Origin: Legionella waltersii
GTDB lineage: Bacteria > Pseudomonadota > Gammaproteobacteria > Legionellales > Legionellaceae
Length of the DNA stretch: 40,215 nucleotides
Direction of reading: 5' to 3'
NCBI RefSeq assembly: GCF_001468085.1
Contig: NZ_LNZB01000009.1
Span: 1-40,215 of the forward strand
A model generated the notes under the pieces. It was not told the origin of the DNA. It was given only the letters and a program-made list of their open reading frames with translations, and searched no databases. Made by a program: the position numbers and the translations under genes. Positions 1 to 40,215 of this stretch are shown here, in pieces (positions within the stretch are counted from its first letter, which is position 1; each line of letters starts with the position of its first letter).

Positions 1-40
1 TGTACACATAAAATACTTAAAGTTATTTATAGATGCGGAG

Positions 41-177
41 CACTTTGTGCTTGAAATGCTTACGAAAAACCCCAATCTCTTCGTTAAAGGACATTTTTAA
101 TTCGGTCATTTAGTCCATCTAAATTCCCTCAATAAAAATGTCTTTTGCCTCGACCTTGGGCTTTTGCGTAAGTCCTG
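41..177. repeat. MITE-like palindromic repeat, copy 1
   Basis: The ends form terminal inverted repeats: GCTTACGAAAAACCCC near position 59 and a GGGCTTTTGCGTAAGTCC end near 175. Inner arms GACATTTTT and AAAAATGTC can also pair, so the unit could fold into one long hairpin. The same unit returns near 28.96-29.10 kb in the same orientation, including the flank GTGCTTGAAATGC, and at 7.03-7.15 kb inverted. It carries no gene. It lies just upstream of the carbonic anhydrase start, so it may contribute its 5' leader. I see the family by eye only and do not know a published name for it. Confidence 0.75.
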
Positions 178-208
178 TAATAGATACGAAAGGAATAAAG
201 GAGGCATT

Positions 209-952
209 ATGGATAAGACAGCATTACAAGCGATAACCTTGTTAATTGGTTTATTAAACCTACAACCGTGCATTGCTGAAACGGACCCTGCCAAAATACC
301 AATTCTAGGTAAAACCACTTCACAATCAACACAGCAAAAAATGACGCCTAAACAGGCTCTTCTGAGGCTTAAAGAGGGGAATCAACGATTTTTGAACAAT
401 AGTTTAATAAGAAGAGATTATTTAAAGCAAGCCAAGCTTTCCTCTTATGGGCAATACCCATTTGCGGTTGTATTAAATTGCATGGATTCCCGTAGCGTTC
501 CTGAATTTATTTTTGACCAAGGGCTTGCTGACTTGTTTACTTTGCGTGTTGCTGGCAATGTATTGAATGATGATATTTTAGGTAGCATGGAGTATGCGAC
601 CAAAGTAGTCGGTTCACGTCTCATTGTCGTGTTAGGACATACCTCATGTGGAGCTGTTAGTAGTGCTTGCTCCGGCGTCGAATTGGGGCATATTACGGAC
701 ATTCTTAATAAAATACAGCCACAAGTCAAACCAACCATGAAAAGCATGCAGTTAGACAATTGCAAAGACAACCAATTAATTGACGGCATTGCTAAGGCTA
801 ATGCTTTAGCGGTCATGAAAGAAATTCAAGAAAAAAGCCCGATTATTAAAAACATGGTTGAAAGTGGGCAAATAGGAATTGTTGCTGGAATTCATGACAT
901 TAAAACCGGTAAGGTCATGTTTTTTGAAGACGGCCGATCTGTTCCAGGCTAG
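209..952 (+). CDS. Beta-class carbonic anhydrase, exported
   Basis: This enzyme interconverts CO2 and bicarbonate. The protein of 247 residues has the beta-class zinc site: Cys91 in CMDSR, with the Asp93/Arg95 dyad, then His144 and Cys147 in GHTSCGAV. The first ~23 residues form a hydrophobic signal peptide ending near CIAE, so the enzyme should act in the periplasm. I chose the ATG at 209 because AAAGGAGG sits 5-6 bases upstream; an earlier in-frame start at 164 would bury the signal peptide behind a charged extension. The gene stands alone, convergent with the next gene. Family assignment is secure; export is inferred from the leader. Confidence 0.93.
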   Translation: MDKTALQAITLLIGLLNLQPCIAETDPAKIPILGKTTSQSTQQKMTPKQALLRLKEGNQRFLNNSLIRRDYLKQAKLSSYGQYPFAVVLNCMDSRSVPEFIFDQGLADLFTLRVAGNVLNDDILGSMEYATKVVGSRLIVVLGHTSCGAVSSACSGVELGHITDILNKIQPQVKPTMKSMQLDNCKDNQLIDGIAKANALAVMKEIQEKSPIIKNMVESGQIGIVAGIHDIKTGKVMFFEDGRSVPG

Positions 953-981
953 AGGAGATAGGGAAGCTTGTTTTTAGCCTC

Positions 982-2292
982 CTAAAGCCCGCAAATTTTA
1001 GTTAAAAAGATTGAAATCCCTATTGAACGGACGGAAAAAGTAAACGCTATAATGAGCGCAGTGAATAAGACAAATTTATTTTTTGAGTCATCAAAGTGAA
1101 CGTGACTATAACTTTTTAATTTAGGCTTACTGACTGCAACTAGACCGAACAGAATCGCTAATCCAATAAAGTTAATTGGAATCATAGTACTGATTCCATG
1201 ATATTCCATGGGTTTATTGTCTGCATAACGAGATAAGGGGTAATTAAGGCAAAAAAGTGAGCAAAGCCAAATTGTTGCTGAGATTGATAATGGCTCTTGC
1301 TCATTCATACAACTTGCCCATAAAAGTGCTACGGGAATAAGTAATAGTGGAAAATAATAGGACCAACCTAAAGGACTGAGTATGATCATCAATAGTAGTG
1401 TTAAGCAAAATGCTTGATGATTAACGACATCATCGTCTTTACTTGGGCGAATTAACCATAAATAGACGATGAGATAGATCAATGATAACACGATATAGGT
1501 AGGGGCAATCCAGTTAACTTCATCTAACCAAAAAAAAATGGCATGGAGAAATCCTAATAAAGAAGCATTCCATGAAAAGTGATACCAATACACACCCGTT
1601 AATACCTGAAAAAACTGAGTATAAATTTTAGATCCATAAACGAAAAGAGGCAGTAAGAAGCAACAAAGAATGGTAAGTAGCATCGTAGCAAGGACTGTTT
1701 TTCGATTTTCTTTTAATACAAAGAAAAATAGCAAGCCTGGGAATAATTTTAAGGCAATAATGAACCCCCATAGTAATCCAGCAATATAGTCCGATTTTTT
1801 TAGATAATAGTAGTACCCTAGACTAATAAATAGCATTATTAAACCACCTAATTGATTTAGAAATATATCAAGAAGGTTATGAAATAAAAGAAGGTATACA
1901 AGAAAAAGGCCTAGCCAATATTTCTTTAGGTAGTCCTTTGAAAAAGCAACTCTGAAAGCAAACCAACCGCCAAATAAGGTCATTACTAATGAAGTCGTCA
2001 TCCATATCCATAGAGCAGCTGTGTAACTACAAAAAGTTAGTGGGTAGAAGAGTATATAGATGATAGGGGGGTTAATATTAATGGTTGTATGGCGAACTAA
2101 CTGTGAGTATTTCACCACTAGTGAAAGATAAGGATTATTGCCATGCCTTGCAGCTACTGATGAAGCGTAAAAACTAGTAAAATCTGAAAGGTATTCACAA
2201 CTGAATATCCCGTAGAAAAGATAGCAATAAACACAGACTGTAACAATAAATACAAAAGTTCTAACGTAGAAATAGTTAAAATGAGAGTCCAT
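982..2292 (-). CDS. Multi-pass membrane glycosyltransferase, GT87/DUF2029-like
   Basis: The product of 436 residues is almost entirely hydrophobic, with roughly ten membrane segments. Its first loop has the pattern typical of polyprenyl-phosphate-dependent mannosyltransferase-like proteins of the GT87/DUF2029 group: an Asp in SDFTSFYASS, then GNNPY, then NPPIIYILFYPL before the next helix. Further on, the GLLWGFIIALKLFPGLLF segment also fits that family, where a lysine precedes the LFPGL turn. Such enzymes move sugars from lipid carriers on the outer face of the inner membrane. The acceptor cannot be read from the sequence. It stands alone, with 29 bases between its stop and that of the convergent carbonic anhydrase. 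Confidence 0.72.
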   Translation of the reverse strand: MDSHFNYFYVRTFVFIVTVCVYCYLFYGIFSCEYLSDFTSFYASSVAARHGNNPYLSLVVKYSQLVRHTTININPPIIYILFYPLTFCSYTAALWIWMTTSLVMTLFGGWFAFRVAFSKDYLKKYWLGLFLVYLLLFHNLLDIFLNQLGGLIMLFISLGYYYYLKKSDYIAGLLWGFIIALKLFPGLLFFFVLKENRKTVLATMLLTILCCFLLPLFVYGSKIYTQFFQVLTGVYWYHFSWNASLLGFLHAIFFWLDEVNWIAPTYIVLSLIYLIVYLWLIRPSKDDDVVNHQAFCLTLLLMIILSPLGWSYYFPLLLIPVALLWASCMNEQEPLSISATIWLCSLFCLNYPLSRYADNKPMEYHGISTMIPINFIGLAILFGLVAVSKPKLKSYSHVHFDDSKNKFVLFTALIIAFTFSVRSIGISIFLTKICGL

Positions 2293-2366
2293 GAGCTGTA
2301 TCCATAGTAGTTAACAGCATTCTACACCGGTCATCAACAACTGTCATTTAGGCTGAACAATAGTGA

Positions 2367-2395
2367 TTGATCGATAGCAATAGTGGATGTAATAT
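2367..2395 (+). promoter_or_regulatory. Sigma70-like promoter for the 76-residue protein
   Basis: TTGATC and TAATAT hexamers are separated by 17 bases, and the start codon lies 27 bases after the -10 box. Each hexamer matches consensus at four of six positions. This is a reading by eye. Confidence 0.4.
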
Positions 2396-2422
2396 CTGTC
2401 AATTAAGTTAAAAGAGGCCAAT

Positions 2423-2653
2423 ATGTTTTCGAAGAAATCAACCCATGATTTTACTGCTCAGGATTTTCTGAATGTCATTAATAACTTAAAGGCTCAACAA
2501 GAGTTAGTTAAACGTCGATTGGAAGATCGCTCTATGTCTCAAGAGACTGCCGAAGAGGAGCAAAAACGCTTATCCAAGCTTATTACTGCTTATACTAAAA
2601 ATCTAGATGATGCATTAAGTGCTGAACAATCGAATACTTTACAATTTGGTTAA
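2423..2653 (+). CDS. Small helical protein of unknown function
   Basis: I do not recognise this protein of 76 residues. It is hydrophilic, with no signal peptide or membrane segment. The middle (about residues 15-65) is rich in Glu, Lys, Gln and Leu with heptad-like spacing, so a short coiled coil or helical hairpin is likely. A purine-rich AAAAGAGG stretch precedes the ATG at a normal distance, and a plausible promoter lies upstream. The gene stands alone between two minus-strand genes. Small acidic helical proteins of this kind can be regulators or chaperones, but nothing here shows which. Confidence 0.7.
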   Translation: MFSKKSTHDFTAQDFLNVINNLKAQQELVKRRLEDRSMSQETAEEEQKRLSKLITAYTKNLDDALSAEQSNTLQFG

Positions 2654-2755
2654 ACCCTATAAGAGAAACTTTATTTAAATTTTAAATGAAAAATGGATGT
2701 GCCAGTCTCAGTTCGACAGTTGCTAAATCTGCGACACAACGTTACTGGGCTGACT

Positions 2756-3997
2756 TCATCTTGTGTATGTTATTGATTCATCCTGTTCATGGACAAATGG
2801 GGCTTTTTCTAGAGAGCCTCCTTTATCCACGTAAGCAAATGCTTGTGTAAAATCGCGTAACTCCATCTCAAAAGTAGAGCTTTTCGTAGAACTTATCGAA
2901 AGCTTCGACTGACCTGTTTTGGGATCTATTTTTTCAGTAGAATGCCTCCCGCCGGAGAGAAAAAGATGAGAAAACCAAGAGCGATTCTCGGGATATGGGT
3001 TACGTAGTACAACAAATTTTCTATGGGTTTCTGGATTTTCTCTAACTCCTACGATGGCATAAGAGTGTTCCATAATGATCCCACTAGGAGGGTTTGGTTT
3101 AGGATCAGTGACTAAAGGCTCTTGATTTACAATGGCAGTTTTCATTTCAGAAAATAAGCGTTCTTCATCATCGCTGTAACTATTCCGAGAGGGAAGTATT
3201 TTATTCGTATTTAACCATCCTACGACCGCTTGGATGGCTTCTTTGGGACAGGTGGCTGCGTGCTTCTTCTCCATCTTATGAATGTGCGCCTCAAATTTTT
3301 CAATGGTTAATGGGTGAGTGTTTAACAATTGCTCCCAACCGCTCTTATTTTGTTTAACCCAGGTCCACCAAGCTGATAAAAGTTGTTCATTACCCTTAAA
3401 AATATGCTTGACCATATTGTCTTTGCTAGCGGACTTATCAAAAGGACGTAATAAAAAAATCAAAGCGTAAACATCTGTTCCAGAACAGCCACAAATGTTT
3501 TTTTTATACAGATCTTTCAATTTATTTTGTGATTGATACGGGAGCGAAAGACTTTCTGAAGAGCCACCAATAAAAGTTTCCAGTGCTTTGGAACTTTTTC
3601 CACCTTCCAACGCTTTGTTGTAATCTCCCGTTTTAAAGGCTGTATAGGCTTTTTCAAGATACCTGACCCATGTGGGGCCACTGCTTAGAAGTCCGGATGA
3701 AGTAGGCAATGTTTTGTCTATCGTAATCCATTGAGGTTTACGATAATCATCATAAAACAACACATGAATTTTATCGTCCTTCTCGACCATATGTTTCCGG
3801 ATAAATTTCTCACCTTCAGGCAGAGCAAGAACAGAGTTAATTGTTGACAATAGAAAGCAATCTCCTGTGCGTCCACCTTGAGAGATTTGGCTTGAGGTTA
3901 ATTTATCAGGATAAAGAGGAGTCGTATCTCTTTTATGCACTACTGGTTTACCTGAATATTTTCCAACAGGATCTTTTAGGTGTTTTGACTTGGCCAT
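2756..3997 (-). CDS. Calpain-like (C2 family) cysteine protease, effector candidate
   Basis: This 413-residue protein carries the full calpain catalytic signature: Cys47 in QGGRTGDCFLLS, His311 in MEHSYAIVGV and Asn333 in LRNPYPENRSW. Between Cys and His there is the family's WVRYLEKAYTAF segment and the Gly-Gly plus ALETFIGG stretch, which strengthens the call. There is no signal peptide or calcium-binding domain. Between roughly residues 190 and 300 a helical insertion separates the two halves of the core. I chose the ATG at 3997 because AAAGGG lies about nine bases upstream; a TTG at 4036 is also open. Bacterial calpain-like proteins in intracellular pathogens are often translocated, and the C-terminus (EQDESITYTR) is polar and acidic, but secretion is inference. 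Confidence 0.85.
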   Translation of the reverse strand: MAKSKHLKDPVGKYSGKPVVHKRDTTPLYPDKLTSSQISQGGRTGDCFLLSTINSVLALPEGEKFIRKHMVEKDDKIHVLFYDDYRKPQWITIDKTLPTSSGLLSSGPTWVRYLEKAYTAFKTGDYNKALEGGKSSKALETFIGGSSESLSLPYQSQNKLKDLYKKNICGCSGTDVYALIFLLRPFDKSASKDNMVKHIFKGNEQLLSAWWTWVKQNKSGWEQLLNTHPLTIEKFEAHIHKMEKKHAATCPKEAIQAVVGWLNTNKILPSRNSYSDDEERLFSEMKTAIVNQEPLVTDPKPNPPSGIIMEHSYAIVGVRENPETHRKFVVLRNPYPENRSWFSHLFLSGGRHSTEKIDPKTGQSKLSISSTKSSTFEMELRDFTQAFAYVDKGGSLEKAPFVHEQDESITYTR

Positions 3998-4101
3998 AGC
4001 GATACCCTTTGGGTTTGTGGCTAACACAATAAGCAATTAGGTTTTGTATAGTTTAATTATAGGACATTAATCAGGCATGAAATTGAACAGCTATTTGGGA
4101 T

Positions 4102-4136
4102 TTTTTGCCTCGACCTCAGGGGGGTGCCTAAGTCCC
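4102..4136. repeat. Fragment of the MITE-like repeat
   Basis: TTTTTTGCCTCGACCTC followed by GCCTAAGTCCC matches the right end of copy 1 with several changes. The rest of the unit is missing. It sits in the 396-base gap between the calpain-like gene and the oxygenase; apart from this fragment and a possible promoter I see nothing else in that gap. Confidence 0.5.
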
Positions 4137-4155
4137 GGCGGTGTAGAGCTAAATT

Positions 4156-4186
4156 TTGTTTACTTTTTAAAAACTATATGTATAAT
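4156..4186 (+). promoter_or_regulatory. Possible promoter upstream of the oxygenase-exporter pair
   Basis: A perfect TATAAT lies at 4181-4186. The only -35 candidate, TTGTTT, is 19 bases upstream, which is long. The start codon is about 200 bases downstream, so a long leader or another promoter is possible. Confidence 0.25.
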
Positions 4187-4393
4187 TTATCGTCTTTGTG
4201 TGTGTCCGGAATAACTGTTGGGTTAAAAATATTCATTTGGTAAAAAGAAATCCACTAATTAAATTTAAATCTAAAAGCCCCTGAAATTTTCATACATCGA
4301 AAAATGATTTAAATCGGATTAAAACCTCATAAGTGTAGTCACTGAGGGTAAGGTAGCGAACAAACAGTAAACACCTGATTAAAGGATAAAGAC

Positions 4394-5401
4394 ATGATAA
4401 AATTTGAAAATCAAATACCTGTTATTGATGTGTCATCATTGGCGGAAGCAAAATCCATTGATGAACTTCGCACCTTAGCTAGAAGAGTCTATGAAGTCTA
4501 TTCGAACATCGGCTTCGCTTACATTGTTAATCACGGTATTTCGCAATCACTTTTCGATAGAATATTTGAACAATCACGATTGTTCCATCATCTGCCTGAA
4601 GAAGAAAAGATGAAGATCGTGCAAAATGAGTTCTTTCGTGGTTACATGCCTTTTGCTACTTCTACCTTAAAAGTTTCCACTCTAGGGAAAGCAGTAAAAC
4701 CAAATCAAAGTGCCGCTTTTATTTTAATGCATGATGTAGACCAAGCCGATCCTGATTACATCAAAGGGATTAACCTTGCAGGCCCTAATCAGTGGCCCTC
4801 TGAAGAATTATTACCTGATTTCAAACCAACCTTGTTGCATTACCGCGAAGAAATGACTGTATTGTTAAAAAATCTCATTCGGCTTTTTGCACTTTCTCTC
4901 AATCAAAATTATTATGCTTTTGATCAATATTTCTACAAGCCAACCAACTATTTGAGACTTCAATATTATGCTCCACAGCCTGATATTATTCCTGAAGAGC
5001 AATATGGAATAGCGCCACACACTGATTATGGGTTTTTAACTTTATTGACCCAAGATAATGTGGGTGGTTTACAAGTTCTCTGTCAAGATACTGGTAACTG
5101 GATAGACGTTCCTCCACTCGAGGGTGGCGTTATTGTAAATACTGGAGATATGCTACGACGTGTAAGTGATGACACTATCATTTCAACACCTCATCGTGTT
5201 ATCAATACATCAGGCCGAGAAAGATACTCAATTCCATTTTTCTTTGAGCCTAATATGCATTCCATGATTTCACCTTTAAATCTCCTCAAACAACCAGGTA
5301 GAGCACCTCATCCGACCATTGAATATGCTGACTACATTATGGAGCGGATTCAAGGAAATTATGACATTGGTGCTAAAAAGGAAGAAAACCTGACTCGTTA
5401 A
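4394..5401 (+). CDS. Fe(II)/2-oxoglutarate-dependent oxygenase, isopenicillin N synthase-like
   Basis: The 335-residue protein has the two-part layout of the isopenicillin N synthase/plant DIOX group: an N-terminal DIOX_N region (PVIDVSSL through the VNHGIS motif at about 46-50) and a C-terminal jelly roll. Iron ligands are His209 and Asp211 in PHTDYGFLTLL and His267 in TPHRVI; Arg277 and Ser279 in RYSIPFF would hold 2-oxoglutarate. Enzymes of this group hydroxylate, desaturate or cyclise small molecules; the substrate cannot be read from sequence. A SD-like AAAGGATAAAG precedes the ATG. An MFS exporter begins 57 bases downstream on the same strand, which suggests that the enzyme's product is exported. 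Confidence 0.9.
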   Translation: MIKFENQIPVIDVSSLAEAKSIDELRTLARRVYEVYSNIGFAYIVNHGISQSLFDRIFEQSRLFHHLPEEEKMKIVQNEFFRGYMPFATSTLKVSTLGKAVKPNQSAAFILMHDVDQADPDYIKGINLAGPNQWPSEELLPDFKPTLLHYREEMTVLLKNLIRLFALSLNQNYYAFDQYFYKPTNYLRLQYYAPQPDIIPEEQYGIAPHTDYGFLTLLTQDNVGGLQVLCQDTGNWIDVPPLEGGVIVNTGDMLRRVSDDTIISTPHRVINTSGRERYSIPFFFEPNMHSMISPLNLLKQPGRAPHPTIEYADYIMERIQGNYDIGAKKEENLTR

Positions 5402-5458
5402 GGGTGGTTCTTAAAAAATTGACCTCAGTGAATATTAATTAAAGAAAGAAGGCCTCGC

Positions 5459-6667
5459 ATGGAAAATACTTTACCTCAAAGTCAAATTAGAGAATATTTG
5501 CCTTTATACGCAGTCATATTGTTAGGATTTTTAGGGTATGCATTAACGATCACGTTATTTATTCCAATGCTGATGGATTCTAACTTTTCTTTGCTGCCTT
5601 CTGATGCATCAACCTCGGTGAGGGTATCACTTTCTGGGTTGTTGTTAGCGATGTACCCACTTGGACAATTCTTCGGTTCTCCCATTATTGGAAATTTATC
5701 AGACCAATATGGGAGGAAACGAGTGTTAGTCCTGAGTTTAATTGCATGTACATTCGGTTTTTTTGGTATGGCATTGAGTATTCAATTTCATGTATTGAAT
5801 TTATTGTTTTTGAGCTCTTTTTTAACTGGATTGTTTGAGTCAAACATGGCTATTTCACAATCGGTTATTGCTGATAGAACTCAAGATTCTGCATTAAAAA
5901 CCAAATTAATTGGATATGGATACTCCGCTTGTAGCTTAGGTTATATCATTGGTCCTCTACTTGCTGGAAACACGCTAAGCTATAGCACGCCATTTTTTAT
6001 AGTCGCACTTTTTGTGCCTTTATTAGCGGTCTGGATTTATTATAGTTTTGGTGATGACTTTGTACCGAATACGAAAACCAAAATTAATTTTACAAAATCG
6101 ATTATTTCAATTAAATCCATATTTCATAACTCATCGATACGAAAAATATACTTTATTAATTTTCTAATTTTCTTTTCAGTACAAGGCTTATATCGGGTTG
6201 TTCCTTTGTATATTGAAGATACATGGGATATTTCTTTGCATACTTTTTCATTGCTTATTTCTTTCGTATCGTTGATGTGCTTTATTGCAAATTTACTGCT
6301 ACTAAATAAACTAGCTACTCGATTTTCAACGAAGGTTTTATTGGGAGGTCTGCTTATTGTCAGTAGTCTTTCTGTTTTGTTAATCATAGTGCCAGATAAC
6401 TTCAATTGGATATGGCTCACCTACGGTTGTGCAGTAATTCCAACGATCATGATGTTACCAACATGTACGACTTGGCTGTCTGAACATGTTTCTTCTCAGG
6501 AACAAGGACAAGTACTGGGTAATAATCAAGCCTTATTAGTTCTTGGTGAGTCAACTTCTGCTGCTTTAGGTGGGGTAGTTGCAGCCATCATGGTACCGTT
6601 ACCTATTGTAATGACAGCAGTTATTTTGTTAATGACTGGGTTTTTAGTATTGCGTGATAAATCCTAA
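5459..6667 (+). CDS. MFS efflux transporter, DHA1 type
   Basis: This 402-residue protein has twelve predicted membrane segments. Motif A of the major facilitator superfamily, GNLSDQYGRKRVL, lies between helices 2 and 3 at about residues 76-88, as expected for the proton-driven DHA1 drug or metabolite exporters of the TetA/Bcr type. The conserved GYSACSLGYIIGPLLAG stretch in helix 5 matches motif C, an antiporter hallmark. It follows the oxygenase by 57 bases with an AAAGAAGG-like ribosome site before the ATG, so the two are probably co-transcribed. Export of the oxygenase's product, or resistance to a related compound, is inferred from this pairing only. Confidence 0.87.
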   Translation: MENTLPQSQIREYLPLYAVILLGFLGYALTITLFIPMLMDSNFSLLPSDASTSVRVSLSGLLLAMYPLGQFFGSPIIGNLSDQYGRKRVLVLSLIACTFGFFGMALSIQFHVLNLLFLSSFLTGLFESNMAISQSVIADRTQDSALKTKLIGYGYSACSLGYIIGPLLAGNTLSYSTPFFIVALFVPLLAVWIYYSFGDDFVPNTKTKINFTKSIISIKSIFHNSSIRKIYFINFLIFFSVQGLYRVVPLYIEDTWDISLHTFSLLISFVSLMCFIANLLLLNKLATRFSTKVLLGGLLIVSSLSVLLIIVPDNFNWIWLTYGCAVIPTIMMLPTCTTWLSEHVSSQEQGQVLGNNQALLVLGESTSAALGGVVAAIMVPLPIVMTAVILLMTGFLVLRDKS

Positions 6668-6705
6668 GTTCATGCAAATCGATTTGATTTTCATTGAGTT
6701 GAAAA

Positions 6706-6724
6706 AGGGTGGTTAATCCACCCT
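6706..6724 (-). terminator. Rho-independent terminator of the small Cys-rich gene
   Basis: A 7-base stem (AGGGTGG/CCACCCT) with a TTAAT loop is followed, on the minus strand, by TTTTTC. It begins 14 bases after the stop codon of the 50-residue gene. On the plus strand no T-run follows, so it should not stop the MFS transcript. Confidence 0.75.
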
Positions 6725-6737
6725 GAAGCAGAGAAAT

Positions 6738-6890
6738 TTAGTACCACCAGGCATTATACCCTCTAAATGGACAGGTCCTCCCCTCGACTTGACAACAATG
6801 TCCATGACCATCCGAGCAACACATGGTTTCACAGGCGCATAAATTTAAACTTGCTATTACGATGAGGAGGATGAGCCGTATCTTGTTCAT
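6738..6890 (-). CDS. Small secreted Cys-rich peptide of 50 residues
   Basis: The product begins MNKIRLILLIVIASLNLCAC, a clear signal sequence. LCAC resembles a weak lipobox, so it may be a small lipoprotein. The mature part of about 30 residues is dense in Cys and His (CC, HGHCC, TCPFRG) and ends in NAWWY. Seven cysteines lie in the whole product. A matching terminator directly after the stop supports a real transcription unit. I do not recognise a family; metal binding or disulfide-rich structure is plausible. The ribosome site is weak (GAGAA). Confidence 0.6.
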   Translation of the reverse strand: MNKIRLILLIVIASLNLCACETMCCSDGHGHCCQVEGRTCPFRGYNAWWY

Positions 6891-7026
6891 TGTTGTTCTC
6901 ATTGTGTTGTTCAGCATACCCTATTCAAAGTATAGAATAAGATGAATGGCTTATAAAAATTATTTTGCTATTTCATCCATCGTTCTTTATTCTTAAAAAT
7001 TAGTGAGCATGATGGTTTTACTAACA

Positions 7027-7147
7027 GGACTTACGAAAAAACCAAAGGTTGAGGCAAAAGACATTGTAAATGAGGGAGTTTAGATGGACTAAATGACCGA
7101 ATTCACAATGTCTTTTAACGAAGAGATTAGGGTTTTTCGTAAGTCTT
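7027..7147. repeat. MITE-like palindromic repeat, copy 3 (inverted)
   Basis: The ends are GGACTTACGAAAAAACC and GGTTTTTCGTAAGTCTT. The inner arms read GACATTGT and ACAATGTC, so their pairing is kept although the bases differ from copy 1. Orientation is opposite to copies 1 and 4. The element sits between the small Cys-rich gene and the pilus locus, about 60 bases before the first pilin gene. The remaining sequence of the 6891-7209 gap shows nothing I can name. Confidence 0.75.
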
Positions 7148-7209
7148 GACTAAATCTAGTCTTTTCGTGAGCTCGAATAGAGTCGTTAAATTAAAACTTG
7201 GAATAATTA

Positions 7210-7620
7210 GTGAAGAAGATTATAAAAGGATTTACTTTACTTGAGCTGATTGTTGTAATGCTTGTCATCAGTATTCTTTTAATTAGCGTTCAAATGAGTA
7301 TGCCTTCATCGGCAAATTATAATTTATCCTCTGTGACAGACCGCATCAGAACAGACCTACGCTACACTAATTTGTTGGCTTTAAGTTTAAATCAAAGCTA
7401 TAGCATTGTTTTTTCGGCAAACAGCTATTCCATCTCGCCAGATCCACCAAGTGGACCCTATTCGGTGACAATGCCTTCTGGAGTGACCTTATCGACTGTT
7501 ACTGTTACGTTTGATTCCATGGGAACTCCAAATGCTCCTGCAAGTATCGCGATTACAGCGTCTGGGGTAGGGACAAATACATTGACAGTAACCGCTGAAA
7601 CGGGGTTTGTGAATGGCTAA
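7210..7620 (+). CDS. Minor pilin, GspH/FimT/MshC-like
   Basis: The product of 136 residues starts MKKIIKGFTLLELIVVML, a type IV prepilin leader: a short basic segment, Gly before the cleavage site, Phe at +1, Glu at +5 and a hydrophobic helix. After cleavage by prepilin peptidase it would enter the pilus from the inner membrane. The rest (TDRIRTDLRYTNLLALSLNQSY) follows the GspH/FimT layout, and a Ser/Thr-rich beta region ends the protein. Translation starts at GTG with only a weak TTGGA upstream. It is the first gene of the pilus locus and overlaps the next by eight bases. Confidence 0.8.
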   Translation: MKKIIKGFTLLELIVVMLVISILLISVQMSMPSSANYNLSSVTDRIRTDLRYTNLLALSLNQSYSIVFSANSYSISPDPPSGPYSVTMPSGVTLSTVTVTFDSMGTPNAPASIAITASGVGTNTLTVTAETGFVNG

Positions 7621-9094
7621 GCAATCCGGTTATTTGATAATGGTTGTAGCTGTTCTGCTCGTTGTTGTGGCTGGTTTAGGCACAGCGTATGTGTCGATGT
7701 CAGTGAGTAGTGGAAGAGCAACCAGCAGCATAGTATCGGCCAATCATGCCTATGATCTTGCCTCCACTGCTGTTGAACAAGGCAGTTACCAATTGCTCTT
7801 AGGAAGTTGCAACTCCAGTTGGAGTAGCGCAGTGGTTGTTAGTGGGCAAGGCGAGTATCAATACAATTGTACCCAATACAGTGCTGGCACCACCACCACA
7901 AGTGCGTTGACCAACGTTGCTACAACTATTCCGTTAAGTACGACGGCTAATTTTGCAAGTTTTGGCGCGATTACCATCGATTCAGAAGTCATTTATTACG
8001 ACGGCATAAGTGGGAATAACTTGTTAAATGCTCGAAGGGGGCAAAACGGTACTACAGCTGCAGGCCATCTAATAAACGCCACTGTTTCCCAAGCGCAATA
8101 CATTATTGTTGGTCAAGGTGGAACACCATCTTTAAGCCGCTTAGAAGGTTCTGTGACTTTGCAGCAAGTGGTGTATCTGAACTACAGCTCCAATTATTAC
8201 GCAGTTGGCACGAATGGATCAAACGGAGTGATCTTGTATTACAATGGTTCTACTTGGTCCACTGTATTAACTGCAGCAAGTGGGTTTACTTTTTATCACG
8301 CAGACATGACCTCCACGTATGGACAAGCTGTGGGTCATAACACGTCGAACCAATCAGCCATCTATGCCTTCAATGGGAGCACGTGGTCAGTCATTGCCTC
8401 TGGCTTATCCATGAATTTAGAGGTTGTTGGTTGCGATAGCCCAACTAGTCCAACTAATTGCTGGGCAGGAGGACAAGCTGTTTCTCCTGGTCGTGGCCTT
8501 TTGTACCGAGGAGGGACCACCTACACCGCAAGTAACAATTTTATGCTGACTGGTCTTTCCTGTACTGGCGGCAATTGCATGGCGGTTCGGAACAATAGTA
8601 GCTATCCTTTTGTTTCCACCTCAATAAGCCCTTTTACGACTAATTTGTCTTTGGCTACGACCATCAATGACGTTGATTGTGCACAAGCTAATCGCTGCGT
8701 GGCAGTTCGGTCCAACGGGTCAGTGTACTATTACAACGGAGCTTGGTCTGGGGCTATTAGTTTATCAGGTGTAGCACTGACTTCAGTGAATTGTCCTAGT
8801 GCGGGGAATTGCATGGTGGCTGGAAATAGTGGAAGAATCTATAACTGTAGCCTTCCAATAACATCCAGTGCATCTTGTGCCTTACAATCAACGCCAGGAT
8901 CCTTAAACATATTGGATATATTTTGCAATTCGACAAGCGATTGTTTGGCTGTTGGGGCGGGAACTACAGCCTACAGATACAATGGAAGTAGCTGGGTTAC
9001 TGTCACTTTACCAGCGAGTTATACGTTGAGAGGTGTTACAGGGTATATGGGTGGAGCTGCGTCCGTTATTCCAATTATTTTGCGCAATCAGTAA
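7613..9094 (+). CDS. MshP/PilX-like minor pilin fused to a propeller-like repeat domain
   Basis: Residues 1-35 (GYLIMVVAVLLVVVAGLGTA and flanks) form a PilX/MshP-type membrane helix without the classic GFTLIE cleavage motif. Residues to about 95 resemble the MshP core with a Cys pair. A short linker domain (ITIDSEVIYYDG, RRGQNGTTAAGH) is like segments in phage tail and adhesin proteins. From about residue 180 to the end, six or so repeats share patterns such as AVGTNGSN, YYNGSTWS and CMVAGNSGRIY, with paired cysteines, as in Ycf48/BNR-type beta-propellers. At 493 residues it is about three times the usual MshP length. It overlaps the upstream pilin gene. A tip-located adhesin is the most likely role, by inference. 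Confidence 0.72.
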   Translation: MAKQSGYLIMVVAVLLVVVAGLGTAYVSMSVSSGRATSSIVSANHAYDLASTAVEQGSYQLLLGSCNSSWSSAVVVSGQGEYQYNCTQYSAGTTTTSALTNVATTIPLSTTANFASFGAITIDSEVIYYDGISGNNLLNARRGQNGTTAAGHLINATVSQAQYIIVGQGGTPSLSRLEGSVTLQQVVYLNYSSNYYAVGTNGSNGVILYYNGSTWSTVLTAASGFTFYHADMTSTYGQAVGHNTSNQSAIYAFNGSTWSVIASGLSMNLEVVGCDSPTSPTNCWAGGQAVSPGRGLLYRGGTTYTASNNFMLTGLSCTGGNCMAVRNNSSYPFVSTSISPFTTNLSLATTINDVDCAQANRCVAVRSNGSVYYYNGAWSGAISLSGVALTSVNCPSAGNCMVAGNSGRIYNCSLPITSSASCALQSTPGSLNILDIFCNSTSDCLAVGAGTTAYRYNGSSWVTVTLPASYTLRGVTGYMGGAASVIPIILRNQ

Positions 9095-9104
9095 AGGTTT
9101 ATTG

Positions 9105-9506
9105 ATGAACATAAAACAACAAAAGGGATTTTCATTGATTGAGATGGTTATCTTTATAGTTGTGATAGGTATTGTTGCGAGTACTTTATTGATTGGTTTA
9201 AACCAATCAGCTCGATACAGCGGTATTCCTCGTTCAGATTTAGAGGCAAGTTTTTTAGCCAATGCACGCTTGCAGATTATTTTGATGAATAGGTACTTAA
9301 ATGGATATACTCTGTTAAGTGATCCCTGTACTACTACACCAGCCTTGAATATCTGCACTCCATTATCCAGCTATGCAACAACGAATGGGCTTATTGTAAG
9401 TACGCCTACTATTTCTGGCTCTAATCCTAAAGTGATTAGTCTAAGCGTTTCAGGTAATGGCAATGCTTCAATACAAGCAAGGACGTACAATTATGCGAAC
9501 AATTAA
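9105..9506 (+). CDS. Minor pilin, MshD-like
   Basis: This 133-residue protein starts MNIKQQKGFSLIEMVIFIVV, a classical prepilin leader with cleavage between Gly and Phe and Glu at +5. The later segment contains SDLEASFLANARLQIILMNR, then a Cys pair (DPCTTTPALNIC) and a beta-rich tail. The helical stretch fits MshD/GspI-type minor pilins. I chose the ATG at 9105 because AAAGG is seven bases upstream; a longer open frame from 9033 runs inside the previous gene. It lies ten bases after the propeller-fused gene and overlaps the next by 14 bases. Confidence 0.75.
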   Translation: MNIKQQKGFSLIEMVIFIVVIGIVASTLLIGLNQSARYSGIPRSDLEASFLANARLQIILMNRYLNGYTLLSDPCTTTPALNICTPLSSYATTNGLIVSTPTISGSNPKVISLSVSGNGNASIQARTYNYANN

Positions 9507-9963
9507 AGGCTTTACCTTGATAGAAATGGTTATCGTTATGGTTATTACAGGGATAATCGTTGCCATTACAGCCACCATGCTCAACACAAGTTTTATTAAT
9601 TATTTCACCAGTGTTCATTATTCAAGTTTATCCACGCAAGGCGCTATAGCCATGATGCGCATCAGCAAGGAGTTGCAACAAGCGACTCGGTTTTCAGTGA
9701 TTAATCCAACCAGCGTTACCTTCACTACGGTAGGCGGCACTTCAATTAGTTACAGTTGGTCAACACCAATTTTAACTCGTACTGGAAGTGCAGCTAGAAC
9801 ATTAAGCGATGACGTAACAAACTTTTCATTAAATTATTATCAATCCAATTTTAGCACAACTGCAACGGCCTCAGCCGTTAGAGCAGTAACTGTGAGCATG
9901 ACCTTAAGTAATGGCACAGAATCAGTACCACTAATCAATACCATCTACTTAAGTAATATGTAG
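9493..9963 (+). CDS. Minor pilin, MshO/GspJ-like
   Basis: The protein has 156 residues and starts MRTIKGFTLIEMVIVMVITG, with the Gly/Phe cleavage site and Glu at +5. Its body (GAIAMMRISKELQQATRFSV, then paired beta strands) matches the MshO/GspJ type, which normally carries a longer globular domain. The start at 9493 has AAGGA nine bases upstream and lies inside the end of the previous gene, so the two are probably translationally coupled. It is the last of the four-gene minor pilin block. An 80-base gap follows, which may hold a second promoter for the assembly genes. Confidence 0.78.
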   Translation: MRTIKGFTLIEMVIVMVITGIIVAITATMLNTSFINYFTSVHYSSLSTQGAIAMMRISKELQQATRFSVINPTSVTFTTVGGTSISYSWSTPILTRTGSAARTLSDDVTNFSLNYYQSNFSTTATASAVRAVTVSMTLSNGTESVPLINTIYLSNM

Positions 9964-10043
9964 TCTAATTTTGTGGAAGGCTTATTCGACAAAATCACAG
10001 ACCTCGGGTACACTAAATTTATTTAAAATAATCAGGAAGATAC

Positions 10044-10973
10044 ATGTTTGGTGGTATAGGACGTTCGAAATCTTCTTTTCCAATTTATTCTTGCTTTTGG
10101 ACCGAGCACAGTTATTCTTTGATAGGTTTTGATAAAGCGCAAAAAATTTGTTTTAGCGAATACCACTCATTGTCTGAACCTTCTCTAACCCTGTTGCAAA
10201 AAGAACTCGAGCACGATGTGAATAAGCATCGATTATACGGAAAGTCTATACAGCTCATTTTGTCTCCTAGCTTCTATCAATTGATTCAAATGGATGCCCC
10301 AGAAGCGATTGAAGAAAGCGAAATGGCCAAAGCCCTTCGGTGGCAATTAAAAGGATTGGTGGATTATCCTTTGAACGACATCGCTGTAGATGCTTTTATG
10401 ATACCCCCTCACGGATCGGGTAATCGTCGTAAAAAAGTATTCGTTGCAGCCACTTTGCAATCTGAGCTACTCAATAAGATAAGGCTTTTTGAAGACTGTT
10501 TTTTGAACGTATCCAGCGTTACTATCGCGGAGATGGCATTAAGTGCTTTAGTCGCTTATTTCTCAACGTCTAAAGAGACATCGGCTATTGTGATTAGCTT
10601 TGACGATGATATGTGTCAACTTTACGTTTATTTCCAAGGTGATCTGTATCTATGCCGCTCGCTTCCTATTAATAAATCCATTACTGAACCTAACAGCGCA
10701 GCCAATCATGATATGTTATTGGAAATTCAAAGAAGTATTGATTATTGTTTGATGGAACTTAAACTACCTGAGCCGCAGCAAATACTTTTTACTCCAACTT
10801 TTTATGAGGCAAGCGATTTATTCCTATTTCTTCAAGAAGAGCTCGGAAAGGAAGTGAAGCTCATCGATGCAAGCCCATTCTTTCAGGCAGAAACCACCCC
10901 AACAGAAACAGTAGCGCACTCTTTTTATGCCATCGGTGGTGCTCTCATGACAACGAGACTGGAGAGGGTCTAA
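10044..10973 (+). CDS. mshI: MshI, PilM-like assembly protein
   Basis: This 309-residue protein starts FGGIGRSKSSFP and continues with an actin-fold layout typical of the PilM/MshI group: a segment around LSPSFYQLIQMDAPEAIEES, then ALRWQLKGLVDYPLNDIAVD, which is a hallmark of MshI. It should sit at the cytoplasmic face and bind the PilN-like partner encoded next. An AGGAAG ribosome site precedes the ATG. The stop overlaps the next start as TAATG. Identity rests on both sequence pattern and gene order. Confidence 0.85.
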   Translation: MFGGIGRSKSSFPIYSCFWTEHSYSLIGFDKAQKICFSEYHSLSEPSLTLLQKELEHDVNKHRLYGKSIQLILSPSFYQLIQMDAPEAIEESEMAKALRWQLKGLVDYPLNDIAVDAFMIPPHGSGNRRKKVFVAATLQSELLNKIRLFEDCFLNVSSVTIAEMALSALVAYFSTSKETSAIVISFDDDMCQLYVYFQGDLYLCRSLPINKSITEPNSAANHDMLLEIQRSIDYCLMELKLPEPQQILFTPTFYEASDLFLFLQEELGKEVKLIDASPFFQAETTPTETVAHSFYAIGGALMTTRLERV

Positions 10974-11614
10974 TGCAATCCATTAATTTTGTAAACTCTC
11001 TTCCTAAAGCAACCAGTCGTTTGTCGGCGTTCTGGCTGGGGTTTATACTTTTTTGTATTCTGGTTACTTTGCTCATCATTAGTTTCATCATTGAAGGTGT
11101 TTATATCAATGCTTATCGTGTGGAAAAGGGAGCTGAAACTGAACTCCAACAAGCACAAGCTGATTTCGCAAATTTGCAAAAAACATATCCATTGCTCGCG
11201 GATGATACGCCCTTAGTGAATAAGGTTGTTGAGTTAGATAAGAACTATCAAGAGAAAGTCCACGAGTTGGAAGTATTACAACATATGATTGTTCGTCTTG
11301 GATTTTCAAACTATTTGGAATCGCTTGCTAGAGTTATTCCTAGCAGTCTTTGGCTAAATGAAATTGTTATTCATCACGATCAAAATAAAGTGACTTTAAA
11401 TGGATTCACCATCGATCCAGATTCCATTACATCACTCATGAGAAACCTATCGAAAGAGGAGCCATTTAAGAAAATTGAGTTCACTTTGTTTTTTGTACAA
11501 GCATTAAAAAATCATTCTTATGCTAAGTTTTCAATTTCCAATAGCGAATTGGGACAGAAGGAAATAGAAGAACAACAGATCAGTGATCTCATTAAAATAC
11601 AGCCCAAGGAGTAG
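10973..11614 (+). CDS. PilN-like inner-membrane assembly protein (MshI2)
   Basis: The 213-residue protein begins MQSINFVNSLP, followed by one membrane helix at about residues 22-45 and a periplasmic coiled coil, then a small alpha/beta domain (LWLNEIVIHHDQNKVTLNGF). This is the PilN/GspL-C layout. Its start shares one base with the stop of mshI and mshJ follows five bases later, which is the place of the second MshI-type gene in characterised MSHA loci. It should bridge the cytoplasmic MshI and the periplasmic MshJ. Confidence 0.82.
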   Translation: MQSINFVNSLPKATSRLSAFWLGFILFCILVTLLIISFIIEGVYINAYRVEKGAETELQQAQADFANLQKTYPLLADDTPLVNKVVELDKNYQEKVHELEVLQHMIVRLGFSNYLESLARVIPSSLWLNEIVIHHDQNKVTLNGFTIDPDSITSLMRNLSKEEPFKKIEFTLFFVQALKNHSYAKFSISNSELGQKEIEEQQISDLIKIQPKE

Positions 11615-11619
11615 TATTG

Positions 11620-12351
11620 ATGGAGCTTAACGCGCCTTATATAAAAAGATACTATCAACTGAAGAGAAAAGTGGATCTGCTCAGTGAAAGGGACCGCATT
11701 TTATTATTGGTTTCACTCCTGATAGTGTTGTTATTTGTTTGGATTTATTTTATTTTTGGGTGGCAATTGGATGTCATCCGCGCCGCAACTACGAATACTA
11801 CGCAGCAAAAGCTCCAAGCCAATGAATTACAACAAAAAATCAATATTATTAACAGCTTAATACAAAGCAAGGAAGCGAATAATTTAATCCAGCATTACAA
11901 CAAAGTATCAACACAGTTGAAACAAGTGGATAAGGAAATTGAGGGTTATCACCATGGTTATGTGAACAGCAAAGATCTTGCAAAAATGTTGCATGACATG
12001 TTGAAGCAGCCCCTAGGGATAACAATTGTTGATTTCACGACAGTTGTTTTGCCACCAAAGCCAACGGTCATTTCAACAGAAAACCAGCAAGCACAGGAAA
12101 CACCCAAGGAGAGTTCAAACACTGAGCCTAGTGCGGATATGGAACCAATTCGTTATCGATTAGTCTTGAAGGGTACGTATTTTTCTATCATGAATTACCT
12201 TAAACGGATAGAAGATCTAAAAAGAAATCTTTATTGGGACAAATTCGATTACAAAGTATTAACCTATCCTCAAGGTCAAGCAACCATAGAATTTTATACA
12301 TTAAAACCTCCAAGTAATCCTGCTTTAGTTTTGGGAGGTAAACCACAATGA
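11620..12351 (+). CDS. mshJ: MshJ, PilO-like assembly protein
   Basis: The 243-residue protein has a short cytoplasmic segment, LLSERDRILLLVSL leading into a membrane helix (about residues 25-47), a coiled coil and a ferredoxin-like end. The YYQLKRKVDLLSERDR segment is typical of MshJ. I start it at ATG 11620 because AAGGAG is eight bases upstream; a TTG three bases earlier is also open. It ends in an ATGA overlap with mshK. It should form the PilN/PilO-type inner membrane dimer. Confidence 0.85.
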   Translation: MELNAPYIKRYYQLKRKVDLLSERDRILLLVSLLIVLLFVWIYFIFGWQLDVIRAATTNTTQQKLQANELQQKINIINSLIQSKEANNLIQHYNKVSTQLKQVDKEIEGYHHGYVNSKDLAKMLHDMLKQPLGITIVDFTTVVLPPKPTVISTENQQAQETPKESSNTEPSADMEPIRYRLVLKGTYFSIMNYLKRIEDLKRNLYWDKFDYKVLTYPQGQATIEFYTLKPPSNPALVLGGKPQ

Positions 12352-12677
12352 AACTTTTTAAGTATTTAATAATTAAAGTGTTTTTTTTGATTTTTTTTCT
12401 TGTAAATGCATCCTATGCCGAGCTGCATGATCCAACAAAACCGCCAGTTTTTTCAGAGACTCAAGAGTCCAATGCCAATAATGAGTTTCAATTGCAAAGT
12501 ATCTTTATTGGCCCTATGCGATATTTAGCCATGATCAATGGTCAAATGGTTGGTGTTGGAAGCAGTATTGGCGGGGCTCGTCTTCTTGCTATAGGTAAAA
12601 ACCATGTGGTATTGTTGCAGTCAGGACAAAAGAAAATAATTTACTTATTTGGTAGGCGATTGTGGACCGCTCGTTAA
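12348..12677 (+). CDS. mshK: MshK, small periplasmic pilus assembly protein
   Basis: The 109-residue protein has a signal peptide (ending near NASYA) followed by the family mark LHDPTKPP. The remainder (FQLQSIFIGPMRYLAMINGQ, then VGSSIGGARLLAIGKNHVVL) is the PilP/GspC homology-region fold, with a glycine where the strand turns. It should connect the MshJ complex to the secretin. It overlaps mshJ by ATGA and mshL by TAATG. Confidence 0.85.
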   Translation: MKLFKYLIIKVFFLIFFLVNASYAELHDPTKPPVFSETQESNANNEFQLQSIFIGPMRYLAMINGQMVGVGSSIGGARLLAIGKNHVVLLQSGQKKIIYLFGRRLWTAR

Positions 12678-14404
12678 TGCGAATAATAATAATACTCTTA
12701 AGCTTAATGTTGGCGGCCTGTAAGACACACGCTCCAATAAAAGGTACGGCAGTTGATGAAATGAACAGTGTCATTCAACAGGCTGTAGCAAACAATAAAA
12801 ATGCCATGAGATCCGACAACACCAATGGAAGAGGTACCCCTGTAAGGGCTTTATTGCCAAGTTTAAAAGTGCGTGATTTTAGTTACAGTGGCGGGCCACG
12901 TCGTTTTGATGTTTCAGTGAAAAACGTACCAGCCCAAGCTTTCTACATGGGACTCGTAGCCGATACGAACATCAACATGGTAGTCAGCCCTGAAATCAAA
13001 GGTAATGTCACTTTAGCGCTCAAAAGAGTGACTATTGACCAAGTCCTTCAAGCCCTTGAAGATGCTTATGGATATGCTTACAACTCTATTCCAGGTGGTT
13101 ATGAGATTATTCCTAACACCCTGCGAACACAAATATACAAAGTTAACTACTTAGAATTACAACGCAAGTCACGCTCGAACATGACCGTTAGTTCGGGAGA
13201 GGTGACTGCGAGTCCAAATTCAGGTGGGGTAGGTAATACTACTCCAGGTGGAAACGTCAGTGGATCCATTAATAACGGAAACCAAGCTTACAGTGCAGTA
13301 ATTGGTGATGTTGAAACGAAAAGTACCGTTGATTTTTGGAAGTCACTACAAGTCACCCTACAAAAGATAATTGGTACTTCGAATGGAAGAACTGTAACCG
13401 TTAACCCTGTTGCAGGCATCGTAGTTGTGCATGCTTCTCCTAGAGAGCTTAAGCAAGTAGAGCGTTATTTGGACATGGTGCAAAACAGCATGGACAGACA
13501 AGTGATACTAGAAGCAAAAATATTAGAGGTAAATCTCACCAATGAATTCCAGATGGGTATCGACTGGAGATTGTTCGGTGCTCGATTAAATGCTTTAAGT
13601 AATTTCCCCAATGTGGGGATCATGCAATCCGCATTTCCTGATGCCTATAGAGTTGATGTCCATTGGAATCCACAAGATTTTACTTCAGTCATTCAAGCCT
13701 TAGAAACTCAGGGTAATGTGCAAGTGCTTTCAAGCCCCAGGGTTTCAGCAATGAATAATCAGAAGGCCGCTATAAAAGTTGGTTTTGATGAATTTTTTGT
13801 AACCAACGTTACGCAAAATCAAAACGTGGTTAGTTCAGGATTAGTGACGCAACCCACTGTTAACGTCAATTTAACCCCATTTTTCTCGGGCATTACCTTA
13901 GATGTGACGCCTCAAATAGACGCTAATGGACAAGTGACCCTCCATATTCATCCAACAGTCAGCGAGGTTAAAGATCAGCGCAAAGTTATCGATCTTGGTA
14001 CTCAAGGCGGTACTTTGAATTTACCACTTGCGAACAGCAGAATTCGAGAATCCGATACCATCGTTCACGCTAAGGATGGTCAAGTGGTTGTTATTGGTGG
14101 TCTTATGCAAAATTCAACCACCGAGGGAATAGGACAAGTCCCTTGGTTTGGAAATATACCTTTCTTAGGGACCTTAGTGCGTGCAACCAAGCAAAACTCG
14201 CAAAAAAGCGAGCTGGTCATCTTATTAAGACCTACCCTTGTTAAAGGCAAGCAGACAAATAAAGATCTAACAACTACAGCCCGGCGATTTGCTAGCTTGA
14301 AGCGTGGATTTCATATTGGTGGCCGACCAGATATCTATGGTACTCAAGGAGAGGTACCTGTTATGTTGGGACCTAAATCCAATGAAAACTTAGGTACTCG
14401 TTAA
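12677..14404 (+). CDS. mshL: MshL, outer-membrane secretin
   Basis: The 575-residue protein starts with a lipoprotein signal whose lipobox is LAAC (Cys15). An STN-type N0 domain lies at about residues 90-135 (NMVVSPEIKGNVTLALK), then a Gly/Ser/Asn-rich linker near 165-205, an N1 domain with GIVVVHASPRELKQVERYL, and the secretin core with VQVLSSPRVSAMNNQKA and VVVIGGLMQNS. Secretins form the gated pore through which the pilus passes. I use the ATG overlapping the mshK stop; a GTG 15 bases earlier (12662) is an alternative. Confidence 0.92.
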   Translation: MRIIIILLSLMLAACKTHAPIKGTAVDEMNSVIQQAVANNKNAMRSDNTNGRGTPVRALLPSLKVRDFSYSGGPRRFDVSVKNVPAQAFYMGLVADTNINMVVSPEIKGNVTLALKRVTIDQVLQALEDAYGYAYNSIPGGYEIIPNTLRTQIYKVNYLELQRKSRSNMTVSSGEVTASPNSGGVGNTTPGGNVSGSINNGNQAYSAVIGDVETKSTVDFWKSLQVTLQKIIGTSNGRTVTVNPVAGIVVVHASPRELKQVERYLDMVQNSMDRQVILEAKILEVNLTNEFQMGIDWRLFGARLNALSNFPNVGIMQSAFPDAYRVDVHWNPQDFTSVIQALETQGNVQVLSSPRVSAMNNQKAAIKVGFDEFFVTNVTQNQNVVSSGLVTQPTVNVNLTPFFSGITLDVTPQIDANGQVTLHIHPTVSEVKDQRKVIDLGTQGGTLNLPLANSRIRESDTIVHAKDGQVVVIGGLMQNSTTEGIGQVPWFGNIPFLGTLVRATKQNSQKSELVILLRPTLVKGKQTNKDLTTTARRFASLKRGFHIGGRPDIYGTQGEVPVMLGPKSNENLGTR

Positions 14405-14419
14405 TTTAGGGAGAGTGCG

Positions 14420-15331
14420 TTGTATTTAAATCATTTTAGATTGAGTAAAGCTCCTTTTACACTGACTCCAAATACCGAGTTTTTTTGTGAATTGCCTACT
14501 CATCAGGAGGCTTTAAACATTCTCTTATTGAGTTTAGCTCAGGGTGAAGGCTTCATTAAAATAGTAGGGGAAGTAGGAACCGGTAAAACCTTATTATGTC
14601 GTATTCTATTAAATTCGCTTTCGAATGAGTTTGTTACCGCTTATATTCCAAATCCTGATCAGACAGCAGATGGCTTAAGGTTTTCAGTAGCCTCCGAATT
14701 AGGGATAGTTCCTGAGGAACACTGGACTCAATATCAATTATTAGAAGCAATTAATCAGCGCTTATTAGACTTGCATCGGGAAGGTAAAAAAACGGTGTTG
14801 ATTATTGATGAAGCGCAGGCTCTGCCAGAATCTTGTTTGGAAGCGGTTCGACTATTAACTAATCTAGAAACCGAAGAGCGCAAATTATTACAAGTCGTAC
14901 TTTTTGGCCAACCAGAAATGGATGCAAAATTAGAAAAAATGGGTTTACGTCAACTAAAGCAGCGAATTACATTTTCCTATGAGCTACAACCACTTGCTAA
15001 AGAGGAGCTGGATAAATACTTGAGTCATCGATTAGCTAAAGCCGGATACACTTATGGAAGTGTGTTTACTAAATCAGCACAACGGCATTTGTATAAGGCG
15101 AGCAAAGGCTTACCTCGCTTATTGAATATTTTGTGCCACAAAGCACTATTGGTTGCTTATGGGCAGGGGAAATCTCAAGTAGATGGTCAAGCGGTCAAAA
15201 GAGCGATTGCGGATACAGAAAGCACCTTGGAAAGCTCCTGGTATAGATCGGGATTCTCCTATGTGGTTTTGGGAGCTCTAAGCTTAGGCATCATTTTGTA
15301 CGTCTACTGGAATTATGGGGCTAATCTATGA
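14420..15331 (+). CDS. mshM: MshM, ExeA-like AAA ATPase
   Basis: The 303-residue protein contains Walker A (GEVGTGKTLL, about residues 53-62) and Walker B (VLIIDEAQAL) and one C-terminal membrane helix. The start MYLNHFRLSKAPFTLTPN and FFCELPTHQEALNILL are typical of MshM/ExeA proteins, which help to assemble or place secretins. Translation starts at TTG, supported by a strong GGGAGAG six bases upstream and by alignment to the usual N-terminus. It overlaps mshN by ATGA. Confidence 0.9.
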   Translation: MYLNHFRLSKAPFTLTPNTEFFCELPTHQEALNILLLSLAQGEGFIKIVGEVGTGKTLLCRILLNSLSNEFVTAYIPNPDQTADGLRFSVASELGIVPEEHWTQYQLLEAINQRLLDLHREGKKTVLIIDEAQALPESCLEAVRLLTNLETEERKLLQVVLFGQPEMDAKLEKMGLRQLKQRITFSYELQPLAKEELDKYLSHRLAKAGYTYGSVFTKSAQRHLYKASKGLPRLLNILCHKALLVAYGQGKSQVDGQAVKRAIADTESTLESSWYRSGFSYVVLGALSLGIILYVYWNYGANL

Positions 15332-16395
15332 GCTTATTAAACGATATGCTTCATGATTTAGCAAAGCAGACTCCCTCTAAACTAGTTGCTCCTCAATTAA
15401 TGCCAGCAAAGACTAAGAAACGATTTTCTATGGAAAAGAGCCTTAAAGGTATTGCTGTAAGTCTTTTTGTAACTTCGCTATGTTTATTGTTATACCATGA
15501 AACGAAGTCTAAACCTTCAAGGCCAAAACAGCCAATCCATCAAAATGTGATTTTACAAGAAGTAGCACCAGAGAATCCAAGTCAAGTCATCACGGAAATT
15601 AAACCTCAACGCAGGAAGCTGGTTGAGGTGCTAGATAGCTATATCGAGCCCATCGAATCATGGGCTTCCGAGCATTCAATCTCTGAACTAGAAAGCAAAT
15701 TGATTGAGCCTATGCATGAATGGGTTGATACTCATGGTGAACCTGCAGTAGCTTCAGTAGAAAGTACTGATAACCAGACTATTAATGGGGAAATCGTCAA
15801 TAAGGTCTATTCCCCGCAAACAACAGAAGAATGGGCGAACGAGCAGATTAAAATAGCGCTAGAGGCAATTGATGAAGGTTTTGATGAAAAAGCCATTAGC
15901 ATCTTAGAATCAGTGATTAGTAAAGCCCCTGAATCTAAAGTTGCAAGAGAAAACTTAGCATCTCTGTATATGATCTATGGAAAAACGAATGAAGCAGGTC
16001 TAGTTATTGATGAGGGATTGAGGCTTACACCGGCTGATCCGCCTTTACTCACAGCAAAAGCAAGACTCTTCATTGAAAAAGGGCAAAGTATTCAAGCTGT
16101 AGAGTTATTGTCTAAATTCCAGCCTTCGATAAATCAATATCCGGATTATTATGGAACTTTAGCGGCGGCACTTCAAGCTGAGGGGCATATCTTAGAGACA
16201 GGAGGTATTTATCAGTCTTTAATACAGATCGACTCAAACAACGGTCAGTATTGGTTAGGCTATGCTTTGTTTTTAGAGCATACTAAGAAAGCGAATCAAG
16301 CTATTGATGCTTATACTCGAGCCTCTCAGAGTCAAGACACAAACGCGAATGTGCGTGAATTTGCCGAAAGTCGATTGAAAATTTTACAGGGATAA
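15328..16395 (+). CDS. mshN: MshN, TPR-containing pilus assembly protein
   Basis: The 355-residue protein starts MSLLNDMLHDLAKQ, a typical MshN opening. One membrane helix lies near residues 40-58, followed by a charged spacer and, from about residue 165, four or five TPR-type helical repeats (AIEAIDEGFDEKAISILE-like units). By family it sits in the inner membrane with the TPRs in the periplasm and may bind the secretin or MshM. It overlaps mshM by ATGA and lies two bases before mshE. Confidence 0.82.
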   Translation: MSLLNDMLHDLAKQTPSKLVAPQLMPAKTKKRFSMEKSLKGIAVSLFVTSLCLLLYHETKSKPSRPKQPIHQNVILQEVAPENPSQVITEIKPQRRKLVEVLDSYIEPIESWASEHSISELESKLIEPMHEWVDTHGEPAVASVESTDNQTINGEIVNKVYSPQTTEEWANEQIKIALEAIDEGFDEKAISILESVISKAPESKVARENLASLYMIYGKTNEAGLVIDEGLRLTPADPPLLTAKARLFIEKGQSIQAVELLSKFQPSINQYPDYYGTLAAALQAEGHILETGGIYQSLIQIDSNNGQYWLGYALFLEHTKKANQAIDAYTRASQSQDTNANVREFAESRLKILQG

Positions 16396-16397
16396 AA

Positions 16398-18122
16398 ATG
16401 AAACGAATCCGGCTTGGTGAAATACTGCTAAATGAAGGTTTAATTGATCAAGACATTCTTAATAAAGCCATAGAGCTGCAAAAAAAAACTGGTGATAAAT
16501 TTGGGCGAACCCTAATTGGAATGGGGGTTGTGGCTGAAAATGATGTGTTAAAATTAATTGCAAATCAGCTTTCTATTGAATTTGTTGATTTGAATCATGC
16601 TGAAGTTGATCCCAATTTAGTGCAATTATTACCTGAAATCTATGCACGCAGATACAGAGCAATCGTGCTCGGAAAAGACCAGGACCATTTGTTGGTAGGC
16701 ATGGCCGATCCTCAGGACATTAATGCGTTTGATGCGGTTTCTAAAATCTTAAAACACCCCATTAAAATGGCTGTGGTTAGTGAGTTTGCTTTATTAAAAG
16801 TGCTGGATAGAGTCTATAGACGAACTTCCGAAATATCGCATTTTGCCCATGAACTTTCAGAAGAGATTTTCGAAGATTATAAAGAAGTGACTGATGAGTT
16901 GTTGGATGAGTCTAAGGAAAATGAAGAGCAAGCACCTGTAGTAAAGCTATTAAACTCATTATTTCGCGATGCTATTCAAGCTAGGGCTTCTGATATTCAT
17001 ATTGAGCCTGCGGAAAAGACATTACGTATCCGTTTTCGTATAGATGGGATTCTGCATGAAAGTGTGTTAGACGATAAGCGCATTCTTAATGCTTTGGTTC
17101 AGCGTTTAAAACTAAAAGCGCATCTCGATATCGCTGAAAAAAGAATTCCCCAGGATGGTCGATTTAACTTTGTTATTCGAGGTAATTCTTATGATGTAAG
17201 GGTTTCAACGATGCCGACAGCTAATGGAGAATCTATTGTTATGCGTTTGCTGGATCAATCGGCACGCATCAATGATCTAACACAACTGGGCATAGATCAA
17301 GAAACGATAAAGCAGCTTGAATACATTTATTCAAAGCCTCATGGAATGTTATTAGTGACTGGACCAACAGGAAGCGGTAAGACAACGACTTTATACAGCA
17401 TTTTAAGTCGCTTGAATTCTCCAGAGCGAAAAATACTAACGGTAGAGGATCCCATTGAATATAGGATTGAGCGTGTTAACCAGATCCAAGTTAATCCTAA
17501 GATCGACCTGACCTTTGCCCGCGTCTTACGATCAATCTTGCGCCAAGATCCGGATGTGATTATGGTTGGGGAAATAAGGGATTCTGAAACAGCCCAAATT
17601 GCTATGAGAGCTGCTATTACAGGACATTTAGTTCTAGCAACGCTGCATACAAACGACGCTATAACATCAGCGATGCGCTTAATTGATATGGGTGCAGAGG
17701 GTTATATGGTTGCTGCAGCAGTTAAAGGAATTATTGGTCAGCGATTGGTGCGAACTTTGTGTGGACATTGTGCTCGCCCTGAAAGACTGGATGAGCATGA
17801 AGCGGTTTGGCTCAGTTCAATGAATGTGGATACTAATCTCCTTTATAAAAAGGCGGTTGGATGTTCTCATTGTAATTATCGGGGTTATGTTGGGCGAAGG
17901 GGGGTGTACGAACTGCTTGTCTTAGATAAAGACATGTTGTATGCCTTACGGAAAAATGACTCAAGTCAGTTTGTTAAAGCAGCTTTAGCCTGTAAAGGTT
18001 ACCATCCGTTGTCAAAATCAGTGTTGGAAATGGTTGTAAAGGGTGAAACATCTGTAGCTGAGGCAATCAGGGTTGTTGGTCAGCTCGATGAGGAGTTTAT
18101 GCGGGATGAATCGATAAGTTAA
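16398..18122 (+). CDS. mshE: MshE, extension ATPase with c-di-GMP-binding N-terminus
   Basis: The 574-residue protein matches the family length. Residues 5-28 (RLGEILLNEGLIDQ, ending in Gln28) and 34-57 (KFGRTLIGMGVVAEN, ending in Gln57) form the paired 24-residue motif of the MshEN c-di-GMP-binding domain. The motor follows: Walker A GPTGSGKTTT, Asp box, Walker B DPDVIMVGEIRD, His box ITGHLVLATLHTND, and a tetracysteine zinc site (CGHC, CSHC). It should power pilus extension in a c-di-GMP-dependent way. In the second motif the usual Leu before Gly is Phe35. No separate retraction ATPase (PilT-like) lies in this window. Confidence 0.93.
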   Translation: MKRIRLGEILLNEGLIDQDILNKAIELQKKTGDKFGRTLIGMGVVAENDVLKLIANQLSIEFVDLNHAEVDPNLVQLLPEIYARRYRAIVLGKDQDHLLVGMADPQDINAFDAVSKILKHPIKMAVVSEFALLKVLDRVYRRTSEISHFAHELSEEIFEDYKEVTDELLDESKENEEQAPVVKLLNSLFRDAIQARASDIHIEPAEKTLRIRFRIDGILHESVLDDKRILNALVQRLKLKAHLDIAEKRIPQDGRFNFVIRGNSYDVRVSTMPTANGESIVMRLLDQSARINDLTQLGIDQETIKQLEYIYSKPHGMLLVTGPTGSGKTTTLYSILSRLNSPERKILTVEDPIEYRIERVNQIQVNPKIDLTFARVLRSILRQDPDVIMVGEIRDSETAQIAMRAAITGHLVLATLHTNDAITSAMRLIDMGAEGYMVAAAVKGIIGQRLVRTLCGHCARPERLDEHEAVWLSSMNVDTNLLYKKAVGCSHCNYRGYVGRRGVYELLVLDKDMLYALRKNDSSQFVKAALACKGYHPLSKSVLEMVVKGETSVAEAIRVVGQLDEEFMRDESIS

Positions 18123-18133
18123 GGGATTAATGA

Positions 18134-19360
18134 ATGCCAGAGTTTTACTACAGTGCCCGTGATCAACAGGGTAAAGCAGTAAATGGACAAAAAGTTGCGC
18201 CTAATGCTGAAGAGCTTGCAAATCAGCTTTTAGCTGACGGCTTAATGCCTGTAGACATTTCATTGCAGGCAGTCAAAAAATTAACTAATCGCAAAAAAAA
18301 GATATCCCACTTTTTTTCTAAAGTGACTCATGATGAGTTACATATGTTTTGTCGACAAATGTATTCCTTAACTCATGCTGGTATTCCCTTGTCGGAGTCG
18401 ATACAAAGATTGTCTGAGACGACGAACAATCCCCTTTTAGCAGAAGCTTTTCAGACGATTGTCGCCAATTTAAATAAAGGCAGTTCATTGCATGTAGCCA
18501 TGGCACAATACCCAACTATTTTCGATGATTTTTTTCTCAATCTCATCGTTGTTGGCGAAAACACAGGTAATTTGGATCGTATCTTCCTGCATTTGGCAGA
18601 TTACCTAGAAATGGAAATTGATATTACGCAAAAAGTCAAAACGGCTATGCGCTATCCCATCATGGTCATGAGTTCTATTTTGATTGCATTGATTGTGATT
18701 AACGTGTTTGTTGTTCCAGCATTTTCAAAACTATATGTCAATTTTCAAGGTGAATTGCCCCTCCCAACAAAAATATTGATTGTAAGCTCTAATTTTATCA
18801 TTCATTATTGGTATATAGTTATCGGATTGATATTACTAGGAATTATTGGTTTTCGTGCTTATATTGCTACGCCAGAAGGAGCTATCGCTTGGGGAAAGTT
18901 CGAGCTTAAAATTCCTGTGGTTGGGTGGTTGATTCACCGAATCTTACTAGCCCGTTTTGCTCGACTCATGGCCTTAGTTCTAAGAGCTGGGATCACTGCC
19001 GTTGAGGGAATCCAAATGGTTGGTGCTACGACTAATAACGCTTATATGGCACAAAAAATAAAAGGAGTTACTGATTTGATCGTGCGAGGTAATACGATAG
19101 CTAGCGCGGTTGATAAGACACAGCTTTTCCCTCCTTTAGTCATTCAGATGATCTTGCTGGGGGAGGAGAGTGGTACCATCGATCATCTATTGGACGAGGT
19201 GGCAGATTTCTACCAAAGAGAGATTGATTATGACATCGTTCGATTAAGCGACATCATAGAACCTATTCTATTGGTTGTGATCGGTGGCATGGTATTGATT
19301 CTGGCTTTGGGAGTCTTTTTGCCAATGTGGAACTTAGCTAACTTGGTGAGTCATAAATGA
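18134..19360 (+). CDS. mshG: MshG, inner-membrane platform protein (GspF family)
   Basis: The 408-residue protein has two GspF/PilC domains, about residues 65-190 and 268-395, each with the conserved helical pattern (FCRQMYSLTHAGIPL; FARLMALVLRAGI), and three membrane segments. The N-terminal YYSARDQQGKAVNGQ region is the usual cytoplasmic domain. It should bind MshE and couple its motion to pilin insertion. It overlaps mshF by ATGA. Confidence 0.92.
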   Translation: MPEFYYSARDQQGKAVNGQKVAPNAEELANQLLADGLMPVDISLQAVKKLTNRKKKISHFFSKVTHDELHMFCRQMYSLTHAGIPLSESIQRLSETTNNPLLAEAFQTIVANLNKGSSLHVAMAQYPTIFDDFFLNLIVVGENTGNLDRIFLHLADYLEMEIDITQKVKTAMRYPIMVMSSILIALIVINVFVVPAFSKLYVNFQGELPLPTKILIVSSNFIIHYWYIVIGLILLGIIGFRAYIATPEGAIAWGKFELKIPVVGWLIHRILLARFARLMALVLRAGITAVEGIQMVGATTNNAYMAQKIKGVTDLIVRGNTIASAVDKTQLFPPLVIQMILLGEESGTIDHLLDEVADFYQREIDYDIVRLSDIIEPILLVVIGGMVLILALGVFLPMWNLANLVSHK

Positions 19361-19836
19361 TCGACTTAAGCAAATCATACCGCTTATCGCGGTTTCATTT
19401 TGTCATAGTGATAATTGTAATGGCTTTGTTGGTTGGAATTTTTTTGCGGTTTTTTTCAATAATACAAGCCTCTATTGAACAAGTATCAGTGGATGTTAGT
19501 TTTTTAAATTTCCAACAAATGATCCGGTACCATAATATGGTGTCTGAATCAAAAGACAAACACTGCAAAATTTTAGAAAACCCATCTCTATTTAAGGGAA
19601 TGGGCATAGATGGCTTAGATACTTTGGGTGATTCTCGAGCGACATCTGGAGGGTGGAGCTATGATTCTAAAAATCACTCCCTGTCTTATACAGTGCACAG
19701 TAACTCTTATTTTAGGTCAAAAATTGACCACAAAATTGTTATTGGACTATACTGTAAAAATGGGGTTGTCGGCTTTAACGTGTCTGATTATCAATGGTGT
19801 CGAGATAAACGAATCTGGGGCTGTCAAAGTTGGTAG
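19357..19836 (+). CDS. mshF: MshF-like pilus accessory protein
   Basis: The 159-residue protein has one N-terminal membrane helix (FHFVIVIIVMALLVGIFL) and then a small periplasmic domain with WSYDSKNHSLSYTV and two cysteine-bearing segments near the end (YCKNG, WCRDKRIWGC). It lacks the GFTLIE cleavage motif. Position between mshG and the major pilin, size and the WSYD-LSY pattern fit MshF. Its exact role is not well described for the family. Confidence 0.68.
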   Translation: MIDLSKSYRLSRFHFVIVIIVMALLVGIFLRFFSIIQASIEQVSVDVSFLNFQQMIRYHNMVSESKDKHCKILENPSLFKGMGIDGLDTLGDSRATSGGWSYDSKNHSLSYTVHSNSYFRSKIDHKIVIGLYCKNGVVGFNVSDYQWCRDKRIWGCQSW

Positions 19837-19888
19837 CTAATTGTGCACTTTGTTTTGTGATTGGTTTTTAACAGTTAAGGAAAAGAGA

Positions 19889-20314
19889 ATGAGAAAATTA
19901 AAAGGGTTTACTTTAATTGAGCTAGTGGTAGTCATGGTTATATTAGGTATTTTGGCTGCTTTTGCAATACCTAAATTCTATGATTTTAGCACTCAAGCCA
20001 ATATAGCAGACTTGAATGGTTTAGCTGGTGCATTGAACTCTGCTAATGTCACTGCACATGGTGCTGCTCTTGCAACAGGAGCTACAGGACCTACAGGAAC
20101 TATTACCATGGAAGGCACCTCAGTTGGATTAGTATTTGGCTATCCCTCTGCTGCAGGCATTACAAGTGCTGTAACTGTTTCAAGTGGTTTTACGGTTGCA
20201 ACAAGCGGTAGTACGACAACATATACCTTAAAGACTGACTGTTTGGTCACTTTCACTCAAGCTCCTAATGCTACTACACCAGCTTCAGTTTCAATTACTT
20301 CCTCTGGTTGTTAA
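19889..20314 (+). CDS. mshA: Major type IV pilin, MshA/MshB-like
   Basis: The 141-residue product begins MRKLKGFTLIELVVVMVILG, a type IVa prepilin leader with cleavage after Gly6. The KFYDFSTQANIADLNGLAGAL segment and the terminal disulfide loop (TDC to SGC) match MshA-type pilins. I chose ATG 19889, preceded by AAGGAAAAGAG; an upstream open frame from 19841 would add a non-pilin leader. It is the only pilin after mshF, where characterised loci carry mshB and mshA in tandem. It ends the pilus locus; a hairpin follows. Confidence 0.85.
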   Translation: MRKLKGFTLIELVVVMVILGILAAFAIPKFYDFSTQANIADLNGLAGALNSANVTAHGAALATGATGPTGTITMEGTSVGLVFGYPSAAGITSAVTVSSGFTVATSGSTTTYTLKTDCLVTFTQAPNATTPASVSITSSGC

Positions 20315-20330
20315 TTGCTGATGTACAAAT

Positions 20331-20362
20331 GCGTTACCGTAAAGAACCAGTTGCGGTAGCGC
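20331..20362. terminator. Hairpin between the pilin and LRR genes
   Basis: A 9-base stem (GCGTTACCG with CGGTAGCGC, one G-U pair) and a 14-base loop lie between two convergent genes. Neither side has a good T-run, so it may be a weak or Rho-assisted terminator for both strands. Confidence 0.4.
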
Positions 20363-22090
20363 TTATTGAACATCCAATAGTTCCTCGATTCGCTTAAGAA
20401 AACCATTGTACAAATTCACCAGTTGAATAGGATACGGTTTATTGTTTAATTCAATATCAGGGTAGTCATTTCGAATAAGAGCAGTAACTTCTTTTAAAAG
20501 TGTTAATTTTGTAGGATTCTTTAATTGCCATAAGGGCTCTAAGTAGTTCATTAATATCTTCTTATTTCTCTCCAAGTATTCTTGGCAGTGAATACCATTC
20601 AAGGTAGTGATGTAAATATTGTCTCTCATTGCTTCAATTAAGAGTTGAGCCGACTCTTCTTCAAACTTATTGCCCCAAAGATTAAGCGTTTGCAAACTAG
20701 TATTTGTGCGAATTATCTCCGCCAAATCACCAGTAGAGAGTGAATTTAAATGATTAAAGCCAATGTCTAACAAACGAATGCTTGGATGGTTACGCAAAAT
20801 TTCAGCAATAAACTTAACCCCAACATCGCCAATGGCATTATTTCCTAAATACAATTGAGACAAGGTCTTGTTGATTTTAAGGGCGTGGAATAAGTATTCA
20901 GCGCCGGTCGGATTGATTTTATTATGAACTAAGTTGATGGTATGCAATGTATTGTTTTTTTCGAGTCCTTTAGCCAATGATTTTGAACCTGAGTCGCTAA
21001 TTCTGTTTCCCCTGAGGTTTAGAACTTCAAGGCTTTCATTGTGCTTAAGCATTGTGCCTAACTCTTCTGCGCCTAATCCAGTGATGTTATTAAATCCCAA
21101 ATGAAGAGTTTTTAATGAAGAGTTCGCTTTTAGTGCTTCAGCAATGTATTTTGTTCCTTCGTCACCAATGTTGTTATGATCTAAATAAAGCGTATGAAGG
21201 TGGGAGTTGGATTTTAAGGACAGCGCAATCTCCTTTGCACTTTGGGCATCGATATCCGTGTTATCCAGTATAAGCATCTGTAATCCTGAATTTATTTTCA
21301 AAGCCTCTGCTAACGCTTTTATTCCTGCAAGTTTTAGAGAGTTATTTTCTAAAATCAAGGTAGAAAGACTGTTATTGGATTTTAGGGCTTGTGCGAAATC
21401 AAGTGCAGATACTGCGTCGAATCCAGTAACAGATAGATCCAATAGCTTCAGTGAATGGTTTACTTTTAACGCTTTAGCAAGATAAGTTGTGCCCTCTGAC
21501 AAAAGGGGATTATTTTTTAACTTAATCACTTGCAGCGTTTTAGAAATACTAATGGCTTTCGCTATTTCAGAAATTCCGTGGACAGAGATATTATTGTTAC
21601 TGATATCGACTTCTTCAATGCATTTATTGACTCTAAGTGCATCTGCTAAATACATTGCTCCCTCATCTCCTATTCTGTTTCCATAGAGGCTAATGGATTT
21701 AATGCTGTTGTTTATTTTTAGACTCTCTGAAAGTTCTTTAATTCCTGACGGGCCGATATTGTTATGATCCAGTCGAATATGCGTTAAGCTTTGATTGATT
21801 TTAATGGATTCTGCAATTTCCTTAATTCCGGCTGGTCCAATGTTGTTGTATTCTAAACCCAACGTTTTGAGGGTAGTGTTGTGAACCAATGCCTTGGCCA
21901 GCACCTTTGCTCCAGAAGGGCCAATGTAATTATCTCCTAATAAGACAGTTTCTAAATTCGTATTTGTCGTAATAATATCGGCCAGATTCTGAGCATCAAA
22001 GGCGTCAATTTTATTCAGGCGTAAATTCAAATGAGTATAAGCAGGGTCGTTGTTCTTTAAAGCATTTAGTATATTCCAATTAATACTCAT
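20363..22090 (-). CDS. Long RNase-inhibitor-type leucine-rich-repeat protein, effector candidate
   Basis: From about residue 15 to 515 the protein is built of some 17-18 repeats of about 28 residues with the NLR/ribonuclease-inhibitor pattern (for example LDHNNIGPSGIKELSESLK and LHLGFNNITGLGAEELGTML). This repeat class is typical of eukaryotic and intracellular-pathogen proteins and binds other proteins. About 60 non-repeat residues close the C-terminus, which ends in KRIEELLDVQ. I start at ATG 22090 (MSINWNILNALKNND); a GTG at 22150 would add 20 hydrophobic residues, and neither has a ribosome site that I can see. Secretion into host cells is inferred from the repeat type. Confidence 0.82.
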   Translation of the reverse strand: MSINWNILNALKNNDPAYTHLNLRLNKIDAFDAQNLADIITTNTNLETVLLGDNYIGPSGAKVLAKALVHNTTLKTLGLEYNNIGPAGIKEIAESIKINQSLTHIRLDHNNIGPSGIKELSESLKINNSIKSISLYGNRIGDEGAMYLADALRVNKCIEEVDISNNNISVHGISEIAKAISISKTLQVIKLKNNPLLSEGTTYLAKALKVNHSLKLLDLSVTGFDAVSALDFAQALKSNNSLSTLILENNSLKLAGIKALAEALKINSGLQMLILDNTDIDAQSAKEIALSLKSNSHLHTLYLDHNNIGDEGTKYIAEALKANSSLKTLHLGFNNITGLGAEELGTMLKHNESLEVLNLRGNRISDSGSKSLAKGLEKNNTLHTINLVHNKINPTGAEYLFHALKINKTLSQLYLGNNAIGDVGVKFIAEILRNHPSIRLLDIGFNHLNSLSTGDLAEIIRTNTSLQTLNLWGNKFEEESAQLLIEAMRDNIYITTLNGIHCQEYLERNKKILMNYLEPLWQLKNPTKLTLLKEVTALIRNDYPDIELNNKPYPIQLVNLYNGFLKRIEELLDVQ

Positions 22091-22212
22091 AGCTATTGAA
22101 AGAGTTGTGATGCTTGTTAAAATACTAGCATATAAATAACCAGTTCGCACAAACTGTAAGCTAACAGAGCAGGGTTACTGAGGGATGAATTGTATCTCCC
22201 TAGCTAAGCTCT

Positions 22213-23250
22213 TTAGTCCACCTGCTTCAACATGTTCAAGAATTTCTTATCATCGGTGGTTAACATCTGGTCGGAGTATGAGGGGTTGAGGGTATACCAC
22301 CATTGCTGATTAAAATAGCTCTGTAAATCAGGAGATTTAAAAGAACGTCCATATTGAGCAAAAACGGAGTTGCGTAATATCCGGAGTTCTTTGGAACTCA
22401 ATTTTGCTAGCTGGTTTACCGCATTTTCAGTATTTAACCATTTGTAAACGATCTTGTAACGAATAAAATTCAAACCTGTAAACAGACACAAAGACATGTC
22501 TTCGTTGGGTTGAAAGTGTTTTAAATCCCAGATGTATTTTCGATGGGCTCCATCTCCTTGAATCTGCATTCCAGCCGGAGTAGGTTTCGTTACGTCAATG
22601 TTTGAATCAATCTCATCACATAAACGCGTTGGCGTATTTGGCCTGACCTCAAGTGTTGTATGCCCTATGGTATTGTGTTTCCAAAGAGAACCGGTTTTTA
22701 AAACGTAGTGAACCCAATGGTAACCCATGACATCATAAGTTGCCCCTGTGATGTAATCGTGATGAATAATTACCTTAGAATCAGCTGGAAAATTGACCTT
22801 CCAATAATAGGCATCTTCATAGTACATACTTTTATCGGGATTAGGAGCTATTTTCCCTGACTGAGAGGGAATCTCAAATCCATTGACTGTAACCTTAAAA
22901 TCATAGACCAGAGCTTTACCAACGGTAGCCTTTTGGCCTTCAGGCATGGCAATTTCTGATTCACCGTTGTTAATTGGAAATGGAAAGGCCATGGATACGT
23001 TAAGATCTTTATTCAAACTATTCTGGAAGGTGAAATTGCAATCGTATTGCCAAGCACCATTCATTGCTGGACTGTTCAAGTCTTTTCCGGTAATTCGAAT
23101 GGTTTCATTAACCATTTCTATGTTGGGCTGTGAGATAGGGACAGGCAAAGAGCCTTCTCCGCCAACAGCCGTATCATTCGCTAAGGTGGTTTGAGCGAAT
23201 AGCATTAGGTTTAGTGATGCCAAGAGGATTAACTTGTATTGACTAAGCAT
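22213..23250 (-). CDS. Secreted DUF4424-like protein with C-terminal YARHG domain
   Basis: A signal peptide ends near TTLANDT. The middle, with NIEMVNETIRITGKD and DLNVSMAFPFPI, resembles the DUF4424 group of exported proteins. The last ~65 residues carry a YARHG domain: LRILRNSVFAQYGRSF, then LQSYFNQQWWY and TTDDKKFLNMLK. YARHG domains are extracellular in other bacteria and their function is poorly known. The ATG at 23250 has AAAGGA nine bases upstream. The protein of 345 residues stands as a single gene between the LRR gene and thrC. Confidence 0.75.
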   Translation of the reverse strand: MLSQYKLILLASLNLMLFAQTTLANDTAVGGEGSLPVPISQPNIEMVNETIRITGKDLNSPAMNGAWQYDCNFTFQNSLNKDLNVSMAFPFPINNGESEIAMPEGQKATVGKALVYDFKVTVNGFEIPSQSGKIAPNPDKSMYYEDAYYWKVNFPADSKVIIHHDYITGATYDVMGYHWVHYVLKTGSLWKHNTIGHTTLEVRPNTPTRLCDEIDSNIDVTKPTPAGMQIQGDGAHRKYIWDLKHFQPNEDMSLCLFTGLNFIRYKIVYKWLNTENAVNQLAKLSSKELRILRNSVFAQYGRSFKSPDLQSYFNQQWWYTLNPSYSDQMLTTDDKKFLNMLKQVD

Positions 23251-23355
23251 TATTGAGTCCTTTCATGCATTTACTATTCAGTATAGTGAACAATTTAAGG
23301 GATAATTTATAGTTCATCAAAATTAAGGCCCACTGGCTCACTCCTCTCGCTATCA

Positions 23356-23423
23356 AGATCAAAGAATGGGGACGGACCACAGAGATCAAAGAATGGGGAC
23401 GGACCCCAGTGGGGTCCGTCCCC
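23356..23423. repeat. REP-like tandem unit and perfect 13-base hairpin
   Basis: The unit AGATCAAAGAATGGGGACGG occurs twice with a 27-base period (23356 and 23383). The second copy runs into a perfect stem of 13 bases (GGGGACGGACCCC/GGGGTCCGTCCCC) with an AGT loop. It begins 26 bases after the thrC stop on the minus side. No T-run follows, so it is REP-like rather than a standard terminator, although it could protect or end the thr transcript. Confidence 0.8.
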
Positions 23424-23448
23424 TAGTATTGTCGCTAGTTTCATCCCT

Positions 23449-24717
23449 TTAATTTTTTAAATAATGACTCAACGATTGGTAATTTGGCTCAATAATGGAA
23501 TAGTGCTGTTTTTGGCTTAGCATGTTTTTTAAAGAAGCAGGAATTTGGACGGTAGTGTTAATCAATGGTTCAATGACCTCGGTAAATTTTGCAGGATGAG
23601 CAGTTGCTACAATCACCCATGCCCCAGTTAAATCCATCGTGCTTAAACGATGAAATGCAGTGGCTGTATGCGGGCAGATCAGATAATGATATTGTTTAAA
23701 GCAGGAAATAATGGCGTTTTTGATTTGTTGATCATTCACCGACTCCACGTCCATGTGCTTTTTGCAATCCTCAAAGCTAGTAAATAAGGAGAGTAATCTT
23801 TCTAGATTACTTGGATCACCAACATCCATCGCATTGGCCAAGGTAGATATAGATGGTTTGGCTTTGAAAAAGCCTCTTTTTAAAAAGTCACTTAACACAT
23901 GGTTGGCATTATTTGCAATAAGAATACGCTGTATCGGAAAACCTAAATACTTTGCCCAATAACAAGCCGTTACATTCCCTAAATTGCCACTTGGAACAAT
24001 GTAATTCACCGAACAATTATTCATGATTGCAATTCGAATGCTGGAGTAGGCATAAAATATCATTTGTGGCAGCAAGCGTGCTATGTTGATGCTGTTGGCT
24101 GTGGTGAGCGCTTCTCCAACATTTTGTTTCGAAAAGGATTCTTTAACCAGGCTTTGACATTGATCGAAACTGCCATTCACTGCAAGTGCACGAATGTTAT
24201 CTCCCCAACAAGTTATTTGCGCTTGCTGACTCGCAGTGATTTTATCTTTTGGAAACAAAATTATCCCTTCAATAGGATTCTTTCCATGCAATGCTTGTGC
24301 GATAGCCCCACCTGTATCGCCTGATGTCGCAACCAATACTTTAGTTTTCTGTCCTGCACTAAGGATAGACAAACACTCGCTGAAAAATTGGGCTCCTAAA
24401 TCTTTAAACGATAAAGTAGGTCCATGGAATAGCTCTAGTGCATAGCTCTGTTTACCCAGGGAATGAAGAGGCAACGGAAAATTAAACACTTTTTGAGTAA
24501 ATTCATCGTTGATATCAATCTGGCTATGCGTAAAAAAGGGAGCCATTAATTGTTTGCAGAACTCTTTAAAACTTCCGTACTCATAAAATTTTTTAATGGA
24601 TAAATTAGGGAAATGGGTTGGTACAAAAAGCCCGCCATCACGTGCCAATCCTAAACGAATAGCCTCATCGATAGATGCTATGTCTTGCCCTCTTGTGCTT
24701 TGCATTTTATTTTTCAT
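23449..24717 (-). CDS. thrC: Threonine synthase
   Basis: The enzyme converts O-phosphohomoserine to threonine with pyridoxal phosphate. The 422-residue protein is close to the 428 of E. coli ThrC. The opening STRGQDIASIDEAIRLGLARDGGLF, the PLP lysine in HGPTLSFKDLGAQF and the VATSGDTGGAIAQAL phosphate cup are all present. It overlaps the end of thrB by 11 bases; an internal ATG one base after the thrB stop (24705) is an equally good start. It is the last gene of thrABC. Confidence 0.95.
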   Translation of the reverse strand: MKNKMQSTRGQDIASIDEAIRLGLARDGGLFVPTHFPNLSIKKFYEYGSFKEFCKQLMAPFFTHSQIDINDEFTQKVFNFPLPLHSLGKQSYALELFHGPTLSFKDLGAQFFSECLSILSAGQKTKVLVATSGDTGGAIAQALHGKNPIEGIILFPKDKITASQQAQITCWGDNIRALAVNGSFDQCQSLVKESFSKQNVGEALTTANSINIARLLPQMIFYAYSSIRIAIMNNCSVNYIVPSGNLGNVTACYWAKYLGFPIQRILIANNANHVLSDFLKRGFFKAKPSISTLANAMDVGDPSNLERLLSLFTSFEDCKKHMDVESVNDQQIKNAIISCFKQYHYLICPHTATAFHRLSTMDLTGAWVIVATAHPAKFTEVIEPLINTTVQIPASLKNMLSQKQHYSIIEPNYQSLSHYLKN

Positions 24718-25648
24718 CGATGACTATCGCGCCTTGATTGGATATTGTTGTCATGAAAGAGTCACTTTCTATTCCTTTCTTCTTAAACTCTAGGCTCATG
24801 TGCTTCGCAATAGTAAGTGCTTGTGATTTTTCTTTCGCAAAGGCAAACATAGTAGGACCGGATCCTGAAATGGAACATGCTATAGCTCCATATTGATGAG
24901 CAGCCGATTTTACATCGTAAAAACCCGGTATTAGATGCGCGCGTTTAGGCTCAATAACATCATCAATACAAGCAGACTCCATTCGATCGTAGTTTTCTTC
25001 ATACAGACCACTAATAAACGCTGCCATACGTGCATTCTGCTTGACGAAGGTTGCTAAATCGACGGTCTCATTAAGTACAGCTCGAGATTCGCGAGTTGGT
25101 AATAATAAATGAGGATGAATAAGTACAACCTGCAATGGAACGACAGGTAGTTTTATAATATTTAATGGGTATAAAGATTGAATTAAAGTCATTCCACCAT
25201 ACAAACAAGGGACTACGTTGTCTCCATGCATGACTCCACAAGCGACCTTTTCACCATGCAATGCAAACTCAATCAATTGTTCCGGGGGGAGGGGATTCAA
25301 TAAGAAATGATTCAAGGCAACGACAGCAGCTACGCTACTGGCGGCTGATCCGCCAATTCCGGAACTTATCGGAATTTGTTTATTGAGGATGAGACTAAAC
25401 CCTTGTCGACTATCTAGAAACCCCAACATGGCTTGTAAAGCAACTGTTGCTGTGTTCTTTTCGCAATCATAAGGAATCAACTTGGAACCATTAATCGACT
25501 CAATGGTTAAATGAGGTTCTTTTGATTTTGTTAGAGTTACACTGTCTCCCACACCCTCAACAGCGAAACCTAGAATGTCAAAACCTACAGCCACATTAGC
25601 AGAGGTTGCAGGGGCAAACGCGGTCACTGTTTTTAGATGATTCATCAT
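24707..25648 (-). CDS. thrB: Homoserine kinase
   Basis: This GHMP-family kinase phosphorylates homoserine with ATP. Its 313 residues match the usual length. Visible motifs are the N-terminal PATSANVAVGFDILGFA, the GHMP ATP loop PISSGIGGSAASSVAAV and the C-terminal ISGSGPTMFAF. The start overlaps the thrA stop (ATGA), so translation is probably coupled. A second ATG follows the first directly. Confidence 0.95.
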   Translation of the reverse strand: MMNHLKTVTAFAPATSANVAVGFDILGFAVEGVGDSVTLTKSKEPHLTIESINGSKLIPYDCEKNTATVALQAMLGFLDSRQGFSLILNKQIPISSGIGGSAASSVAAVVALNHFLLNPLPPEQLIEFALHGEKVACGVMHGDNVVPCLYGGMTLIQSLYPLNIIKLPVVPLQVVLIHPHLLLPTRESRAVLNETVDLATFVKQNARMAAFISGLYEENYDRMESACIDDVIEPKRAHLIPGFYDVKSAAHQYGAIACSISGSGPTMFAFAKEKSQALTIAKHMSLEFKKKGIESDSFMTTISNQGAIVIDEK

Positions 25649-28056
25649 AACATGGACGCCAATTTTAATAAGTCAGCGAATACTCCTGCTGCAGTGACAT
25701 CTTTTCCTGCACCGGGACCTTGAATAATTAATGGTTGTTTATCATAACGCTTACTTTGAATTAATAGTATATTATCAGTACCTTGAGTATTCGCAAAAGG
25801 GTGAGACGAAGGATATCCATTCAGGGAAATACTAATTTTTCCATGCTGTATCACGCCAACATAGGCGATTGCGGTGTTTTTTTTCAATAAATGTTGTATT
25901 AACTGTTCTATTTTGGATTGATGGTTTTTTAAATGAGTTAAAAAATTCTCAACCGACCCATTCATAAGACTCACTGGCACCAAGTTTAATAATTCCACTT
26001 CTTCTAGAGCATTTTCATACCCAAGTTCTCTACCCAAGCAGATGAATTTTCGAGCGACGTCAAGTCCAGTTAGATCCTCCCGAGGATCTGGTTCAGTGTA
26101 CCCAAGCTTATAGGCTTGCAAAACGCTGTCCGCAAATGAAGCACCATGAGCACATTGATGAAATATATAAGACAATGTCCCCGAAACAACGCCTTCTATA
26201 CGTTTAATAACATCACCTGTAGCGAGTAATTCTTGGATGGTTTTAATGATTGGTAAGCCTGCACAAACGGTTGTTTCATATAAATAGTGGCGATTATGGT
26301 CAGCCACACAAGATTGAAGTTCTTTATACTGTTTCATAGTCGCGGAATTAGCCTTTTTATTGGGGGTAACTATGTGACAACCATTTTTTATGATGTTGAT
26401 GTATTCATCGGCTACTTCGCTAGAGGTGGTACAATCAATGATCACTGAATGTGGTATTTCAGCGCTGGCGATATGGGCTAGAAATTGCTTTAGATTCTTG
26501 TTGAGAGGATTTTGTTTGAGTTGATTTTGCCAAGTTGTCAAATCACTGTTATTGTCATTTAGCAACATGGCTTTGGAATTCATTATTCCACGTATCTGTA
26601 AATCCACGTTCATTTCTTGTTTTAAACGAAGTCGATTGGCTTTAATTTGCTTGATTAATGTAGAGCCTACCCCCCCTGGGCCAATAAGCCCTATAGACAG
26701 TGTTTTGCTCGATAAATAAAATCCACCATGCAAGGCTCTTAATGCCCGTTGAACATGATGATTACGAATAACAATGGAAATATTGCGTTCAGAAGAACCC
26801 TGCGCGATTGCGAGTACATTAATATTCGCTCTAAACATCATTTCAAAGAATTTCGCAGCAACCCCTGGCGTACCTGACATTTTATCGCCTACTGCTGAAA
26901 CTACAGCGCATTGATTGATTAATTCAACATTTTGAATGAGATCATGTGCTAATTCATCATTGAATTCGTCGCGAATGAAATTCAATGCATCACTGCCGTA
27001 CTCCTCTTTGACAACAATACTGATTGAGTGTTCTGAACTTGCTTGGCTGATTAAAATCACCGAAATATTGGCTCTTGCCAAAGCATTAAACAAACGACCT
27101 GCTGCTCCGCACAAGCCTAATAATCCACTTCCTTCAAGATTAATCATTGCTACATGTGCAATGGAGCTCAGTCCCCTGATGATAAATTTCGAGATCTCAG
27201 GGTTTTTACAAATTTTAGTTCCTGGCGCATTTAATTTATGAAAATTCTTGATGATGATTGGAATATTCGCTTCGATTGCTGGTTGAACTGATTGTGGGTG
27301 TAATATGGATGCTCCAAAATAGGCAAGTTCAGCTGCTTCTTGATAACTTAATTCCGAAATGGCAAAGGCTGATTTAACCAGTTTAGGATCAGCTGTATAA
27401 ATTCCGTCAACATCAGTCCATTTTATAAATTGCTCAGCATTAATCAGTTTTGCGATAATTGCTGCAGAGTAATCAGTGCCATTAAAACCCAGTAATGCTC
27501 TTTGACCATTTGTTGTTCTGGCTACAAACCCAGGCATAACAATGATTGTAGAGGAGCATTCCCGAAGTTTTTTTTGTAATCGTCTGTTGGTTTCTTTCCA
27601 ATTGATATTGACCATTCCCTGATGGCTTTGAATAGTGATGATTTCACCAGCATCTATCCATTCGGCATTCATGCAGGAAGCTATGATTTTACTAGACCAA
27701 TACTCTCCATAACCTAAAAGCCAATCTCTTTGTTGTTCTGAATAGCTACCTAAAAGACTTATGCTTTGCAATAATGCGAAAATATCGTTTTTATCTCGAA
27801 TTAGCTCAGCCTCTAATAAGGAGTTTTTATTTGTCGATTTAATGATCTCTAAATGCTTGTTAATGATTTGATTGAGTTTGGATGTGTACAGTTTTTTTTG
27901 ACTGGCTAATTGCAAGCAGGTTAATAATTCTTGGGTTGTGCCGTAGGAGGCAGAAATCACTAAAATACACGGAGTTTCTGAAGTAATTTGAGAAACTTGA
28001 AGATAATTCTCAATTGAACGTAAACAACTACCACCTACTTTGTTGACAGTCGTCAT
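25645..28056 (-). CDS. thrA: Bifunctional aspartokinase/homoserine dehydrogenase I
   Basis: The 803-residue protein (E. coli: 820) has an aspartokinase part at about 1-450 with GFNGTDYSAAIIAKL and WTDVDGIYTADPK, two ACT-type regulatory segments (VAMINLEGSGLLGLCG; CAVVSAVGDKMSGTPG) and a homoserine dehydrogenase part with the nucleotide loop IGLIGPGGVGSTL and the catalytic-site stretch VVSGTLSYIF. The N-terminal kinase motif reads KVGGSCL where most family members have KFGGTS, a mild departure. I see no Thr/Ile-rich leader peptide or attenuator in the 118 bases upstream, and no clear ribosome site. Confidence 0.95.
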   Translation of the reverse strand: MTTVNKVGGSCLRSIENYLQVSQITSETPCILVISASYGTTQELLTCLQLASQKKLYTSKLNQIINKHLEIIKSTNKNSLLEAELIRDKNDIFALLQSISLLGSYSEQQRDWLLGYGEYWSSKIIASCMNAEWIDAGEIITIQSHQGMVNINWKETNRRLQKKLRECSSTIIVMPGFVARTTNGQRALLGFNGTDYSAAIIAKLINAEQFIKWTDVDGIYTADPKLVKSAFAISELSYQEAAELAYFGASILHPQSVQPAIEANIPIIIKNFHKLNAPGTKICKNPEISKFIIRGLSSIAHVAMINLEGSGLLGLCGAAGRLFNALARANISVILISQASSEHSISIVVKEEYGSDALNFIRDEFNDELAHDLIQNVELINQCAVVSAVGDKMSGTPGVAAKFFEMMFRANINVLAIAQGSSERNISIVIRNHHVQRALRALHGGFYLSSKTLSIGLIGPGGVGSTLIKQIKANRLRLKQEMNVDLQIRGIMNSKAMLLNDNNSDLTTWQNQLKQNPLNKNLKQFLAHIASAEIPHSVIIDCTTSSEVADEYINIIKNGCHIVTPNKKANSATMKQYKELQSCVADHNRHYLYETTVCAGLPIIKTIQELLATGDVIKRIEGVVSGTLSYIFHQCAHGASFADSVLQAYKLGYTEPDPREDLTGLDVARKFICLGRELGYENALEEVELLNLVPVSLMNGSVENFLTHLKNHQSKIEQLIQHLLKKNTAIAYVGVIQHGKISISLNGYPSSHPFANTQGTDNILLIQSKRYDKQPLIIQGPGAGKDVTAAGVFADLLKLASML

Positions 28057-28174
28057 GTCTTATTAAGTTTTTATTCGCCTCTTCAAAGTGTAGACCATTT
28101 CAGAGAGTTAGGTCATGTTTAAATAGGTTCATCCCGCAGGGGATCGACACGATTGCTTAATTTTTTAGCTCCAT

Positions 28175-28681
28175 TTAAGGAAACAAGCGCATTGACGACT
28201 TTTGGTAGTCGTACAAATTGAAGCCCACAGGTATTTTGGCGCCGTCGTTTTTGAATGCTCTGTCAAGTGCATCGAAAATAATACCTTCCGTTACGTCGGT
28301 GATGGGTGTTGATTTTTTGAGTTCTAAATCGCTAATTTTGAAGGTTAGATCAGCTATTTCTCGCTCACAATAAGCATTGTTGGCTGGGAGTGCTTTTCTG
28401 CGATTAAATAGCAATTGAAGCTCATCATCAATTGCTTTTAATTCCATTGCATGAGAGGCATTCATAGCAGATTCAATGACAGTAATGATCGATATTGGGT
28501 TTTCTTTGTAGGTGTTAATTAGCAAAGCACAATAGTGGGAAAGTAAGCTTACTTCTCGTTGATAATTATTTTCAACTTTATTTTTTTTATACCGAAGCGC
28601 GTTAATACTGTGTTTTTGCAATAACTCGTAGAGATCATGTCTTGTTTTAGGAGACGACTTTCCTTTGGAGAGCGGGTACAT
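28175..28681 (-). CDS. Uncharacterised helical protein of 168 residues
   Basis: I do not recognise this protein. It is soluble and mostly helical, with a basic first third (NALRYKKNKVENNYQREV) and an acidic, Leu-rich coiled stretch around residues 80-125 (AIDDELQLLFNRRKALP; EREIADLTFKISDLELKK). No signal peptide. GGAG lies seven bases before the ATG at 28681 and four before the adjacent ATG at 28684; a longer start at 28699 has no ribosome site. It stands 118 bases upstream of thrA on the same strand and could be co-transcribed with it, but looks unrelated to threonine synthesis. Confidence 0.65.
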   Translation of the reverse strand: MYPLSKGKSSPKTRHDLYELLQKHSINALRYKKNKVENNYQREVSLLSHYCALLINTYKENPISIITVIESAMNASHAMELKAIDDELQLLFNRRKALPANNAYCEREIADLTFKISDLELKKSTPITDVTEGIIFDALDRAFKNDGAKIPVGFNLYDYQKSSMRLFP

Positions 28682-28962
28682 CATGAAACTCCATTTCATA
28701 AAGGCTTATTTAAATTATAGTAGTAATTGTTGTATATAGTAGGGCATGGACACATAAAATATGTGTAAATTTTGATTAATTTGTGGGATTAGGATTTACG
28801 CAAAACCCTGAGACCATTTTACACTCCTGTAAGCACAAAAAAAAAAGACCTCAGGACTTCTAAATAACACCCTTCAATTTCCACTTCGTCCCACGAATGG
28901 GGAGAAGGTTCCAGAAGGGCAGATGAGGGGTTAATTGTTTGAAGCTATCTAGTTTATCTGGT

Positions 28963-29101
28963 GCACTTGGTGCTTGAAATGCTTACGAAAAACACCCAAT
29001 CTCTTCGTTAAAAAGTAGTTTTAATTTGGTCATTTAGTTGATCTAAACTCCCTCATTAAAAGGACTTTCTGCCTCGAGCTTAGGGTTTTTCGTAAGTCCT
29101 G
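28963..29101. repeat. MITE-like palindromic repeat, copy 4
   Basis: It matches copy 1 in the same orientation, from the GTGCTTGAAATGC flank through GCTTACGAAAAACACCC to a TAGGGTTTTTCGTAAGTCC end. The inner arms still nearly pair but differ in sequence from copies 1 and 3. At 28789-28811 GGATTTACGCAAAACCCTG looks like the end of a further, degraded copy. These two account for part of the 519-base gap before the next gene; the rest shows nothing I can name. Confidence 0.75.
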
Positions 29102-29200
29102 GACCTGTTTCATAAAGTCAAAAATAAGACTGTCTGAGCAAAAATTATAATAAATCCTATAATTAAGTTATCACTTATGATTCATATAGGATGGTTGGCT

Positions 29201-31072
29201 ATGTGGAGAGTCGGCTTCAATTATGTCAGACGAAATATGTCACGTAATCTGACAAAGACTTTATCGGAGATTCCTATAGATTTGAGGAGTGCAACAGACG
29301 TTTATGTCACAGGTAAACCTTCTGAAAGGCATTACTCATTAATTGCTGGATATCGATCAGCCATTTTACTCGGACGGAAAAGGTTTACAGGGGCTATTCA
29401 AACAGAAATAGGGAGAACAATTATCACCATAGCCCATGAGGATGACAGAGTGCTCACTCGCGTCATACCTACAGAACCGGCTGCACAGGCAATGGTTGTA
29501 TGTCACACCCAAAAAAAACAAAACAGGGGAATAGAGGTCAATGAGTTTTTGATCATCTCAAAAGAACAAACTCCTAAGGTACTCAGTACATCAAATAGAG
29601 ATCTTGACAGACATCTTCGAAAACAAAGGAATTTGACCCGTGTGGAAAGACAAGATCCTGATGAGGCGATCGTTTCTACAGATACCGTTGTCGGGGAGGT
29701 AGTGATAGACATTGCTGGCCCCTATTTCGGAGGTAATCCAACTCATTTTCTCCCCCGGACTCTTGAAGAAGCCATTTACCCAGATGCGACTTTATTTACA
29801 ACCCGGAGTATTAATGATTATAGAGATATACGTGAAGAGATTGAAAGTCATGGGCCAAGAATATCGGGGCACAAAAATATGCTGTTTGTTAAAGATGAGG
29901 ATGGAAATTATAAGACTGTTCCCTTGGAATCAAGAGTTTTTGTTAATTCGACATTGCATCGTGGCATGAAAAAAGGGCCCGATGGTAACTATCATCCAAC
30001 AACATGCTACACCGCGGGCTCATCACTGGTTAACCACTCTAAATCATCTATTGTACAGCGACATGATGGTTCAACCATACAAACAATATCCATTTTAACT
30101 AACGCTACTGCAGATGTCTTAGGCCATTGGGTATTGAGTGGTGCTAACCAACTGTTAGGTGTTAATAGAGAAAACATGTCTGGTTTAAAAAAGATGTACT
30201 CTAAACGTGGAGTCATTGAAACCCTTGTTGTTCATCAAGGGGCAGGTCGATGGTTGAACAATTTATCTTTGTTTGCTACAGGAACTCCATTTGATATGAC
30301 GACAATCACCATCCATCGTGATAAAGAGGGCAATCCTTTGAATATTATGGTCCATAAAAGAACAAAGCCTTGGCCAGCCAATGAATCGTTGATTGAATTA
30401 AAGGGGCCTGATGGAAAAACACAATTTGTGCTTTACGATAGCCTTATCCCTACCTCCGGATTTTGGCGATGTTTAACCGTTGGCAAGTTAACTACTCCAA
30501 TTATGAGTGAAAGTATGATTCAAGGTTCGATTCATGAAGGTCAATTAGGTGAAATCACCGATCCAGAATTATTAGAAGATATGAGATCGCAAAATGAGAA
30601 AGGTCGATATACGTTCGGTGAATTGCTTGGCGAACATGTGCCTATTAGTATGTTGTTGTCTGCGGCGGGTTGTAATCGAACTGACGAGAGAGCTAGGGTA
30701 ACACTTGTTTCTAAAACCGGGGAATTTGATAACGATAAAATCATTAGAGATTTTATCGAACAAGATCCAAGATCGATGGAATATTATTTTTGTGGCCGGG
30801 CAGCACGGGTGTTGGCTGAAAATTTGGACAAGGCTTTTGAAGCAAATTATACGCTTTGGGATGAGAATGAAAGTGTTCGTAATTTATGGTCAATCGTTAC
30901 TTCAGCAACTCCTATGTATGAAGATCTGGAACAATGCATTAAAAAATACGCAACAGTGATAAACGAAGTGATGCAGGATCCTGTTGAGATTGAGCGAATG
31001 AATGAACAAATGAAATGGGCAAAAGAAGCTTATGATACAACGATGGTATACGCCCGAACATTGGCACAATAA
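29201..31072 (+). CDS. Large uncharacterised protein with a CX5R motif, effector candidate
   Basis: I do not recognise the family of this protein (about 623 residues). It is soluble, with no signal peptide. Near residue 491 AAGCNRTDERARV fits the Cys-X5-Arg phosphate loop of protein and phosphoinositide phosphatases, with an acidic residue before Arg as in CKSGKDRTG-type loops; the usual Ser/Thr after Arg is Ala. The N-terminal half is beta-rich (VVGEVVIDIAGPYFGG), the last 130 residues are helical and acidic. The start is uncertain: ATG 29177, 29201 or 29237. I prefer 29201, which has AGG about ten bases upstream. Phosphatase activity is inference from one motif. Confidence 0.65.
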   Translation: MWRVGFNYVRRNMSRNLTKTLSEIPIDLRSATDVYVTGKPSERHYSLIAGYRSAILLGRKRFTGAIQTEIGRTIITIAHEDDRVLTRVIPTEPAAQAMVVCHTQKKQNRGIEVNEFLIISKEQTPKVLSTSNRDLDRHLRKQRNLTRVERQDPDEAIVSTDTVVGEVVIDIAGPYFGGNPTHFLPRTLEEAIYPDATLFTTRSINDYRDIREEIESHGPRISGHKNMLFVKDEDGNYKTVPLESRVFVNSTLHRGMKKGPDGNYHPTTCYTAGSSLVNHSKSSIVQRHDGSTIQTISILTNATADVLGHWVLSGANQLLGVNRENMSGLKKMYSKRGVIETLVVHQGAGRWLNNLSLFATGTPFDMTTITIHRDKEGNPLNIMVHKRTKPWPANESLIELKGPDGKTQFVLYDSLIPTSGFWRCLTVGKLTTPIMSESMIQGSIHEGQLGEITDPELLEDMRSQNEKGRYTFGELLGEHVPISMLLSAAGCNRTDERARVTLVSKTGEFDNDKIIRDFIEQDPRSMEYYFCGRAARVLAENLDKAFEANYTLWDENESVRNLWSIVTSATPMYEDLEQCIKKYATVINEVMQDPVEIERMNEQMKWAKEAYDTTMVYARTLAQ

Positions 31073-31109
31073 TGGATATAGTGCTTTACACATTTATTCT
31101 TAGGAAAAT

Positions 31110-31137
31110 TTGTAATCATACTTGTATCATGTATAAT
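31110..31137 (+). promoter_or_regulatory. Sigma70-like promoter of the DCC-family gene
   Basis: TTGTAA and a perfect TATAAT are 16 bases apart, and the start codon lies 35 bases after the -10 box. The spacing and match are good for a reading by eye. Confidence 0.55.
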
Positions 31138-31171
31138 ACACCCACGATTGGTTTATTAAAGGGAATACATT

Positions 31172-31696
31172 ATGCATAGTCGTCTCAACGGAATTTTCTT
31201 GAAGTCCGTATTAGGAGCAACTAGAGTGGCGTTACCGAGAAATCGCCCGGTTATCAACGTCCCTAATCGTTCTCTAGCAACAAACGCACCTGAATCTTCT
31301 AATGAAATTGAATCTCTTCCAGGAAACTGCATTGTTTATGATGGCAGTTGCCCAGTATGTTCTTTAGCGGTAAAAAAATTAAAGCGCCCGGATGTGGAAG
31401 CTATCAATGCCCGCGAAAATCCTGAACTAGCCAAGAAATTGAAAGAGAAGGGTTATGATTTAGACAAGGGGATGGTGGTAAGCGGTCCTCAGGGCGAAGT
31501 CCATTTTGGTGCTGAGGCAATTCAGGAAATGGGTCGGCAAACGGGAGGTTTATCCGGTCGGTTTCTAAATTCCTCATGGATGAACTCAGTATATCCCTTA
31601 ATGCGGGCAGTCAGAAACAGCTTGATTCCTGAAAGCATCGCTGAACAACAAGCAAGGGAAGAGGCTGGTTCTAATAATAAATCCAATAAGATTTAA
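31172..31696 (+). CDS. DCC-family (DUF393) thiol-disulfide oxidoreductase-like protein
   Basis: Residues 53-63 (CIVYDGSCPVC) hold the YDGxCxxC mark of the DCC/DUF393 family, thioredoxin-like proteins thought to act in redox reactions; Cys60 and Cys63 would be the active pair. Later GAEAIQEMGRQTGGL fits the family core. The first 40 residues have no acidic residue and six basic ones, with hydrophobic patches and NRSLATNAP before the first Glu at 41. That resembles a mitochondrial presequence more than a bacterial signal peptide. AAAGGGAA precedes the ATG, and a good promoter lies upstream. The protein has 174 residues, longer than simple DCC proteins because of this extension. Confidence 0.8.
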   Translation: MHSRLNGIFLKSVLGATRVALPRNRPVINVPNRSLATNAPESSNEIESLPGNCIVYDGSCPVCSLAVKKLKRPDVEAINARENPELAKKLKEKGYDLDKGMVVSGPQGEVHFGAEAIQEMGRQTGGLSGRFLNSSWMNSVYPLMRAVRNSLIPESIAEQQAREEAGSNNKSNKI

Positions 31697-31771
31697 TGGA
31701 TTAGGAAGGGGGGGCAAATGACCCTGCTTCCTACGTGAAATCAGTACCCCCTACGAACTGAGATTTAAGAG

Positions 31772-31817
31772 CGGTATCCAGAACAATGTTTCACACCTAT
31801 CAGAACCTTGGATACCG
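31772..31817. repeat. Inverted repeat between convergent genes
   Basis: CGGTATCCA and TGGATACCG form a perfect 9-base stem around a 28-base loop, which also holds a CAGAAC repeat. No T-run follows. A stem TAGGAAG/CTTCCTA also lies at about 31702-31733. Either could take part in ending transcription of the DCC gene. Confidence 0.35.
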
Positions 31818-31909
31818 TACATAAAATGCGGTAGGCATGGGGTTTTCGTACGCCCCGATGATATTCAATTTTCGTGTAGACCTCTCCCCATTAATGCCAT
31901 TAACTCTAT

Positions 31910-32221
31910 TTACTGAGGTTTAATTTGTTGTTGTACTTGAGCGATTTGTTGCTGCAAAGTAGTCTGAATTTGTTTCATTTGATCTTGCGTTTGGGAATTC
32001 ACTGTTTGAATTTGATTTTGTAAATCCGTTTGCATTTGCTTTATCTGAGTCTGTATTTGACTGTTTAATGCAGAAATCTGTTCTTGTTGTTGTTTTTGTA
32101 AGTCTTGTATTTGCTGTTGAATCTGGGCGTTAAGCTGAACAACCTCTGGGGAGGCAGTAGGATCTGCGTATGCCCAGTTAGAAAAAGCGATGAGCATAAC
32201 TAGTTTCAGTAAGTGTTTCAT
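31910..32221 (-). CDS. Exported Gln-rich coiled-coil protein
   Basis: A signal peptide (MKHLLKLVMLIAFSNWAYA) is followed by some 80 residues of near-continuous Gln-rich helix with recurring IQxQIxxxQ units, for example LNAQIQQQIQDLQKQQQEQI. The pattern implies a long periplasmic coiled coil that probably multimerises. AAGGA lies seven bases before the ATG. The protein of 103 residues has no catalytic motif, and I cannot name a family. Confidence 0.75.
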   Translation of the reverse strand: MKHLLKLVMLIAFSNWAYADPTASPEVVQLNAQIQQQIQDLQKQQQEQISALNSQIQTQIKQMQTDLQNQIQTVNSQTQDQMKQIQTTLQQQIAQVQQQIKPQ

Positions 32222-32317
32222 TCTAAATTCCTTTTAGGTGAGCTAACCTTCACTTTAATGAATAACTATTCATTTGAAAAGTCTAATCTTTATTTTTGTA
32301 GACAAGACAATGCAGCG

Positions 32318-32764
32318 CTAACTTCGTTTGCTGATGTGCAGCATTTTTTTGACTTCTGCAACAATCTCGTTTGAAGCATCCGTAACATGAATAGTAAACT
32401 CTTGTTCCATTTTCGTATTGCTTTTTAGTGCATCTTGAATAAGTTCGATATGCTGAGGAGTTAAGTCAAAGGTTGCAAAAACAGTTCCTCTGGCTGGTTT
32501 TTTATAGCGGATCGAAGCAGACTTGTCCCATACAGTATAGTTTTTTCCCAGTTGATGAATAAGCATGAGCATATAGAAGGGATCGCACATTGAATACAAG
32601 CTTCCACCAAAATGTGTCCCAACGTAGTTTCTATTCCAGAACTTGATATTCATTTGCACGACAATGGTTGTTAATTCGGGATTAAAGCTCTTTACTTTTA
32701 TCCCTGCTCCCAAAAAGGGTGGCCAGAATCTCATTAATTTCAAAATAGTATGAAGTTTCATCAT
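32318..32764 (-). CDS. DUF4442 hot-dog-fold thioesterase-like protein
   Basis: The 148-residue protein carries the DUF4442 pattern: RFWPPFLGAGIKV, then FWNRNYVGTHFGGSLYSM, CDPFYMLML and VWDKSASIRYKKPARGTV. These fit a single hot-dog domain related to acyl-CoA thioesterases such as YiiD/PaaI; the substrate is unknown. The open frame begins TTG ATG ATG, and I use the first ATG (32764). It stands alone. Confidence 0.85.
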   Translation of the reverse strand: MMKLHTILKLMRFWPPFLGAGIKVKSFNPELTTIVVQMNIKFWNRNYVGTHFGGSLYSMCDPFYMLMLIHQLGKNYTVWDKSASIRYKKPARGTVFATFDLTPQHIELIQDALKSNTKMEQEFTIHVTDASNEIVAEVKKMLHISKRS

Positions 32765-32966
32765 CAATTGTTCATAGGGAATGAATCACCATGATGTGTT
32801 TAGTTGATTTAACTGTCAAGGTTAATCAAGTAAGGGGATAGCACTTAGGTTAATTCTGTGCACTTACAATGAGGAAAGTTAGCGATTAAGAGACACTATC
32901 GCTCATGGAGAGAAGCATGGATTGAGTATGTACTGGTTTTGTACGACCTGGTGTGAGAGTTATTCT

Positions 32967-34424
32967 TTAACACTTATGTTGTAAAGGATTTTCTTCAACA
33001 CGCCTATTTTGTTCACTTGCGGCCGGTAACTTTCTTTTAAACTGAACTATTTCATCAGCATTCATTTTAGGAAGAATACTTTTTATAGCACTGATAATTT
33101 TAGGAGACACTCGGTGGTAATTGACTACTAAATTTAGCTTTCGTCGGAGCCCTTCAGTAGTGGGGTTCTTGCCTAGTAAGTCTACCTTAAGTTGCTCCAC
33201 TTCTTTTTTGAAGTCGTATAATTCTTGACGTGTTTCTGAACGACTATGACCTGTGGTCACAAAACGCTTGGTTTTAGAAGTAAATCGTTCGTGAAGGGGT
33301 CTTCCTCTTTCTTTTTCTTTCAAAGCCTCTATTTGCTTAGAGCAATCGTCAATTAGTTTATCCAGAACTCGTTCTACTTTGGCACTCAATGAAGGTTGTA
33401 TAGGGTGTTTTACGCCTTTTAATGGTGCTGACTGCGTCCAATCTTGCATAACGTTAGAAAGTTTTTCCAGTTCAGACGGAGTATTTTTGGCTCTCATTTC
33501 TCCAAGATGTTCTACCATTTTACTGGCTTTATCCATAATTGCAAAATTTTGCTTTTTTTTCTCCCCATCAACAACGACTGTTTTGCTGTGATACTCGGCC
33601 CATCCTCTGAGATTTCTTCCTGAGTTTCCTATTGTCTCTTGAGGATCAGCATCAACAATACCGTTTAAACGTTTCCAAGACTGGGTGACGCCATATAATG
33701 CTGGCAGTATCCTAACAGCGACTTGTGGCCTGACCAACTTAATCTTTGCAAGCTCGGGGCTAGTATCAATTCCAACGGCATGTTCTTTCTTCATTTGTAG
33801 GTTGTTATCAAGTAGCGTTTCATAACCTGTTCCTGGGGGTTCCATTTCCATCAGTTTTTTGAAAAATCCGCTACCGGCTTTTGCCAGTAGTTCTGCATTG
33901 TATAAAGCCATTCTAGAACATTCAAAATTCCCGCTTTGGATGAGGCGCCTTGGATCTTTCCTTGCACCTGGCCCTTTGATATCTGGCAACTTATCCGGAT
34001 GCAATTTATAAATGTTCGCTTTATCTCCAAGTATTTTTTGCAATTCGATGAGAGAGTCTTCTCCGGGAGTATCATCTGCAGAATCGCAAGCAAAAACATG
34101 TATTTTTGAATCCTTGATCATTAAAGAAAAATTAGTCCAATGCCCAGGAGCCCTGCCGTCATGAACTATCATTTGCATGCAGCTTTCATTTTCGAATTGC
34201 TCGATGTTTTTGGCTACAAAATTTAGAAATTGATGGAAGCTATCGTTTGGGTTTTGATGACCCCCCTGTACATTTTGGTCATGTTGCAATACATAGGCGC
34301 TAAAAGGACGACCACTTTCCGCGCGTCTTATCTGTTTTGCCAGTAATAATTCTCTAACTTGGCTTAATGACCAATATAGTTCTTTGTTTAAAGCTTGTAG
34401 TGTTTTATCCGCCGCGGTGTACAC
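32967..34424 (-). CDS. YopJ-like (clan CE) acetyltransferase/protease, effector candidate
   Basis: The N-terminal half has a catalytic-triad layout like YopJ: His95 in APGHWTNFSLMI, Asp114 in HVFACDSADD and Cys169 in IQSGNFECSRMALYN, with Gln163 six residues before the Cys as the oxyanion-hole residue. In YopJ the His-to-acid distance is also 19 and the Gln-to-Cys distance also six; the acid-to-Cys distance here is 55 instead of 44. The C-terminal ~170 residues are helical and charged (KQIEALKEKERGRPLHERF). There is no signal peptide. Start is GTG 34424 because the frame is closed 11 codons upstream and no ATG comes before residue 84. Such proteins modify host kinases in other pathogens; this assignment rests on motif spacing. 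Confidence 0.7.
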   Translation of the reverse strand: MYTAADKTLQALNKELYWSLSQVRELLLAKQIRRAESGRPFSAYVLQHDQNVQGGHQNPNDSFHQFLNFVAKNIEQFENESCMQMIVHDGRAPGHWTNFSLMIKDSKIHVFACDSADDTPGEDSLIELQKILGDKANIYKLHPDKLPDIKGPGARKDPRRLIQSGNFECSRMALYNAELLAKAGSGFFKKLMEMEPPGTGYETLLDNNLQMKKEHAVGIDTSPELAKIKLVRPQVAVRILPALYGVTQSWKRLNGIVDADPQETIGNSGRNLRGWAEYHSKTVVVDGEKKKQNFAIMDKASKMVEHLGEMRAKNTPSELEKLSNVMQDWTQSAPLKGVKHPIQPSLSAKVERVLDKLIDDCSKQIEALKEKERGRPLHERFTSKTKRFVTTGHSRSETRQELYDFKKEVEQLKVDLLGKNPTTEGLRRKLNLVVNYHRVSPKIISAIKSILPKMNADEIVQFKRKLPAASEQNRRVEENPLQHKC

Positions 34425-34486
34425 AGAATAAACCCCGATACCTATATTGTATAATTATAGACCAGGTGTGGGGTAGGTTGAGTTGT

Positions 34487-35455
34487 TTAAAAATGCGAGT
34501 AGCCTAAAAATAGTTTAGGATCTAGAAGACGATCTTTATCTTTCAAAACGAATTGTCTAGCATTGTTTATACGACCAATGCAAAATACAGCGCATCCTTC
34601 CGCATTCATGAGTGATTCTAGTTCGTTTTTGTGTTCAGGAGAGACAGTAAAACACAGCTCGTAATCGTCACCAGCACATAGCGCAAGTTGCAACGCTGCT
34701 TCTCGATGAAGAGATTTTTTTACAAATTCGGACAAAGGAATTTTTTGTAAATCAATTGAAGCACCCACTTTGCTTTGTTCTAAAACATGACCTAAATCCG
34801 CAACTAGTCCATCGGATACATCGATCATTGCTGTTGCGTGATTTCTTAATAAAAGCCCTTCCTTGATTCGCGGAAAGGGCCGATTAAGCCGAGTCATCAC
34901 GGAGTGTAAATAGTCATTAGGCAACTGCAATTCACCGATTAAATGTTTTAAGGCAAGGCCTGCATCACCTAAGGGACCTGTGACATAAATTAAATCACCA
35001 TTCCTAGCACCGCTTCGCTTGACTGCTTGGCCTTTGGGAATAAAACCATGAGCTTGTATAGTAATAGAAAGTGGGCCTCGAGTTGTATCCCCTCCGACTA
35101 ATGCCACATCAAATTGGGAGCACAGGCTAAATAAACCTCGACTAAAATCAGAAAGCCATTGCTCGTTCAATTCTGGCATAGTGAGTGCCAAGGTAATCCA
35201 CGCAGGGCTTGCTCCCATAGCGGCCAGATCACTCAGATTGACCGCGAGAGCCTTATAGCCAATATCATACGGCATGGTGGTTTCAGGGAAATGCACTCCA
35301 GAGACTAATGTATCCATGCTCACAAGCAACTGCTTCCCGTGTGGCAGATCTAAAAGGGCACAGTCATCACCAATGCCTAACAAGACATCTTTTCTCGGTT
35401 TTGATTCTTTTGCTGAAAAATATCGAGCGATTAGTTCAAATTCATCCATAGTCAT
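34487..35455 (-). CDS. thiL: Thiamine-monophosphate kinase
   Basis: ThiL phosphorylates thiamine monophosphate to the active cofactor TPP with ATP. The 322-residue protein (E. coli: 325) shows the family opening FELIARYFS, the metal site GIGDDCALLD, SMDTLVSGVHFP and ALAVNLSDLAAMGASP, and VGGDTTRGPLSI in the second half. It lies 20 bases after the truncated THI5-like gene and in the same direction, so it is probably read from the TPP-riboswitch promoter. Start may also be ATG 35449. Confidence 0.95.
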   Translation of the reverse strand: MTMDEFELIARYFSAKESKPRKDVLLGIGDDCALLDLPHGKQLLVSMDTLVSGVHFPETTMPYDIGYKALAVNLSDLAAMGASPAWITLALTMPELNEQWLSDFSRGLFSLCSQFDVALVGGDTTRGPLSITIQAHGFIPKGQAVKRSGARNGDLIYVTGPLGDAGLALKHLIGELQLPNDYLHSVMTRLNRPFPRIKEGLLLRNHATAMIDVSDGLVADLGHVLEQSKVGASIDLQKIPLSEFVKKSLHREAALQLALCAGDDYELCFTVSPEHKNELESLMNAEGCAVFCIGRINNARQFVLKDKDRLLDPKLFLGYSHF

Positions 35456-35475
35456 GACTCTGTTTTAAATTCGAT

Positions 35476-35994
35476 CTATTCATCAATACAACATGAAATG
35501 GGTTCAAGATCAGAATAAGGTGTTTTAGGTACATATTGATTCGTGAAACACTCCGTGTATTTGTAACTGTCATCAACGATAGTTAAATGTTTGGCGTAGC
35601 GAGCAACTTTATCCCAATCGCGGTCCACATTAAGCAAAGTTCTGGAGAAAAAGGGGAGGGTGCGTATAAAGATTTTTTGATAAAGAGGAGTCCGCAATTG
35701 TGGTTTGAATTGACCTATCAATTCATAGGCTTGTTCAGGTTGTTCAGTAACCAACGCGGCTCCTCTTTGAGTGGCCTTAAGGAAGCTCTTGAGGAGCTCT
35801 GGCTGGGCTAAAATTCTATCTGGTACTATAAATTGAATGGAACAAAAGCAACAGCATCCTAAACCAGCTAATTGATCTAGGCGCAAAAAAACAGTCTCAC
35901 CAGCAAGATGCTCTAACTCCACCTGTTGAAAATGAATAAATCCTATCCCTGCCATGGCTCCTAAGTAAGGGATAAAAAACGTTAGGGATGGCAA
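35476..35994 (-). pseudogene. Truncated THI5/NMT1-like pyrimidine-precursor binding protein
   Basis: The open frame matches only the C-terminal half of THI5-like (ThiY-type) periplasmic binding proteins, which capture thiamine pyrimidine precursors: GIGFIHFQQVELEHLAGETV, the long helix ILAQPELLKSFLKATQRGAA and RTLPFFSRTLLNVD. The usual N-terminal lobe and signal peptide (about 130-150 residues) are missing. The frame opens at a TTG without a ribosome site, directly after the riboswitch, and a Cys-rich patch (LGCCCFCS) replaces a normally aromatic segment. A deletion seems to have joined the leader to the gene's second half. It could still be translated as a fragment. Confidence 0.7.
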
Positions 35995-36035
35995 AAGGGG
36001 GTCGTGTTATAAAATAAATAACACCAACTCTTTGA

Positions 36036-36110
36036 AGGCGTCCTTACGCTGATATGACTCAGTTCAAGTTCGACGGGTATTTCTCAGCCATGTTACGGCA
36101 CCCCGCGCCA
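36036..36110 (-). promoter_or_regulatory. TPP riboswitch (THI element)
   Basis: On the minus strand the conserved core is present: CGGGGTGCC, then GGCTGAGAAATACCCG, then CGAACTTGAAC, and the 3' part ATCAGCGTAAGGA. A GGCG/CGCC pair closes P1 and CTGA/TCAG pairs form P5. It binds thiamine pyrophosphate and normally turns expression off. An expression platform may be the GTGTTAT/ATAACAC hairpin at 36003-36024, just before the truncated gene, but it has no clear T-run. Confidence 0.9.
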
Positions 36111-36126
36111 TCTATATTCAAGGGCT

Positions 36127-36155
36127 ATCTTAGGGGCTAGTCTTTGGTTTGTCAA
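36127..36155 (-). promoter_or_regulatory. Promoter of the TPP-riboswitch transcript
   Basis: On the minus strand a perfect TTGACA is followed after 17 bases by TAAGAT. The start of transcription would fall about ten bases before the riboswitch. Confidence 0.65.
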
Positions 36156-36210
36156 ACTAGATAGTTACATCTCATGATTTCTCCTTAGAATACAAAGGTT
36201 GCCAAAATAC

Positions 36211-36282
36211 TCAATCAACGAGCTGTTTCCCCATCAAACTGAAGCTAATGGCAACGATAATACAAATGAGAATTATTTGCAT
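36211..36282 (-). CDS. Possible 23-residue membrane microprotein
   Basis: The frame reads MQIILICIIVAISFSLMGKQ and three more residues: a single hydrophobic helix with a basic end. It resembles tiny membrane subunits in form only. There is no clear ribosome site, and after its stop an AAGGAG plus ATG leads to a seven-codon frame, as though a following gene had been lost. The rest of the 36111-36337 gap holds the promoter above. Confidence 0.25.
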   Translation of the reverse strand: MQIILICIIVAISFSLMGKQLVD

Positions 36283-36337
36283 TTAACGACCTGACGACAA
36301 AACTTATTCTACGATCAAATTGTAATCGTTGGTGTCT

Positions 36338-37354
36338 TTAATACAACGTAGGACTAATCTCGAAAAAATTCTGCACATCCTTTGAGTTTGGTCGAGAACC
36401 AAACGCAAATAATCCGATCCCTGAAAGAGCAGCTGCGCTACCAACACCTGCGAGAACTAACCCAGCAACTCCGCCAGTCGCCGCATTAAGTGAGATAAAG
36501 GCTAGTGCAACGATAGCAATTCCTACTGCAGCAATAAAACCACTCAGAACCATCATACTTAGACTATTTGACAGTGGGAGACTATCACTACTAATTCTTG
36601 CTGTATGTTCAGTTTGACCTAAAAACTGTAGGGATTCTTTGGAGACCAATGCTTCTGCTAACGATGGGTATTTGGCGTCTAGTTTACGATAAAAATTTGC
36701 TAGCTCTCCTTGTTGTATTGATCTTCCAAACAAGTTGAAAGTGTTTCCATAGTCCACTTGAATATCCATGTCGATATTTAGGGTTTTTTTGTACACTTCA
36801 TCAATCAAAATTAAAGTTCTGGTTACGGTTAGCACTTCATTGACTGAGTTAAACATCGCATTCTGATGCTCCAAAATTCCAGCGGATGTTTCTTCAACAT
36901 GCATTAACTCATGCAGTGCGCAAATATACGCGGGTCTGTAGAATTGATTTTTTACATGGGAACTGTTATTTGGTTTAGCAACTACAGCTTCTACTTTCCA
37001 GGTGTTCCATTCGTTTTCTAGGGTGGATAGGTAAGTTCTTGTCAGATCGGTATCTGTCCAATCCAATGAATTTTCGATAGTTAATCCAATTTTCGAGTAT
37101 TTTATGATGTATTCAGCATAGATTTTCTTTGATATTTCATCCGCCCTGGCTTTAAGCTCAACGGGAATCACATTTAATTGTTGTTGGCTGTATACAATTT
37201 CTTGATATTCGGCAAATACATTTTTATAACGATAAATGAGTTGTAGTTCATTGGCTCTGGTACCTACGACTGGTGATTTCTTAGAGTGATGTCCAGGGGA
37301 GTTGCGAAAATCAGCTTGCAATTTATCAATATTTCGCAGTGTTTTATCTTTCAC
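36338..37354 (-). CDS. HExxH protein with C-terminal membrane hairpin, effector candidate
   Basis: The 338-residue protein contains ALHELMHVEET, an HExxH zinc-protease motif with His148, Glu149 and His152. NEVLTV at 172-177 could provide a third ligand (Glu173), as in gluzincins and the NleD-type M91 family. Near the C-terminus two hydrophobic segments (about residues 268-290 and 297-317) form a likely membrane hairpin. No signal peptide. Start is GTG 37354 with a weak GGGAAAG upstream. The protease call is an inference from these two short motifs; the rest of the sequence I do not recognise. Confidence 0.6.
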   Translation of the reverse strand: MKDKTLRNIDKLQADFRNSPGHHSKKSPVVGTRANELQLIYRYKNVFAEYQEIVYSQQQLNVIPVELKARADEISKKIYAEYIIKYSKIGLTIENSLDWTDTDLTRTYLSTLENEWNTWKVEAVVAKPNNSSHVKNQFYRPAYICALHELMHVEETSAGILEHQNAMFNSVNEVLTVTRTLILIDEVYKKTLNIDMDIQVDYGNTFNLFGRSIQQGELANFYRKLDAKYPSLAEALVSKESLQFLGQTEHTARISSDSLPLSNSLSMMVLSGFIAAVGIAIVALAFISLNAATGGVAGLVLAGVGSAAALSGIGLFAFGSRPNSKDVQNFFEISPTLY

Positions 37355-37554
37355 TTAGACTTTCCCACTTTAAACAATTACATTCTTCAATGAATCAACG
37401 AGAGTCTTCATAGATTCAGCAAGTTTAGGAATTACTACTCCACATGGAGGTGGTTATTATATGACTGCATGTTTATTAAGTAAACAAATGGATTCTATTT
37501 TGTCATTGTTTGCACGAAGGCGATGTAGCTTATATCCTTTCTCATTGGGATGAA

Positions 37555-38376
37555 TCAGAAGAAATTGCTATCACCACTCGCATGAATGCTTCGTCGGTAG
37601 ATGGATGCCATCCATGGTTTTGTCAACATATACAGCCCTTGATTGGTCGTAAAACTGAACCATTTATTGAGGTGTTCCACGCCGGTAAGAGGTGGTAATT
37701 TCTCTTCTTTGCCATAATAGAACAAAAGCAACTCTTTCACGGCGCTGTTACTAAGAGGTTTTAGGTAGTTCATGGGGCTAGCAAGCGCACTACAGTATTC
37801 CATTGGGTTACGGTACTGTTCTCGATCGATATTGTCCGTGATAATTGCAATTCCTGAACTCACTTTGAAACTAAGGGTTTCCAAATCCTCATCGCTATTT
37901 CGATTGTCTAAATTTCGAGCTAAATCTTCCACCAGTTCGCGAGTTGGATTTGCATAAGTAACGGCAAGCTTCAATGGACTCTGTATGTTTTTGGACGCCA
38001 TGTATACAAAAGGTCGATATTCGGTGGCCATCATAGACTTTATAGTCCCTTTGTCTTTTGCATCGAACCCCCACTTATTGATAGGCCACATCCAAGAAGT
38101 CAGCATTAAATTGATAAGCACATCGGTGTAATTTTGAATAAAATCATCGAGATCAGTATGTGTCTCATAGCGACTAGTACATACTGGAACCGCATGCTGC
38201 TCCAAATAATTATCGTCTAAAAGTTTATCAAGAAGGCTATCCGATTCGTGCAACACACGTTTTGCTATGCCACGCACATAAGTCAATAACAATTGTTTAG
38301 GCCGAAGGGAGAGAATAGCGATTTCTCCATTGTCAACAAAACCTGATGCTATCGATTCTTCAGAGTTAGATATCAT
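37555..38376 (-). CDS. Uncharacterised soluble protein, second of an overlapping pair
   Basis: I do not recognise this protein (273 residues from ATG 38376). It is soluble and mostly helical, with several Trp and Tyr (LTSWMWPINKWGFDAKD) and no signal peptide or catalytic motif that I can name. Its start overlaps the stop of the upstream gene by 11 bases. The frame is open further up to 38472, inside the upstream gene, so the two may once have been one gene now split by a frameshift, or a translationally coupled pair. Confidence 0.6.
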   Translation of the reverse strand: MISNSEESIASGFVDNGEIAILSLRPKQLLLTYVRGIAKRVLHESDSLLDKLLDDNYLEQHAVPVCTSRYETHTDLDDFIQNYTDVLINLMLTSWMWPINKWGFDAKDKGTIKSMMATEYRPFVYMASKNIQSPLKLAVTYANPTRELVEDLARNLDNRNSDEDLETLSFKVSSGIAIITDNIDREQYRNPMEYCSALASPMNYLKPLSNSAVKELLLFYYGKEEKLPPLTGVEHLNKWFSFTTNQGLYMLTKPWMASIYRRSIHASGDSNFF

Positions 38377-38755
38377 GGCGTATGGACTCCTCGATGTCCA
38401 AATTATCAGTACCGGATTGGTAAGAACTGAAGTTTTGACTTGCCTCCTCACAGGCCTTTGGAGCAAATTCATGGTGTCCAGAAAAACCTTTGGTTAATTT
38501 GGATGCGTTCGATAATGATGGCTTCCCTTCAAAGGGAATACTGTTTGCTTCTACCATAAGTGGGTGTTGACTTTCGCCTCCACTTTGGGTTGGTGTCACA
38601 TGAAAAGGTCTGTTGTTTGATTCGGGGTCTAATAAATAATTTGCCAGCTGTCGAATTGTCTCATTAGAAGTCTGTGATTTTGATTTCATGTTTAATTCAT
38701 GGCCCATTCGTCCACCATTATCTAACATATAGCATAACCACCATTGTTTTTCCAT
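38366..38755 (-). CDS. Uncharacterised small hydrophilic protein, first of an overlapping pair
   Basis: From ATG 38755 the product has about 129 residues. It is polar, Ser/Asn/Gln-rich and looks disordered (MKSKSQTSNETIRQLANYLL, later FHVTPTQSGGESQHP). Start is uncertain: a TTG at 38803 would add a hydrophobic leader, and an ATG at 38707 has GGTGG just upstream. No family is recognised. It is divergent from the J-domain gene, whose start lies about 75 bases away. It could be the N-terminal part of the following protein after a frameshift. Confidence 0.5.
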   Translation of the reverse strand: MEKQWWLCYMLDNGGRMGHELNMKSKSQTSNETIRQLANYLLDPESNNRPFHVTPTQSGGESQHPLMVEANSIPFEGKPSLSNASKLTKGFSGHHEFAPKACEEASQNFSSYQSGTDNLDIEESIRHDI

Positions 38756-38829
38756 TTGCTGGAAAGGGCGTGCAGACAACAACAGAACCGCTATAATTAT
38801 CAATAGCAGTCCACAATCCGTGATGTGAA

Positions 38830-39567
38830 ATGAACAATCGAAGAAATTATTATCGGATTCTGTATGTTCTTCCAGACGCGCCTCTGGAAGTTATAAAAGC
38901 AAGTTATCGGACTTTGATGCAAAAATTAAAGATACATCCAGATCTAGGTGGCTTACATTGGAATGCCGTCTTAGTCAATGAGGCTTATGCTGTTCTATCA
39001 AATCCCGAAAAACGGCGAGAATATGACAAACGTTTAGTAGGGCAGTTCAGCAAAGAGGTCCCTGATACGCCTAGAACACTTGAAGATAAATCATCCATGG
39101 CAATACTGCAAAGCCCTAGGGCTAAGCAAGACTCTATACAAAATTATTGTCTATTTTGTAAGACTCCCTACTTGAATCAGCGAGGGTACACAGACGTAGA
39201 GAACTGTTTTGAATGTGGTTCCCCTTTGTGGTCAAACCAAAACGATCTCGAAATGGCGCATCATAAGCGCTTGGTTGATCGCAAAAACATCGAAGGCTTT
39301 GTAAACTATTACACCTACTGGCCAGAGATACCTTGCATTGGGAAAATAAATGATATATCACCGAATGGTATTTGTTTCATTACAGAACGTATGCTTGATT
39401 TACGATCCATCATCAAGTTAGATAACGCTGAGTGTCGCGCAATTGCGCAAGTTACACACTGCGATCTTAATTCACAGGACAAGCGCATTGCATTTGCAAT
39501 CGGAGCAAAATTCCTAACAGTCCGTTTCCAAAATCCCAAAGGAAGGTTTTTGTCGGTTGACGTTTAA
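38830..39567 (+). CDS. J-domain, zinc-ribbon and PilZ fusion protein
   Basis: Residues 6-70 form a DnaJ J domain with the catalytic HPD at 36-38 (KIHPDLGG) and the closing NPEKRREYD. Four cysteines at 107/110 and 126/129 (CLFC, CFEC) make a zinc ribbon. From about 145 a PilZ domain follows with both c-di-GMP signatures: RLVDR (147-151, RxxxR) and NDISPNG (D175-x-S-x-x-G180). The glycine-phenylalanine stretch and long C-terminal domain of true DnaJ are absent. It should recruit DnaK in a c-di-GMP-dependent way, which is inference. The ribosome site is weak. Confidence 0.85.
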   Translation: MNNRRNYYRILYVLPDAPLEVIKASYRTLMQKLKIHPDLGGLHWNAVLVNEAYAVLSNPEKRREYDKRLVGQFSKEVPDTPRTLEDKSSMAILQSPRAKQDSIQNYCLFCKTPYLNQRGYTDVENCFECGSPLWSNQNDLEMAHHKRLVDRKNIEGFVNYYTYWPEIPCIGKINDISPNGICFITERMLDLRSIIKLDNAECRAIAQVTHCDLNSQDKRIAFAIGAKFLTVRFQNPKGRFLSVDV

Positions 39568-39731
39568 GAATCCTGGATAGCGTTCCTGAATATCACAATA
39601 AAACCTGAATCGAATAAGACAAGGGCCTATTTTACCTTAGATCAACAGTCGTTTAATTATTTCTTCATAAATCTGTGTTAGAATTACGCAGTTATTAACC
39701 ATAATGCAAGAGCAAAAGACTAATTTTGCAA

Positions 39732-39857
39732 ATGATGGAAGCAATCCTGATGACCTTAGAACAAGCACAGAAAATAAATCAAAGCATGATGCAGTGCACT
39801 GTTGCTTTTATCGTTCATCCTATCGAATTTCCAAGCCATAAAATCCCATCGCACTAA
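39732..39857 (+). CDS. Possible 41-residue ORF, perhaps a gene remnant
   Basis: The frame reads MMEAILMTLEQAQKINQSMM and ends after HKIPSH. I see no ribosome site and no family. It lies in the 518-base gap 39568-40085, which otherwise holds only the large inverted repeat. It could be the start of a broken gene. Confidence 0.25.
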   Translation: MMEAILMTLEQAQKINQSMMQCTVAFIVHPIEFPSHKIPSH

Positions 39858-39924
39858 CAACTCATCAAGAGTAATACGCCGGTTTTGTCTGCAGCTGATT
39901 TAAGACGCTTAGTTATAGCCTAGT

Positions 39925-40017
39925 TATCCGCTCCCTTACGGTCACGGCTCGGTTTTTATTGGAACACTAGTTTAATGGAGTCCATACAACCGAGCCGCGA
40001 CCGTAAGGGAGCGGATA
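39925..40017. repeat. Inverted repeat with 29-base arms, REP/BIME-like
   Basis: The arms are 39925-39953 (TATCCGCTCCCTTACGGTCA and on) and 39989-40017 (ending GTAAGGGAGCGGATA), with one mismatch and a 35-base spacer. Each arm is GC-rich against an AT-rich background. This pattern is like REP sequences arranged in pairs. No transposase is near. Confidence 0.85.
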
Positions 40018-40085
40018 CCAAACCATCGTACTACTCTGAACCAATCAAAACCCCAAATTGAATGATTAAGCAGAGTTGAAAAAAC

Positions 40086-40215
40086 ATGTGTACTGAAAAA
40101 ATTGAAACCATTAGAAAACTATTAAAGGAAACCTCAGAGATTGCCAACACTCCTCTCGTCGAAGCACACAATTACGCCAGCGTAAAACAACGAGTACTCC
40201 AGCTGGAATTGCAAT
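40086..40215 (+). CDS. Start of a gene cut by the window end
   Basis: An open frame begins MCTEKIETIRKLLKETSEIA and continues through 43 codons to the window end. It is hydrophilic and helical; too little is visible to name a family. The ribosome site is weak (AGAGTTG). Confidence 0.45.
   Translation, partial: MCTEKIETIRKLLKETSEIANTPLVEAHNYASVKQRVLQLELQ

What the first reader, a model, noticed from the sequence alone, without database searches (positions are those of the whole stretch)
7210..20314. Near-complete MSHA-type pilus locus with minor pilins placed first
Fifteen genes in one direction encode pilins, secretin, motor and platform. In characterised loci of Vibrio and Shewanella, as I recall, the minor pilins mshC, D, O, P come after the major pilin; here they come before mshI, and only one major-type pilin follows mshF. 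Legionella is best known for a PilB/C/M-Q type pilus, so a separate MSHA system in a Legionella-like genome would be an accessory attachment machine.
Basis: partly seen in the sequence, partly recalled or inferred. Interest (0 to 1): 0.75.

Follow-up and report, generated by a model that had tools for sequence, protein, structure and literature searches.

The report
Rotated MSHA pilus locus in Legionella
A Legionella genome carries, besides its ordinary type IV pilus genes, a run of 15 genes related to the MSHA attachment pilus of Vibrio but with the gene blocks in another order; it is predicted to build a second attachment fibre whose likely tip protein is a pilin joined to a predicted propeller-shaped domain.

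Summary
Fifteen + strand ORFs (7210-20314) encode an MSHA-type pilus machine: the secretin passes the MshL model (257.8 bits, cut-off 250.2) and the minor pilins precede mshI. The genome has separate pilMNOPQ, pilBCD, pilT-family and type II secretion genes, so the locus is accessory. It is patchy: MshL passes its cut-off in 6 of 45 same-genus and 15 of 143 family genomes.

For Legionella, the tree favours a minor-pilin block moved upstream inverted and later flipped, so rotation as a mechanism is unproven. Piliation, adhesion, tip role and c-di-GMP control are inferred. New variant of a known kind.

The parts
7025..7148 (.). MITE-like element with 22-nt terminal inverted repeats, flanked by the direct repeat actaa, just upstream of the first pilin gene
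   Evidence: Inverted repeats, sequence, about 40 places in the genome (first look capped)
7210..7620 (+). minor pilin, mshC position (FimT/GspH-like)
   Evidence: N_methyl 26.6 bits; GspH and ComGD models below their cut-offs
7613..9094 (+). MshP-like minor pilin with a C-terminal predicted propeller (residues about 191-482)
9105..9506 (+). minor pilin, mshD position (listed ORF start 9033)
   Evidence: N_methyl 29.2 bits
9493..9963 (+). minor pilin, mshO position (listed ORF start 9457)
   Evidence: N_methyl 30.7 bits
10044..10973 (+). mshI (PilM-like)
   Evidence: PilM_2 25.2 bits, under the cut-off of 27
10973..11614 (+). PilN-like gene (second mshI-type gene)
   Evidence: PF05137 43.5 bits
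11617..12351 (+). mshJ (PilO position)
   Evidence: No family at 1e-3; weak T2SSM, E 0.006, under its cut-off; conserved position
12348..12677 (+). mshK
   Evidence: No family over its cut-off; conserved position
12662..14404 (+). mshL secretin
   Evidence: TIGR02519 257.8 bits, cut-off 250.2
14420..15331 (+). mshM (AAA ATPase)
   Evidence: PF13401 100.5 bits; TIGR03015 229.6 bits, below its cut-off of 324.5
15328..16395 (+). mshN (TPR protein)
   Evidence: PF14559 41.1 bits
16398..18122 (+). mshE extension ATPase with N-terminal c-di-GMP motif domain
   Evidence: T2SSE 455.6 and MshEN 60.8 bits; NF053729 56.2 bits, cut-off 38; V. cholerae MshE N-domain 5htl 4e-26
18134..19360 (+). mshG inner-membrane platform
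   Evidence: T2SSF 198.8 bits
19357..19836 (+). mshF
   Evidence: No family; position and relatives
19889..20314 (+). mshA-type pilin (listed ORF start 19841)
   Evidence: N_methyl 35.4 bits; 75-82% identical to the full copies in three related species

Best explanation
The 15 co-directional ORFs are homologues of the MSHA-type pilus genes with the minor-pilin block placed before mshI, and they are predicted to build an accessory adhesive type IV pilus whose likely tip subunit is MshP joined to a predicted propeller. Inferred working: minor pilins C, P, D and O would prime the fibre; MshE would drive extension and would be tuned by c-di-GMP; MshG and the I-K proteins would hold the assembly platform; MshL would be the outer-membrane pore; the mshA product would be the shaft. 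Prepilin peptidase and retraction ATPases would be shared with the ordinary type IV pilus, because none is encoded in the locus and both kinds are elsewhere in the genome. MshP resembles PilX, lacks Glu at mature position 5 and carries its own propeller, so it would do in one chain what PilX plus PilY1 do at other pilus tips, in place of MshQ. History, inferred: the locus was exchanged between Legionella lineages, and its order came from a minor-pilin block placed upstream of mshI on the opposite strand and later flipped.
For: Gene content and MshL cut-off. Separate T4aP and T2SS sets. Same gene set in five further Legionella species and nine other family genomes; in 13 of 15 family loci the minors lie directly upstream of mshI (10 same strand, 3 divergent), in G096 three ORFs intervene, in G087 the contig ends. 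MshP: model and matches, N-terminus related to mshP-position genes, N-terminus plus propeller in 13 of 15 family loci, one of them split in two ORFs. PF20419 (MshQ) in 0 of 15 family genomes and 3 of 3 controls. MshE motif domain over cut-off and the V. cholerae parallel (PMC4624765, passages). Tree: the 15 family loci are one clade; nearest outgroups L106 and L107 have divergent minors and L108 is canonical. Conflict with PilQ: AU p 6e-5 against window + L. quateirensis/L. bononiensis for MSHA, and p 0.003 against window + the other three for PilQ.
Against: No expression, pilus or adhesion data. MshM alone is slightly closer to the L. quateirensis type (77.6-77.7% against 74.7-75.7%), against the transfer signal. 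PilQ is one gene, not a species tree. MshM, MshE and mshI fall below the curated cut-offs of the full-length models they match best. The second c-di-GMP motif of MshE departs from the printed consensus at several leucines. PilX_N (PF14341) itself does not match the window's MshP. A MITE-like element sits 61 bp before the first gene and could disturb or supply its promoter; promoter-like sites in the region are no more than chance, 28 against 36.8 expected.
Confidence: 0.82

Rival explanations
1. MSHA loci change as a ring: a tandem copy (or an excised circle) followed by complementary loss moves the linear start of the operon to another junction, and the window is one such rotation.
For: 34 of 128 MshL loci were complete on one strand: 20 canonical, 12 rotations at three other junction types, 2 neither; the two L. 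quateirensis-type loci add a fourth junction. On the tree the rotations fall into about five clades, against one clearly non-rotational case, L142. If one random transposition of five blocks made each change, 5 of 6 rotations has p 0.0016. L132 and L133 hold a tandem copy of I-L.
Against: The test was framed after seeing the data and the groups are few. 4 of the 12 rotations are the window's own type. Other layouts are common and were outside the count: minors on the opposite strand (L038-L040, L085, L106, L107), G and A apart (g26), or E and G not seen. In the window's lineage the outgroups carry divergent minors, which favours relocation plus inversion. No full tandem MSHA copy was found.
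Confidence: 0.3
2. The locus is a copy of the ordinary type IVa pilus or of the type II secretion system.
For: MshE and MshG score best with GspE/GspF models, although below cut-off.
Against: MshL over its own cut-off; distinct T4aP and T2SS sets elsewhere; MshM, MshN and MshEN components; clade with MSHA loci.
Confidence: 0.03
3. The locus is an intact but silent or decaying acquisition.
For: Patchy distribution; split ORFs in G097 (mshI, mshM, mshG) and in mshP of one L. bononiensis assembly; MITE-like element upstream.
Against: All 15 window ORFs are open, with close spacing and conserved prepilin motifs; intact copies in other species.
Confidence: 0.15

Closest known systems
MSHA pilus of Vibrio cholerae (VC0399-VC0414)
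   Same: I, J, K, L, M, N, E, G, F, A and C, D, O, P-type genes in one locus; MshE with c-di-GMP motif domain
   Different: In V. cholerae two operons, mshI-F and mshB-Q (PMC4624765, passages); here one run with the minors first, mshP second, no mshB and no mshQ, and a long MshP with a predicted propeller
PilX-PilY1 tip complex of type IVa pili (Myxococcus xanthus, PMC7541494, passages)
   Same: PilX-like subunit without Glu5 joined functionally to a propeller; proposed tip and priming role
   Different: There two proteins; here one predicted chain. No sequence relation of the propeller to PilY1 was tested
L. quateirensis / L. bononiensis MSHA locus
   Same: Orthologous gene set and propeller MshP
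   Different: G-F-A lies before the minor block instead of after mshE

Membership tests
MSHA (MSH) pilus | MshL secretin over the curated cut-off | tested here: met
   257.8 bits, cut-off 250.2
[quoted passage not shown]
   All five found by Pfam/NCBIfam and relatives; only mshL by an MSHA-specific curated model, and the authors' own HMMs were not run
MSHA (MSH) pilus | no prepilin peptidase in the locus (PMC6668835, passages) | tested here: met
   None among the 15 ORFs
MSHA (MSH) pilus | MshQ (PF20419) | tested here: not met
   0 of 15 family genomes, 3 of 3 controls; mshQ is accessory, not mandatory, in the sense of the model quoted, which names only five mandatory genes
MSHA (MSH) pilus | canonical order with minors after mshA | tested here: not met
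   Minors precede mshI; order is not part of the quoted definition
MSHA (MSH) pilus | surface filament, adhesion, c-di-GMP response | not testable with these tools
   Only the motif domain was scored
Type IVa pilus PilMNOPQ/PilBC | PilQ and PilB models over cut-off | tested here: not met
   PilQ 134.4 of 284.35, PilB 548.5 of 675.65
Type II secretion | GspD, GspE, GspF over cut-off | tested here: not met
   166.6 of 351.35; 569.4 of 630.25 and 326.4 of 424
PilX-type minor pilin (MshP) | PilX_N (PF14341) | tested here: inconclusive
   No match in the window's protein; linked through an N-terminal HMM to mshP-position genes, one of which (L076) has PilX_N

The most novel reading that the evidence does not exclude
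MSHA pilus loci conserve a cyclic, not a linear, gene order: the operon rotates by tandem duplication and complementary loss (or a circular intermediate), opening at five different junctions across Gammaproteobacteria, and the Legionella locus is one such rotation, travelling between species with a one-chain pilin-propeller tip that replaces MshQ.
Probability: 0.25. Interest if true: 0.72.

Novelty: new variant of a known kind. Interest (0 to 1): 0.47.

Why it matters
Work on Legionella pili deals with the T4aP/competence pilus; an accessory MSHA machine in some species would be a second, separately acquired attachment organelle in bacteria that live with amoebae. The MshP-propeller links the PilX and PilY1 roles in one predicted protein, and the mostly ring-preserving gene order makes a testable case of how a large operon can be rearranged without breaking its neighbour relations.

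Tried and rejected
Whole-operon rotation as the origin of the window's order was preferred for a time and then demoted, because basal family loci and outgroups L106 and L107 have divergent minors. My notes said that the propeller was absent from the first 40 class loci and that G221 and G500 hold tandem MSHA copies. Neither stands: the printed list was cut before any propeller rows, one search shows a propeller in L074, L083 and L087, and one search shows that the neighbours in G221 and G500 are another type (M-L-N-E-G). Only L132 and L133 show a tandem I-L copy.

Association of the propeller with rotated order: 10 of 14 rotated loci (12 plus two; 6 of the 10 are Legionella) against 1 of 20 canonical loci. 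Too few independent clades to use.

tRNA as an insertion site: none in the window. Empty site from flanking genes: the upstream MFS gene has no relative at 1e-40 in the 44 other genus genomes; the downstream YARHG gene has matches in 9 others, whose surroundings I did not fetch. Promoter scan: no signal above chance.

Literature: Legionella with MSHA, permuted operons and MshP/MshQ or propeller tips: no paper seen in the listings describes an MSHA pilus in Legionella, a rotated MSHA locus or a propeller MshP. Searches listed 25 of 28, 25 of 28 and 15 of 23 papers; most were judged by title and start of abstract, and the library lacks most subscription journals. PilY1's propeller did not appear in the 50 rows shown; that shows nothing either way.

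Full report
Check of the observation. The 15 ORFs are present on one strand at 7210-20314, with gaps of at most 80 bp at the starts used. Pfam and NCBIfam give prepilin N-termini to four of them, and PilN, secretin, AAA ATPase, TPR, T2SSE/MshEN and T2SSF domains to the others, with a PilM match just under its cut-off. The secretin is over the curated MshL cut-off (257.8, cut-off 250.2) and far below those of PilQ and GspD. Four ORFs match no family at 1e-3 and are identified by position and relatives.

Host and other pili. The window's genome shares their GTDB genus; its own species name was not established. It holds three GspE/PilB/MshE-type ATPases, a pilMNOPQ run and pilBCD (several named by order and by eye), and two PilT-family genes over the cut-off. 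MshG is 31% identical to each of the two other T2SSF homologues.

Distribution. MshL passes its cut-off in 6 of 45 same-genus genomes and 15 of 143 family genomes; the order search returned the same 143. In a class sample, 167 of 369 genomes match at 1e-55 and 139 pass the cut-off. MSHA itself is therefore common in the class and patchy in this family.

Gene order in the family. The window, PC997, L. gormanii and L. santicrucis have minors, I to E, then G-(F)-A on one strand (mshF was matched in the window and L. santicrucis). L. quateirensis and L. bononiensis have G-F-A, minors, I to E. Four g26 genomes have minors and I to E together with G and a pilin elsewhere. G089, G090 and G091 have the minors divergent, upstream of mshI. 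In G096 three ORFs lie between a cut propeller ORF and mshI, and in G087 the contig ends. In all, 13 of 15 have the minors directly upstream of mshI. In genus Legionella mshP has moved to second place in the block; in the other family loci where it is visible it is last.

Gene order in the class. Of 40 class loci mapped first, 21 have I, L, M, E and G; 18 of these have at least four pilin or MshP ORFs downstream, one (L063, an odd locus) was called upstream, and two show none. I then fetched 17 stretches because they matched the MshP alignment or carried MshL in the same genomes (a biased choice) and 60 more from the MshL list. Among all 128 stretches with MshL, 34 have I, L, E, G and P on one strand within 17 kb: 20 canonical; 4 opened between I and the PilN gene (L074, L083, L118, L146); 3 between N and E (L109, L120, L154; M and N not labelled in L109); 5 between G and P (window, L019, L020, L021, L133); and 2 that are not rotations, L147 (K and L swapped within the I-PilN-type order) and L142. 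The two L. quateirensis-type loci are not in the 34 because their mshG lies outside the first stretch; they are rotations opened between E and G.

How much the ring means. On a tree of MshL+MshM+MshE columns (67 loci, quick method) the rotated types fall into about five groups. With L142 as the one other order, 5 of 6 changes are rotations: p 0.0016 if each were one random transposition of five blocks, 2.5e-7 for free shuffles. The test is post hoc, the groups are few, and layouts with the minors on the opposite strand or split loci are outside it. L132 and L133 contain a tandem I-L copy, the only direct sign of duplication. In the window's own lineage L106 and L107, the nearest outgroups, and basal family loci carry divergent minors, and L108 further out is canonical. 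I therefore prefer relocation with inversion followed by a flip for Legionella, and keep rotation as the bolder reading.

Transfer. A PilQ tree of 15 Legionella groups the window with L. quateirensis and L. bononiensis (96/93), PilQ identity 80-81% against 70-71% for the other three MSHA-bearing species. MSHA proteins group it with the other three (100/99); MshL is 80-83% identical to them and 72% to the first two. AU tests reject each tree on the other's data (p 6e-5 and 0.003). MshM alone leans the other way by two to three points. The six loci lie in four different gene neighbourhoods, read by eye. GC of the locus is 40.3% against 38.7% for the rest of the window, so composition gives no signal.

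Control. MshE carries the MshEN domain, passes the c-di-GMP motif model (56.2, cut-off 38) and matches the solved V. cholerae domain 5htl. Motif 1 keeps RLG and Q24; motif 2 starts KFG and has V and I where the consensus prints leucines (consensus from PMC11731258, passages). In V. cholerae MshE binds c-di-GMP and is needed for surface pili (PMC4624765, passages). The same control here is likely but untested.

Prior art. PMC6668835 (passages and section 13) describes MSH loci as almost always single and organisation as conserved within types; rotation is not mentioned in the text I saw, and its Figure 5 is not held. PMC13170364 (passages) treats the L. pneumophila type IV pilus; in those passages MSHA appears only in a reference title.

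Noticed in passing
window 7025-7148: A 124-bp MITE-like element with terminal inverted repeats and a 5-bp direct repeat (actaa), about 40 places in the genome, one of them beside pilT on the same contig (C9:44083-44207).
   Followed up: partly
window 20363-22150: A 595-aa leucine-rich-repeat protein converges on mshA with 48 bp between.
   Followed up: no
window 2756-4036: A calpain-like cysteine protease domain (PF00648, 70.6 bits), unusual for a bacterium.
   Followed up: no
window 5459-6667: An MFS transporter with no relative at 1e-40 in the 44 other genus genomes.
   Followed up: partly
L037 2435-3490 and L040 1141-2175: ATPase ORFs of PilT size next to the MSHA locus in G087 and G091, possibly locus-bound retraction ATPases.
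   Followed up: no
L044, L101: G097 has mshI, mshM and mshG each split in two ORFs; the locus looks decaying or the assembly has errors.
   Followed up: no
L103 12468-13000 and L021 14669-15610: A second mshA copy: broken in pieces in PC997, intact and in tandem in L. santicrucis.
   Followed up: no
L180, L181: A different secretin-ATPase cluster (M-L-N-E-G type) lies directly beside the MSHA locus in G221 and G500.
   Followed up: no
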